Program-made: the position numbers and the translations under genes
NCBI GenBank assembly: GCA_019915015.1
Contig: JAHBBC010000010.1
Coordinates: 558,001-622,000, forward strand
Direction: 5' to 3'
From: Auriscalpium vulgare
Taxonomy: Eukaryota > Basidiomycota > Agaricomycetes > Russulales > Auriscalpiaceae
Length of the DNA stretch: 64,000 nucleotides
In this document: piece after piece, positions 1 to 64,000 of the stretch
Layout: the number at the start of each line of letters is the position of its first letter
Position numbering within the stretch: the first letter of the stretch is position 1
The notes under the pieces: model-generated
Told to the model about the DNA's origin: nothing
Databases searched by the model: none
What the model saw: only the letters and a program-made list of their open reading frames with translations

Positions 1-449
1 CATATGCTGGCGATACCGTCGTTGAAGTCGATGACATTGAGATATTGGACGTGTTGGGTCCAATCTTGTGGTATCGCGAGCGAACGCATGCGAGATGATT
101 CATTGTCTTCTACGATGTCGACGGTGATGCCAGCGACGTGCGGGCACAGCTCGAGCAGCGCGATATCAACGGGGTCAGGGGCGAGGTAGATGGAGCGGAC
201 ATGCGCGGCGAGGTGCGGGCGGGTGCGGAGAATGTCTATGAGCAGCAAGACGTAGAAACGAGATTCATCCATGTGCCACATTTGCCGTGGTACGCGGCGG
301 AAAAGGAGGCGTTGCGCAATGGGCCTGCATGCCCTACACACGAGGGCACATGCACGGAGGGTGGTGTAGTCGATATCCAACTGAGACTGCGAGTGCCTAT
401 ACACCCACTCTACGACGGTGACCTGGAGCTCCAGAGGGAAGAAAGCCAT
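1..449 (-). CDS. F-box protein, N-terminal part (runs off the left edge)
   Basis: The minus-strand frame opens with MAFFPLELQ and continues with the F-box-like pattern of Agaricomycete F-box/LRR proteins (CALVCRA, RRVPRQ, then HVRSIYL). In other fungi such proteins are SCF ubiquitin-ligase substrate adaptors; that role is inferred here. The start at 449 is chosen because an in-frame TGA lies 13 codons upstream and because the paralogue at 54847-55933 has a Met at the same place (MAIIPLELQ). The frame stays open to base 1, so the C-terminal half lies outside the window. It belongs to a duplicated cluster with the pseudokinase genes. Confidence 0.75.
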   Translation of the reverse strand, partial: MAFFPLELQVTVVEWVYRHSQSQLDIDYTTLRACALVCRACRPIAQRLLFRRVPRQMWHMDESRFYVLLLIDILRTRPHLAAHVRSIYLAPDPVDIALLELCPHVAGITVDIVEDNESSRMRSLAIPQDWTQHVQYLNVIDFNDGIASI

Positions 450-599
450 GTGAGGATTGTCCTCGATTGTTCTGAACAAAATACGTAGTCAGGTGAGCAG
501 GGCAGGTTATCGCTGGATTCTGGGGCTACACACCTAGATGGTAGCATAGATAAAAGAACACGCTTGATTTTGCGAGCGCTGCACGATGTCCAGCTGCGC

Positions 600-960
600 T
601 TGCGTAAAGGCGTAAAGCTGGGTGGTTACGATGAGCGTGTGAGCGCGATATTGAGGCGAGCACTGGCAGTGGGAGAGTGACGATAAGAAGGAAAGTCGCA
701 GTCGCAGAGCTCAGGTATAGTTGTGAGGGACGAAGCGGTGTTTGCGCGTTGCTTGTACGAGGAAAACGGCGGCGAATAGTTGTCCGAAAGCCTGGATGGA
801 TGGTTGACTCGACAAGTCCAGGATGCGGAGACCCGGGCGGGTTGTTGAAATGTAGCCGGTAATCTGATTAGATATGCGGCTGCGGACTGCAATTGCAAGC
901 CGGGCCTGCCACCAAATCCCGTCGTCAGCGTCCAGCAATACACCCCCTTCGACTTTATGC
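600..960 (-). pseudogene. Relic exon shared by both cluster copies (unknown protein)
   Basis: A minus-strand frame (about 938-711) ends with AFGQLFAAVFLVQATRKH and a stop. A recognisable copy is present near 56150-56260, where the same segment reads AFGQLFDAVLLAQATRKH but is followed at once by a stop. Conservation at the protein level between two diverged copies suggests the 3' exon of a real gene family. Upstream exons could not be connected in either copy, so both are called relics. The family was not recognised. Confidence 0.4.
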
Positions 961-1551
961 GCGACTCATCGACGAGATCCAACTCCCGCGCTTGCGCTGA
1001 GATCACAACTTGGCGCCGCGAGCCTGGGCGGCTAGTGCCAGCGCCGAGATGTATCTCAGACAACAGAGGAGAAAGTACACCGCACGCACGAGCATGCACC
1101 AGTCGTGAGCCGCTTCCTCGGGGGACGAACTCGCCACACGGTGGCGGACATCCTAGAGCGCTGGCTTCGGAGTCCCGATGGGCGGCCTGCACAAGCTGCA
1201 TCACAGCGTTGGTCAGCAGCTGAAGACGAGTCGTACATGTACTCACTCAACACCTCCTACACCGAAATCAAAGCCGCTCGTCCGGCGCTCACGTCCTTCG
1301 CGGTGCAGGTTACACGAGATCGAATCCTAGCTGAGAGACGGGCGGCTGTGAAGCCGGAGTCGGGTTTGCAGGCATCGAGGACGAAGAAAGACTTCGGTTT
1401 GTTACATGATGAGCTACGCACTATGCAAGTAATCCTCCTGTTATGTGATTCCGTAACGCCAATAACAAACAGACACAGCAACCAGCCATGTCTACACCCT
1501 CCCCCACTCTGCCGCCTCAGTCTCCCGGTACATCTCCCGCCGAAACTGATC

Positions 1552-2283
1552 TCACCGGTGAGCAAGGGCTCCCAGAATGGCTGCTAGGGCCCCGACCCTC
1601 GCATAGAATTCCTGGCGACACTTCGCGCTGTTGTTCGACTGGTCCCTCAGCGCCGTCCAGTTCGTCAGCACAACCCGCTCGCAAAACATCCCCTGCCCCC
1701 GCCCGTCGTCCCCCACCGCCCTTGCATACTGAATCAGGACATTGCGCGGTCCGATTTTCCCGAGCGCGATCCCTTGCGCGTGCAGTGCCGTGCGAAGCTC
1801 TCGCAGCACTGCCTCGGCGTACTCCAGCGCCCCCCGCGCGCAGGGACCGCCGCGCTGCAGCGAGCGCACGCTTGCGCCGTCGACCGTCTCCATGAGCAGT
1901 GCAGGGGTGAGCACCACCGGGATACCCTCCTTCCACACATACATGACGCCCGGGACCACGCGCTGCGGGGTGACGACCGCGCCGTTGAGCGCGCGGAGAG
2001 CCTGTTGCAGGATGGCGAGGTTGCGGAGCTCCTGGTCGCGTTCTTCCGCGCCACCTTTCATGGGGAATAGGCGAAGCACGAGCGATGCGCCAACCCGTGT
2101 CGCGTCGAGGTCCGGAACGCCTGCGGAAGTCATGAGTCCGGGCTCGTTGCAGACGTCCCAGACTGTGGAGTCGCGACTGAGGGTGGTGCTGCGAACACGA
2201 AGAGTGACCTCGCGCGCTGAGCTGGGCATCTGGGGGAGAAACTGGACGCGTTTGGAGTGGAGGAAGGTCAGGCCGCCGGACAT
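1552..2283 (-). CDS. Pseudokinase-like protein, copy A (243 aa)
   Basis: Intronless 243-residue frame, clearly paralogous to 53596-54318 (shared TLRVRSTTLS/TVRSTTLS, SLVLRL, NGAVV, VVPG, VVLTNW). The C-terminal half follows the plan of a kinase C-lobe: a helix with LRTALHAQGIALGKIGPRN at 163-181 where active kinases have HGDhxxxN, and VVLTNW at 204-209 where the DFG/DW motif would be. Both catalytic Asp are missing, as in the paralogue, so catalysis is unlikely. The kinase relationship is inferred from pattern only. The Met at 2283 aligns with the paralogue's start. It lies upstream of relic exon and F-box gene on the same strand. Confidence 0.65.
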   Translation of the reverse strand: MSGGLTFLHSKRVQFLPQMPSSAREVTLRVRSTTLSRDSTVWDVCNEPGLMTSAGVPDLDATRVGASLVLRLFPMKGGAEERDQELRNLAILQQALRALNGAVVTPQRVVPGVMYVWKEGIPVVLTPALLMETVDGASVRSLQRGGPCARGALEYAEAVLRELRTALHAQGIALGKIGPRNVLIQYARAVGDDGRGQGMFCERVVLTNWTALRDQSNNSAKCRQEFYARVGALAAILGALAHR

Positions 2284-2690
2284 CGTTGATAGTGTGAGGT
2301 GTGTAATGGGGTAGTGGGGTGGTGGGGCGGTGTGAGAGGTACGACGGGTTGGTCCTGGTATTCCGGTCGCTGTCGCGGGGTCTTCTTATATCGAGCAGCT
2401 CATTCCACACTTCCCACACGTCTTCGAGGGAACAATGAAATTTTGTGTGGCCGGAAATCAATGTCGAGTTGCTGCACCGGACATTTGTCCGTTCCTTACG
2501 GCCAGAGATCCTTGGCCGGGCTTCCCTGACGGCCACTGGGTCGGCTTCCTTCGATACCACCTTCTCCAGGATCCTTCAGACAACACTTCATTCGCGACCG
2601 ACGGCATGGAACTCACACCGTGAGATGGATCGGTGGACGAGGTCGTCTCTGTCTTGGGAACAGACAAAGTGGAGTCAGTCAACAGCATAT
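2284..2690. other. Upstream region of the pseudokinase gene, no gene seen
   Basis: GC-mixed sequence presumably holding the promoter of the minus-strand pseudokinase gene. Only short frames without family resemblance are present. Confidence 0.4.
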
Positions 2691-2692
2691 CA

Positions 2693-4441
2693 TTAAGAGA
2701 TAGATAGACTTATACAGACAAACTCTCGCGTGCACTTGCATCGTCCCCGCTTCATATTCAAAAACGAGCGGCTGTACATGTCCACCAAGTCCCGTACCAC
2801 CACTTCACGATCGTCAGCGGATACCCGGCCCAAGCGCGTTCTCCCTCCCGTTTCGTCAACCATTCGAACCATGTGTAGTAGGGTGCGGCACGTATTGCTG
2901 GGAGGAGACTCTGAGGTACGCGGAATAATCGGTGAGCCATCCGTAGTAAAGATCACACCGAGGGGACTCACAGAACACTGAGGGAATGACGGGATACGTG
3001 ACACCTCAAACTCGACGCGTCGTTCGCGACCCGCCTCCTCTAGCGCAATCAACTCGCTTACCGCCGCTCTCATCCACCGAAGTATTGTCCACCGCGATCT
3101 TGAGCAAGTTGCCCACCGCCGACGCGACTGCCCCCGCAATATTGGTGATGCCTCCATCAACTAACGCGATAGCGGGATTGGACGCCGCGCCGCCGATCGT
3201 GATCAGGATGGCAGCGAGCGTCGACATGACTTTCGCGGGCGCCGGGAGCGGCTCAAATGCGGCGCAGACTCTGACAAGCCATATGGGAGCCCTCACTTCC
3301 TCCCTAGCAACTGGGGGGATACCGGTATGAGGAGCGCGTAGAGCTTGCGAGGAAGAGATGCTTACCTCCAACCCTTGGAGTCTTCAGGGAGGAGGTTGAT
3401 GGCGATTTGAAGTGCCAGAATCCTGAGCGCGACGGGCCGGGATCGGGGGCGCTCGTCGACTTTGTCGACACCGTCTTCAGCAGCCACCCGCGCTTTACCG
3501 ATAGTCGCGAGTCTTCGACCGATTGACTACGAAGGACTTTCTTCCGTTCTACATTTGCGCTATTTCTCTGGGGTTGGTGAACCGCTGGTGTCTTCTTCAC
3601 CTTTGTGCCTTCGGGCGATTTCTCTGCCGTATCCTTGCCCTTGATCCCGATGATCTTCCAGAGCCCCGACGAGTCGCGCTCAACGACCACCTTGTCCGTC
3701 TCCCGGTCGCCAATGTTCCCTGAAGTCAGCGGGTTTCAATTAGTCGTCACATGCGCGATGTAACGTGCATGGGCGGCCTCACATCCCATGTTTATCATAG
3801 CAACCTTGAATTTCTTCCAGTCCCAACAATACTTCCCCCCGTGCATGATCTGCATCACCTTCTTCAGCTCGCCAAATCGCTTGCGAGCTTTGCCTCCCGA
3901 TCTCGTGCCAGTACGCCCTCGGGATCGCGCGCGCGCGACATCCGGTCTTGATCTGCACAAGCCACGTCTCGACCCGCAAGTCCTTGCTCGACTTGCCTAG
4001 GAAGCGCGGCGGTTCCTTCCACAGTGCGAAGATAGGGTCGAGGTCGAGAGCCTTGGATTTAAACATGTCGAGGATGATGGGACTGGCAATAGCTCAACTC
4101 GCTAGCCATTCATGGACGAGCGAACAACATACCGGATAGCGTTGTCACGAAAGACGACAGACAAGATGTGGTCTGACCAGGGGAGCGTGGGGATACTAGG
4201 AAGACATGGTCAGTTGACACGTACTATATCTATGAAATGGATGGCGCCCATATACCTGTTCTCGACAAGGTCTGTGCGTCGGCGCTGCGGCGCCAGCAGT
4301 TACAGTCATGGGATATGCTTTCAGACGACCAACGTTGATGATACGGACACGCGTGGCCTTGAAAAAGCACGCGAATAACTCAAATGGGACGGGCGGTGGT
4401 TTGGGAGTGACTAGTGGCGGGAGGCGCAGTGCAGCGCTCAT
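2693..4441 (-). pseudogene. Degenerate multi-exon gene with a gag-like/WHxx helical domain
   Basis: Reading minus strand, plausible exons are 4441-4256 (starts MSAALRLPPLV), about 4195-4133, 4082-about 3752, about 3721-3304 and further pieces down to about 2760. Exon 3 encodes MFKSKALDLDPIFALWKEPP, then KSSKDLRVETWL, then PRAYWHEI. The continuation KARKRFGELKKVM, MHGGKY, WDWKKFKVAM follows only after a frame change near 3900-3915, so this domain carries a deletion. I recall this arrangement from gag-like domains of Agaricomycete hypothetical proteins, with no assigned function. Between about 3752 and 3721 sits a short GT-AG intron with a CTAAT box. Exon phases upstream do not all agree. It is best treated as a decayed gene; the later part (hydrophobic STLAAILITIGGAA, IAGAVASAVGNLLK) may belong to it. 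Confidence 0.4.
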
Positions 4442-5926
4442 ATGCAGTCGATGTTACCATTCAACAGCTGTTTGATCAATCAGTTATCCGTACAAGCGTC
4501 ACAGCTCGGGGACTCACATCTGGGGCGCGAAGGCCGCTGATGCGGTCGAAGGAGCTCAGGGCCAGGGGGCGAGAGAAAGAAAGACGATAGTAGTGGGGGC
4601 AATACTTGTCGTCGTCGAAAATGCCCCCGCGTGGACTGGCTGGAAGAGGCAGAGCAAAAACAGCACCGCGAATTCGTCGGTACTCGGATTTGGGGAGAAA
4701 TAGAAGTCGGGTTTGCGAGATCCTGTGCGCGGATGCCAGTTGGCCCGAGTCATAGTCGATTCAATTGCCCCGTGCTCATCTTTGAGACCGCGCGACAAGT
4801 AGAACATCGAGCTGTGCACCTGTAAATCAGGATCAGGAAAGATGTAGTGCCTGATTTAGTGAAAGGATGGGACACCTGAGGCCTGGTCCACTGGTGAACG
4901 CGCCGGGTCAAGGGCCGTCGTGTTGGTCGTTTTGCAAACTAGCCGGGCTCAAGCCGTGGGAAAATGACCTCGATGGAAAAATGCACCTCCGCTACCCTCT
5001 CCTCCTCACTGCACTCATTCACAGCTTCTGTTTCGCTGCGGGTACCGCGTCCAGATAGTATGTACTAGCTTTGAGAGAGCCATTGCTGAGCATGGCAGTA
5101 CGATTCCTTATCTCTCAGCTGCATCCACCTACAGTCTCCTGCGTGTATGGCTCTTTCTATGACTTGATGATAGACATCGCCACACCGGCACTCTTGGTTT
5201 GCAGCCCTAGTATGAAGCCCTACGTGTGTAAGTAGGGATGTGCCGCTGAGCGGCCACTCGGCACTGAGACACGCACTTAAACTCGGATTGGAGACCAACT
5301 GATGGATGATTTGCGGCGCATCAACTAGTATAGCAGATGTCGACAGTGCCAGTACGTGAATAGAGTAAGTTACATGTAAGTACATGACAGGCAATTTGTC
5401 AGCGACAAAAATAAAGACACGCCGAGTGTCTTGATTGTTGCGGGGACTCACAGCCCTGTGAGCGGGTCTCGCAGCACGTCCAGCGTATGGAAGACATCGT
5501 AAGATCAAAATGTACCTATCGCCCACTGCATCATGGTCGTTGACATTGTCTGCACAGCACCCATGAACTCCATACATCAAAGGAATTCACACCGTAAACG
5601 CCACCAAGTCGATGCCCGTGCCGTAACTTGAAGCGCGTACGCCACCTCTACCTCGGACATCCCTGCGCCCTCCTCCGAGCGCGCGTGCGTTCCAAGACAC
5701 GCACGGTAGAACGCGAGGTAAGTGCATGTGTCTTGGGCGCAAGCATGTTCAAGGGCGGGGCGGAAGCATTGCAAGGGGCGCTATATGTTATCGTATGGGA
5801 GTGAAGTGATGGATGGAAAAATGGGACGACGCACGGGCAGGTAGAGGAGGAACGGCTGGAGGCTGGAGGCGCGGATGGCAGAACAGACCTGCAGACGGGC
5901 ACGGACATGGGCGCAGAGCGCGCTCC
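4442..5926. other. No confident gene; scattered exon-like pieces on the minus strand
   Basis: A minus-strand piece at 4819-4556 (MHSSMFYLSRGLKDEHGA...) ends near a GTGAGT donor at about 4518 but cannot be spliced in any phase to the next gene without a stop. Another piece near 5573-5450 reads MEFMGAVQTMSTTMMQWAIG, then DVFHTLDVLRDPLTGL before a GTGAGT donor, which looks like genuine coding sequence of an unrecognised family. No complete gene could be assembled. Confidence 0.3.
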
Positions 5927-6280
5927 CTACGCGGGGACTTCAGTCGCTAGCTCCTTGGGGTCGCTAGGAGGCAGAGACCAGACCTGGAGGTAGAGTACTC
6001 GAGAGTCAGTCCGCGATCAGGATAGCGATGTTATCAACGGACTCCGGAGGCGCACCTTGCACATGTCGCTGGCGTTCTCTGCTGATAGTGATCTGTGCCG
6101 CCGTCTTTTGGTACAGGAGGAGTCCGTGAGCGCGGCATCAGGGCCTGTGCGGCAGGTCGAGGAGGGAGGAGAAGGGAGGCTTTCCCTCTCGCTCGTCTTG
6201 TTCGCGCCTCCAGCGACATCTTGATACGCCTCGTCCACGATGCTGCGCGTCGTTTGCGTAGTTCCGTTTGTGCGTGCCAT
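5927..6280 (-). CDS. Possible small two-exon gene (93 aa), unknown function
   Basis: Exon 1 is 6280-6056, starting MARTNGTTQTTRSIVDEAYQ and containing a basic patch KRRRHR. The donor is AAG|GTGCGC. The intron (6055-5984) ends CCTCCAG, and exon 2 (5983-5927) reads VWSLPPSDPKELATEVPA followed by TAG. Phases agree and the codons look protein-like, but no domain is recognised. It could be one exon pair of a larger gene or a chance frame. Confidence 0.35.
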
Positions 6281-6593
6281 TGTCGTGGCTCTTCCTTGCG
6301 ACAAGCGCGTCGAGTCTGCGCCCTGCGCAAGCAGAACGCGCGCTGAAAGCCTGTCATGCACAGTCATGCGTAGGATGCCGCACTCGGGACACCGAGGCGC
6401 ACGATGGCAGGGTTGACATGGTGCCCGGGCGGCGGCGGCGACGTGCGTGGAAGTGGGTGCAAGTACGGGAAGGGTGCGCGTTGGCGTGAGGGAAGGGTGG
6501 AGCAGCAGGGCAGTGGTGCGAGGGCGGGCCGCCGGGACACAAATATCCGAAAGGCAGCCCCCCGATCCCGACCCCGTTAGCAACATGGGACAC

Positions 6594-7126
6594 ATCGCGC
6601 TGCCGCCCGCCACGCCACAGCCCACCGACTCGACCGACCCCGCCGCGCTCATCTAGTTCGCCAGCGAGCGGAAGGACGCGGGGAACACAGAGTACGAGCT
6701 GCGCGAGCACGAGCGTGCGGTGCAGGCCTACACCCAAGGCATCGACACGCTCAACCTGCTCGAGCCGCAGCACCTCGGCGCACCGGAGCGCCGCCTGCGC
6801 GCGGTACTACTCGCGAACCATGCCGCAGCGCATTTGATGGGGGGCGACGTGGATGCGGTATTGCGGGATGGGCGCGCTGCGGAGGAGGCAGATCCTACGT
6901 ATGCCAAAGGGTGCATTCGTAGCTTTGTCGGAGGGCGGGTGGTCATGAAGCTCACCATTTTGTGTTTGGGCGCATAGGTATATACTACGCCAGGCGCGTG
7001 CGCTTGAGTTAGAGATGCAGGGCCCGGAGGACAACGACAACAAGTGGCCCGCGGTGCTTGAGCGCGGGCTGAGATGCGTGAAGGGGAAAGATGTAACGGC
7101 CATCCGGAATATGCTGGATGCCTAGG
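6594..7126 (+). pseudogene. TPR-repeat protein pseudogene, copy 1
   Basis: The plus-strand frame begins at an ATG followed by GHIALPPATPQPTDSTD, is stopped by TAG at 6654-6656, and then continues in the same frame with a clear tetratricopeptide helix pair: SERKDAGNTEYELREHERAV, then AYTQGIDTL, LLANHAAAHL, AVLRDGRAAEEADPTYAKG. A GT-AG intron (about 6910-6979) leads to a second exon ending LRQARALELEMQG...IRNMLDA and a stop at about 7126. TPR proteins are co-chaperone or scaffold proteins. The nonsense codon and the lack of an N-terminal domain mark it as broken. A paralogue lies inverted at 7560-8710. Confidence 0.6.
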
Positions 7127-7559
7127 TAGAGGACAGGGTGGTTGTTCTGGTAGGCTCACTTGTGTCTGCGGAGCATCGTGCTCAAATTTGCATTATTATT
7201 TCCTTGCTATCGCTGACCTGCAAGTCATTCTGCCTCGAGCACCGGGCCGCCCCCGCTTGGACTTTTGAAGCTTAAGGCCTAAAATTCAGACCTCGGTCTG
7301 CTCGTCGCCCGGTGACTTCTCAGCTCGCATGGCAAGCTGAGATAGGGTTGCTGGTGATGGATGGTAGGAGGGATGGAAATCCTATGTCGTCCTCCCACAG
7401 ATAACTATTGCTCACACGTCAAGGGTATATACAAATTCTTCTGTGTCGACTGAATCCATGAGACGGATGTCGCGTTCTTCCACGACTGGTATGTTTATAT
7501 TGAAGGGTTCTCATATTGCTTCAACAACAGCAAAAACGCATGCACGCACATCTGAACCT
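7127..7559. other. Spacer between the inverted TPR copies
   Basis: No coding pattern seen; it is AT-richer than its flanks. Confidence 0.4.
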
Positions 7560-8710
7560 GCCTCAGACTCCGTCCCACGTATCTAGCCTGAGCGCACTCT
7601 TCACAGCCAACAAATCTGCCCCATACATGAAGCCCAACGCGCGCTTGAGCACCGCACGTCTTTCGCCCGTCTCCCCCAGCATCTCATGCGCACGCGCTTG
7701 CCGGAAATATCTGCCAGGCAGACAGACACAGAAGTGAGCTCACGGCGCACGAAACATCCAGATGCGGTCGCACCCTTTTACATATGTCGGATCCGCCTCC
7801 TCCGCAGCGCGCCCATCCCGCAGCGCCTCTTCTGCACCATGATCCAGCAGATGCACTGCCGCGCAGTTCGCAAGCAGCACTGCATGCAGGCGGCGGAACG
7901 GCGGAAGGATGTGCTCCGGCGCACTTGCGAACGCCCGACCGAGCGCCTCGATCCCTTGCTACGCTTTCACCGCGCACTCGTGGTTGCGCAGCGCGTACTC
8001 CTTGTTTCCTGTGTCCTTCCGCTCGCCGGCCAACCCAACGAGCACGTCGAAAACGTCCAGCTGCTCGTACTGGCCTGGCAGCGGGCGAGCCGGTTCGCCG
8101 TCGGGGCCGTCGATCTTCCATTTGAATGGCGCGGGGAGGCTGTTTAAGAAAGGCTCGACGGCGGACATGTGTAGGCTGAACTGGTTGGAAAAGAGCATGA
8201 GCGCGGGGAGGGCGGGCTGCTGCGGGGCGTTGGGATACGCGATGCAGCGGCGCACGAATCTGCGTGAGCAGCGGGAGAGTAAGTACGGTGATGCCAGCAC
8301 GAGAAGATAGGTGATGCGTACGCGAGCACGCCCTGAGACAGCGGCGCGCCCTCTTTGGTGAACAGGTATTGTGACGACCGCATCGTGCCCGTGGCTGCGT
8401 CGCGACACTCTAGCATGGTTTCGTGTTCCATGACGTTGTTCGACTGAGGTCGTGCTGCAGCGGTGAACTTTAAACCGGTAAATTCGCCGCGGTCCTCCAG
8501 CACGATCATCCACATAGTCCCGGGCACGATTTTTGGCGAGAGCACGGCGTAGTCGTACACGATGAGCTCGGCCTGCACCCTCGCGTGTTTGCTGCCATCC
8601 ATGAGGGCGCGCACTTCAGGGCGGTGCATATTATCAACAGAGTGTCTGTGTGTGTGCGCCGTGAGCGCGGACGGGGACGGGAAGGTGGGGCGATACGACA
8701 TACTGGACAT
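7560..8710 (-). pseudogene. TPR-repeat protein pseudogene, copy 2 with N-terminal domain
   Basis: Exon 1 (8710 to about 8323) starts MSSMSYRPTFPSPSALTAH and encodes a globular-looking N-terminal region (VYDYAVLSPKIVPGTMWMIV, QGVLA). A GTACGC...CACGCAG intron follows, then exon 2 (about 8262 onward) with LMLFSNQFSLHMSAVEPFLN and the TPR region (GERKDTGNKEYALRNHECAV, VLLANCAAVHLL, ALRDGRAAEEADPTYVKG). A TAG at about 7957 interrupts the TPR exactly where copy 1 has Tyr (AYTQG). Copy 2 therefore shows what the missing N-terminus of copy 1 looked like. Its function is unknown beyond the TPR. Confidence 0.55.
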
Positions 8711-8730
8711 AGTTGGTGTTCGGCCCCATC

Positions 8731-9690
8731 TCAGCCTGTCCACTCTACCGCAACGCCACCATGACGCCTGTCCCCCGCGCCGCCTCTCCTCAGTCTGCGC
8801 TGGCACCACCACCCCACCGCGAGCCCCAGCAGCGCCGGACCAATCAGGGACCCAATGACCACCAAACCACCGCTTAGCCCACTCCCGCCACCTCCACCGC
8901 TGCTGTCCGACGAGCCGCCTGCGTCCGCCTCGATCATGCCCAGCCGCACGGACCCGCTGAACGTGCACCCGCTGAGGGGCAGACCTGGAACCGAACAAAC
9001 TCTGCAGTGTCGCCTGCTGGAATGCGCACCCGTCGGCCGCATTGCACGCCATTGTCAGGTCGCTGTGAGGTTCGCCACGGGCACACCAGTGCAAAATGCT
9101 GCGCCAGGCCGGCAGGTGCACGCGAGGTCGTGGCACACCAAGAAACGGAGCCGTTGGTGGTGGTCTGCGAGCATGTCGACGTGGCGCAGTAGAATTGCTC
9201 TATACCGGCGTATCAGAGCTGCGTGTAGATGGAGCCGAAGGGGCCGAAAGGTGTGCGGTTCGGCGAGGGTGTGAGAGAGGTGTTGAGGGTGCGTAGGATG
9301 GTGAGATTGGAGGAAAGTGGGTAGATGGCTTGGAGCATTGGATTCTGTTAGAAGCGTCAGGCTCGCTATGAAAGTGAAAATAGGGAAGAAAAACGCACCG
9401 TGACATCGCAGCTCATCTCGCCTGCTGCCCATACTTGCGACGCTATGTTGCATGTTAGCGTGTTGTTGAGGCCGGAGTTGCCGACGCTGGGTGTGCGCCC
9501 GCCTGCAGCGTTGTATGCGCTCTGGCAGACGGTGGGGCTCTGACAGATATTGCACATGATGTCTGTCCATCCAGCCTCACACGTGCATTCTGACGACATG
9601 ACGTTCGCGAGAGCGGTGTGCCACGTGCACGTGAACATCATTGCACGGCCCGTGTCTTCATGCGACCTGCCTCCCGCACGCGCGTTGAGC
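8731..9690 (-). pseudogene. Cysteine-rich ectodomain membrane protein, decayed
   Basis: An exon (about 9690-9400) contains an EGF-like cysteine pattern (SSECTCEAGWTDIMC, NICQSPTVC, TLTCN, EMSCDV) and a donor at about 9399. The next exon, from about 9346, continues NPMLQAIYPLSSNLTILR, ..., FGSIYTQL, is cut by a TGA, resumes with YAGIEQFYCATSTCSQ, and then changes frame at least three times through LACTCRPGAAFC, NAADGCAFQQATLQSLFG and LPLSGCTF. It ends in a Ser/Gly linker and a transmembrane segment (GLVVIGSLIGPALLGLAVGW, about 8860-8800). The order, cysteine-rich extracellular part then single helix, matches a fungal surface-protein family I recognise only loosely. It is clearly non-functional as read. 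Confidence 0.55.
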
Positions 9691-11107
9691 TATCAAACAC
9701 AAGTCGTTAGTCAAGTCATGCGCAAAATGGGGCACACTTAATGAACCTGAATACTGGCTCCTAACACCCAAGCATTCTTGGCGTGGCTCCACCGCGAGCC
9801 CCGACGACATGACGCTGGAAGTCCCCCAAAGGGTCAGGGTGTGCGGCTGACGAGAATCCACAAATACAGTTAACATATATTGGTGACAGTAGCACGAAAT
9901 AAACGTACCGACGTGCAATGCAGCTTGATGACCATGAAGATGAGCACAGGAGGACGAGCGGCCGTATTGTCCGGCGATCACCGAAGACTGTATGCGCGGC
10001 CACTGCCACGCAAATCAGGAGAGCAGTGAGGCCCCGTCAAAGCCGCGTGCAGGGCCGCGCATGGCGACAGGAAGCGCTACAGTATCATGCAGGCAAATTG
10101 TTAGATGCAGGACAGGCATAGACGGTCAAAAACTCACCAAAGAACGAGTTCACAGTGCGATTCTGGACATATTGGGCGGGTGACCGGTTCTGCAGAATGA
10201 GCAGAAGATAGCTATCAAGGAAATCAGAATACAGATGGTCAGAACGAACGGTGAGAATTAAAACATGAGGAGAAACTCACCTGTGACAAGCGTCCGAATG
10301 CCGACGTCGCACTGCCGACGCTTCAAGATGCCGCGCGGCCTCTGCACCCATACGTGTCGCCCACAGCGCCAGGGCAGCGCCCAATCCGCCGTTTTGACAC
10401 CGTCATCGTGCGGCCATGTTCTGCGTGCTCGCGCGCCGCCAGCTGCGCTGGAGCCTCGAAATCGACGCGAAGTTGCTGCGGGGGTGCTAGGAGGGGAGTG
10501 CGGTGCATACACCCATGTGCGCAAGTCGTCGGGCGTGAAGATCTAGCAAAATGACAACTTTTTAGCGGGCACGCACGAATACGGCTGTAACTCACCAACG
10601 ACGTGTTCAACGCCGACACGGACGGCTGCCCGAGTACGCCCTGCATCCCTAAACGCCGCCTCCGCCGCTAATCGAAGCCTGGATGCCGTCTGATCAACGC
10701 CAATCCGGTGGACCGTTTTTTGGAAGCGCGCGCGCGCGCGCTGGTGGACGGCTCTAGCGTCGCTGGACGACCCCTGCTTGTCAACGGGCGCGTCGTTCTC
10801 TTCACGAAGGACACAGGACGCGCCGCATTTGCGTCTTCATCGTAGGGTCTTGACGCGGCGCCGCTAAGACGCGCCCTGTGCGCGATGTGTAGACGCGGCA
10901 TCTGGCCGCTTTGCGCGGAAATGTCCCTGCTCGGCCAATGCAGTGGAGGAGCAGGGAGAGCGGCGGGCGGGTCAGCCTGCGGGCGGCTTGAATGCGTCCC
11001 GGAGGCTGTTCGCGTGGAGGTGGAATGGGCGCGGACGTTGCTGAAAGATGCGCGATGGGAGCTGAGCGCGGTTGGGGAGGGCACACGGTGAGATTCTGCC
11101 CTGTCAA
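9691..11107 (-). pseudogene. Further degenerate minus-strand exons, possibly upstream part of the same gene
   Basis: Several exon-like stretches are visible: one ending at about 10592 with a GTGAGT donor, followed by an exon reading IFTPDDLRTWVYAPHSPPST and closing in GRHVWVQRPRG before another GTGAGT near 10275. Upstream, RLAAEAAFRDAGRTRAAVRV lies in frame with these only if a frame change is allowed at an alternating GC run (about 10727-10741). The exons cannot be joined into one open protein. They may be the N-terminal part of the membrane-protein pseudogene. Confidence 0.3.
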
Positions 11108-11617
11108 GCAGAATATGCGGGAAGGCTCACCAGAGAAGCTTGCAGGGCGTAAGATAATCGTGTCCGTTCACGCGTTGGGCGGCGCAGTCGGTGGACAGTC
11201 GGTGCATGGGGCGGGACGGGGGAGCTGTGGGGAGGGCACACGCGGCTCACAAGAGGTGTCTGTGATGTATGTAAGCAGCCGTGCCGAAGGCCGGTGATAG
11301 CCGGGGCCGGCTGGCCGCATCAAAATGAACTTCGGACGTCCCGTCAACCGTACATAGCACGTTGGTGTACTGAAACCTACTGGTGATACATTACATTGAG
11401 TGTCTGTTCGAGTTCTGCTTTTGAGGCGGAGGTGCAGAGGAATAGTTGGGGGACGTGGTGTGGGTGGTACAACAGGCGCGAGGTCGGGCGGGCACCGACG
11501 GCAATCAAACCGGCCATCAAACCGGCACCCGGCGACCATGACCGAATAGATGCAGGCACAACCCCGAAAAACCCCCTAGTAAACGATTCTACTTCGTAAA
11601 CTCAGGGAATCGTAACT
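11108..11617. other. No gene seen
   Basis: Short frames only; no family pattern, RNA or repeat recognised. Confidence 0.35.
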
Positions 11618-13500
11618 ATGTCTCCTTTACGCCGCTGGCTCAGACTTATGATGCCATCGTACAGGCTTGGGCGCCCGTCCCCTCACTGCGCTGATCCTGC
11701 CTGGTGCGCCTTCTGCCGCATCTCTCAACGCCTCATATGCTCATTACCTTTCACCAGCCCATTCATAATGCCTGGCATGGCGCCCGCTCAGGCTCCTGCC
11801 GAACTCCATCGCATCCTCGTCGAAGTGGTACACAGGTCGTCCCAGGTCCGCCACCCTCCGAGTCCCCTCTTCCGCAGCGCCTCCTCGTCCGCCGTGTTCC
11901 CTGCAACATGCGAAATTCGCGCCGCGACCTCCCGCTATTCCACCGCACCCTCCGCGCCAACCTGTACCTCGCCAGGCACTCGCTGCGTCAACTTGGTCAT
12001 AAACGTCGCACATTGAGAGTTTGACGCTGCTCTCGCTCTGCCCCGGCCGTCGGGGCCCATCATTCGTCAAAATGACTGACACGGTGCGTCTGCGCGCGCT
12101 CCCATTCCGCCTCGTGCACCTGAGGTTGATTGGCAAGAACAGGGCATTCAATCGCATCATGAATTTATGGCCGAGCCTCGCACGTACTCTCGCGCTATCC
12201 CTCTGCAGCCCCTCAACCTCGCAATTCCGGGAGAGCAGCCGCTGGTCAGTTGCATCATCGAGATGTGTCCGTCTGTACGTGCGCTGCTTGCTCCTCGTCT
12301 TCAAGCAGCCCGGCCTTGCTGTGAGCCCGCTGCGCTCGCCACACTCGCAGACCTGTCGACACCCGCCGTGGGGCAATAACTGGATTCTGTAGGAGCTCCG
12401 TAGTTCTCTTGCCCTCGGCTCTGACCGCCTCTTAGCATCGCTGTCTTTTACTTGCTCGCTCACAGGACCCAACGCGTCGCCCTTGCCCTGCGCCCACCGC
12501 CCTCCGGCCCCGCAAGACGAACCCGGGCAACCCTTCCTGCGCATGGCCGCTTGACGCCAAGCTCGCTCTGCCGTTCCTCTGCAACCTTCTGCAACGGCGC
12601 TCGCCGCGCATCGCGCATCAAGCTTCAAACCCGCACTCGCGCCACCTTCGAGAGACTCGTGCGAAATGAAGACAGGGTACGGGTGGCCGAATTGCTTTCA
12701 GACAACGGCCGGCTACTACTCCCAGTGCGTGACGATTTTTGCCCTGTCCACATAGTAAGTACTAGCTAATGGCCAGGGCATCTCGCGCCTCGCGGCTCGT
12801 GTAACAAGGTTCAACGGTCTCAAGCTCGACAGTAAGGATCCCCGGCAGCCGAGAGTCGCCTGAGCAATCCGCTCAATCCACCCGGCCTACCCACGGAGCG
12901 CTCCTCGCGGCCTCTCCACAACCTCTATCTTTGCGGCGTGTCTCGGGGCCCACATCTTCGTGAGCCTCCCCGCTAGGAGCGAATTTTGATTGCAAATTTT
13001 GTATGTACACGATGCAATAAGTAGCTAGCACAATAGAATCTCGGTGCGACCTCTGATGTTTAGCCCCAACGCACCTTCTCCGCATTCGGGAATGAATATA
13101 GCGCTTCGTTCGGGCGCATTCACTTGCGACGACCTCTATGTGCACCGTGTACGCCCGACCAGCTTAGATGAACGAAGGGATGGATCTTTACGCGTCGGAA
13201 TCACCACCAAATGTAGCTCTCCGGCTGGAAATCCCGCACGGCCACGCCGGCTTCTGGTCGCGGCATACGGTACGCCCCATCCATAGCGTCATGGCAGCTG
13301 CAACGGGAGTCCTGACATCCCGAGGCGAATGTCTAGTAGCCCGGCCCGCGATTGCGCATATAACGCTGACGGCGGAGGTACTACGCCCTTGTCGATCGAG
13401 GTCGAGGTGTCGACATACTGTTGAGCGTGGGTTGCCGCCGAAGATGGTGGGGCGGTGTGCATGTGAGATATCGACGCTATGTAGAGACGAGGCATTGTGA
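11618..13500. repeat. Degenerate tandem duplicate, copy 1
   Basis: Blocks of this segment recur in order in about 13900-15500. They include GCATCNCTGTCTTT followed by ACCCAACGCG at about 12436 and 14033, the (T/C)CTCAAGCTC...GACAG...GACTCCCC/GATCCCC block near 12815 and 14435, the CCACAACCTC block near 12916 and 14562, and the GTAGCTCTCC block near 13213 and 14906. On the plus strand the first part resembles an F-box opening (APAELHRILVEVVHRSSQ at about 11790) but goes out of frame. It is probably a decayed F-box/LRR gene that was duplicated before or during decay. Confidence 0.5.
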
Positions 13501-13899
13501 ATTCATATAAGCTTGGCTATAGTCTTACCAGACTGAGAGTGTGCAGGTCGATAGAGTCGACCGCGCAAAGCGCATCGCTGAGGGAGGGTCGACAGCGGCC
13601 GAGGCTCGGAAGAGGAGCGACGAGGCGATTGCATGGCGGACGGTGAGCTAGTGCGCACGGTAGATAGCTCACGACGGACATGAAGTTGGGCGGTGGAAGG
13701 CGGGTCATCGGCGGCAGACTTGGTGCTGTCTTGTGCTCTGCATGCGCGGGTGCTGGCCTCCCGGATGAGAATACCGGTGGAGAAATACAGAGCCGAAGTG
13801 AGAGTCGTCGAAGGGTCGGTCGGCGTCGAATGGTGGGGAAGCAAGAAGGCGCGGTGCAGGAGGACGCGCGTGAGGGAGTCGCGCCGTCGGCCACCTCTC

Positions 13900-15500
13900 T
13901 CAATCGTTCGCTGCCGTCTTCAAGCAGTCCCTTGATCTTATGCTGCGTTCGTCGGACTCGGTCGTGGTCAGTCGCCACTCGCCGGATGCCTGGCCAATCT
14001 GCCGAGGCTCCGCATCGTCAACGCATATGTAGCATCTCTGTCTTTCACCTACAAACCCAACGCGCCGCCCTTGCCGTGCATCCAAAGTTCGCACCGCAGC
14101 CTAGCGTCTTATGATGCAACACCCTCGTACACCATCATGCGCAACAGGCATCAAGACCAGGCTCACGCCGCCATTGTACAGCTCGGACAGACCGAAGATG
14201 TCGAATGGCGTTCATAACGGCCATCTGCAGCAGTGCGTAAAGATCAGCGCCCAGTCGGCTCTCCACGTCGTGAGTCCCTCTGAGCTGGGCACACTGTATC
14301 CACTCACAATTTCCGTCTAGAGCATGCATACTGTACACGCGCAAGCGAATTCTCAAGATGTGGAGAAGGTGCGCTGCCTTCGGAATCACCAGGTCGTTCG
14401 AGGGCATGCGCGCTTCGGGGCTCACAACACGGCCTCAAGCTCAAACTCGACAGACAGGTTAGGACTCCCCGGCGCCCGCAACCTGCTGAAACGACAAAGC
14501 CTAGCGACGGATCTCGCGTGTTCGTCGTCCTCGTGACGCCGCCTTGATATCATCCCCTCCCCACAACCTCCGTCTTTGCTGCATCTTTGGTGGGCCCCCT
14601 TCTTCGCATGTTCTGGGATCTTCCTGGTACTACTTATCACGATCGGGTCTCATTTCAAATGTTGTATATATGGCTACGTGTACACGATACAGTATCGTAT
14701 TTAATAAAAACTTACTTTTGGCTTCCGCGGCGCCCCACAACTAGTCCTCCGACTCCCAGCTTCTCGCCACTTGCGAACGCGTTTCTTCGCATCCGATTCC
14801 TTCCAGAACGAATGTTTGCAAGCATATCCACATCCTGTGCACGGACCTGTTCAGCATAGATCATAAAAGAAAACGGATGCTTACGCATCAAAGTCGTCGC
14901 CGGGCGTAGCTCTCCAGCGGGCAGTGGTCATCCTGCTCGGTCACGCCAGCTACTAGTCTTCACCGGCAGGGTACGCACCCGCGCTGCTTGCATCCCATTC
15001 ATAGCGTCACGGCGGCGCGAGACGGGAGTCCAGATGCCCGGAGGCGCACTAGCCGCGCAGTGTACTGCGACTGCGCGCAGACGAGTCGTTCGAGGCTGAG
15101 GCCGTCAACATACGGGGCGCCAGGGTCTAGGAAAAGAGCGATGTGTTGAGCGCAGGTGGCGCTGAAGGCGGTAGAGTTTGCGCGGCGGGTGGGCTTGTAT
15201 GATACGGGCCACCGAGCGCGCGATTTCGAGCACGCTATGCAAAACGAAACAGTTAGAGTCCAAACTTTCAAAACCACGGTGCGAGGTGAGGTGAGGTGAG
15301 AAGCGTCTTACCGGATTGGCGTAAATATCATTTCTACATCGCAGAGGCAGGTGAGTACATCGCGGGCGGAGGTCGACAGCGGCCAAGGATCGACATGGGG
15401 AACGAGGTGGGCGTTATGTTGTGCACGGGCAGCGGGGAAATGAAGAGACGACGGGATAGGAGGGTAGAGAAAGGAGGATGAGCTGAGATGACGGTAAGCT
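13900..15500. repeat. Degenerate tandem duplicate, copy 2
   Basis: Second copy of the block at 11618-13500 (see there for shared landmarks), about 1.6-1.9 kb downstream in the same orientation. No continuous reading frame survives in either copy. The short non-matching stretch 13500-13900 separates them. Confidence 0.5.
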
Positions 15501-17044
15501 AGCGCAAGGTAGGTATGAAGAGCAGCTCACCAGTCACGACCTGATCGATACCAGGACGATGGAATTCGGCCGTCTTCTCTTCTCGCTTGGACAGCAGCGT
15601 ATGTCCGATGTGATGGAAGTAGAAGAGGGCGCAGTGGGAGGAGTATGCATGCAGGACATCAGGCAGCAGGCGGCTGGCTTGCAAAACCAACCTTGCCGAG
15701 GCACTCTACTCGACGTGACTGATCGTGAGCTCGAGTACACACGCCGACGGCAGCTCACCGGCACCGATACATCCCTACACCGAACACAGCAACATATCGC
15801 CTGGCATCCCAGAGGCTCAACTCTACGGACGGCGATGAGCGGACGCGCGACTATGGCGCGAGCGAGTCGACAGGCTATCGACGACTCGAACTCGCCTAGC
15901 TTGGAGCGTCCGTCATTCACCATGGTGTAAGATACGATGTGTGCACCGTTTGCTCTTCTTGCCTTGGTGCCGATCGCCGAAGTGTGTCCTTCGTGAGCCG
16001 CAAGGAGCGAGCTGTAGCCAGAAGGCGCACCGACGTTTTCAACCAACTCTGAAGCCCAGACCGAGAAGCTGCTGCGCGCATGCGACAAGGGCTCTCGCGG
16101 CTAAATCCCTACGTCGTGCGGCGACCCTCCTGTGGACGTAGCTCAACCAACACGACCTCGAGAGTCGAGACTGAGACCCGAGAAGTCAGAAAGAAGAACT
16201 CGAGCAGCGATGGAGACAGGTACGCACCTCGCCTTTCTCAGCGGCTATCCTCCACGTTACGACGCCTCTCGCCCTCCCGACGCTCGCGTCAGGCCCCTGC
16301 CGCAGATGGGAGACGCGCGCGCGAAGCTTGAGCGCGGTGAGGAGAGCAGGTTGCGGACATTGAACACGCAACACCGATGGTCGGTCTAAGGCGGATGCAA
16401 CGCAGGTTGGGTGGGACACAGCGTAGTTCATGGCGGTGCTTCGCAGATGCGTTTCGACAGGGATTCAATCTATCGGGGGCCGCGTGATTGGCCGGGTGCC
16501 AGCAGAACAAGTCGACGACACAGTGGTGGGCATGAGTTCACCTCGACATTGCCTCGCCCCGCTGTGGAGAGAGGCAGGCGGTTGTAGGGCAAGACGGCGT
16601 CGACTCGGAAAGGCGGTCACGGTGCGGCGTGCGCGGGAAGGCGACGTGCGCGTGTGAGTCTTTGCCCTCACGCTTCCTCGAGGCTCGCCTTCAGCATCGT
16701 ACCATCACGATCTCGCCGCATCGTAAGTCGTCGGGAGGCTCTAGCGCACTGAATCTCGCTCACGGACCGCTTGTACGTTAGATCTCAACTACCAATCAAC
16801 CCTCGTCCCGAGCTTGCAACTCTCGATCGTCGTCGAATCGATGGCACACGCGCGTGCTGAACACAACATTCGGTGCGATTATGAACGCCGTGCTACGGTA
16901 GCTACCGCCGCTGACGGTTTGTCGACACAGGAATGCTCTTTCTCCTGAGGCTGCACCCGTTCTGAAGGATAGGCTCGAGCTCACAGGTGCGTACATGCAC
17001 GTCATCTTCAACGCCTCTTCTGTCGCTGAGGCACTCTCCTCAAG
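15501..17044. other. No confident gene; upstream region of the NLR gene
   Basis: Frames of up to 184 codons exist on both strands, but none has a recognisable domain. A short plus-strand ATG frame at 16996 (MHVIFNASSVAEAL) could be the first exon of the NLR gene, but no splice joins it in phase. Confidence 0.3.
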
Positions 17045-20000
17045 TCGAAAGGTGCACAGAACTGCCCAAGATCAGCTCCCTCAAGGGCTTCTATGTCTCC
17101 ATCCGAGTCGACGGTACTGTGAAGGACACTGGTCTATCTAAGGGCAAGGATGAAGTTATATGGAATGAACCTATCCCTCTCGTCTTGTACGTTTCTTACT
17201 CCTCAATTCTCGAAAGGCATCATTTGATGATGCCTGTCAGTGAATTCTCCGATGCATCCACAGTAGAGATGCAGATCTGGGCCGCCCGTGGGATCCCAAA
17301 ATTTCGGTCAAAGCCTGTCGCCAGAATTTCTATCCCTCTTTCAGATTTGCTTCAAGTCAGGACCGGTAAGTTATCTATTCTGCCTTGTATTTTATCAGGA
17401 TGGCCATACAAATATGTCCTTGTTCCTAGACCCCTGCTCCCTCACAATCACATATCCTAAGAAAAGTGCAGGCCAGCTATGCCAGCTCTATGTGACCGCC
17501 ACTCAGATAACTCAGCAGCAAGAGCAAGAGCGGGTTCAAAGTGAGGTAGCTAATGTGATAGCAAATCCTATAGGCAGTGCCCCAGATGCAATCACATCAT
17601 TTGGAAATGGAGCTGTGGCTGTACATGAGCATGCAGCATCTGTAGTTGATGTATGGGGACCACTTCTGCAAAAGCTCAAACTGTTTGCAGATTTGATGGA
17701 CAAAGTGTCTGAGGTATATTTGCTGCCTTATCTTTGATAGTTTACAGTGCTGAGTGGATCTTTAGGTTCACCCATACTTGTCAGCAGCTTGGAAAATATT
17801 GGATGCAGGGAGAAAGGTATGCATGTTGTTCATTGTTTCTTAGGGAACAAAATTTATACAACTATGCAGATAATGGTCACTCAACAAGAACGAGACAGCA
17901 AAGTTGAAAAGCTTGGACAAGATATGATCAATGTTTATGATCTCATAAACCAAGCTGGTGCTTTTCAGGGGAGTGAAGGACAAAAGAATGTTTGCAGTGC
18001 CCTAGCCAAGCAAACCTTGGAATGTGGCTATTTCATTGTTGACTATTACAGGAACAAAATCTTCTGTAAATCCCAGTGTTTGCTTCAACTTTGAAAGCTT
18101 GCTGATTTTATTTACAGGGAAACGAACCGTCAAGCATATAGTGTCTCAGATTGACATCATCATCTCAAGGTATCAGGATCAGTTCAGGGAACTCAAGGAT
18201 GCCTTTCAACTGCAAACAGCTATCCACACTCAACTGATTGTTCAAAGAATCTTTGCAAATGTAGGCCAAGTTGAAAATCTTGGTAAGCTTTCTGCTATTG
18301 CTTGAACTCTTTTCTCACAGAAAGACTAGTGGAGAAATTTGAACTCTCTACTATGCCTTATGCTCAAGGTGTGCGACATCAGACAGGAAAGCAATGCCTG
18401 GCAGGGACACGTGAAAAACTGCTTGATGATATCAAAGATTGGATTGATAGTCCAAAAGATAATGGTCCAAAATTATGTCTCTTGACTGGTCTCTCTGGAA
18501 GTGGAAAGTCATCTGTGGCACACTCCATTGCAGAGCACTATCATCAGCTGAATCGCTTGGGGTCATCTTTCTGTTTTAACAAAGGCAAAGTCCTGTCAAA
18601 ATTACTGTTCACTACTCTGGCAAAAGATCTTGCTCAATTTGACCGTGATTTCAAACATTCACTTGTAAACTCCATTGGCAACAATGCATCACTACAATCA
18701 GTGCAAGATCTGAATGATCAAGTGCAAAATTTCATCATTTCACCTATGCAGGATCTCACCTTTGTGGGACCTATTGTGATTGTTATTGATGCACTGGATG
18801 AAAGTGGAATTTTAGGCTATCGCATTGAGTTATTGAGATTATTGATCACATTTTCAAAGCTGCCATCAAATTTCCGTATTCTTCTAACGTCTAGGCCAGA
18901 GGAGGATGTTTTGAAAACTCTTGTTCCAAATCCCAATGTGCACCATCTCAAAATGGGAGATATTGCAAAGGAGTCGACCGACAAAGATATCCTACAATTT
19001 GTCTCCTCTCAGCTCACAGACGAGTTAGGAATGCCACTTTCTATATTCCAAGACCAACATTATAGGACTTTGGTGAAGAAATCGGAAGGACTATTTCAGT
19101 GGGCTTACCTTGCCTGCTCTGTCATTAAAGGTCAAATGGGAGGGAGCTCCTTAAATCGTGAGATGCTGAGGAGATATAAACAGCTCACTTCAAATAGCTC
19201 TCAAGAATCACATCATGAAAAAGGAGTTTTAGATGAGTTATATAATGTTGTATTGTCCCAATTCATTGTAGAGCCGGAGGCTGATGGAGCAGCAAATGAG
19301 AGGCTAAAGACTCTGAGAGCACTTCTAGGACAAATACTTGCTGCTTTCCAGCCACTATCAGCCAACTCTCTGAAAAGAATGTATACAATAATTCCAGGCC
19401 TGGATTTAACCCTGACTGAAGACTTTGGATGGGCTCTGGGAAAATTGGGTGCTCTGCTTACAGGGGTTAGTGATCCATCAGAGCCAATCCGCTTTATTCA
19501 TTCATCTTTCCGAGACTTTGTGACCACTAAGACAAAGAGTGGAAAATTCCATGTAGAAGATTTGTCACAGCATCACCAACTATTTGTGCAAGGTGCACTT
19601 AATACTCTCAATGAGAAGCTTAGATTCAATATGTGCCAGATTCCATCTTCTTATTATGTGAACAGTGATGTTCCAGACTTGAATGAGAAAATTGCAGCAT
19701 ACTTTGACCCCTGGTCAAAATATGCAGTGCAGTACTGGGCAATGCATTTGGAGACAATATTATTTGATCCACAACTTGAGTGTCTTATACAACTGCTGCT
19801 TGAAAGAAAACTGCTCTTTTGGCTTGAGGCTCTTAGTCTATTAGACATTGTAAATACTGCTGTAGGATCATTGTATGCGGCTGCTGCGTACTGTCAGGTT
19901 AGTAACGGGTTGAATCCTATTGTGAATAACAAAACTAATGCTCTGCTCTAGGAAAATAGATTGATTTCATATATCTTGGATGCTGTGAGATTTGTGCAAA

Positions 20001-22402
20001 TGTGTGCACCTCCCATTGTGAGATCAGTACCTCAATTGTACCTATCAGGCATTCCAAGTGCTCCAACAACATCTATTGTGTATCAAGAGCATATAAAGCT
20101 TCTGAAACATCTGCCTGTTGTACATTTAGGGCATACGCCTCATTGGCCTAGAACAATTACATCTATACAGGCCCATAAGGAAGCTGTTCGAGCTGTGGCA
20201 TACTCCCCAGATGGAAGACACATTGCCTCTGGCTCTAATGACAAGACCATCCGCATCTGGGATGCACAGACAGGCCAGCCAGTGGGCACACCTCTTGAGG
20301 GGCACACAAATTGGGTCTACTCTGTGGCATACTCCCCAGATGGAAGACACATTGCCTCTGGCTCTGATGACCGGACCATCCGCATCTGGGATGCACAGAC
20401 AGGCCAGGTCGTGGGCACACCTCTTGAGGGGCACACAAGTTGGGTCTCCTCTGTGGCATACTCCCCAGATGGAAGACACATTGCCTCTGGCTCTGATGAC
20501 CAGACCATCCGCATCTGGGATGCACAGACAGGCCAGGTCGTAGGCACACCTCTTGAGGGGCACACAAGTTGGGTCTCCTCTGTGGCATACTCCCCAGATG
20601 GAAGACACATTGCCTCTGGCTCTAGTGACCAGACCATTCGCATCTGGGATGCACAGACAGGCCAGCTCATGGGCACACCTCTTGAGGGGCACACAAGTTG
20701 GGTCTCCTCTGTGGCATACTCCCCAGATGGAAGACATATTGCCTCTGGCTCTGATGACCAGACCATCCGCATCTGGGATGCACAGACAGGCCAGGTCGTG
20801 GGCACACCTCTTGAGGGGCACACAAATTGGGTCTCCTCTGTGGCATACTCCCCAGATGGAAGACACATTGCCTCTGGCTCTAGTGACCAGACCATTCGCA
20901 TCTGGGATGCACAGACAGGCCAGCTCATGGGCACACCTCTTGAGGGGCACACAAGTTCGGTCTCCTCTGTGGCATACTCCCCAGATGGAAGACACATTGC
21001 CTCTGGCTCTGGTGACCGGACCATCCGCATCTGGGATGCACAGACAGGCCAGCTCATGGGCACACCTCTTGAGGGGCACACAAATTGGGTCTCCTCTGTG
21101 GCATACTCCCCAGATGGAAGACACATTGCCTCTGGCTCTAGTGACCAGACCATTCGCATCTGGGATGCACAGACAGGCCAGGTCGTGGGCACACCTCTTG
21201 AGGGGCACACAAGTTGGGTCTCCTCTGTGGCATACTCCCCAGATGGAAGACACATTGCCTCTGGCTCTAGTGACCAGACCCTTCGCATCTGGGATGCACA
21301 GACAGGCCAGCTCATGGGCACACCTCTTGAGGGGCACACAAGTTGGGTCTGCTCTGTGGCATACTCCCCAGATGGAAGACACATTGCCTCTGGCTCTGCT
21401 GACTGGACCATCCGCATCTGGGATGCACAGACAGGCCAGCCAGTGGGCACACCTCTTGAGGGGCACACAAGTTGGGTCTGCTCTGTGGCATACTCCCCAG
21501 ATGGAAGACACATTGCCTCTCGCTCTGATGACGGACCATCCGCATTGGGATGCACAGACAGGCCAGCTCATGGGCACACCTCTTGAGGGGCACACAAGTT
21601 GGGTCTCCTCTGTGGCATACTCCCCAGATGGAAGACATATTGCCTCTGGCTCTGATGACCAGACCATCCGCATCTGGGATGCACAGACAGGCCAGGTCGT
21701 GGGCACACCTCTTGAGGGGCACACAAATTGGGTCTCCTCTGTGGCATACTCCCCAGATGGAAGACACATTGCCTCTGGCTCTAGTGACCAGACCATTCGC
21801 ATCTGGGATGCACAGACAGGCCAGCTCATGGGCACACCTCTTGAGGGGCACACAAGTTGGGTCTCCTCTGTGGCATACTCCCCAGATGGAAGACACATTG
21901 CCTCTGGCTCTGCTGACTGGACCATCCGCATCTGGGATGCACAGACAGGCCAGCTCATGGGCGCACCTCTTGAGGGGCACACAAGTTGGGTCTGCTCTGT
22001 GGCATACTCCCCAGATGGAAGACACATTGCCTCTGGCTCTGATGACCAGACCATCCGCATGTGGGATGCACAGACAAAACCAAACATGTCAGACAACCAG
22101 CTGTCTCATTCTCATTTGGTGAAATATCTAAATCATTCTCTGTGCACCCCCACAACTTAAATGCCCTACATAATGGGAGTGATATCCAGCTTACTATAAC
22201 TTCTGATGGCTGGATTGTTGATTCTGAATGTTCTCCTCCCGCTCTTATAATGTGGCTTCCCCCCACAATCGAGTTCTCTACACACCAAGCACAATTCACA
22301 TTATGGGTGCTTATACTGAGGTTGACCTTAGTGATTTTGCACATGGTCCAGACTGGACTAAATGCATGGAATAGTAGAAAGGATATTGTTTGTAGTAGTT
22401 GA
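17045..22402 (+). pseudogene. NACHT-WD40 (NLR-type, HET-E-like) gene with frame breaks
   Basis: Exons read: 17045-17186, 17241-17365, 17399-17713, 17766-17816, 17870-18065, 18118-18282, 18321-19897, 19952-end. Domain order: a C2-like N-terminus (KGFYVSIRVDG, WNEPIP), a helical region, then a NACHT NTPase with Walker A GLSGSGKSS (about 18488-18514), Walker B IVIVIDALDES (about 18775-18807) and LLTSRPEE, and then 15 WD40 repeats. The tail DGWIVD...IMWLPPTIEF is typical of this family. In fungi such proteins act in non-self recognition and cell death by oligomerising after ligand binding to the repeats. Breaks: the join of exons 2 and 3 is out of phase with the best donor; two 1-bp deletions in repeat 11 (about 21531 and 21545) shift the frame; and the tail is in another frame (change near 22073). 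The true start is unresolved. The gene is visibly AT-richer than its surroundings. Confidence 0.75.
20161..22080 (+). repeat. Array of 15 near-identical 129-bp WD40 repeats
   Basis: The phrase CTGTGGCATACTCCCCAGAT starts at 20193 and recurs every 129 bp to 21483. It recurs again at 21610 (127 bp, two deletions) and then every 129 bp to 21997: 15 units of 43 codons. Differences between units fall at a few codons: N/S and W/S after HT, Y/S/C before SVAYSPDG, N/D/S/G/A in SGSxD, K/R/Q/W after that D, and PVG/VVG/LMG before TPLEG. Because 129 is divisible by 3, long spurious frames run through the array on both strands. Confidence 0.9.
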
Positions 22403-23086
22403 TGAGATGGAATATATTTATCTGATATAAGCCACATAACAGAATGTAAATGTAAGGGGAGCATATGCGTGTGGGCGCTGTCGTGCGAGAGGGTGTTTTG
22501 ATACAAACTCTTGAGTCAGAGGGACCTGGATTTTCTAAGTTCTCAAGGCCTTCTCTGGTGTTCGTGGGATTAGCTGATTGTTCTCTTGAGTGGGATGTAC
22601 TTTCCGCTAGATGCGTAACTATCCAATGAAGATGGCGATAGGCTGGCTAGGCTGGACTGGCTTTCTGTCCTAGTAGAATGGAGGAATGAAGATGAGGCGT
22701 TCAGCGAGTGATGAAGCTGCGAGCTGAGGAAAGGTGGCGACAATGGAATAAGATGAGAGGGAGTAAAATCCGTTAAGCAGAGACTGGACGAAGGATAACA
22801 GGAGCCTAGTATCGGCTAGGCTCTCTTGTACGACCTGGACTGGACTTGACGTAGACGTACAACCGTGTGTTGACGTGACGTACTGACCGGTGTCGCGCGT
22901 GAATAGATTGACTAGAAAACTTGAGATGTTGAGGTGCTGTTGCTAGAAGATGTGTTCCACAGAGAGTACCTGTCCGTCAAGGATCGAGGGTCCTCCTTTA
23001 ATATCATTCCAAAACTGTCTGACTAATACATGGCTATGTACAAAAGTGACTTGTGCTGACTCTAAATAACTCCCCCTGACTAGGTA

Positions 23087-23129
23087 TGACTCACTCCAAG
23101 AGTGACTCATCCTGACCAGGAATGACTCA
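23087..23129. promoter_or_regulatory. Cluster of three TGACTCA (AP-1/Gcn4-type) motifs
   Basis: Perfect 7-bp motifs at 23087-23093, 23103-23109 and 23123-23129, with further TGACT half-copies around them. TGACTCA is the classical bZIP (AP-1/Gcn4) site. No adjacent gene is evident, so a role is speculative. Confidence 0.35.
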
Positions 23130-23365
23130 GCCTGACTCCTTGGAATGTTCTGGGACATTCTGGGAAGCTCGGCGGGAAAAATGATTAAGGAGTGTGGAAG
23201 GTGCAGCCTAGCCTGCTGACCGGAATCTGAAGGGGAAGATGAAGGGATGAAAATATAGTATGCTGGAAGGTGGGATCTACAATACAGAGTAAATATTGTG
23301 TGTTTGTGTAAGAGATAATGGGAAAACAGACCGTTTTCGAAAGCTCTTCTGCGGCAGCCCCACCT

Positions 23366-23391
23366 CGTAGGATCTCGCACCAGATCCTACG
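23366..23391. other. Perfect 10-bp inverted repeat (hairpin)
   Basis: CGTAGGATCT and AGATCCTACG separated by CGCACC. There is no T-run terminator context. It may be part of an LTR or a structured transcript. Confidence 0.5.
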
Positions 23392-23571
23392 ACACACGTC
23401 AGCCGGGCACTTCCTATTTTGTAGCATGTGCCTGTTTTGTAGCGTAGCTCCACAGCCAAGTCCTGCGCACGTACACATTGTTGAAAATTCGAATTAAATC
23501 ACATCACGGCTGTCCATCATGCCCTCAGAGGCCGTGAAGTCATCCTTGCTCTGCTGCAGTTTATCATACCT

Positions 23572-26500
23572 TTAGCACCTGCAGACGCGCCATGGCGCCT
23601 CCTCGCCGTGGCCGTCAGGCACTTCAGGCCACTCCACAGCCACGTAGACCAACTGCGCAATAGATGTCAACCTCCACACCAGCATCGCTTTGCAGACGAG
23701 GCAAAGGCAAGCTTTGCCCCCAAAACCAGTCCAGGGAGGGGAACGATATCTATTGAGTGGCTCAGGTCTCTTGACGACCGTGCCTGTTGTTGGTATTTTC
23801 GGTGAGCTGTCTATCCTACGCGCAGTGGGACAACTATTGATGGCCGGCGCCAGTATATCCGCAGATGAAATCATCCAACTTACAAATGCGCTACGAACCC
23901 GGACCCTTTCGAACGAGTGTCGGCCACTGTTTCCCAGCCGTCGAAGCCTTATGCCTAGTCCTGGCGCGCTTTCGTAGTGGGGCGGTGACAAGCCCCGTCC
24001 CGCGCTGGGAGGGGATCTCGACTGTCTTTTCGCATTTTCGACCAAGTCCTCGGTCACGTGACCTCGGCTTCCTGCGCCACGATCGGAACGCCCTGCCGAC
24101 TCCCACGCTGCTCGCACCACGCGCCTCCAGTCGCCACACGCTCGCCAGCACAGCATTTCCCACGCCCGTCACGACGCATCAGATTTCCATCAGACTCGTA
24201 CAGCCTGGTCGCACGACAGCCACGCTCGGCGCTACGCAGCTCGGAGCTCTCACGCCATCCGAGTACCGCCTCAGTCGCCCATTGTCCGCTCGCTCATTGT
24301 CCGCCACACGAGTCCGACTACCCGACGTCCTCCGATTCAGCGCTACCCACTCGCACGCTTCCCTCCGATGCGCCCTAGCGCCTTACGACTCGCGCTACGC
24401 CCCCGCAGTCACGACGCGACTTGCGATCGACACGTGACCCAGTCGCGACGCGCGTCGGGAGTGTGGCACTCCGAACGTCCGCAATCGGACGACGCAGCCT
24501 CGTGCCCACATCATCGGACCACCGTTATCGCGCTCGATATGGCGCTCCTTGTCGATTCCCGCGCTCCCCGACGCTGTTTCCCACAGTCGACGACAGAGCG
24601 GATTGTTTCCCGCGCCGTTTCCTTTGTTCCTTGACAGCGCTGATCGTTCGCTCGACATCGTCCCCCGCCTCGTTCCTCGTCGTCTGACCGTCGCATGACT
24701 CTCGCACATTGTCCGCACCATTTGACACGACGCCGCTATCTTTTCTTTGTCTTTCCGATGTACTTACTCGATCGGACACGCACTGTACTCGTCGCAACGT
24801 ATAAATAGTCGTCGGATACTCTGCGAAATGCAAGTTACGTTCCCCCCTCATCGCTCCGAGCACAAGTCGTGCACTCTCGCCCTCGTCGTATGGTATAGCG
24901 GTCAACATCGGTTGACTGCGCTCTCGCCTTAGCCTCAGCCATCGCCTTAGCCTTTGTTCTCGCCTCCCGTCTTATCGCTCTCATCTTGTTCCATCGTTGT
25001 TGCCCCTTTGCCCGAGTCCTCGATCGCAGTCGCGTCGCAGTCTTCCGACGTCGTACGTCGAAGTCTCGCTTTCCGATCGGTCGGAGAGTCGATCGATCGC
25101 CTTGTCGCTGCTGCGCTCTCGATCGGATCGCAGTACGATTGATCGGAGACGGTCGTCGCTTACTCCGGGACTGACGCTCGCTCGCACACACACCGACATC
25201 TCTGCAGCGCTCTAGGGATTGGTGCTACGTTACGCATTCCGCCCTACTACCTGGTTGTGTCCATCAGCGGACCTTGCGGAGCTCACCACAAAATACAACC
25301 GCTCTTCCACGGCAATATCCCTTGTCATCAATGAGCTCGTCACATCAGGAAAAGAAGGTAACGATATAGTTCCGGAGGTTCCGTGTAGTGATGTGTAGAC
25401 TACATAGGCTACGTGTTTGCTATCAGTCTGTATAGTACTACATAGTCATGCGCGCGGGATCTCATATCGGTCGCAACTATGGAAACTACAGCCAACTACC
25501 GCACCCCAGATGCTTCGCCCTGTCTATTGGCGACCGTTGCCATGATTCCCCAACCCCGAGAGCTCCGAGTGCGCCCCAATGAGCCGCAGCATGCACGGCG
25601 GCGCCGGCGAGTGAGTTGGCGAAGGCATGCAGGTGCTGGTGTCGAGGCGGCGCGCGAGGGCGCGGCGTTGACGAGGGCGGTGACGCGGACACGGTGGCGC
25701 GTTGAGTGAGTGCAGGGGACGTGGGAGTGTGTGCCGGCGTGCGGTCAGGCGGCGAGGATGGAGCGGGGGACGTCCTGCGGGGCGCATGCTCACCTGATGC
25801 TCACCGGCCTCGAGCCCCTTGGGCTCGTCTCCTCAGCTTCTCCTCCTCTCCTCATTCCCTTCTCCTCTCCCTTTTCCTCCTCCTCCTCTCCTCGAGCACG
25901 CGCAGCTAGGCGTGATGACGTGGCGACGGGAGCCAGTGCGCGGCACGTCGTCGAGCGCACGTCGATGCGCGCGAGGCTTGAGTGCAGCAAGGCCAGTTCA
26001 TGCCGGCCCTAAGCACACTCAATCCCGTGACTGCATGTTCATTGTTGAGCTTTTCGACTGACTCGTCGTTTGCTCCTCCACCTCTGCGTCCCAAAACTCT
26101 AGCGTAATCTACCTACTTCTCTCCATGATGATGCGTTCGTTTGCGCCCCTCTACTTCGTTATCTTAGTGCATCACCCATCGGGAAGTCAATATCATTGTT
26201 GAGCACACCAGATGAAGCCAGCTGCCACGTCGACGAGACCTCAGAGCGTGCTCATCCCGAGTCCCCTTCCTGCCTACCCCCCGCATTGCATTCCTCCTCC
26301 GCCATCAATGAAGACTAGGACCACGAGGTAAGCCAACCCTCATGTTGAATATACAAACTGGCTAACACGTGTGGAATACCCCGCCAGCGCACCCTGTGCG
26401 ATTCCCCCCGGGCGAGACACCGTTATGGCCGAGCAACCACACCATTGATGCCGAAGCTCTTCTCTCGGTTTCCGCCAAGGACTTTGCGGCGGCCATGCGT

Positions 26501-26809
26501 GACCTTGCCCTCCGGGCTCGGGAGAATTGGAGGCAGATGTCTTGGAAGGGCACCGGGCAGAAGATGTTACAGAGATGTCGGGGGGATGCTCGCAATAGAA
26601 CTCGATGTATTTGCTGTTGTAGGCTGCCAATATATATCCAATTTTGTTGCCTGACGCTCCGAGCGGGTTCTAGTCGAAGCATGCGGGCAGCGGGCGGACT
26701 ATCAGCGTCCGCAATCTAGTAGAGTAGCATAGCTAATATGTATGAATATTGCATCTATGTTGTACTATGTAGAAACACCGGCCTTGACAATGCGCTACAT
26801 CGTGCAATA
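23572..26809. other. Unassigned region left of Copia-1
   Basis: About 24000-25200 is pyrimidine-rich on the plus strand with many TCG steps and two CACGTG sites (near 24055 and 24435). Its texture is like the gypsy LTR at 38802-39650, but no shared sequence was found. A plus-strand frame near 23820-23930 (SILRAVGQLLMAGASISADE) and one near 26440-26560 (LLSVSAKDFAAAMRDLALRA) look protein-like but could not be assigned or extended. No complete gene is claimed. Confidence 0.3.
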
Positions 26810-27007
26810 TGTAGAATAAACAAGTAGAGAGCGAGTAAAATAGAGAATAAGATTAATTTATTCCGGCTCCTGAACGCGAGCCTTTATACCTAAGTACAAG
26901 ACTACTGGAATATTCCTATGACTAGGAATTCGCTTATCTACTGTACTTAGTAATCTAATCTAGTATGTTCGGGAGTCGCCGAGTGGCTTCTCCCACTAAC
27001 TACAACA
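26810..27007 (-). repeat. Copia-1 3' LTR
   Basis: 198 bp, TG...CA ended, apparently identical to 31192-31389. It carries a TATAAA in element sense (about 26883-26890). Confidence 0.9.
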
Positions 27008-27025
27008 CTCCCCCTCGACTCCCGA

Positions 27026-30000
27026 TTACCGCATTCCCAAGTGCTGAACAAGTTCCTGGTGATGCGGCTTAGGTAGTGCTTTTGTGAATACGTCTGCGAG
27101 ATTGTCGAGGGTCGCGCAGTATTCAACTGACACTTCGTTAGAAGTAATACAGTCTCGAATGAAATGATGCGGATGTCGATATGCTTGCTCGGGCGTGAAA
27201 AGTCTGATTCTGCGAAAATTTGATGGTGCCCTGGTTATCGACGTGATTTGCGTCGGCTCGTCCATGGGCGCGCCTAATTCCTGAGGAATCTGCGAATCCA
27301 GATCGTTTCGCGTGCCGCATGGCTCAGGGCCATGTACTCTGCTTCCATACTGGATATGGCAACTGTCGGTTGCTTCTTCGAACTCCAAGAGATCGGGCCT
27401 CCGCGATCTTGAAGACGTAACCGGAAGTTGACCTCCTGTCATCCAAATTTCCTCCCCAATCGGCATCCGAGTAAGCCTCGAGGCTGGTAACTATGCCTCG
27501 CTTCTCCGTGGTTCTCCGCCGTACACGATTCCCAAGTCCTCCGTCCCTTTGAGGTTAGCGCATGACGCGCTTGACTGCTGTCCAGTGCTCGGGACCCGGA
27601 TTAGAATTAATTGACTAAGGAATTGCACTGCGAATGCAATGTCAGGGCGAGTGCCGATTGCAGGATACATGAGAGATCGATCGCGATTGATAATTGGATC
27701 GGAATGATGTCTCCGCTATCTCCGTAACCTTCGTGAGCTTCACGTTGTGGTCCAGAGGTGTTGCGACTGGTGTCGCGTTGGGCATCCCGAAGCGCTCGAG
27801 TATGCGCCGAATGAATGATTTCTGTGAGATCTTCAGTGTGCCTTGCTTGCGATCTCGAATGACTTCGAGCCCGACGACTTGTCGGATCTCGCCGAGATCT
27901 GAGATCTCGAATTTCGATTGAGCTCTTCTTGATGGTGCGCATAGCTCCGTGCCTGTTGCTAGAATTGGCATATCATCAACATGCACTGCCACAATCCACA
28001 GATCGTTGCCTTGCTGTCTGATGTATACACACTGGTCCGAGAACAGTCGAGTGAACCCTAGCTCCGCAAAAATTGCGTCGAGTAGATCGTTCCAGACTCG
28101 GCCAGCTTGCTTGAGCCCGTAAATAGATTTGAGTAGCTGCAGTACTCGTCCCGTCCGTCGTCGTATCCCGGCGGCTGTTTCATATAGATTTCTTCTTTGA
28201 GCTCGCCGTTTAGATAAGCGCCGACGACGTCAACAACGTGAATCTCGAGATCATATTTGGCGCCGATCGCGAATAGCATTCGCAAAGTCTCCAGTCGTAC
28301 CACAGGGGATATGTTCGAAGAAATCGATTCCCGGTATCTGTGAGAAACCCCTGTGCGACCAGACGTGCTTTGTATTTTATTATGTTGCCATCCGTGTCGC
28401 GTTTCGTACGTAGCACCCATTTGCATCCAACTGGATCGCGATCTGCAGGAAGCTCGACTTTGACGTAAGTGCCTAGCTTTTCCAGCTGTCCGAGTTCCCG
28501 TTCGATCGCTTCTTTCCATTTGGCCAATCAGGCCGCGTCATTGCTTCTTTGATATCCACGGGATCGTCGTTTACTAGTGATCCCGTCATGAGCACATATT
28601 CCTCGTGCTCGTCCTCTTCTTCCTCTGCGGCTTTGTCAACTGCAACGGGCGCCTGGTCCGTGGGTACGTGATGTTTCCATTCGCGTGGTCCGCGTGCTGC
28701 TGGATTATTCAGCAGGCGAAAGTTTGTTGGTGCGTGTTGCGCAATCCGCGTGCTCGGTGCTCGGGGCGTCGGAATTTTCGAAGGTGTCGGCGCTTTGGGC
28801 GCTTCGGCCGGCGGCACCGTTTCTCCCCTTTCTCCCCTTGCCCGCAGTCGGCTCGCTTTTTCCTGCCTCTGCGTCTTTCTCCCCTCGAGCCGCGCAGGGG
28901 CCTCGAGTATGTGTTCTTCCCCAGTGCCCATAGTGATAGTTTTTTCTTCTTCAAATATAATATTTCTTGAAGTTTGAACTTGCCGGGTTGTGGGTTGTAG
29001 TACCTCCAGGCACGCGAATTGTCCGAGAGGCCGACAAATAACATGTCGCGCGACTTTGATTCCAATTTTCCTTGCTGCCCATCCTGCTGCAGTACCCAGC
29101 AACGCGTGCCGAATTCTCGTAACAACGATACGTCCGGTTTCTTCCCCCAGAAGATCTCATCGGGTGTTTTCCATCGGGTAAGGCGCGCGTGGGAGACCGG
29201 TTTTTCAGGTACGTTGCGTAGGCTACTGCTTCGGGCCATAGGTACTTGGGTAAATCGTGCGCCAATAGCATTGCGCGCGCGTGCTCGACCAACGTTCGGT
29301 TGAGTCGTCCGCAATTCCATTCTGTGCGGAAGAGTGGGGTGCCGTGAGTTCCAATTTGATGCCGTTCTCTAAGAGGAATTTCAAAATTCCTCGTTGAGAT
29401 ACTCGCGCCCATTGTCGATGCGAAAACGCTTCATCTTGCGTCCCGCCTGCGTCTCGATGTAGCTCTTGTAGTACTTCAGCTTTTCGAGTACGCAGTTTTC
29501 CCTTTGAGAAAATGAACCATCGAGCGGCGCGACTTTCGTCTGTGAATGACACGTAATAGAATTCGCCTCGGATTCCGCGCGTTCGGGCCGGTCCCATAAG
29601 TCTGAAACGGTGAGGTCACCGATCTCCGCGATCTTCGTATCAGATTCTTTTGGAAATGGTGTGACATGCTGTTTAGCCTGGATGCACGCTGTGCATTGCT
29701 CTTCCGGCGCGCTCCCTTCGTCGACATTCATCCCCTCCACCATATTTTCGATTTTAGCATTTTTATCGAACCATATTGAGGTGGCCGAAGATTCTGTGCC
29801 AGGAGTCCCAACTTCGGGCATTGCCGGATACCAGCGCCATTCGGGAAAAGCGCCCGAGCCGGGCTTCAGGTCCATGATGTACATACGACCGACTTTTCTC
29901 CCTTTAGCGATATTCGTTCCCGCGCGTGTTCGGATCATTAGGTAATCGTTTTCGAACGTCACCTGCATGCTGTTTTCGGTGATGCGTGGGATCGAGACCA

Positions 30001-31110
30001 GGTTTGCTACAGCGAGTGGTGCGTGTATCGCGTCCGCAAGACGCCCTGCACCGACTTTCCTTCAACTTGAAAAGTGACTGGCACGTCACCGCGGCCAAGG
30101 GCCGCGATGGAGTGATTCCCTACGCCCCGAACAATGTCCCCGGGCGTATCTCTGTAAGAGGAAAAATGCGAGCGCTCTCGCACGATGTGTGACGTGGCTG
30201 CCGAGTCGGCGAGCCAGAGCGGCGGTCCGGCGCGATTGGTAAGCGAGTTCTCTGATGCGAAGGCGTATTCTTCTTTCTTCGGCGCTTCCTGCGCCGTGTT
30301 TGCCTGCGCTGTGTTCCCCCCTCCGCCGTTCTGCCTGCCCGTCCCGTTGTCACGTTTGCTCGAGCGGCAGTCTGCTTTCATGTGCCCTTTTTTCCCGCAC
30401 GCGTAGCATGTAATATTGCGTGTGTCGAACTTCTTCTTTCCTTTGTAGGCCGCAAGCGCCGTGTCAGATGATGGCTTCTCGGCTTTCTCCTTTTGGCGCT
30501 TGGTTTCTTCGAGAATACGAGATATGACTGTGCCGGATTTCCGAGGGCTGTGCGATCTATTGACCGTATGTAAGGGTCCCAAGACTCTGGCAACGACGTC
30601 AGCAACGCCATGCCGAAATCTTCGTCTGAGATCTGATGTCCCAGTGAGTGCAGATCGCTCTGCAGTCCGCGCATCTTCCTGATGTGCTCCTCGACGTCTG
30701 CGCCTTCCGCGCATTCGGCTCTGAAGAAATTTCGCCTCGCGAGTACGAGCCCAGCGTTCCTTTCGGCTGGTACAACTCCTCGAGTATGCTCCACGCGGCG
30801 GCGGCTTCTTCTCGTCCCGAACGTATACCAGCAGCGGGTCTGCGACCCGCAGCCGAATTGCCGACAGCGCCTGTCGACTCTTCTTTGTCCAGACCCTGAT
30901 CTTCTCGTCAGCGGCTTCTTGCACTTTGGCATCCGCTCCTGTCGCTGCCGCGGCAGGTTTCTTCGCCGTCCCGTCGACATAATCCCACAGGTCCGCATTG
31001 GTAAGTAGATCTTCGATCTTCATACGCCATACGGCGTAATTCTCGGTGCCCCGCAAGGCATCGATCCGGACTGTGTTGTACGTGCCGCTGCCGTACGTGT
31101 TGTCTGACAT
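27026..31110 (-). pseudogene. Copia-1 gag-pol remnant
   Basis: The frame starts MSDNTYGSGTYNTVRIDALR at 31110 (gag). A CCHC knuckle CYACGKKGHMKADC is near 30405, and the protease motif LWLADSAATSH is near 30220. The pre-integrase zinc region (CTACIQAKQH) is near 29690, and integrase pieces lie to about 29200. RT pieces run from about 28527 (GCKWVLRTKRD, VVDVVGAYLNGEL, VHVDDMPILA), where the catalytic motif reads VDD. The RNase H end NLADVFTKALPKPHH lies near 27080. The reading frame changes roughly a dozen times, mostly by apparent single-base indels, so no functional polyprotein can be made from this copy as written. Confidence 0.85.
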
Positions 31111-31175
31111 GGGTGGGAAGATTTCGGGGGTGATAGATAGGGCTGGTAGATAGTGACTGTATGTGATCAGTTAAG

Positions 31176-31191
31176 GGCAGGGCCCATAACC
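31176..31191 (-). other. Copia-1 primer binding site (half-tRNA-iMet type)
   Basis: Element sense GGTTATGGGCCCTGCC directly after the LTR. It is complementary to the anticodon arm of eukaryotic initiator tRNA-Met (GGGCCCAUAACC), not to a tRNA 3' end, as known for Drosophila copia, where a cleaved half-tRNA primes. Confidence 0.7.
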
Positions 31192-31389
31192 TGTAGAATA
31201 AACAAGTAGAGAGCGAGTAAAATAGAGAATAAGATTAATTTATTCCGGCTCCTGAACGCGAGCCTTTATACCTAAGTACAAGACTACTGGAATATTCCTA
31301 TGACTAGGAATTCGCTTATCTACTGTACTTAGTAATCTAATCTAGTATGTTCGGGAGTCGCCGAGTGGCTTCTCCCACTAACTACAACA
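31192..31389 (-). repeat. Copia-1 5' LTR
   Basis: 198 bp, apparently identical to 26810-27007. It is followed in element sense by the primer binding site. The TATAAA (about 31265-31272) is the likely core promoter. Confidence 0.9.
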
Positions 31390-31477
31390 CAATATAGTTG
31401 GAGGGTGTCAACAGCACTACAGTGTCTATATAGGCTACAGAGCACGACATAATATTTTTCCGGTTTCCTGATGCAAA

Positions 31478-31915
31478 TTCCTTGACAAGAAATGGCTGCA
31501 CCTTCTCGATTTCGATGAAGACGGCCTTCTACACCCTGACAACCTCAAGAAATATGCGGCCGCAATCCGAGACGCGGGTGCTCCGATCTCAACATGCTGG
31601 GGCTTCATCGACTGCACTATCCGCCGCATCTGTCGACCCAAATGGTGGCAGCGATTGGCCTACACCGGCTACAAGAAGTATCATGGTCTCAAGTACCAGG
31701 GTGTTATGCTTCCGAATGGGATGATTGGGCACTTATTCGGACCAATGGAGGCTCGACGGAACGACGCGTATCTCCTCTCGGCGAGTGGGTTGTTGGATTG
31801 GTGCAGGGAGCATGCAAAGATACACGAGTTTGGGGCCCTCGAGCCGGTTCGCGGAGAATGCGTCGATGTGAATTCTGGCCTGAATTGCGTGTGCATATTG
31901 AGGGACTTCAGTTGA
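31478..31915 (+). pseudogene. DDE transposase fragment (Harbinger/DDE_Tnp_4 type)
   Basis: One frame, no internal stop: WLHLLDFDEDGLLHPDN, then STCWGFIDCTIRRICRP, AYTGYKKYHGLKYQGV, MLPNGMIGHLFGPMEARRND, LLDWCREH. The first Asp (GFID), second Asp (RRND) and a Glu region (after DWCRE) fit a DDE superfamily endonuclease domain widespread in basidiomycetes. The N-terminus is missing and the frame ends at a TGA that lies inside the terminal inverted repeat beginning at 31907. So the fragment was probably truncated by insertion of that element. Copia-1 inserted about 90 bp upstream. Confidence 0.7.
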
Positions 31916-31970
31916 ATGGATCGATCTGAGGCGGCTTATAGCCGCGACGGATCAATCTGCGGCGGAGGGC
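31907..31970 (+). repeat. Left terminal inverted repeat of the DNA element
   Basis: Contains two 16-bp direct repeats, GATCGATCTGAGGCGG and GATCAATCTGCGGCGG, separated by a TTATAGCCGC block. The same design is found inverted at 53372-53435. Confidence 0.65.
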
Positions 31971-32019
31971 CACCGCGGCGCGAATACAGCAGACGGCGGG
32001 CGTGCCGCAAAGATATCCG

Positions 32020-32110
32020 TCTTGGATATCTATGTGGGCGCCCCCGCACGGATATCTATACGGCGCCACCACAGGGATATCCGTGCGGCGCACCGCACGG
32101 ATACCTGTCG
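32020..32110 (+). repeat. Left subterminal GGATATC repeats
   Basis: GATATC recurs at intervals of roughly 14-30 bp (near 32023, 32035, 32060, 32088), flanked by GCACGG/GGCGC words. It mirrors the right subterminal region. Confidence 0.6.
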
Positions 32111-32149
32111 TGCACAATACAAGAGGTGTTGGACGAGTCATCAAAATAA

Positions 32150-32235
32150 TACAACAAGCGGGAATCGAACCAAGACTGCGAGAGCCATAAATCGCATATT
32201 TTCCCAGTAAGTATAACCACTTCGTCACAGAGCAT
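32150..32235 (-). other. tRNA-like sequence (Pol III A/B boxes), probably a relic
   Basis: On the minus strand a perfect B box GGTTCGATTCC (32171-32161) is preceded by an A-box-like GACGAAGTGGTTA (about 32226-32214) and followed by TTATTTT. The acceptor stem does not pair, so it is not called a functional tRNA. A second B-box-like AGTTCGATTCT followed by TATTTT lies on the plus strand at 38768-38795, near the other end of the same DNA element. Confidence 0.3.
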
Positions 32236-32757
32236 ATACTACTTAGTAGAACATATAAAATATACCCACTATCTACGGTCCGTATACGACAATTTCTCGA
32301 AAATCGTCTTAAGTCGTGCATGCTATCACCTGATCTGCCTGTTGCTGCACCAGCAGGTCTAGCACAGCTACAAAGTATTCTATATTGGATTTATATTGAT
32401 GGAGCCTTCTTTGTCAGCAGATAGCTGCTGCAAAGAACGGAAGCCGGGTTCACAATGATAGCAATGGTTTAGTGAACTGAGGAGAACATATGTATATATA
32501 CTGCCTTCATATAGGATGCTATAAATGTCTTGTAGTCAAGTGGTTATGCATACATAATTCACAGGTGCAATGTATTCCGTCAACTGAATATCTACGACAC
32601 TCGGGTAGCTCGCGCGGGCGATGGGTGCGTGCTTCGGGTTGATTTGTGTCTGCTCCTCGCTGACCTGTACATGTCTGCGTTCGTAAATGCGCGTCATATA
32701 TTGTCCGTTTGCTCAGCTAGCAATGGTCTGTTGACGCTGCGGTAAGCTACGCAGTCG

Positions 32758-33241
32758 TGTTGGAATTTGGTGATGACGCTAGTCTCATGACAAATACTAT
32801 GGAATGATCTAGAACGATCTGGACTTGTTTGATCATGGAACATTGTAGAATAGTCTAGAATAGCTACTGTACAGGATTGCTATACGCTTACTCAGGTCTT
32901 AACTCCTATCTCCTAGGATGACTGATGTACTTACTGATGCTGTGCAAGCTGACTGATTCTTACACATTATGTCTTACACATATGCTTTATGCTTACTACA
33001 CAATTTCTGATTGGTTGATATGCAGAGCCCCAAGTAGTATAAAAGGGCTCCTTTCTTCGCTCAGATACCTCAGTCTTTTCACATCACAGACTGAGGTGAG
33101 CATTCCTATGCATACTTAGGAGTCTTCTCTTTACTAACTCACTTGTAGTATAGACTAACGTCTCTCTAAGGTACTGCAATATAGTCTTTTCACATCACAG
33201 ACTGAGTATAGACTAACGTCTCTCTAAGTTGTGTTTCATCA
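32758..33241 (+). repeat. Copia-2 5' LTR with core promoter
   Basis: 484 bp, TGTTGG...CATCA. A TATAAAAG at 33038-33045 is preceded by a reverse CCAAT-type ATTGGTT (about 33010). Downstream, AGTCTTTTCACATCACAG...GAG occurs twice (33072-33095 and 33183-33206), as does TATAGACTAACGTCTCTCT (about 33149 and 33207), an internal duplication probably in the R/U5 part. Confidence 0.9.
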
Positions 33242-33257
33242 GGTTATGGGCCCTGCC
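33242..33257 (+). other. Copia-2 primer binding site (half-tRNA-iMet type)
   Basis: GGTTATGGGCCCTGCC directly follows the LTR. It is the same site as in Copia-1 and complementary to the anticodon arm of initiator tRNA-Met. Confidence 0.7.
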
Positions 33258-33935
33258 TGAACACCTGCTACAAGAAGTTACTTTGCTTTTTATCAAGGCG
33301 AGTCTACCATCATCTTCCCACTCGCGCCCTATCTTGGAGCTCTTCATTGAGCTGCCATTGTGCTCTCGCCCCTTTGGGGTTACGCGAGCGCTGATGACGG
33401 AGGCATGGCGATGCCAGAAGTCAGCGTGAGCCCTTCTGCCCTGTCCCTCTGTGCGCATACTGTACAATTACCTACCCTGGTGTAGACCACAACTGTGTCG
33501 AACCAGAAGAGTCCACTACGGGCTTAGGGGAACCTGGGGAAGCCTGGGGGAACCATAGGTCCACTGAACTGTTGGCTGTCTGTCCCTTAAGTGGGAAGCA
33601 GTTTTGGTGTCCCAATCCTGAGGGCGGTAGTCAATCCACCCAGGAGCACCTGTTACAACTGCAGTGCGCTACTATAAGTACTTAGATTTGTGGAGCCCAA
33701 CCATCTAGGCTTTAATTAGGATCCGGAGGTGTACCTTGGTGCATTCTCGTTTCATCCTAACCACAAATTTGCGTACAAATACTGTAATTGTACTGTATAT
33801 GCGCACATGGACATGGGCAGGACAGGACCTTAGGGTTCTGGCTTAGAGATACAGCACATAGGGTTGACGTCGTCTTGAACTTCTTAAAGAATCTGGGTCT
33901 GACTGCTCCTCAAACCCAGATCATTCGCTCTTCAC

Positions 33936-36900
33936 ATGTCTGGAGAATTACTTCCCAAAGGATTTACCATCCTAGCTGGAAACAGCAACTATGCCCTTTG
34001 GCAAGATGATATGATGGCCTTTCTTAAAGTCAAGAAGCTCTGGAGGTACACCAGTGGCTCCAAGCCATCTCCCAAAGCTGCAGATCCAGACAATCCTACT
34101 GCAACTGAGGTGGAGGCAGAGGCAGTATGGGATGAAGAAGATGATGTGGCGCTTGGATACATTAAAGCATCCCTGGCACCAGCCTTGAAGAACAAAGTGG
34201 GCAACGATGACCACTCTTCTGATGCCTGGAAATTTCTCAAAACATCCTATTCCAAACCCGGCACTCGCACCATCTTCACCCAATTTGACCTCTACCTTTC
34301 CACCCGTCTCATCGATACCAAACCTCTTGGACCTCAGATCAATGACTTTGATCAGCAGTATGAGAATCTCAAGAAGAATGGCATAACTGTTACACCCATC
34401 CAACACGCGTACTTCCTCCTCAAGGCCCTCCCAGATTCCTACAAGGCATTTAGGGATCTTACCCTTGATTCCTTCAGTGACCTTAAAACTGCCACTCCTG
34501 CTGAGATCACTACTCGCATCCTTGGCAAAGAGGCTAGCATAAAGGCAGACTCCACCATCGCTGCCACTGTTAATTCTGCGGCTGCCAAAGCCAAAGGAAA
34601 GCAGAAGGTGGAGAAGGGCAAGTGCAAGTACTGTCACAAGAAGGGTCACTGGGAGGCCAATTGTCGCAAGAAACAGGCTGATGAAGCTGGCGACAAGAAG
34701 AAGGGAGGGGACAGTAGTGGCGGCGGCGGAGGTAGTAGTAAACCCTCTGTAAATGCTCTAATTGTTGAGGCCTCGTCCTCCAATGAAGTCGCTGTTGCCT
34801 GGTACCTCTCGCCTGATAAGAATCGCTGGATGCTTGACAGTGGTTGCTCTCACCATATTACACATACACGTACAGACTTTGCCCAGTACACGCCCCTAGA
34901 AAAACCTGGACATATTGCCGTTGGTGATAGTACTGCCCAGGCTATGCACTTCTATGGGACGGGCACTGTCAATGCGTGGACAGATGTGGATGGGAAGCGT
35001 GTTGCGGTCACGCTTAAGAATGTGCTTTTTGCACCTAAAGCCGCTCATCGATACATATCGGTGACTACACTGTTGAACCAGAAGTTTGATGTGCTTCTAC
35101 GTGGTTCTACAGGAGTGTGTACAATAGAACGCGCTGGCATAACCTATGGTATTGGCCAAAAGCACGATCAGTTTTATTGGTTGGAGCTTACGCCTAAACC
35201 TGCGGTTCATGAGGCGACGGTTAAAGATGCGGTCTCGGTTGACATTGCTCATGGACGCTTTGCTCATATGTCACATGGCGCCCTGAAACGACTTACTTCT
35301 GAAGTTGTCAAAGGGATTGTCATAGACCATGCTACAGTGGCTACTAAACCCTGTCATGGATGTGAGCTTGGCAAGAGCACTCGCCAGACCTACCCTAGTT
35401 CAGATAAGCATGCCACCAGGGTTCTTGGCAAAATCCATTCGGATCTAGTCGGACCTATGCGTGTGCAGTCTATCCAAGGATTCACATATATTGCGACATT
35501 CCTCGACGACTTCAGTAACAAAGGAGTTGCTATGTTCCTCAAGCGAAAGTCAGATTTTCTCCTGGCATTTGAGACATTCCTGGCCAGAGCTGAGAAGGAA
35601 ACTAGTGTCAAGCTAGTGATCTTTCACTCTGATCGAGGAGGGGAATATATAAATACTATCTTGGATAAACGCTTTAAAGAACTGGGTATCACGCATCATA
35701 AAACCATGCCTTACACGCCACAACAGAACGGACGTGCGGAGCGCTGGAATCGTACCATCATGGAGAAAGCCCTGTCTATGCTTCATCATGCAGGCTTGTC
35801 TCTTGGGTTCTGGCAATGCGCGGTTGAGACTGCTGTTCATGTCTACAATCGCACTCCCACCCGTACGTTGAAATGGAAGACGCCAATGGAGGTATGGAGT
35901 GCTGGTCACATTCCTGACGTTGCGTACTTTCGCGTTTTCGGCTGCAAAGCCTACGTGCACATTCAGAAGGAACATCGTCATAAATTGGAACCTAATGCCA
36001 AAGAAATGACGTTTGTGGGTTACGAGGATGGTTCAAAAGGTTACCGTTTCTGGAATCCTGCCACCCGGTCCATTGTGTTGTCTGGCGAAGCAACATTTGA
36101 TGAGACTTCCTTCATTTCGAGACCAACCCAGAAAGCGCCCCCAAGCGCTCCTGATCCTCCTACTCAACACCTAAGTCTCTCTGATTTAATCAATGATGAG
36201 GACTTCACTCCTGAACGGAGGCCTGTGCCCGCTCCTCCAGTTAACGCAGCTGGAGATGACTCGGATCCAGATGAGGATCCAGCACCCAAAGTAGAGAAAG
36301 ACGATTCTAAGGTTAAAACACCACCTGCTACACCACCACCATCACGACCACATACGCCTCCACCTCCTGCTCCACCTCGCACACCACCTCGTCGCGCAAC
36401 CAATGCTAGAGTTGATAATGAAGCGCTTAGGCATAGAGTCCCACCGTTAGAAGAATCTCCACCTATCGCTGAAGCAGTGACACCACCAGCGCGTCCACGA
36501 CGTGCAAATGCTGGTCAAAGAGCTGCAAGGCTCGGCGATCAGTATGATGGCTTAACTGCACTTCAAGTTGAACAGCTGGATCTTCGACGGCGATTGCCTG
36601 ATACACAAGGACTTGTGCGTCAGCTGGACTTTGAAGCTCCTAATCTCCACGCTCTGTTAGATCTCATGGTTGGTCACGATCCCAAAACCTACACAGAGGC
36701 TATGGCATCGCGAGATTTTTCCAAATGGTGGGAGGCGTGTCGGTATGAATTGGACCAGCTGAATAAGCTTGGTACTTGGGAACTGGTGGACAGACCAAAG
36801 AATAGAAAAGTCATTAAAAATCGTTGGGTGTTTAAGCTCAAGTCCAATGGCGTTTATCGTGCACGACTTGTAGCAAAGGGATTTACACAGGTTGAAGGGG

Positions 36901-38225
36901 TCGATTACACGGAAACTTTCAGTCCAGTCGCCCGCTTTGAAACTATACGTTTCCTTCTTGCGTTGGCCGCGCTTGAAGATTGGGAAATTCATGGTATGGA
37001 CGTCAAGTCGGCGTTCTTACATGGCGAACTGGATGAAGAGATCTTCATGGAGCAACCAGAAGGTTTCCTGATCCCAGGGTTAGAGGACAAGGTAGTTCGA
37101 TTGCTGAAGGCTATCTACGGCTTGAAGCAGGCGTCCAGAGTATGGAACGTACAAATCGATGCTCTCTTGAAGGAAATTGGATTCACCAGGACCTATTCGG
37201 ATACTGGTGTCTATGTCTATCGGCGACAGGAGGGGAACACAGTTACCATTTTGGTGCTGTATGTCGACGATATGGCTATCATGGGCAATTCGCTCCCAGA
37301 GATCACTCGAATCAAAGCCTTGCTTAAGACTCGATATGAGATGTCAGACTTAGGGGAGTTGAAAGAATTCCTTGGCATACGTATCACAAGAGATAGGCGC
37401 AAAAGGACATTGACAATCGACCAGAAGACATATCTGGAAGAAGTCCTTGATAGATTTGGGATGAAGGACGCGAACCCTGCTCGAACCCCTCTACCTGCGG
37501 GCTGTGTTTTGATAGCGTCTACTGAAGAAGTGGACAATGCACGTCGGAGTTATTACCAGTCGCTTATTGGCAGTATGATGTACTTTGCCATTGGCACTCG
37601 TCCAGACGCGGCATATGCTATTGCACGCCTAGCACAGTACAGTGCGAATCCCACTGAAATGCATCTGAAGATGGCGAAGTATGTCTTGCGGTATATCAAA
37701 GGCACCCTTGACTACAAGCTTGTCTACAATGGCTTATCAGAGGAAGCTCAACTGCTTTCATACACGGACTCTGACCATGCTGAGAATAGAGACGATAGGA
37801 CTTCCATTTCAGCCTTTGTTGTTAAACTGGCTGGAGGAGCTATTTCCTGGATGTCGCGGAAGCAAGCTACTACTTCCCAATCCACAGCTCAATCGGAATA
37901 CATCTCTATGGCGGAGGCTGCAAAGCAGTTGCAGTGGTACTACAACTTGTACTCTGAGCTTGGACTACCGGATCCCACTCCTATCGACATGCGATGCGAT
38001 AATCGCGCTGCTATTCTTACGGCAGAAAATCCCATGGTTGGTAGGAACATGAAGCATGTAGAGGTTAAATACCACTTCATCCGGGAGTGCGTGGCAAAGG
38101 GACTTGTTCGCCTTGTACCAACCCCATCGGCTGAGAACGTCTCTGATGCTTTGACCAAGTCATTGCCTTATGAGCTACTTACTCGGTTCAGTGGGAGCAT
38201 GGGTTTGACTCGTCGCAAGGACTAG
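33936..38225 (+). CDS. Copia-2 Gag-Pol polyprotein (1,429 aa)
   Basis: One open frame from MSGELLPKGFTILAGNSNY. Order with approximate residues: Gag (UBN2-like, 1-215), CCHC knuckle CKYCHKKGHWEANC (229), protease WMLDSGCSHH (300), pre-integrase zinc region with CHGCELGKS (about 470), integrase with HSDLVG (500), HSDRGGEY (564) and NGRAERWNRTIMEK (600), a Pro-rich linker (about 730-860), RT with ARLVAKGFTQ, FHGMDVKSAFLHGEL-type motif and YVDD (about 1108), and RNase H ending SDALTKSLP. The order protease-integrase-RT-RNase H defines Ty1/Copia. Gag-Pol is a single frame, as is usual for Copia. No defects were seen. Confidence 0.95.
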   Translation: MSGELLPKGFTILAGNSNYALWQDDMMAFLKVKKLWRYTSGSKPSPKAADPDNPTATEVEAEAVWDEEDDVALGYIKASLAPALKNKVGNDDHSSDAWKFLKTSYSKPGTRTIFTQFDLYLSTRLIDTKPLGPQINDFDQQYENLKKNGITVTPIQHAYFLLKALPDSYKAFRDLTLDSFSDLKTATPAEITTRILGKEASIKADSTIAATVNSAAAKAKGKQKVEKGKCKYCHKKGHWEANCRKKQADEAGDKKKGGDSSGGGGGSSKPSVNALIVEASSSNEVAVAWYLSPDKNRWMLDSGCSHHITHTRTDFAQYTPLEKPGHIAVGDSTAQAMHFYGTGTVNAWTDVDGKRVAVTLKNVLFAPKAAHRYISVTTLLNQKFDVLLRGSTGVCTIERAGITYGIGQKHDQFYWLELTPKPAVHEATVKDAVSVDIAHGRFAHMSHGALKRLTSEVVKGIVIDHATVATKPCHGCELGKSTRQTYPSSDKHATRVLGKIHSDLVGPMRVQSIQGFTYIATFLDDFSNKGVAMFLKRKSDFLLAFETFLARAEKETSVKLVIFHSDRGGEYINTILDKRFKELGITHHKTMPYTPQQNGRAERWNRTIMEKALSMLHHAGLSLGFWQCAVETAVHVYNRTPTRTLKWKTPMEVWSAGHIPDVAYFRVFGCKAYVHIQKEHRHKLEPNAKEMTFVGYEDGSKGYRFWNPATRSIVLSGEATFDETSFISRPTQKAPPSAPDPPTQHLSLSDLINDEDFTPERRPVPAPPVNAAGDDSDPDEDPAPKVEKDDSKVKTPPATPPPSRPHTPPPPAPPRTPPRRATNARVDNEALRHRVPPLEESPPIAEAVTPPARPRRANAGQRAARLGDQYDGLTALQVEQLDLRRRLPDTQGLVRQLDFEAPNLHALLDLMVGHDPKTYTEAMASRDFSKWWEACRYELDQLNKLGTWELVDRPKNRKVIKNRWVFKLKSNGVYRARLVAKGFTQVEGVDYTETFSPVARFETIRFLLALAALEDWEIHGMDVKSAFLHGELDEEIFMEQPEGFLIPGLEDKVVRLLKAIYGLKQASRVWNVQIDALLKEIGFTRTYSDTGVYVYRRQEGNTVTILVLYVDDMAIMGNSLPEITRIKALLKTRYEMSDLGELKEFLGIRITRDRRKRTLTIDQKTYLEEVLDRFGMKDANPARTPLPAGCVLIASTEEVDNARRSYYQSLIGSMMYFAIGTRPDAAYAIARLAQYSANPTEMHLKMAKYVLRYIKGTLDYKLVYNGLSEEAQLLSYTDSDHAENRDDRTSISAFVVKLAGGAISWMSRKQATTSQSTAQSEYISMAEAAKQLQWYYNLYSELGLPDPTPIDMRCDNRAAILTAENPMVGRNMKHVEVKYHFIRECVAKGLVRLVPTPSAENVSDALTKSLPYELLTRFSGSMGLTRRKD

Positions 38226-38261
38226 TGCTTGTCACTATTCGACTAGCCCATCAAGTGGGAG

Positions 38262-38745
38262 TGTTGGAATTTGGTGATGACGCTAGTCTCATGACAAATA
38301 CTATGGAATGATCTAGAACGATCTGGACTTGTTTGATCATGGAACATTGTAGAATAGTCTAGAATAGCTACTGTACAGGATTGCTATACGCTTACTCAGG
38401 TCTTAACTCCTATCTCCTAGGATGACTGATGTACTTACTGATGCTGTGCAAGCTGACTGATTCTTACACATTATGTCTTACACATATGCTTTATGCTTAC
38501 TACACAATTTCTGATTGGTTGATATGCAGAGCCCCAAGTAGTATAAAAGGGCTCCTTTCTTCGCTCAGATACCTCAGTCTTTTCACATCACAGACTGAGG
38601 TGAGCATTCCTATGCATACTTAGGAGTCTTCTCTTTACTAACTCACTTGTAGTATAGACTAACGTCTCTCTAAGGTACTGCAATATAGTCTTTTCACATC
38701 ACAGACTGAGTATAGACTAACGTCTCTCTAAGTTGTGTTTCATCA
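38262..38745 (+). repeat. Copia-2 3' LTR
   Basis: 484 bp, apparently identical to the 5' LTR, including the internal duplication. Confidence 0.9.
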
Positions 38746-38801
38746 AGTCGGCGTTCCAAACGCTGCCAGTTCGATTCTCGCTCTGGTAATATTTTGACCG
38801 C

Positions 38802-39650
38802 TGATGAGATGAACCCTGGGGGAGGCCCCGGGAACGTCGATAGAAATGGAGGGAGCGAGCAGCCAACCGCTGGCCCAAGAGGTAGTGGGTCGGAGGAAGA
38901 AACCCAAGATCGCGACCGTGCCCCGAACAAACCACCCAGGACCCCGCGGGTCCTGCCCTCGTCCTGCGGCCCTCTCTCTCTCTCTCTCTCCGCTCCCGTC
39001 CGACCGTCGCACGTTGCGTCTCTTCCCACACTACTCGGTGCGACCCTCCCGTCTGTCGCCGCCGGTCCGTCCTAGTTGCGGAGTCGCCTTTGCCGTCCGA
39101 CCGTCCGACCTGTGTCCCCGCGCTTGTACCGTCCGAGCCGCTATCCTGGGATATAAACGTCAGTCATAAAACCTACCACACTGTATCACTCCAGTCTGTG
39201 GTTGAGTCGGGGCAGCGTAGCCCGTGGTATCGCAAAGGTGGCGCGACCCGGATGTCGCTACGGCTTCCTGGTTTAAGGCATCGTGTCGGGCTGGTCTGGC
39301 GGTGTCGCGTCGTGCGGTGCTCTCTGTGAAGCAGGAACGAAAGGTGTAGTCTCGGGTGTAGGCCCAAGGTCCAAAAGTGTCCCTACAACAAGTCGAATCG
39401 CGTCTATATACCGCTGCTTCGTCAGCTCTTCCCACGCGTCTGCGCTCCTACGCGTCCTACCAAGTTCCGCGCCCGACCGTTCCGACTCCCTACCTCGGCT
39501 CTCCGTCTCCTCCCCGGACGCTCGCTTGCTTTGTGCTGTCCCGTGGTCGTGCCGGTGCCGCGACGCCTGTGGGGCGTCTCGGGGGTGTGTGTCTTGGTGT
39601 AGCGGTGTGATTGGTCCGTTTCGGTGCCTGTAGCGCTGCGGGTCCCATCA
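38802..39650 (-). repeat. Gypsy element 3' LTR
   Basis: 849 bp, apparently identical to 52319-53167. On the plus strand it lies 145 bp upstream of antisense gene A, so it could supply that gene's promoter (plus-sense GATATAAACG at about 39148 and CTATATACC at about 39404). Confidence 0.9.
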
Positions 39651-39688
39651 TCCTCCCCCCAACTGAGCTACCGACTGCCCTCAGTCGG
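39651..39688 (-). promoter_or_regulatory. PPT-hairpin motif 1 (next to the 3' LTR)
   Basis: In element sense a 7-bp stem CCGACTG/CAGTCGG with loop AGGG (39688-39671) is followed by TAGCTCAGTTGGGGGGAGGA, ending directly at the LTR edge. The purine tract is the expected second-strand primer site of the element. Confidence 0.75.
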
Positions 39689-39795
39689 CGAATCCCCGGA
39701 TGGCTCCTCCTGATAAAGGCTCCCTCGCGCCGTCTCGATGAGTCGTCAGGTAGCGTCGCACCGCCCGCCCGACCAACCCCCCCCCACACACCATC

Positions 39796-41023
39796 ATGAC
39801 CTGGTCTCCCCACACGTACCGTCGCGGTACTCTCTTGCTGTACCACCTGGGTCGGGCCCCCAGCGCGGACTTCCCGCTCGCAGCAGCCGCCGAAGCGATC
39901 GAACAGCGCGAGCGTTGGGCACAGGAGGTGTTGGCTGTCATCGTACGGTTCCCCTCTTTTCCGCCCCGTTGTCGCGCTAACCGTCCGCTCCCATCGGCTG
40001 TAGGAATCCATCACCGATTCCGACCCCAGGCTGATCATCCCCCTCGCCGAGCGCATCCTCATGCCGATACTCGAGAACGCCATCCTCCTCGTACCCGAGG
40101 TCGAGGATCGCTTCCGCTCGTGGGCGGGGCGCTTTCTTCGTCCCGCCCCGCTCCCTACGACCGAGCTGCACCCGTGGACCTCCGTTGTTGATCGGGTCGA
40201 CCTACTTGACGCCCCCAAGGTTCGGCTGACCGCGACGCTGGTTGAGGAGAACTTTTGGGTCGTGTTTCGCAAACGCGGGTGCTCGGTCGCGTCGTACTTG
40301 CGCGAGCTCGCCATTTTCCATGCCGCCATCCCCGATGACCGTCCCCTGGGCAACCAGACGTGGGTCGCGTACGTCCTCCGAGAGGCCTTGGAATGTTCCG
40401 CGCTCTCCATTCGCCACTCGCGTGGTGGGACCGCTTTCCTTCCCGACTACGTCGCCCGCGAGTCGACCGCTTGGCCCATTTCGCCCCCCACGCAGTACGG
40501 TCGCAACCTCGGCGGACTGGGTGCGCGTCTTTTAGCTCGTTTCGAGGCCGTGTACCGCGAGACCGTCGAGGAGCTCGCTGGGGCTACGGAGAACGTCGCC
40601 AATCTGCAAGCCCTTTGGGCCGACGCTCCCTACCTGTTAGCCATCGTTCGCGACCCCTGCCTCTCCCTCGAGCACGCAACCCGACTCTTCCTGGAGTACG
40701 CAGTGACTGCGGCATACGTTCTGCGCCATTTCCCAGCCGCCCCGACCGAGCCCGACCTTTACACGAACAACCTCTTGGTGACCTTTGTGCGCCATCGTGT
40801 ATTGTCGGGGCTCCCCGCCTTGCCCGCCGGTGATGGTGTCGGCTTGGTTGACGACGATGCCGGCGGTGTCGATTCCGACGAGCAGATGCAGGGCGATCCC
40901 GTGGACGCCGGGGGTGTCGGGGATAATGTCGCTGTGATGGAGCGTGTGGTGGTCGGCGATGTCGGCGCGATAGTGGATTACCGCAGCGATAGTGATAGCG
41001 ACGTCGCGAGCAGTCGCGAGTAG
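39796..41023 (+). CDS. Antisense accessory gene A of the gypsy element (388 aa, two exons)
   Basis: Exon 1 is 39796-39942 (49 codons, MTWSPHTYRRG...), the intron 39943-40003 (GTACGG...CTGTAG, branch-like GCTAAC), and exon 2 is 40004-41023. The protein is helical-looking with no recognised domain and an Asp/Ser-rich C-terminus (DYRSDSDSDVASSRE). It aligns without gaps in exon 1 to gene B, sharing RE-x-W-x3-V just before the intron; after the intron both have a P...P...P...F..W.G...L pattern. It lies on the strand opposite gag-pol, 145 bp from the 3' LTR and just after a PPT/hairpin motif. No homologue was recognised; it might be a captured host gene or an element-specific protein. Confidence 0.7.
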
Positions 41024-41445
41024 TGTACCCCTTCTGTAAATGGTCTCTCCGGCCGCCATGAATCGCACAGAACTGTGGCCCCTGATGTCTCATAGCAATG
41101 ATCGTCGCGTTTCGCTGCGTGGGCGACTCATAGCGTCGCGCGGTCTCCGACCGTGTTCTGATGGATCGCGGATTCGGTTGCGCGTGGTCGGCTCTGACTT
41201 TGTCTTGTCCCGCTCCCTTCTGGCTACTTGCTCCTCGTGCACCCTGCGCAGGCTGGTCACCCGTCGCCGAGAAAATCCCTATCTTTCTCCTCGTCGCTCG
41301 TGACTGGCCATCCTCCCCCCAACTGAAATCTGCGCCTGTCCTCAGACGCAAATTCTCCGGCCAAACCCCGGCATATCGGGTCGCGGCGGGTTTCCGACGG
41401 CCTACATAACGAGTGCGGTCGGTGCGTGCGACCCAGCCTCCGACC
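41024..41445. other. Spacer between accessory genes A and B
   Basis: Presumably the 3' flank of A and promoter of B; it contains PPT-hairpin motif 2. No other coding pattern. Confidence 0.5.
41311..41350 (-). promoter_or_regulatory. PPT-hairpin motif 2 (between genes A and B)
   Basis: In element sense stem TGCGTCTG/CAGGCGCA (one U-G wobble) with loop AGGA is followed by TTTCAGTTGGGGGGAGGA. Same architecture as motifs 1 and 3. It could act as an internal polypurine tract. Confidence 0.7.
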
Positions 41446-42627
41446 ATGTCGTCCAGTTTCACCCTTGAGGCGCGTGCTTTCGCCCTTGTCGGGCTACTCC
41501 TCACTCCGCCCGCGATTGACCTGGAGACCGCTCCCGTCGAGACCCTGGTTCTGGCTCGGGAGGAGTGGGGTCGCAAGGTTGCTACGCTCTACGTAAGTCC
41601 TCGCGCTGTCGTTGCGATCCCCGCTCACGTCCGTGTCGCGCTTATCCAGAATGAAGTGTATAACACTGCGAAGCCATCCGTCCTTCGTCTTGTCCAGGCA
41701 ATTGTCAGCCCCGTCTTCGAGACGCTGTTCACTGTGTCCCCCGAGTCGCGCGCCGCGTTTGCTGAATGGGGTGGTAACCTCATCAGCGACCTCGCGCCTC
41801 CGACGTCCGCTCCTCTCGACCCGACATTTTCGGTTCGCCCGATCGCTGGATTCACCTTCCCGAACAATCGCGACCACTCTCGCCAGCTCTCGCGCCTCTG
41901 CGAGGGCGCCCTGTGGGCCGCATTTGAGTCGGGCCGCACGTCCGTTCCCCAGTACCGTCGCAGCCTTGGTGAGCTCTGCTTGGCCGCTCATCCCACCGGT
42001 CGCGGAGCGGGCATCGACGCGACAGTCCACGCGGAGTTCATTGCCGGCATGAATGCTTGCGCTTCGGCTCTTCAGCGCCTGAACGGCGGGGAAGAGGCCC
42101 TCCTGTCCGAGGTCCATCGCCTCTCCTACTCGACCACCGGCATATCCCTCCCCGACCTCCTGCGTACCCTCGCGCACCCTCTGTCCGATACGCTCATTAC
42201 CCACACCACCGAGACCGTGGCGACCTTGGCGTCGATCTACGGCACCATCGCGCAACTTGCGCGACCCGACGACCGCCGCGCGCGTGGTCGCTGGGGTCCG
42301 TATGCCGACGCCTTTGACTCTGCGGATGGGTTCTTGGAGGCCGCCGCTGCCGCGTATCTGCGCGACGCCTTGCAGTGGTCCACCACTATCGACAGTCTTC
42401 ATGCGCGCACCGCCATTGAGAGCGCTATCCTCGCGTCGAACCTCCCCACCGAGTTATTGGCCGACGTCCACAGCGACCCGACGATGTTCTTGGACGAGGT
42501 CGTGACGTTCCGCGCAGTCCCGATGGGTTGGCAAAACGCGCACCGTGGTCGTCGAGGCGGGGGTGCGACTCGGGGGCGCCTCACTCAGCAGGGGCGTATC
42601 CCGCGTGACGATCCTACCACGCTGTAG
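41446..42627 (+). CDS. Antisense accessory gene B of the gypsy element (paralogue of A)
   Basis: ATG at 41446 (context CCGACCATGTC). Exon 1 is 41446-41592, again exactly 49 codons, followed by a consensus donor GTAAGT. The acceptor is ATCCAG, and the intron 41593-41649 is 57 bp, in frame and without stops, so retained forms would also be translatable (393 aa unspliced, 374 spliced). The region after the intron matches gene A in pattern (VSPVFETLFTVSP, FAEWGG, LAPPTSAPLDPTFSV against ILMPILENAILLVP, RSWAGR, PLPTTELHPWTSV). The end is basic (RGRRGGGATRGR). Function unknown. It lies 135 bp downstream of the second PPT/hairpin motif. Confidence 0.7.
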   Translation: MSSSFTLEARAFALVGLLLTPPAIDLETAPVETLVLAREEWGRKVATLYVSPRAVVAIPAHVRVALIQNEVYNTAKPSVLRLVQAIVSPVFETLFTVSPESRAAFAEWGGNLISDLAPPTSAPLDPTFSVRPIAGFTFPNNRDHSRQLSRLCEGALWAAFESGRTSVPQYRRSLGELCLAAHPTGRGAGIDATVHAEFIAGMNACASALQRLNGGEEALLSEVHRLSYSTTGISLPDLLRTLAHPLSDTLITHTTETVATLASIYGTIAQLARPDDRRARGRWGPYADAFDSADGFLEAAAAAYLRDALQWSTTIDSLHARTAIESAILASNLPTELLADVHSDPTMFLDEVVTFRAVPMGWQNAHRGRRGGGATRGRLTQQGRIPRDDPTTL

Positions 42628-43115
42628 CGTCGTCGCGCTGTCGGAGCGTCGGGAGATAAAGGGAAAGAAAGAGCCCGCGTTAGTGTAGTGCCTTGTGCCC
42701 GCATGTACGTCGTTGAATGCCTCCCAATACGAGTATTGAACTTGCGACGCGTTACCCGCTTGTGCGACGCCAGTGTACCGTGGTCGCGCCCCGTGGGAGG
42801 GGCGGGCGCCAACGACTTGTGCCATTTCGCTCGTGCCAGCGACACGTGCCCGCCACGCGGCGTCGGAGCCGCGCGTGGCGTCCCGCACCGGTCCGGGGAA
42901 CGTCGCGGGATCAAATCAACGATCGCTGATCAGATCGCGGATCGACCCGGCATCGTGGGCGCTCGGAGGCAAACCGGCGCTCTGGCCGGGCCACGCGGCC
43001 GGTCGCTCCCACGCACGCGCCATTGTTCGTGCGCCTGCGGCGAAGTCGCCGTCGCCCTTCTTCCCTCTCCCCCCTCTCACTCGCTCCCTCACCCGCCCCC
43101 TCGATTCCTCTTGCC
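42628..43115. other. Spacer between accessory genes B and C
   Basis: Probably the promoter of gene C. It is pyrimidine-rich just before its ATG (CCCTCTCCCCCCTCTCACTC, about 43065). No convincing frame. Confidence 0.45.
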
Positions 43116-45121
43116 ATGGACACTGCTTCCCTCGCCGACACCACCGCCACGCGTACCATGCTGGAGACCCAGCTGGGCCTACTCGAGGCCATGGCGCGCG
43201 ACGCCACCGCCGAGGCGCAGCTCGTCTTGTTGCGGCCGCAAGTCCGCCAACTCCTGGTGCGCCCGCTCTGTTTTGCCTGCAAGGATCGCTCTGACCTGTT
43301 CCCCGCTTGTGCCGTCCCAGCGTTCATACTACGACGCCCGCGATCGCGGTGTGGTGTTCCCTGCTGCGGTGCGCGCGCGGTACGACGCTCTCGACGACGC
43401 CGTGCGACCGCCGACCGCGCCCCGCGATGACGGAGACGACGAGGACGAGGAGGTCGCCCCCGCTGCTGTCCCCCCGACCGCCCCCAGCGGCGCCGTCCAG
43501 ACGGGCGCGCCCGCAGTGGAGGCCTCTCCAGCTCCTCGTCGTCGCCCCAAGGTGCGTCGCTGGCGCTCGGCCTCCTTCTCTGCTAACCTTCCTTTTGCAG
43601 GCTCGTCGGGTGCCTGCCAACCGCGCGGAGGTTGTGCTACCCCGCGTCGCTCCGCCCCCGCCTCCTCCTTCTGCACGGAGCGAGCGTCATGCTGCGCGCA
43701 GCGCCCCGTCGACCGCGCCGCCCTCGTCGAAGCGTGTTGGCAAGCGCCGTGCTTCCCGGTCCCCCGTGCCCACACCTCCTCCTCGTGCACCGTCCCGTTC
43801 GCGCTCCGCCCGTGGTCGCTCCGCCAAAAGGGGCCGACCTACCCCGGCGTCGGTCGCCTCCAGCCCGTCTCGCCCCCGCTCCCCGTCGTCCTCGCCGACC
43901 GCCGGCCTTGACGACTCGCTGTCGGAGGCGGTCGATGAAGATGGCGACCCGATGTTCCACGCGTCGGACCGTCGCCCCACGAACACGGAGCGCTACGCCG
44001 GTGAACGTCTCAAGGTGAGTCGCACCATGTGCCACGGTGTCCGTCCTTACTCACGCCTCCCCGGTTGTAGACTGCCACCCGTTGCGCCCGCTGCGAGCAC
44101 CACTTCAAGCGTGGGCCAAAACGCTGCGAATTCAAGCCGCACTTGCCGTCCAAGTGCATACGCTGCCGTGCGCAGCGGAAGTCCTGTACCGGCGCCGTGC
44201 TCGCGGACGGCACGCGACCACGCGCTCCTCCTCCTCGTGCCAACCGCGGACGCGCTGGCCGCTCGCGTGCCGCTTCCCGCGGCCCTCGGTCCCGTTCGGC
44301 TCTTCGCGCCGCCACGGTGTCTTCCACCGCCCGCTTGCTCGAGGAGTTGCTCGCGTCCGCCGACTCGATGGGTAGGTTTCCCCACTCGTCCCACCTGCCT
44401 ACTGCTAACTTCCCTTGTCTCTTCCACAGATCCCCCGCGACGTGCTCGCGAGCTGCTGGCCGAGGTTCTGTCGTCTGTCGACGCGGACATCGGCCGGTTC
44501 GAATCGCTCACCGCTGCCGATCGCTTCCCCGACAACGCCGACTCCATCGCCCTCGTCCAGGCGGATCTGGACGCCAGTCGGACGACCCTCCTGCTATGGC
44601 CCTACCGCCACGACCGCCTTCTCCTGCGCTGGGCGCAGCTCACCCATCGGTACGGCGCGCGGGACACTTCCGACGTTCCGGGCTCCGACGTCGCCCCTTC
44701 CCCTTCTCCTCCCGGTTCCCCTGTCGCCGGCCCCAGCGGCCTCCACGCCCCCGACTCGCCCGCCCTCGCGACGATCCCACCCAGCTCCGTCGCGGCTTCA
44801 ACGTCGGGCGACCCTGCCGACTCTGGCGAGGAAGAAGACGAGCTCGACACTGCCGTCAAGTCGCCGGAGCCCGACGATGACGAGGAGGACGACAGGGACT
44901 CCGCCGTTGGCAGCCCCCGCCCTGCTGGGCCATCGGGTAGTGCGATCGAGGAGGACGAGGAGAACGAGGTGGACGAAGCGGGTCCTAAGGCGGCCGACCC
45001 GGACGACGACGCGGATGAAGAGGGCGCCCCGGCGGCTGGCGAGGACGACGAAGATGACGAGGACGAGGAGGGTAGTGACGCGGCCGCGGAGGAGGTCGCC
45101 GACATGGACGTCGACGAGTAA
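43116..45121 (+). CDS. Antisense accessory gene C: Zn-cluster-like, acidic-tailed protein (592 aa, five exons)
   Basis: Exons: 43116-43256, 43321-43551, 43601-44014, 44071-44371, 44430-45121; all GT-AG, all phases agree, and introns 2 and 4 contain GCTAAC. Exon 3 is Ser/Pro/Arg-rich with KRVGKRRASRS (possible nuclear signal). Exon 4 starts with six Cys in C-x2-C-x10-C-x9-C-x2-C-x6-C with basic residues between, resembling a fungal Zn2Cys6 DNA-binding cluster but with a longer first loop. The last exon ends in a long Asp/Glu-rich tail (EDDEDDEDEEGSD). The layout suggests a nuclear DNA-binding regulator; that is inference. An AATAAA stands at about 45257. It is followed by the third PPT/hairpin and the pol 3' end. 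Confidence 0.7.
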
Positions 45122-45370
45122 GTTACGGTTTTCCGCCTTTCTCGTGCCGCTCCTGTACTATACGTGTACCATATTCGCTCCGGTCTCGTTCTTTCTCGTG
45201 TATTCTGGTTAATTTCTTGACTCTCGTGTTCTGTATGCTTGTACGTGCTCGCCGAAAATAAAGTTTCAGTGTTCCCCCACCACAAAGGGAGAAAGAAAAT
45301 AAGTTAAACCTGTAATCTCAGTGTACTGTCCGTGGTGTATCTCCTTAGCGTGTTACCATATCTAATCGCG

Positions 45371-45405
45371 TCCTCCCCCCGACTGAAACTGCTGACCCCA
45401 GCAGT
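45371..45405 (-). promoter_or_regulatory. PPT-hairpin motif 3 (just after the pol stop)
   Basis: In element sense stem ACTGCTG/CAGCAGT with loop GGGT, 14 nt after the pol stop codon, is followed by TTTCAGTCGGGGGGAGGA. It marks the boundary between pol and the accessory region. Confidence 0.7.
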
Positions 45406-45418
45406 CGTATAGGGCCTG

Positions 45419-48400
45419 TCAGGCGACACTGCCGTCTTCCGCGCTGTTGCTCGCGGTGTCCGACGCGTCGCTGTCTATGCTGCGTGATTCCTGTGCTTGG
45501 GCGTCGGGGTCAAGCTGTCCGAGAAGCTCGTTTAGTCGTCGGGCGGGTATGTCGATGAACTCCGGTAGCGGAGGAAGCGTGATGTGTGGTCGCGCGAAGT
45601 ACGGAATGACGCGAAACTCCGCAGTGGGCCTGTCAAAGACCGCCCCGTGCATATCGCACAGGACGTACGGTCCACCACGTCGCCGCCCAATTACGATGAA
45701 CGGACCGTCGTAGCGAGGCAGCATCTTGCGGTCGAGTGATTTCTCGAACTGCGTGAAACGTACCAGGACAAGGTCGCCTCGTTGGAAGCCGTAGTTCTTG
45801 ATCGACGCTTCGTGGTCGCGCTCGAAAATCAGCGCATCCTGCCGCCGCTTGTCGAACACTTTCGAGTGGAGCGTACGAAGCTGGGTGCGGCGCTTCTGAA
45901 GTGCGACAGCCCGTCGCGCGATTAAATCCGTCGTCGACAGTATCGAGTCGGGCGGTGGTAGGAGATACGTTGCTTCTACGATATCGAGGGGCATCAATGC
46001 CTGCGTGCCGGTCGCCGCGAAGTAGGGGGAGCAGCCCATACGCCTGCGCGTTGTGATCCTGTCCGCCCAGAATACCGAGTGTGCGACCGTGGCCCACTTG
46101 CTCGCGTCACCGTCGGCGGCCTTGTACAGGGCCTGTCGGACGTCGAAATGCGATCGCTCTACGATTCCGTTGGATCGCGAGTTATAGCCTGAGATGCGGA
46201 TGTGCTGCACGCCGTAATCTTCTTCGAGGTGCTTCATCGCTGCTAGGTACGGCGTCCCGTTATCCGTTACGATTTCCCGGAGCGCTCCCCAGCGACAGAG
46301 TACGTCCTCGAATATCCATCGCGCGAGCGACTTGGCATTTTCCTGTCGCAGCATGCGCCACTCTGGGAAATGCGAGACCGAGCACCTTCCTTGTACGATG
46401 TATTTGAAACCTCGAGAAGCCGGCATGTGCATGGTATCAGCGTACATCTTGGCGAACAGCGGCGCCGGGGTCGCGACCGTTGGGGGAATGAGCACGTGCT
46501 TGACCTGTCGCACTTGGCAAATATGGCATGATCGTACAAACCATGCGACGTCGCGATCCATGTACGGCCACCAGAAGCGTTCGAGGAGAAACATCTTGGT
46601 CGGGTACGCGCCGCGATGTCCGACATCGTCGTGACAGGCCTTCAGAGCCCCTATGCGGCGTTCCGGGGGTAGGACAAGTTGGTGGCGGCCCTGCGGCTCC
46701 TTGCGAAAGAGACTCGTGCCGTCAAGGAAGAACTCGGTGCAGTACCGCAGGAACGTCGCGTACTCTTGGTCGGAAAAGCCATCCGGCCGCTGGAGCGTGT
46801 TGTGCCATTCCCGAACTCGCCCAATTCGTTCGTCGGCTTGCTGCGCCTTGATGTCGCGGTCGACGGCGTCGTAAGACATCTCCGTCGGGGCGGCCTGGGT
46901 GACGAACGTCGCGATCGCGGCCCTTGGGTGGTCGCGTGGGTCCCCCGACCGTGGCCTTGTACTGCGCGGTACGTATGCGTTCACGAGGTGAATGAATCCA
47001 TACATCGCGTCGACCCAGTCCTCGAACCCGTCGTGCTCGTTTTCTGCCACGTCGCCCGGTTGGCGCCTTCGTCGTGACATTCCGTCAGGCCCATGAAACA
47101 GGCCGGGCACGTGAACGAGGACGAAATGGAACATTAGAATGGCGATGATCCACCTATTCATGCTGGCCGAGGGTTCAATATCAGGGTTGTCGAGCATGCC
47201 CTTAATGTAGCGTGCGTCGACTTCCACGACCATGTTCCGCACTCCGATGAGATATATCTTCAGCGCGCGGAGCGCCCGAAACAGGCCGTATAATTCTAAC
47301 TTTGGTTGCGAAAAACGCGCCTCGCGATCGTTCAACGCGATGGACCCAAACCGTGCGTACCGACGCTTCTTGCGACTCTTCGGATCGTCGGCGTCAGCCT
47401 GGCACAGCAAGAACCTGACCGCAATAGGAGATGTATCGACCGCGAGGATAACCGGTTCGCCCGACTGATAGTCGATCGGTTTCAGGGCTGGCGACTCCAG
47501 CAACGCGCTTTTGAGATCTTCCATAGCTGCTAATTGTTCCGCTCCGAATTCGAATGGCACATCTTTCCTCGTAAGGTGCGTGAGCGCATGCGCGCGATGT
47601 GCGAAATGGTGGATGAAGATCCTCAGCACCCCGACCGTCCCGAGGAACGCCCGCACATCGGACAGGTCTTGACATGGCCCCCAATTCACAATCTTAGCCA
47701 CCCGTTGTTCGTCGGGGATCCGCCCGTCCCTCGTGCAGCGGTGTCCGACCACGACAATTTCGGGCGCGCACAAAATAGTCTTCCAACCCGAAAACGTCCC
47801 GCCCGAATAACCCATGCGCTGTACGACGCGGTTGAGATTCTGAAAGTGTTCCCAGACAAATCGGCGGATGCCCTCGTTGTCAGCGATTGTCTCGTACTTC
47901 CCCTGGTCGTCCTTGTATTCGCTCGCGGGGCCCTTGACCGGTACGTCATCAATAAACGGTATCGTGACGTGAGGAATTTCCGGCCTCAGGATATGTGTGA
48001 CGTCGTCGTGGAAGATAGGCACTGAATTCGTCCAGCCCATCGGTAGTGTTACCAACCGCAGCGCGCCGTAAGGGGTCTGGAACGTAGTGAGGTCGCGCGA
48101 CGCTGGGTCCAACGCTCGCTCGTCGTATCCGACGTACAGATCCAGCATCGCGCCGCAAGCCCGACCCGCGAATTGCTCGGCCAGTTGGTCGGTAAACGGG
48201 GGCACCCCGGAATGAGCTATCGTGACGGCGTTTAACGGCTCCAGGCTGTGCACTATGCGCAGGCTCGTTCCATCCTTTTTGACCACGCAGAACCACCGCG
48301 ACCTATACGACGAATTGGATGGTTCGTAGACGTTCGCGGCCAACTTCCGACTGATTTGTTCCATGACTTGGTCGTAGATTCCCGGCGGGATCGGTATGTT

Positions 48401-49078
48401 GCGTTGTACCCATGGCGTGTGCGGTACGACGGGTATCGTGACCGGCGGAAAGAAATCTTCGCGGAAGTGGCCTCGCTCGCTGTCGTCCCACGCGAACGCA
48501 CCGTTGTGCTCGCACATAAAATGGTGCATCAGCTTGCGTTCCTCCTTCCACAAGAAGTCCCCCTCGTGAACTACGTCGAATTGGTCGCGGCGCTCCTCGG
48601 TGTAACGCCCCGTCGGCCGGAAGTCAGGGGGCTTCGTCGGTAACTTGGGTAGTGTCGCTAGCGGGTCGCCTCGTATGTCGCGTATGATTCTGAACTGCCC
48701 AGGCAAGTCGGCTAGTACTGGCTTCACTTTTAGGTGGGCTGGCTTATACTTTTTCTTGGTCGCTGCGAAAACTGCGCGTGCCCGCGCGCTGCTTGGCAGC
48801 GACTTACAGTCGCGAAATTCCTGTTCGCCTGCGAACGATGGCACCCCGGCTGGGGCGAGAAAGAAAACGGGCGCCGATGGAACGTCTAAAGTCGCGTCGG
48901 TCGGCCGATCAAATATTGGAGGGGTAGACTCTGGGAGATCGCAAAATGATAAATAGGTTGCTCGTAACTCTTCCGGCGAACTAGAGGAGTCGAAGGGGAC
49001 CACGGCTTCCACGGAAATAGGATCGGCGGCGTCGCCCGTGAACTCGAGGACGAGCGCCACTTCCGCCTGGTCGTCCAA
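45419..49078 (-). CDS. Gypsy Pol: RT, RNase H, integrase (about 1,219 aa)
   Basis: RT motifs (residues counted from 49078): RWFCVVKKDGTSLRIVHS (261-278), AMLDLYVGYDE (310), FQTPYGALRLVTLPMGW (333-349) and catalytic FIDD (375-378). RNase H: VILAVDTSPIAVRF, QPKLELYGLFRAL, VEVDARYIKGM. Integrase: HDDVGHRGAYP with CHICQVRQ (zinc HHCC), then the catalytic triad in ADTMHMP, IVTDNGTPY and SNGIVERSHF, then a GPF-type motif YDGPFIVIG; no chromodomain was seen. There is no ATG near the start: the frame is open from 49207 but its first possible start codon is TTG at 49078. So it is most likely made as a Gag-Pol fusion by -1 frameshifting. Confidence 0.92.
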   Translation of the reverse strand: MDDQAEVALVLEFTGDAADPISVEAVVPFDSSSSPEELRATYLSFCDLPESTPPIFDRPTDATLDVPSAPVFFLAPAGVPSFAGEQEFRDCKSLPSSARARAVFAATKKKYKPAHLKVKPVLADLPGQFRIIRDIRGDPLATLPKLPTKPPDFRPTGRYTEERRDQFDVVHEGDFLWKEERKLMHHFMCEHNGAFAWDDSERGHFREDFFPPVTIPVVPHTPWVQRNIPIPPGIYDQVMEQISRKLAANVYEPSNSSYRSRWFCVVKKDGTSLRIVHSLEPLNAVTIAHSGVPPFTDQLAEQFAGRACGAMLDLYVGYDERALDPASRDLTTFQTPYGALRLVTLPMGWTNSVPIFHDDVTHILRPEIPHVTIPFIDDVPVKGPASEYKDDQGKYETIADNEGIRRFVWEHFQNLNRVVQRMGYSGGTFSGWKTILCAPEIVVVGHRCTRDGRIPDEQRVAKIVNWGPCQDLSDVRAFLGTVGVLRIFIHHFAHRAHALTHLTRKDVPFEFGAEQLAAMEDLKSALLESPALKPIDYQSGEPVILAVDTSPIAVRFLLCQADADDPKSRKKRRYARFGSIALNDREARFSQPKLELYGLFRALRALKIYLIGVRNMVVEVDARYIKGMLDNPDIEPSASMNRWIIAILMFHFVLVHVPGLFHGPDGMSRRRRQPGDVAENEHDGFEDWVDAMYGFIHLVNAYVPRSTRPRSGDPRDHPRAAIATFVTQAAPTEMSYDAVDRDIKAQQADERIGRVREWHNTLQRPDGFSDQEYATFLRYCTEFFLDGTSLFRKEPQGRHQLVLPPERRIGALKACHDDVGHRGAYPTKMFLLERFWWPYMDRDVAWFVRSCHICQVRQVKHVLIPPTVATPAPLFAKMYADTMHMPASRGFKYIVQGRCSVSHFPEWRMLRQENAKSLARWIFEDVLCRWGALREIVTDNGTPYLAAMKHLEEDYGVQHIRISGYNSRSNGIVERSHFDVRQALYKAADGDASKWATVAHSVFWADRITTRRRMGCSPYFAATGTQALMPLDIVEATYLLPPPDSILSTTDLIARRAVALQKRRTQLRTLHSKVFDKRRQDALIFERDHEASIKNYGFQRGDLVLVRFTQFEKSLDRKMLPRYDGPFIVIGRRRGGPYVLCDMHGAVFDRPTAEFRVIPYFARPHITLPPLPEFIDIPARRLNELLGQLDPDAQAQESRSIDSDASDTASNSAEDGSVA

Positions 49079-49086
49079 CGACGCCT

Positions 49087-49207
49087 CTAGAGCCGAAAAT
49101 CCCTGCGCTCGCCGGCGCTCTGAACGATGCGACGCGAGCCTCGCTCTACTGTCGGGACGGTCGCCGTCGCTTGAGTGTTGGGATCGGTGATCGTGATGGT
49201 CTGTCGC
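49087..49207 (-). promoter_or_regulatory. Gag/Pol overlap with probable -1 frameshift site
   Basis: The pol frame (-1 relative to gag) is open from after a TGA at 49210-49208 through the gag stop at 49089-49087, a 121-nt overlap. The gag codons GAT TTT CGG (49101-49093) contain T4 (49099-49096), on which a Phe-tRNA can slip back by one and continue into pol just before the gag stop. No canonical X XXY YYZ heptamer was found, so the exact site is a guess. Confidence 0.55.
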
Positions 49208-52200
49208 TCATCGACAAAGTTGCGGACTATACTCCCAGTGAGGACGTCGAAGGGCCTCCCTAGCAGGATGTCGTAGGCCGGAGAACGTATGACGTGTATC
49301 TGTACGTAGAGCGTGATGTCGCCTAGCTTTAGCGCTACGTTGCGGGCTAGCCCGAGGGATTTGTCAATCGAGCCGTTGGCGGAAAGCATGTCCAGTGTGA
49401 TCGCGGGATCATATGCCAGGCCGAGAAAATGACAAACGTCTTCGGACATGGAGATGACCTGCGACCCTGGATCCAGGATAGCCTCAATGTGCGCTTGGTT
49501 ATCCACCAAGGGCAGGACCGCTCGCAATGCCGATGACTCTTTTGCGACCACCAGCGGGGCCGGTTTCTCGGCCGAGGCACTCATCAACGTCAGCATCGGG
49601 TCGGAGAGCACCAGCGACCCGCGAGGCGGCACCGCTGGCTGGCTCTGTATGGCCTGCAAGAACGACGACGGCATGTGCGAGGTGTATCCCCGCGCTCGAT
49701 CTCTCTCCTGCTCGCGCTCTTCCTCGTACAAGTCGCCGGGTAGGTCCGACCACTCCTTGGTAGGCCCTTCCCCTTCCGCTACGACCGTGTGTAGGACCGC
49801 TACTGGGGAGTCCCCGCTGGACAGTACCGGGGCCGCTATGCGTCGCGGGGTGATAGCGTATCGCAACTGGGAACGTACTTCTGGCGCCAGCGACAGTAAC
49901 TCGCTCTGTGTCAGAGTGACGGAAGTCTCCATCGCGCGGCCGTAGACTTCCTTCGCGACTTCCTCACTATGGATGGGCGTGTCCTTGGTATAGGCGGCGA
50001 CTGGTTTCTTCCCTTTGTCTGGTCGGGACGCGTCCCCGACGGGTATGTAGGTTGCGTCGGGTACGGAGGCGAAAGGATGGATGGGTTCCGGCTCTATCTC
50101 CTCGGGGTCCTTCTCGACTGTCGGCTCACCCTCGCTCTCTTCCCTCGCCGCTTCCGCATCCTCTGGACCCTCGGGCACCGCGAACGTAACCTTCGGCCGC
50201 TTTGCCGTGAATTTCGACGGAGATATGACCACCTCAGGGACTAGCCTCTTGGATCGCACTCTCTCCCCGGGCAGCGGACCGATTGGTGGCGGTAACTCTC
50301 CGTTGCGAATCGCTGCCTCCCTTCGGGCCCGGCCGGCGTTCCTCTGCTCCTTCATGAGGGTTAATACCGCCATCTCTTGACGCAACTCCTCGAGTCGCTC
50401 GTCGTCCGTCAACGGCGGGATTAACTGGATGAGCCCGGCGACCGGCTGGTCGCGCGCAGGTCGGAGCGGGTAGTCGGTGACGGCGATGGGACCTGTCGAT
50501 GCCAACATCATTGTTTCCGTCGCGTTGCCCGCGACTCTGGCCGCGACGTCGGCGCGCAGCCCGGACGGGTCCGTGCGATAATATTCGTCTACCCTCGCTT
50601 GAATCGGGCCTAGCCCAAATGGCACTGGCCTGCCGCTCTTGAGTACCACCTGGTTCATCTCGTTGCGTACCACCCGCCCCGTCGCTATGTAGTCTTGCAG
50701 GACGAGGCATTCGCGGATGAAGTGCTCGGGACCGTTGCAGAACGAGCACCTGGCGCCATCCTGTCCCGGGGCCGGGCGAGGACGATCGAAACGAGCGGCC
50801 GACGCCATCATCGGGCCCGGTGGCCCGCGCGTGTACGCCGACGGCTGCGGGCCTGCGTTACTCATCCCCATCGCATCGGCTCTCCCCGCGCTATACGCTT
50901 TCGCGATCTGCTCGGCCGCCTTCTCCATCAGAGCGGCAAACTGCTCGACCTTGATCGCAGGTTCTTCCGCCTTGACGGCCACGGGTTGGGACAAGTCGGC
51001 CAGACCCGCGGGGACGCTGAGCCCTGCCGATCGCGGGGTGCTCGACGTGCCGTGCAGCACGTACCGCGCCGCTTCCACTATTTGGTCCATCGGGTACGGG
51101 CCGTCGCGATCGTGGTCGGGATACTTCAGCTGCAGCCGCTGCTCTATCCTATCTTGCAGTCCCTTCTGAAATCCACGCAAGAAAGTGTAGTCGCGGTCGC
51201 GCTCGGAGATACGCTGCCGCCCTATAAGAAACTGGGAGATCGCGTAGAAACCGCGATAGTATTCCCCAACGTCGCCAATGGTCGTGACGCCTCGGCGGGC
51301 TGTCTCGGCGACGAGCTGATCGAGGTCGCCCATCGTGTATTTGCGCTCCTCGTCCGCTCCGGGGTATAGCGCTATGATCGCGGTCACGAACTCTTCGAAC
51401 GTCGCATTGCCCGCGTACTGGGGTCGGCTTTGCCACTGGTCTGCTGTAAGGACGTCCAGGTATCGCGTGGCGTGCTCCTTCTTCTCCTGGTCCTGGCCGT
51501 CCTCGATACCCGCCCGCGTGAACAAGTGCCTCAACTCCGCGAAATAGCGTTGCAGCTCGCGCGGCTTAAGATTGTCGAACTTAGGGGCTTGGCGGTCGCC
51601 ACGGGTAGGCATCGGAGTGGCCATGGTCGTGCGACGGGGTAAACGCGATAACGGAGTACTGGATTGCGATGTGGGAGAAACTGGTCGGGAAACCTGTGCG
51701 GCCGCTCCACGCCCGTCTCCTGATAAACCTCCGTGCGTTCCGACGTTTCCGCGGTCGGAAGCCAAGCGGTCGCTGTCGGAAGGCACCTGTGCCTCGTCTC
51801 GGTCCTCATCAATCAGCGCAGCCACTTCGGGCTCCGATTCCGACGGGGTAAGCTCCGGCGACGACCATTGTCGCATCGCTCCGCCAGTCAGCAACTCGAT
51901 CGACGCCTCATTGACGTCCAGGAGCTCCTGATGGAGGGACCGTCTACCATCCCAACCGTGCTCCGACTCCTCCGATTGGACAGGGCCTGCCTCCGCGTTT
52001 TGATCGCCGGGAGCCTCGCCCGCAGCATCCCCGTCGTTCTCGGGTGCTGCGTCCGACACACCCGATGCCTCGCCGTCGTCGTTTTCGTTGTCGCCCTCGG
52101 CGCCTTCAGCGCTGGAAGTCGCGCGCTCTTCGTCCGACGCCCCACCTTCCGACGATGCGAGGTGTCCTGGCATGGACTCCGCCCGCTGACTGGTCGAGTA

Positions 52201-52269
52201 CTCCGACGGGGCCGATCGGGGCGGTGCGCGTCGAGTGGGCTCTACGATAACCCTCGCCTTTGGTGCCAT
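49087..52269 (-). CDS. Gypsy Gag-protease protein (1,060 aa)
   Basis: ATG at 52269, 50 bp inside the 5' LTR edge. N-terminal 200 residues are acidic and low-complexity. A capsid-like part follows (KPRELQRYFAELRHLFTRAG, RYLDVLTADQW, FEEFVTAIIALYPG). A classical CCHC knuckle CSFCNGPEHFIRECL sits at about residue 506. The C-terminus holds a retropepsin-like protease with DPGSQ as active-site Asp (about 931) and the later AYDILLGRPF motif. Fusion of protease to Gag with RT in a separate frame is common in basidiomycete gypsy elements. The frame ends TAG at 49087, overlapping the pol frame by 121 nt. Confidence 0.92.
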   Translation of the reverse strand: MAPKARVIVEPTRRAPPRSAPSEYSTSQRAESMPGHLASSEGGASDEERATSSAEGAEGDNENDDGEASGVSDAAPENDGDAAGEAPGDQNAEAGPVQSEESEHGWDGRRSLHQELLDVNEASIELLTGGAMRQWSSPELTPSESEPEVAALIDEDRDEAQVPSDSDRLASDRGNVGTHGGLSGDGRGAAAQVSRPVSPTSQSSTPLSRLPRRTTMATPMPTRGDRQAPKFDNLKPRELQRYFAELRHLFTRAGIEDGQDQEKKEHATRYLDVLTADQWQSRPQYAGNATFEEFVTAIIALYPGADEERKYTMGDLDQLVAETARRGVTTIGDVGEYYRGFYAISQFLIGRQRISERDRDYTFLRGFQKGLQDRIEQRLQLKYPDHDRDGPYPMDQIVEAARYVLHGTSSTPRSAGLSVPAGLADLSQPVAVKAEEPAIKVEQFAALMEKAAEQIAKAYSAGRADAMGMSNAGPQPSAYTRGPPGPMMASAARFDRPRPAPGQDGARCSFCNGPEHFIRECLVLQDYIATGRVVRNEMNQVVLKSGRPVPFGLGPIQARVDEYYRTDPSGLRADVAARVAGNATETMMLASTGPIAVTDYPLRPARDQPVAGLIQLIPPLTDDERLEELRQEMAVLTLMKEQRNAGRARREAAIRNGELPPPIGPLPGERVRSKRLVPEVVISPSKFTAKRPKVTFAVPEGPEDAEAAREESEGEPTVEKDPEEIEPEPIHPFASVPDATYIPVGDASRPDKGKKPVAAYTKDTPIHSEEVAKEVYGRAMETSVTLTQSELLSLAPEVRSQLRYAITPRRIAAPVLSSGDSPVAVLHTVVAEGEGPTKEWSDLPGDLYEEEREQERDRARGYTSHMPSSFLQAIQSQPAVPPRGSLVLSDPMLTLMSASAEKPAPLVVAKESSALRAVLPLVDNQAHIEAILDPGSQVISMSEDVCHFLGLAYDPAITLDMLSANGSIDKSLGLARNVALKLGDITLYVQIHVIRSPAYDILLGRPFDVLTGSIVRNFVDERQTITITDPNTQATATVPTVERGSRRIVQSAGERRDFRL

Positions 52270-52296
52270 CGGGTTGCTGAGCGGTTGACACTAGCC

Positions 52297-52314
52297 CCCT
52301 CGCGGTGGGCTCCA
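52297..52314 (-). other. Candidate gypsy primer binding site
   Basis: In element sense TGGAGCCCACCGCGAGG starts 4 nt after the LTR. It begins with TGG, as expected for pairing to a tRNA CCA end. The tRNA was not identified. Confidence 0.45.
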
Positions 52315-52318
52315 CAAA

Positions 52319-53167
52319 TGATGAGATGAACCCTGGGGGAGGCCCCGGGAACGTCGATAGAAATGGAGGGAGCGAGCAGCCAACCGCTGGCCCAAGAGGT
52401 AGTGGGTCGGAGGAAGAAACCCAAGATCGCGACCGTGCCCCGAACAAACCACCCAGGACCCCGCGGGTCCTGCCCTCGTCCTGCGGCCCTCTCTCTCTCT
52501 CTCTCTCCGCTCCCGTCCGACCGTCGCACGTTGCGTCTCTTCCCACACTACTCGGTGCGACCCTCCCGTCTGTCGCCGCCGGTCCGTCCTAGTTGCGGAG
52601 TCGCCTTTGCCGTCCGACCGTCCGACCTGTGTCCCCGCGCTTGTACCGTCCGAGCCGCTATCCTGGGATATAAACGTCAGTCATAAAACCTACCACACTG
52701 TATCACTCCAGTCTGTGGTTGAGTCGGGGCAGCGTAGCCCGTGGTATCGCAAAGGTGGCGCGACCCGGATGTCGCTACGGCTTCCTGGTTTAAGGCATCG
52801 TGTCGGGCTGGTCTGGCGGTGTCGCGTCGTGCGGTGCTCTCTGTGAAGCAGGAACGAAAGGTGTAGTCTCGGGTGTAGGCCCAAGGTCCAAAAGTGTCCC
52901 TACAACAAGTCGAATCGCGTCTATATACCGCTGCTTCGTCAGCTCTTCCCACGCGTCTGCGCTCCTACGCGTCCTACCAAGTTCCGCGCCCGACCGTTCC
53001 GACTCCCTACCTCGGCTCTCCGTCTCCTCCCCGGACGCTCGCTTGCTTTGTGCTGTCCCGTGGTCGTGCCGGTGCCGCGACGCCTGTGGGGCGTCTCGGG
53101 GGTGTGTGTCTTGGTGTAGCGGTGTGATTGGTCCGTTTCGGTGCCTGTAGCGCTGCGGGTCCCATCA
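52319..53167 (-). repeat. Gypsy element 5' LTR
   Basis: 849 bp. It contains a TATATA in both orientations (about 52920) and a (TC)n run (about 52483-52507). It ends at the CCGC target site and the DNA-element sequence. Confidence 0.9.
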
Positions 53168-53177
53168 CCGCATCCGC

Positions 53178-53310
53178 GATATCCGTGTGGAAGTCCACGC
53201 AGATATCTGTGTGGATGTACGCACGGATATCTGTGTGGATGTACACACGGATATCTGTGCGTTGACAAGGATATCTATGCGGTAAGCTCACTTGGATATC
53301 TGTGTAGTGC
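53178..53310 (-). repeat. Right subterminal GGATATC repeats
   Basis: Units such as GGATATCTGTGTGGATGTAC recur about every 24 bp from 53180 to 53305. Subterminal repeats of this kind are typical transposase-binding sites of hAT-, CACTA- and Mule-like elements; the assignment here is inference. Confidence 0.6.
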
Positions 53311-53371
53311 GGGCAGCTAACGACGTGGCATTGTTTGTATATATACGACATCATGAATCTACTACACGATC

Positions 53372-53435
53372 GCCCCCCGCCGCAGATTGATCTGTTGCGG
53401 CTATAATCCGCCTCAGATTGATCCGGGCAACTGAA
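53372..53435 (-). repeat. Right terminal inverted repeat of the DNA element
   Basis: Inverted copy of 31907-31970: TTCAGTTG, then GATCAATCTGAGGCGG, the TTATAGCCGC block and GATCAATCTGCGGCGG. Confidence 0.65.
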
Positions 53436-53595
53436 CATCTTGGCATATTTTGAGCGAGGCCTCCAGTAAATGCACAACAAATAAACCCGACCATGCTGCA
53501 CCAGTCTCACATTAGAATATGGGCACAACAATTCTACATATTCAGTTAAACATCCCGGTAAGTACGTATTTCTAAAAGCCCGTATTTTGTCTTCA

Positions 53596-54318
53596 TCACT
53601 GAGCAAGGCGCGTCATGATATCGACCAGCCTCCTGATCTCCTCGTGAAATCGGTGCGCACTCGTCTGTGTGTTGGTCGTCCTGTCCCGGAGATCCGTCCA
53701 ATTGGTCAACACAACTCTGCCACTCAACGCCCGTGGTCCCCACCCATCGTCCTCCGGCCTCAACCTGGCGTACTCCAGCATGACATTGCTCGCGCCGATG
53801 TAGCCGAGCGTCATCCCCTGGCGATGCAACGCCGAACCGAGCTGCTGCAGTGACCCAGCAGCCCGCGCCAGCACCCCGCGGGAATACGGCCCGCCGCTCG
53901 AGAGGGATTGGACGCTGCTGCCGTCCACGGCCGCCATGAGGAGTGCGGGGATCTCCATCTCCCTGCGCACGTACACGATGCCCGGCACGACGAAAGACGG
54001 GGCGACGACCGCGCCGTTGAACGGGCGCAGGACGCGCTGCAGGACCGCGAGGTTTTGCAGGTCTGCGTCGCGCACTCGCTCGCCGTTTTCGAAGGGGTAG
54101 AGTCGGAGGACGAGCGACGGGCCCACTTGCGTGGCGTCCAAGGCCGGAATGCCCGCCTGCGAGAGCTGCCCGCGGGAGTTGTGGACGACCCAGATGTTCA
54201 TCTCTTGGCTGAGGGTCGTGCTCCGCACGGTGAAATTGAGCTCGGGCGCCGGGTCACGATCTTGGGGGAGGAAGCGGACGTGCTTCCAGTGGATGAAAGA
54301 AAGATCTGGAGGAGACAT
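53596..54318 (-). CDS. Pseudokinase-like protein, copy B (240 aa)
   Basis: Intronless, from MSPPDLSFIHWKHVRFLP at 54318. It is the paralogue of 1552-2283. The region LGSALHRQGMTLGYIGASNV (160-179) sits where kinases have HGDhxxxN, and RVVLTNWTDL (201-210) where the DFG/DW motif would be; both catalytic Asp are absent, in agreement with copy A. Family members may bind ligands or act as scaffolds; the function is unknown. It lies downstream of the F-box gene on the same strand (about 530 bp) and close to the right edge of the transposon nest. Confidence 0.65.
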   Translation of the reverse strand: MSPPDLSFIHWKHVRFLPQDRDPAPELNFTVRSTTLSQEMNIWVVHNSRGQLSQAGIPALDATQVGPSLVLRLYPFENGERVRDADLQNLAVLQRVLRPFNGAVVAPSFVVPGIVYVRREMEIPALLMAAVDGSSVQSLSSGGPYSRGVLARAAGSLQQLGSALHRQGMTLGYIGASNVMLEYARLRPEDDGWGPRALSGRVVLTNWTDLRDRTTNTQTSAHRFHEEIRRLVDIMTRLAQ

Positions 54319-54846
54319 TGGTAGGTGTGAGTGGGTGAGGGTGGTGTTCGGTGGGATGCAGGAGTCGTGTTTGCTGCGAAAGGTCGTCGCAGCGGGCCTT
54401 CTTATATATATCTTCGTCCGTCCATGTCCGTCGCGAACCGCCAAAGGATCGTCTTCGAAAATACAAAGATGACGGAGAGTGTGGTCGTTGAGACGGTGAG
54501 CATGCATTGTTCCGTCGGTCCGTGCTTCTGAGCCGGCCACATCCTGCCCTTCCTGGCCGCGCCGCCGCCCGAGTTGCCATTGTGTCGACTACCTGGCCAT
54601 CTCGAAGTAATGAGCTTCTGCGACCGCCAATTTCTCCGCAAGCACTTCGTTCTGGTCTGGCGGAAGCGGCGGCGAGGACAGAACGAGCGTCGGCTTGGAC
54701 GTGACCTGGAAGGGAGAACTTCGTCAGGCTTCGACACAGCTTAATGAGATGAAAGTTCACGTACCATTTCACGGCCACACGGCCCCAGTGCGGGCCACAG
54801 TTTTGCAGACTATCCGATCTTTGGCCATTGTCGGCAATGGACATGG

Positions 54847-55933
54847 TCAAATCCAGTCGACGCATCGCGGACGCTGTGAAGAAACGATCAACACGGATCC
54901 GACTGCATTGGGATGGGAAACTCACTGGGAAATGAAGCGGCGTCTCGTATGTCACAAATTCAACGTCCATCTCACGGCAAGCCTCCCTGAGCGCGGCCTG
55001 CGTCTTCGTTAGCAGGTTCAGTCGTGTCACAGTCACCAGCTCGATATCATCCAACACACGAAGCGCCGCCACGAAAAAAGAGACGTCCTTCTGCGAAGGT
55101 GCACCATAGTAAGAGTTGGGCTCGTAGTGGTATCCGACATGCCGCAAGGCGCGTGGGAGGGAGATGCCGTGAACAGGGAGGTCGTTGAACACGATGCTCT
55201 CGAGCTGCCGGAGCTGCTCGAGAACCTCCGCAGGAGGCAAGGGCCCGTGGACTACCAGCGTGCGAAGCTGCGGCAACAAGCCTGATGCACATAGATGGTC
55301 GCTGGGAATTCCTGTCCCAAACAACTCGAGGTCGTGCAGGGCAGGTAGGTCGTGGGCCGCAGAGAAGATACGGCTCATTACAGCCGGGGGAAAGGACAGC
55401 GACGTAACACCGCTGGGCAGTCTGACCGGCGGGCCCTCCATTAAGACGAACCGGACAATGTCAACGGCGCGCAGAGTCGGCCACATGCTCCATATGCCGG
55501 CAACATCTTCCAAAACACCGATGACGCTGAAGTACTGGATGTCCTGGGAGATCGCGAGTTCACGTATGCGGAACATGAAATAGGCGTCCACAGCGTGACC
55601 AGAGATGACTCCAGCGACGTGCGGGCACAGCTCGAGCAGCGGGACGTCGAAGGGGTCCGGTTCGACCTTGAGGTAGATGGTGCGGACATGCGCGGCGAGG
55701 TGCGGGCGTGTGCGGAGGATGTCTACGAGCAGCGAGATGTAGGGACGAGATTCATCCATGTGCATTTGGCGTGGTACGCGGCGGAAGAGGAGGCGTTGCG
55801 CGATGGGCCTCCATGCCCTACACACGAGGGCGCATGCGAGGAGGGTGCTGTAGTCAATATCGATTCCATGCTGAGAGTGCCTATACACCCATTCCACGAC
55901 AAGGACCTGGAGCTCCAGAGGGATGATAGCCAT
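54847..55933 (-). CDS. F-box/LRR-type protein, copy B (about 344 aa)
   Basis: Exon 1 is 55933-54926: MAIIPLELQVLVVEWVYRHS, CALVCRAWRPIAQRLLFRRV (F-box core), then leucine-rich segments (LQLRTLVVHGPL-like, LRALRHVGYHY). The donor is CCA|GTGAGT; the acceptor TTCACAG leads to a short exon 54873-54847 (RPRCVDWI, stop). An alternative splice in another phase is possible. F-box proteins bring substrates to SCF ubiquitin ligases; substrate unknown. The start matches the copy at 1-449. The frame runs far beyond the true end into the next gene, which is coincidental. Confidence 0.65.
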
Positions 55934-56420
55934 GTGATGATTGTACTCGATTTGTCCTGAACAAAACACGACATAGTCAGATGAGAAGAGCGGGCATATC
56001 GCTGGACTCTGGGGCTACACACCTAGATATGACGCTCAATTCTGCGGGCCCTTCGTGAAGGCCTGGAGGTTGGGTGGACACAATATTGAGTGCCAGGTCA
56101 CTGAGACGGTGGTGACGAGGGGAGCAAAGTCGCAGTCGCAGAGCTCAGGTAGTTGTGAGGGACGATTCAATGTTTCCGCGTTGCTTGTGCGAGGAGAACG
56201 GCGTCGAATAGTTGGCCGAAAGCCCGAATGGTAATATCAAGAGGAGAGTTGCGGCGGCGCCAGAGGTCGAGAGGCTAGCAGATGATCTGATTAGATCTGC
56301 AACTGCGCACCTTCAACTTGAACTAAATCCAGTTGCCCTCAGCGTCGTCTTCATCGTTCGCCCCCTTCGAATTCTAGCTTCAAGCCGACGACGAGATTCA
56401 GCTGCAGCTCCTGCGCTTTG
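55560..56420. repeat. Segmental duplication, copy B (matches 1-960)
   Basis: Includes the F-box 5' part, the spacer with GGGGCTACACACCTAGAT and the relic exon at about 56150-56260 on the minus strand. Order and orientation as in copy A. Confidence 0.7.
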
Positions 56421-57243
56421 GCCTCAACGAAATGAAAGATACATACTCCTCGAGCACGAAACGGCCGACCGACAGGTGCGTCCGCTACGCTATCTGTCCC
56501 CTCCGACCTCGCTGATACATAACGCGCGGTGTTAGCTGAGCAGTAGCATGACGACGTGGCTCGCAGGAAGGCGATATGGCGGAATGTCCTGCGCCGAGAT
56601 CACAACTGACTCGGAGTGGCCCGAGCCCAGCGACTCACCTCACGTAGTCTGGCGGGCCGTAAGTACTCGCCAGCGAACTAACTGTCCATTCAATATTGTC
56701 TCGTCGCGTCCTGGGTCTAGTACCTGCTCATCGTCACGTGGTCTCTGTGCATGTGATGCGTACGTACTGTGTCTTTCCCGGACTTGCCGTTTTGCTTCCA
56801 CGCTTTCACGTCTCCCCATCATCCGTCGTTCATGACTATCCTCAACCCGCTTCTTAGCTAGTAAGTAAGAGCAGTATTCGCGCACTGGTGCGATGGAGAA
56901 GTGACAGAGCCGGGCCTCGGCTTCCACGGCCCTGGTTTCAATGCTGTCCAGTGCGTCATCCTCTCCATTCATTGTATTTGCAAGTAGCATATACTCATGC
57001 CAGCGTGGCCTCTACAGTACTGTGCTTATGCGCAGGCTGTGGATAATATACCGCAAAGTCTCTGTCGTTCTTTCCAATTGCGATGACGACGCCGTTTTCC
57101 CTTTGTCGCTGGGATCATCGGCAATCCATTCGTCAGTCCGTTGGTTCAAGTTGGAATGGGCTATAAATCTCCTCAGGCTGCGCCCGTCGTGTCTCAACAT
57201 CCCTGTTCTAAACCCCACTTCACACACCCAAATCCCACATACC
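56421..57243. other. Intergenic region, promoter of the next gene
   Basis: No gene assembled. A good TATA box (GGCTATAAATC, about 57161-57171) lies about 75 bp upstream of the ATG at 57244. Confidence 0.5.
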
Positions 57244-57905
57244 ATGCTTCACCACATCGTCCAAGGTCTCTCCCTGGGAGTCAATATGGTCAGGAAGGGG
57301 CAGGCGCACAAGCCTGCACAGTCTCCTCACTCCGTCACGTTTGAGACGGAACTCCACATCCGTCTCGGTGCTCTCGCGCCCCAGAACAGCTCCCCGATCG
57401 CGTACCTGTCCTTCAAAGGGTACCGCACCATCGGTGAGCAAGTCCTTCTTCCGCATTCCAGTCCAATATTCATTTCGTTTGCTGCGATACAGAGAGAGTT
57501 CGCCGCCTCGTCCAGGGCGCAAAGCCGACGAAGGAGTTCACGACGGCTCCTCCCCCCTCCCGCCAGCCGTCTCTCATCGTCCCCACCATCGTCATCACGC
57601 GAGCAGTCAAAGAGCGCAAGCGCAAGCGCTCGAAAAAGGCGCCGAAGCCCGACACCCGCCTGCTGTGTGCGCCCGCCGTCAACAAGCGCGGCCGCGCCCG
57701 CGAAGCTCGCACCCTCCCGTCGGCGAAGCCGCTGCCGACGCGCCCTCTGCCTCCGATCCCTTCGTACAATTCCGGCCTCGCCTTCTACGCCGATCACTAC
57801 AAGGATTGGTACTTGAACAGCCCGGAGATCATGGAGGTCAGCAGGAGCGTCGAGGAGACCGTCGGGCTCATACTGGAGGAGGAGGAGCTCATGCTCCTCC
57901 TCTGA
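57244..57905 (+). CDS. Small basic protein of unknown function (200 aa, two exons)
   Basis: Exon 1 is 57244-57433 (MLHHIVQGLSLGVNMVRKGQ...SFKGYRTI), intron 57434-57492 (GTGAGC...ATACAG), exon 2 57493-57905. Phases agree (split Glu codon). The middle is very basic (VKERKRKRSKKAPK, a likely nuclear signal) and Pro-rich. The C-terminus has an aromatic patch (YADHYKDWYLNSPE) and ends in an acidic/Leu run (LILEEEELMLLL). No family recognised. TATA box present. Codon use fits the GC-rich host genes. Confidence 0.6.
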
Positions 57906-58079
57906 GGGGCTGGGCGGAGCGTCCGCGCGCATCTGCGGACGCTCGGGGAAGGAGGGCGATACCCTTCCCGCAGAAGTGAGTCTTCTCATCTTCCATATCC
58001 TCGCACGTATTGACCGCCGCTCCCCAACAGAAACAGAAAATTGAAAAAAAAGAAATTCCACTTTCGTGCGCGGCGTTGT

Positions 58080-58830
58080 CAAGGAGTCCTTGGTTGCAGT
58101 GTGCCGGACTGTAGCTGGGTTCTCTTTGGGATGTAAAGCGCAGCTGATTCGGACCACATCTTGGTGAGTTTCTGTCTATCCTGCCCTATTCACGACTTGA
58201 CGTTTTGCGCGCATCAGGACTGCGCGGGGGCGGTCGAAGTGTGAAATCGTGCGCGAGCCTTGCATTCAGGGTCTTTGATGCGGTCTGCCGGGGCCGTGTC
58301 TGGGATTTTGAGCTGCAAGGTGTAGCGCAGCGGGGCTTTCTTCGTGTCGGGGTAAGCGTATTCTGGTGCATCATGCCAGTGCGACAGGGGTCTGACAGAG
58401 CCACAGGCTGCCTCTCGACTCGCGAAGCAAGACCTCAAACCTCACGTCTTAGGACCTGCGACCTGAATCGGCAGTCAGGTTAGCCCTCGCACCTTCCTCT
58501 TCTTTGATCTGAGCCTTACTGTTCTATCCAGGTCGTGCGCTCGTTAAAGAGTCCAGCTACAGTGGCGGACTGTAGTCTAGCTGTCTCGCTCGGCGCCTCT
58601 CAGCACTCCTCAACGCACCTCTCGGTAAGTCTTGACGCCTACCACTACCACGCTTCGCCCTCATTGCCCCCTGTACATCTGAATTATAGCTCCGACGTGT
58701 CGACTGGCGAAGAATGCGCGAACCTTGCGCTCGAACTTCCGGGGCGGTCGGCCGGGGCCGTGTCTGGGTTCTGGGTTGCGGGGTGTAGCGCAGCGGCTCT
58801 ACTTCAAATCCGGGTATGTCTAGTCGCGAC
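58080..58830. repeat. Degenerate tandem repeats, possibly non-coding exons
   Basis: Two good copies of a unit with GCCGGGGCCGTGTCTGGG, then GGTGTAGCGCAGCGG, at about 58240-58336 and 58715-58796. A weaker copy lies near 58105-58145 (GTAGCTGGGTTCTC, TAAAGCGCAGC). Each good copy is followed by a GTAAG or GTATG donor-like word. No continuous reading frame supports a protein. Confidence 0.4.
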
Positions 58831-60040
58831 ACTTGCTCATGCGGGCTGACACCGTTTGTCAGGACTTGAAGACCTTGGGAGAGGTGTGCTTTGGTACGTA
58901 GGTACGTGGCTATCCTTCTTGTATCTCTAGGTCCCAGGCACGCTGTTCGTCGCACCGGCTCCGGTCAGTAATGTTGCATCGTACCGTCCTTCTCTCGTCT
59001 AATATAACGCCACAGCGAAGCGGGTCTCGTTCAAGACGTCGAGAATCAAGCGCCCCCTCTCGGAGCCGGTTAAAGCGGCTTGCGCCTGTGGAGCTGCGGG
59101 CTGTCGTCCGGGGGCAGTCTGCAGGCTCTCAGATGCAAGTCGGGCGCGGCGCTCCGCCTCGGAGAGGCGGGTAAGTGTCCTTTTCATTCAGGGTCTCGCT
59201 GGAGCTAACGAGTATTACATGCCGCCGCCTTCCTCATAACAGCGCATTTGGGGGTCACGAAGTGAGTTTCTTTGCTTCGTGGCTCTTCCTTATCAATGCG
59301 AGTTGCATGATCGTCCTGTATGAGCCTCATGAGAGAGTCCTTTGGGTTATAGTATTCAGAACTAAAGTTTTGGTGCTGCTGGCGTGCGCGATGGATCTGA
59401 GAAAGAGTTAGTTGAGGGACGTACCCTCGTATCTAAAGGGCCGGTCCGTAAGATTTATTTCATCGCTGACGGTGGTCGCGGGTCTGTGTCGCCGGAACGC
59501 CATATCCGCTTGCGCTCGCCGAGATACCCAGCCGCATGCGGCTTTAGTTCTCGCTGACTCTGCAGGAAGTTAAGTAAGTAATCGAGGGTCACAAGTACTG
59601 ACTGACTAGAATAGTGATTTGATTAGCATCGTAAGTATGACATGGTGTTGTACAATGCGACTAACGAGCGGACGGACTAGTGGGCTTGCTACTACTAGGG
59701 GAAGCGACACAAACGGAGCTGGGAGTACATGTACGATGCCTACAAGGTCATTGGGTGACATGGATACGGGGAAGACGGGTAATGAGGGACATGGCCTCGA
59801 GCCTACGCTCGAGATAGGGGATTAGAAGCAAAGAAAAGTGAGTGAGTGACGGTCGCGGGGTATATCGACGACATAAAGATAAGCAGAGACAAGAAAACCG
59901 GAAGAGTCGGATGACATAGTGAACATCAATAGGGCACCTGGTCGGGAGGGCGTGGAGTGGCGGTTGTCATACATATAGGAAATGGAAAAATGTAAGAAAA
60001 AAGGGAAAAGAAACAAGAATGGGCGATCTGGGGGAAAGGC
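58831..60040. other. No gene seen
   Basis: 3' flank of the coiled-coil gene (minus strand) and unassigned sequence; short frames only. Confidence 0.35.
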
Positions 60041-63000
60041 TCATGTCGGCCACCCGCGCGCGATGCGTGCAGCCCCAAAGCCCAGTCGTCCCAGAAGGTT
60101 CCACACCGCCGTCGTGCCGTCATTCGGGAAGCCCTCGCCGCCCGGCCGCATGGTGTTGAAGCTCGTCCACGCCGCACGGTCGTAGTACGTCGGCCCGCCC
60201 GGCACTGCGTAGTGGTGCGCGAGGAACGGGCTCATCGCGAACAGCACCATCGCTGACGCGCCGACGCACACAAGCGCGTGCGAGGCGACGCCGCCCCATG
60301 GGACGGGCCCGCCCTCGCCGCCGGGGTACACATAGGTGTTGTAGATGTTGTAGAACCGGCTGCGCCGTCGGGCGCTGTCTTTTGAGGCGCGCGGCGCACC
60401 TTCGACGGCCTTGTCGATGACGAGACAATCGATGCCAAGCTCCTCCTTGAGCGCGCGCCACTCTTCCGCGGTCTCGGCGGAGACGGTTCCAGATGGTTGC
60501 AATGGAATGTGCATGCCCTTGTGCCACTTTTTGAGCGTCTCCGCTGCGATGCGCAGGTCGCGACGGGTTTGGGGATCGGAGATGTGCGAGAAGGAGAGGT
60601 CGTCGGTGTCAAGAACATGCTCAAGATCGTGGAAAAGGGGTTCCTTGGTAACTTGGTTGTAGGCCGGCGGTGAGTCGGTGGGGGTGGTGGGGTTGAGAAG
60701 TTCGAGGGGTGTCGGCTTGGCTTTGGGCGTAGGGGGCTGCACAGTCGACGACGACGAAGCGAGCGCCTCTTCGTCAGCGGGCGACGGAGAGCGGGAGAGC
60801 TCTTCGTCCACCGCTTCGGTCTGGATCTCCATGTGTGCCATCGGCTTGGGTATCGGGGTATCTGTCTGGATTTCGGATGTCGCCGTGGGGGTATCTTCTG
60901 TTTGCATGCTGAAGGACGCGGTGAGGACTTTTGGCTCGGGGTCGGTTTGCGTAGTCGACGATACAGCAAACAGCGCGCCATCATACTGGGTGTATGCATT
61001 GCTGTACTCGCGGTTATCTTCGATCGTGACCGGCTCCATCTTGTTTGCCTTACTCGCACCGCGCTGTGGGGTCATGATCAGCAATGTAGCGTGGCCAACG
61101 TACGCGATGACTTACCCGCTTCTTGCGAGTGATGATCGTCTGAATGACGTCCTCGCCCTCTGTATCCTCGTCGGCAACCTCGATTTGCAGGTCCTTCAAC
61201 GTGGTACTCGGTTCCTCCTCCTCTTCCTCCTCGTCCATCCAACCACCCCCATCCCGCATCTTGCTGAGCAGCTCCGCCCCAAGGCTCTTGCTTACGCTGT
61301 TTTGCGCGCTCGAGCTGCCACTGCCGGCGCCGACTGTGTTGCTGGTGAGACCGCTACGAAGCTCGTCCATGTCGAAGCGCATGCGGTCGATCGTCTCCTT
61401 CAGCATCAAGTTCTCCTGCTTTTGCTCATCGAGCGACGCCTGGGCTTGTTGCGCGATCGCCAGCTCTTGCTCGAGCAATGCGAAGCGATCTTCGAATGCG
61501 TCGTGTTCCTTGGCGAGCTTGCTGTTCTCCAGTGATTGCAGCGCCATGCCCTCGCGAGATTCCTTGAGCTCGTCATCCTTGCGGCGTATGGAGTTGCGGA
61601 GATCTTCGGCCTCGCCTTACCGCACATGTCAGAATCTGCCTCAAACGGATGTTGTAAAGTCGACGTACTGAGTTGCTCCGCATATTGCTTCTGCAGGCTG
61701 GTGTACGAAGACCGAGACGTGTCCAGGGATTTCTGCACCTTCGCGATTTCGGTCTCGAGCACCGATATCTGGACAAGGTTTGTCCGCTGCGTGTGCGAGT
61801 CAGTGTGCATACAGCAGTGAGCTGGAAATCGTTGCGTACCTCCTTACTCCTAAGCTCCTTTTCCTCCCGTTTCGCAGCACTCAACTCCGTCCGCGCTTCC
61901 TCAAGCCTTGCCTCCATTTCCTCCAATTCTGCCTCATGATCAGCGAGTTTACGTTGGAGTGTACGTTCCGCGTCAAAGAGCTTCTTCCCCAGGTCGCCGT
62001 TGATGCGTTGCAAGGCCTCAAGGCGCTCCGAGGGCTCCATAGAGACAGTCGATGAAGCGGCCGAACGATCATACACCAGACCAAGAGCCGACTCATCCTC
62101 GTCCGAATCCGAGTCGGACGCATGGCGAGGCATAGGGAGTGAAGTGATTGTCGCGTCGAACGAATCGTACATGGAGTTCGAGAGGTCCAAATCAGGCGGT
62201 GAGCGGCGCGGCGGGGAGGTGGGGTCCTCGTCGTAGCTGTCGTAGTTATTGAAGCCGCTGAAGTGCGATTGTGGTTGCGACTGGGCGCGCGAGTGAGGGC
62301 GAGAGGGTGGGCTGACCATGGGTGGCGAGCTGATGCCACTAAGGCTTGATTGTGGAGAAAACGCAGAGTCCCCTGGCGAGGTCGGATTTGAGGGCGTGCG
62401 CTTACGTCCAGGGGTACGTCCGGAGGGCAGGGACTACAGTACCATATACATAGTGTCAGTCAACAAAGCAACAACGGGTGCTCCCGATGATTTGACACGC
62501 ACCTCAGAATCGCTAGCCGAGCGACTGTGACTGCCCGCGTCGCTCTTCCTGCGGCTCGGCGCGACTGGCCGCTTCGTCCAGCTGGAAGGTGCCGTCGCAC
62601 CGAGCGGGGTGCTGCGCTGGCGCTTTTGCACGTCGAATGGCGACTCCTTCGATACAGGCGTCTTAGGCACCGGCCCCCCGCGGCTTGGGGGACGGCTAGG
62701 GGGGCGACTGGAGGACGAGGGCTGGTAGTACGTGCCGGCGGAGCCATTGCTTGACGAGCGCGAATGGCGGCCGGCATCGCGCTCGTCACCGCGTCCGCGC
62801 TCCCAATCATCACCAGAGGACTCCGGGGATGGACTGGATTGTGGGCTGCCAGACGTGCGCATCGCGACGAGCGCGAGGATGGTTGGGGTGTGGCTTCCAG
62901 TCCGGGGATGTCTCGACAAGATGCAGGAAGGTGTTCATCTCGTCGGTCGCGAGGAGTTCGAGGCCATATTCTTGACGGTACGTCTCAAATACGTCTGGGA

Positions 63001-63184
63001 GGTACTTGGCTGGCAGAACGGGTTCGTCGTCCGCGTTGACGTAGCATTGGGGGTGTTCGCGGAAGATGTCATGGAGTTCTTGTTCGATTTCAACGATGGA
63101 TTGTCGGTTGCGACCGAAGTTTGACTGAACAAATAGTTAGAGCACGCGTTGTACAGGCAGCTTGACACTCACTGAGTCGGCCAT
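60041..63184 (-). CDS. Conserved-looking coiled-coil protein with C-terminal membrane anchor (about 955 aa)
   Basis: Six exons: 63184-63173 (MADS), 63124-62503, 62433-61840, 61786-61669, 61615-61116, 61063-60041. Exon 2 starts SNFGRNRQSIVEIEQELHDI and contains a folded N-terminal domain, then Ser/Pro/Arg-rich disorder. Exons 3-5 carry long coiled coils (RLEALQRINGDLGKKLFDAE, then LEEMEARLEEAR, then FALLEQELAIAQQAQASL). Exon 6 has repeated xIQTExx/MQTE phrases and a hydrophobic helix (ALVCVGASAMVLFAMSPFL, about 60275-60220) and ends LGFGAARIARGWPT. It could be an organelle or nuclear-positioning tether; not established. In exon 2 the frame must shift by one base near 62880-62930 (SPDWKPH against SHTPTILALVAMRT), from an error, a polymorphism or an undetected intron. 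Confidence 0.6.
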
Positions 63185-63514
63185 TGGGAAGAGATGATGT
63201 TGAAAGGGGAGAACAGCTGGAGCGCGGAACAGACAGCCAACATTATAATTCCAGCGCGTCTTGATTACGTAAACAATGTGTTCAGCTTCAGCGCTTCTGC
63301 CCCATCCTTTCCCCATTGTCCTCCCCCGCATTGATGTCAGCGACGAGTTCTCAAGCAAGGCGGGGCGGGATGGACGACTCTCGATCACTTGGCCACGGCG
63401 CGGTGGTCCCTCAGCATGAAGCTAAGTATGTACACACGAAAACTTGACGAAAACTTTCACGTTTTCGTGCTAGAGATTTCATACAGATACACTGTACAGA
63501 CATGGAACGTAAAC
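63185..63514. promoter_or_regulatory. Promoter region of the coiled-co protein gene
   Basis: 330 bp between the stop of the synthase gene and the ATG at 63184, both on the minus strand. No clear TATA. Confidence 0.4.
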
Positions 63515-64000
63515 TCATTCGTAGGTATCGCAAGCAAGACCCCTGTCCCCTTCGCGAGTGAATGTGATGATATGGTCTGCAGCATGACAGGTCAGACCAT
63601 CGCGCCGCGCGTGAAGAACAGACGCTGGACGTACCGTTCAGCCATCGCTCGGCGAACCCGACTTCGCAGTAAGCGCTGGAGCAGAATCGGTCTGCATCCT
63701 GCATGCTCGAGCAACAATCAGACTCACAAGTAGTCTGCAGAAACTCGTTAGCACATAGCCAATTCAAATCCAAGCAGACTTACATATCCACTTCCGCTTG
63801 AACACGGCAAGCGCACTCTCTCCTTCCGGGCCGATGAAAACGCCTGGGTGCTCCTCACGCAAAGCAGACGCGATCGTATCGTCAAAGCGTGCAGAGAAGG
63901 CCAGGCGCCACTCGCGCAGCGTGCGCGCGTAGTGCGGGCCGATGTTCGACACCGAGTCGACCACGACGCGATTGTACGTCGCCGACGTCAGTGTCTCAAG
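63515..64000 (-). CDS. Cyclopropane-fatty-acyl-phospholipid synthase, C-terminal part
   Basis: Runs off the right edge. Exons: 64000-63784, 63734-63728 (7-nt micro-exon), 63675-63635, 63576-63515. The protein reads VVDSVSNIGPHYARTLREWR, LAFSARFDDTIASALREEHP, FKRKWIYYFAYCEVGFAERW, LNDHIITFTREG and ends soon after. This is the C-terminal signature of the CFA/mycolic-acid cyclopropane synthase family (SAM-dependent methylene transfer to unsaturated acyl chains), in fungi close to sphingolipid C9-methyltransferases. The SAM-binding motifs lie outside the window. The 7-nt exon is needed to keep the WIYY...YCEVGF motif in frame. Confidence 0.85.

What the first reader, a model, noticed from the sequence alone, without database searches (positions are those of the whole stretch)
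39651..45418. Ty3/gypsy element carrying three spliced genes on the antisense strand
Seen: between pol and the 3' LTR lie genes A (1 intron), B (1 probable intron) and C (4 introns), all opposite to gag-pol, with GT-AG borders, phase agreement and GCTAAC branch-like words. Established: introns in the sense orientation would be removed from the genomic RNA before reverse transcription, while antisense introns are not recognised in that RNA (the logic of retrotransposition reporter genes). Inference: this orientation lets the element propagate intron-bearing genes, so the element is a vehicle for a regulated accessory gene set. I know of antisense ORFs in some plant gypsy elements (e.g. Grande) but not of multi-intron sets in a fungal one.
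Basis: partly seen in the sequence, partly recalled or inferred. Interest (0 to 1): 0.92.

Follow-up and report, generated by a model that had tools for sequence, protein, structure and literature searches.

The report
Retrotransposon carrying backward intron-bearing genes
A recently active, many-copy jumping gene in what is likely a mushroom-group fungus carries three conserved genes that run backwards to its own copying genes and contain predicted introns, an arrangement that would let intron-bearing genes survive copying through RNA, and one of the three genes differs strongly between otherwise almost identical copies, as if swapped in whole.

Summary
Window 38802-53167 is a full-length Ty3/gypsy element: identical 849-bp LTRs, 4-bp target duplication, gag-protease and pol on the minus strand. 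Between pol and the 3' LTR, plus-strand genes A (1 intron), B (1) and C (4) are predicted. Across the window and 22 further copies, GT-AG borders hold in A 23/23, B 23/23 and C 88/92; all three frames are intact in 15/23. A distant element in the same genome (pol 78% identical) has the same genes at 30-37% identity, with six introns matching in position and phase. A and B are paralogues. Selection is purifying where divergence suffices (dN/dS: B 0.07, A' 0.07, C 0.21-0.37). A public Auriscalpium vulgare gene model has all four C junctions. New: three elements at least 98.8% identical in gag, pol, A and B proteins carry C proteins only 58-71% identical (dS 0.9-1.1), so C behaves as a swapped cassette. 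Transcription, splicing and function are untested. C is perhaps a Cys-rich nucleic-acid-binding regulator; zinc-cluster membership was not met. Antisense extra ORFs are known (plants, Boty); my searches listed no intron-bearing set.

The parts
38798..38801 (.). target site duplication CCGC, left
   Evidence: flanks
38802..39650 (-). 3' LTR, 849 bp, TGATGAG...CCCATCA
   Evidence: identical to the 5' LTR
39152..39157 (+). TATA word pointing toward gene A; possible antisense promoter (inferred)
   Evidence: the pattern is found in 4 of 7 other loci checked
39651..39660 (-). polypurine tract at the 3' LTR edge (read as TCCTCCCCCC on +)
39796..41023 (+). gene A, 388 aa, paralogue of B
39943..40003 (+). 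intron of A (61 nt, GT-AG, phase 0), predicted
41311..41320 (-). internal polypurine-tract-like motif before B
   Evidence: also in L031 at 3794
41446..42627 (+). gene B, 374 aa
41593..41649 (+). intron of B (57 nt, GT-AG, phase 0, open in frame), predicted
43051..45450 (+). approximate extent of the swapped module around C
43116..45121 (+). gene C, 592 aa, five exons
43257..43320 (+). C intron 1 (64 nt, phase 0), predicted
43552..43600 (+). C intron 2 (49 nt, phase 0), predicted
44015..44070 (+). C intron 3 (56 nt, phase 0), predicted
44083..44187 (+). Cys-rich segment of C, C-x2-C-x10-C-x9-C-x2-C-x6-C
   Evidence: six Cys invariant in 6 sequences
44372..44429 (+). C intron 4 (58 nt, phase 1), predicted
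45371..45380 (-). internal polypurine-tract-like motif between C and pol
   Evidence: also in L031 at 7780
45419..49078 (-). pol ORF (RNase H and integrase zinc domain above Pfam cut-off; RT match E 0.016, below cut-off)
49087..52269 (-). gag ORF with aspartyl protease near its C end
52297..52314 (-). primer-binding-site-like TGG... stretch, 4 nt inside the 5' LTR (read by eye, not matched to a tRNA)
52319..53167 (-). 5' LTR, 849 bp
53168..53171 (.). target site duplication CCGC, right

Best explanation
This is a recently inserted, multi-copy Ty3/gypsy retrotransposon that carries three conserved genes with predicted introns antisense to gag-pol, and because introns in that orientation would not be recognised in the sense genomic RNA, the genes likely pass through reverse transcription with their introns intact. 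Shown by sequence: the anatomy, the conservation of frames and splice borders, purifying selection, the A/B paralogy, the same set in a distant relative, and very different C genes on near-identical backbones. Inferred: A, B and C are expressed as spliced plus-strand mRNAs from the integrated copy (for A perhaps from the 3' LTR), so expression of the set is separated from the genomic RNA. C is most likely a nucleic-acid-binding regulator (six invariant Cys, basic stretches, acidic tail) acting on the element or on a host target; A and B are helical partner proteins of unknown activity. C modules are likely exchanged by template switching between co-packaged genomic RNAs, or by gene conversion, in the near-identical flanks.
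For: Element anatomy. 43 matches to 41000-44000 in the genome, a lower bound. Splice borders and frames in 23 sequences. Splice words kept in introns as diverged as fourfold sites. dN/dS: B window-L032 0.069 at dS 0.90, A' L031-L034 0.066 at dS 0.85, C between types 0.21-0.37; six-frame control on four pairs. Same genes, intron columns and phases in L031 with pol 78% identical. A-B paralogy with shared intron column and phase. Independent public models P0003 (four C junctions) and P0002 (B junction). LTR pairs with 0-1 mismatch in the 7 of 8 tried copies where both LTRs were found. Window and L021 elements: gag 99.8, pol 99.7, A 99.5, B 100, C 70.9% amino-acid identity.
Confidence: 0.62

Rival explanations
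1. A, B and C are replication helpers (particle, nuclear import or DNA-synthesis functions) and not regulators; their orientation only keeps their expression apart from gag-pol.
For: Kept in 15 of 23 sequences with all three frames intact; B and A' as constrained as pol (dN/dS 0.07 against 0.04-0.24). Three polypurine motifs lie at block borders, so the region may also matter for DNA synthesis.
Against: C diverges and is exchanged while gag and pol stay nearly identical, which is odd for a particle or polymerase partner; the Cys-rich, basic and acidic make-up of C suits nucleic-acid binding better.
Confidence: 0.2
2. The antisense RNA, not the proteins, is the functional product: plus-strand transcripts pair with genomic RNA and feed silencing.
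For: PMC7264820 (parts 1-2 of 3 read) discusses this role for antisense transcripts of such elements.
Against: Protein-level purifying selection, codon-position bias (B window-L032 substitutions 36, 16, 140 at positions 1, 2, 3) and kept frames. A regulatory RNA needs neither introns nor frames.
Confidence: 0.07
3. A, B and C are host genes carried as cargo.
For: Spliceosomal-type introns are typical of host genes.
Against: No hit was recognised as a stand-alone host gene in own-genome protein searches with B and C (lists partly inspected, one search's list cut, weak C-only hits such as C7:1361444 and C4:418143 not looked at) or in database searches. The set is shared by two families with pol 78% identical.
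Confidence: 0.08
4. Chance frames in GC-rich DNA or one accidental capture.
For: The region is GC-rich and also has long minus-strand frames.
Against: Many copies, several C types, a distant relative, codon-position bias and the six-frame control.
Confidence: 0.01

Closest known systems
Plant Ty3/gypsy elements with antisense additional ORFs between pol and 3' LTR (Grande gene23, RIRE2, Retand TRP28 ORFs, PvRetro13)
   Same: Same place and orientation, present in most copies, unknown function, suspected nuclear or DNA-binding role (PMC7264820 parts 1-2 of 3; PMC11963269 passages).
   Different: Here three genes with six predicted introns. The word intron does not occur in the main text of PMC11963269. 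No TRP28 match here. Swapping of one gene was not described in what I read.
Boty of Botrytis cinerea, antisense gene brtn (Zhao 2011, Virology 417:248)
   Same: Fungal gypsy element with an antisense gene; listed among such elements in PMC7264820.
   Different: Paper not held; only its title and the mention in PMC7264820 were seen, so introns and relatedness could not be compared.
HTLV-1 HBZ and HTLV-2/3/4 APH antisense genes
   Same: Antisense genes of retroelements with spliced transcripts, expressed from the 3' LTR; regulators (PMC10186651 passages).
   Different: One gene there; HBZ is a bZIP protein; here three genes with six introns, no bZIP match, and no transcript data.
Antisense homing-endonuclease gene with a spliceosomal intron in a nuclear group I intron (Didymium)
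   Same: A mobile element with an antisense gene holding a spliceosomal intron, shown to be spliced in vivo (PMC9548176 abstract and outline).
   Different: A ribozyme intron, not an LTR element; one gene, one 47-nt intron.
Bdelloid rotifer LTR elements with varied ORF3
   Same: Modular exchange of accessory genes among retroelements (PMC5408684 passages).
   Different: There unrelated ORF3 types are shared among element classes; here versions of one gene are exchanged on one backbone.

Membership tests
Ty3/gypsy LTR retrotransposon | paired LTRs with target site duplication | tested here: met
Ty3/gypsy LTR retrotransposon | gag-protease, then RT, RNase H and integrase in that order | tested here: met
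   protease in the gag ORF; pol matches in order RVT_1 (E 0.016, below cut-off), RNase H, integrase zinc domain
Ty3/gypsy LTR retrotransposon | PBS and PPT | tested here: inconclusive
   PPT at the 3' LTR edge; PBS read by eye only, not matched to a tRNA
[quoted passage not shown]
Retand type | TRP28 (PF04195) domain in the antisense ORF | tested here: not met
   no match at E up to 1 in A, B or C
Zn2Cys6 (GAL4-type) regulators | Pfam zinc-cluster match | tested here: not met
   none at E up to 1 (C) or 10 (exon 4); weak Zn_ribbon_RanBP in 4 of 6 exon-4 sequences, best E 0.005
Zn2Cys6 (GAL4-type) regulators | Cys spacing C-x2-C-x6-C then C-x2-C-x6..8-C (recalled) | tested here: not met
   second half fits (x2, x6), first half does not (x10, or x9 in L031)
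Zn2Cys6 (GAL4-type) regulators | GAL4-like fold | tested here: inconclusive
HBZ-like antisense regulators | spliced antisense mRNA from the 3' LTR that represses the 5' LTR | not testable with these tools
   no RNA or reporter data

The most novel reading that the evidence does not exclude
Gene C is the element's identity cassette: a fast-diversifying antisense regulator, swapped with its surroundings between otherwise identical retrotransposons, that sets which copies repress or tolerate one another, as exchange of immunity regions does in temperate phages (comparison recalled). Keeping such intron-bearing genes antisense is what makes this regulatory layer compatible with a life cycle through RNA.
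Probability: 0.2. Interest if true: 0.92.

Novelty: new variant of a known kind. Interest (0 to 1): 0.82.

Why it matters
Spliceosomal introns are expected to be lost when a gene passes through RNA in the sense direction. Here a retrotransposon family appears to have kept six predicted introns in three genes over a long time by holding them antisense, a natural counterpart of the antisense-intron reporters used to measure retrotransposition. The strong difference of gene C on an otherwise uniform backbone makes a question directly testable: do retrotransposons have exchangeable modules for self-recognition or for escape from the host?

Tried and rejected

Dropped rows: dN/dS used nine chosen sequences (window and 8 of 22 copies) and then only intact frames (A 8 of 9, B 6 of 9, C 6 of 9). 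C clustering left out L030; cluster L019 is a single rearranged copy nearest the L012 type (0.82). In one search the pol of the L014 element was compared only up to its first stop. The six-frame control covered four gene pairs. Target sites: 7 of 24 sequences had no readable LTR edge.
Full report
What is there. The window lies in an unnamed 51.6-Mb genome of 96 contigs. The nearest public proteins are from Auriscalpium vulgare (Basidiomycota, Russulales): P0003 at 95%, P0001 at 96% and P0002 at 76% identity, so the host is probably that genus (inference). Positions 38802-53167 form one complete element in minus orientation: the LTRs 38802-39650 and 52319-53167 are identical over 849 bp, with CCGC on both flanks. 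A gag-protease ORF (49087-52269) and a pol ORF (45419-49078) lie on the minus strand. The finding's interval is the space between pol and the 3' LTR.

Gene models. On the plus strand are A (388 aa, one intron), B (374 aa, one intron) and C (592 aa, four introns), all GT-AG. Public protein P0003 (FA95DRAFT_1578795, 595 aa) runs across all four C junctions as modelled here (compared by eye), and P0002 across the B junction. These are independent gene models; whether RNA supported them is not known to me.

Copies. A DNA search with 41000-44000 gave 43 matches in the genome, a lower bound. Splice borders: A 23/23, B 23/23, C 88/92; intact frames: A 18/23, B 18/23, C 19/23, all three 15/23, window included. 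Of eight 5' LTRs sought, seven were found; they differ from their 3' partners by 0 or 1 mismatch in 783-856 sites, one (L009) with a 66-column gap; for L020 none was found in the stretch fetched. The seven belong to four C types, so several types were active recently.

Selection. At useful divergence dN/dS is low: B window-L032 0.069 (dS 0.90), A' L031-L034 0.066 (dS 0.85), A window-L032 0.25 (dS 0.056); C between types 0.21-0.37 (dS 0.72-1.07). At dS below 0.02 the ratio is noise (A 0-0.87 and B up to 1.43; C within one type 0.77 at dS 0.014). For comparison pol gives 0.04-0.24 and gag 0.10-0.38 between four elements. In the six-frame control on four pairs the gene's frame is the only one with no stop in either sequence and has the lowest ratio; the -2 frame mirrors it (0.19-0.41) but holds 4-8 stops. 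Over the longer distance to L031 the accessory proteins change faster than pol (dN 0.75-0.81 against 0.17).

Introns. Between four C types the intron interiors are as diverged as fourfold sites (0.43-0.57 against 0.45-0.57 identity). Lengths vary from 49 to 71 nt, yet 20 of 20 introns in five types keep GT-AG and a CTNAY word. That is what selection for splicing would leave.

Depth. A search of the same genome with B found a second family at 33% identity in eight places. The locus read, L031, has A', B' and C' on one strand and pol on the other, the pol 78% identical to the window's. A, B and C are 30, 30 and 37% identical to A', B' and C', with introns in the same alignment columns (one C intron one column off) and the same phases: A 0, B 0, C 0-0-0-1. 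A and B are paralogues (BLASTP E 4e-14 in a one-sequence comparison; alignment) and share intron column and phase. So the set, the duplication and the six introns predate the split of the two families.

C behaves as a cassette. Four copies of other types (L014, L021, L022, L028) are 96-100% identical to the window in every 250-bp step from the LTR to about 43050, fall to 56-80% through C, and rise again near the 3' end of pol. Not all copies are so simple: L020 has a diverged LTR, L029 and L030 another B region, and L019 is rearranged. At 90% nucleotide identity the window and 21 copies fall into six C clusters, two of them single copies. The window and L021 elements differ in 0.2% of gag, 0.3% of pol, 0.5% of A, none of B and 29.1% of C residues; dS is 0.013 in pol and 0.91 in C. 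The L022 element is close in gag (99.2%), pol (98.8%), A (99.0%) and B (99.5%), with C at 59.0%; L021 and L022 C are 57.6% identical. L014 is less simple: pol 94.4% over the part compared, gag 98.9%, C 71.1%. Exchange by template switching between co-packaged RNAs, or by gene conversion, is the natural explanation (inference).

How it would work. Genomic RNA from the 5' LTR reads A, B and C backwards. Their introns then carry CT...AC ends and would not be spliced, so each new copy keeps them. Plus-strand transcription, for A possibly from the LTR TATA word at 39152 (found in 4 of 7 other loci checked), would give spliced mRNAs. That readable copies keep the introns fits this, but there is no sense-oriented control.

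Polypurine motifs. TCCTCCCCCC stands at 39651, 41311 and 45371: at the LTR edge, before B, and between C and pol. CCTCCCCCC occurs four times on the plus strand of the 64-kb window and not on the minus strand. All three places are marked in 7 of the 11 other loci scanned (L009, L014, L021, L022, L029, L031, L033); L020 and L034 show two and L030 and L032 one, some being partial. Each has a short inverted repeat beside it that folds as a hairpin in many, though in the window's copy at 39651 the lowest-energy fold is another pairing. Either these are extra plus-strand primers, or each marks a former end of the internal region, genes having been added stepwise between polypurine tract and LTR. 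Both are inference.

Comparison. Antisense extra ORFs between pol and the 3' LTR are an established kind (PMC7264820, parts 1-2 of 3 read; PMC11963269, passages), with a fungal case, Boty brtn (title and mention only; paper not held). Spliced antisense regulators are established in HTLV (PMC10186651, passages). In searches I found listed no set of intron-bearing antisense genes in an LTR element and no antisense gene swapped as a cassette. PMC7264820 asks explicitly that antisense and spliced transcripts be looked for. I rate this a new variant of a known kind.

Noticed in passing
38798-38801 and 53168-53171; loci L009-L029, L031, L033, L034: The 4 bp next to the outer LTR edge are N-CG-N in 17 of 17 readable sequences (24 scanned; flanking CpG background 212 of 2362 positions; binomial 1.6e-18), and also in L028, L031 and L034. 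Both-sided duplication matches in the window and 6 of 7 copies (L009 does not). The integrase seems to insert at CpG. Ginger1 transposons, with a gypsy-type integrase, duplicate CCGG or CCGT (PMC2836005 passages).
   Followed up: partly
39651, 41311, 45371; L031 2002, 3794, 7780: Three polypurine-tract-like motifs, each beside a short inverted repeat, mark the LTR edge, the A/B border and the C/pol border in two distant families.
   Followed up: partly
L033 (C23:36800-42800): Internal-deletion derivative: A 97.6% identical, no B found, only part of C, pol end 99.2% identical to the window.
   Followed up: partly
window about 32760-38745: A copia-like element (by eye) with one intact 1429-aa gag-pol ORF (33936-38225) and LTR-like repeats, just beside the gypsy insertion.
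   Followed up: no
window 28058-31110, minus strand: Overlapping broken frames that resemble a decayed copia-like element (by eye).
   Followed up: no
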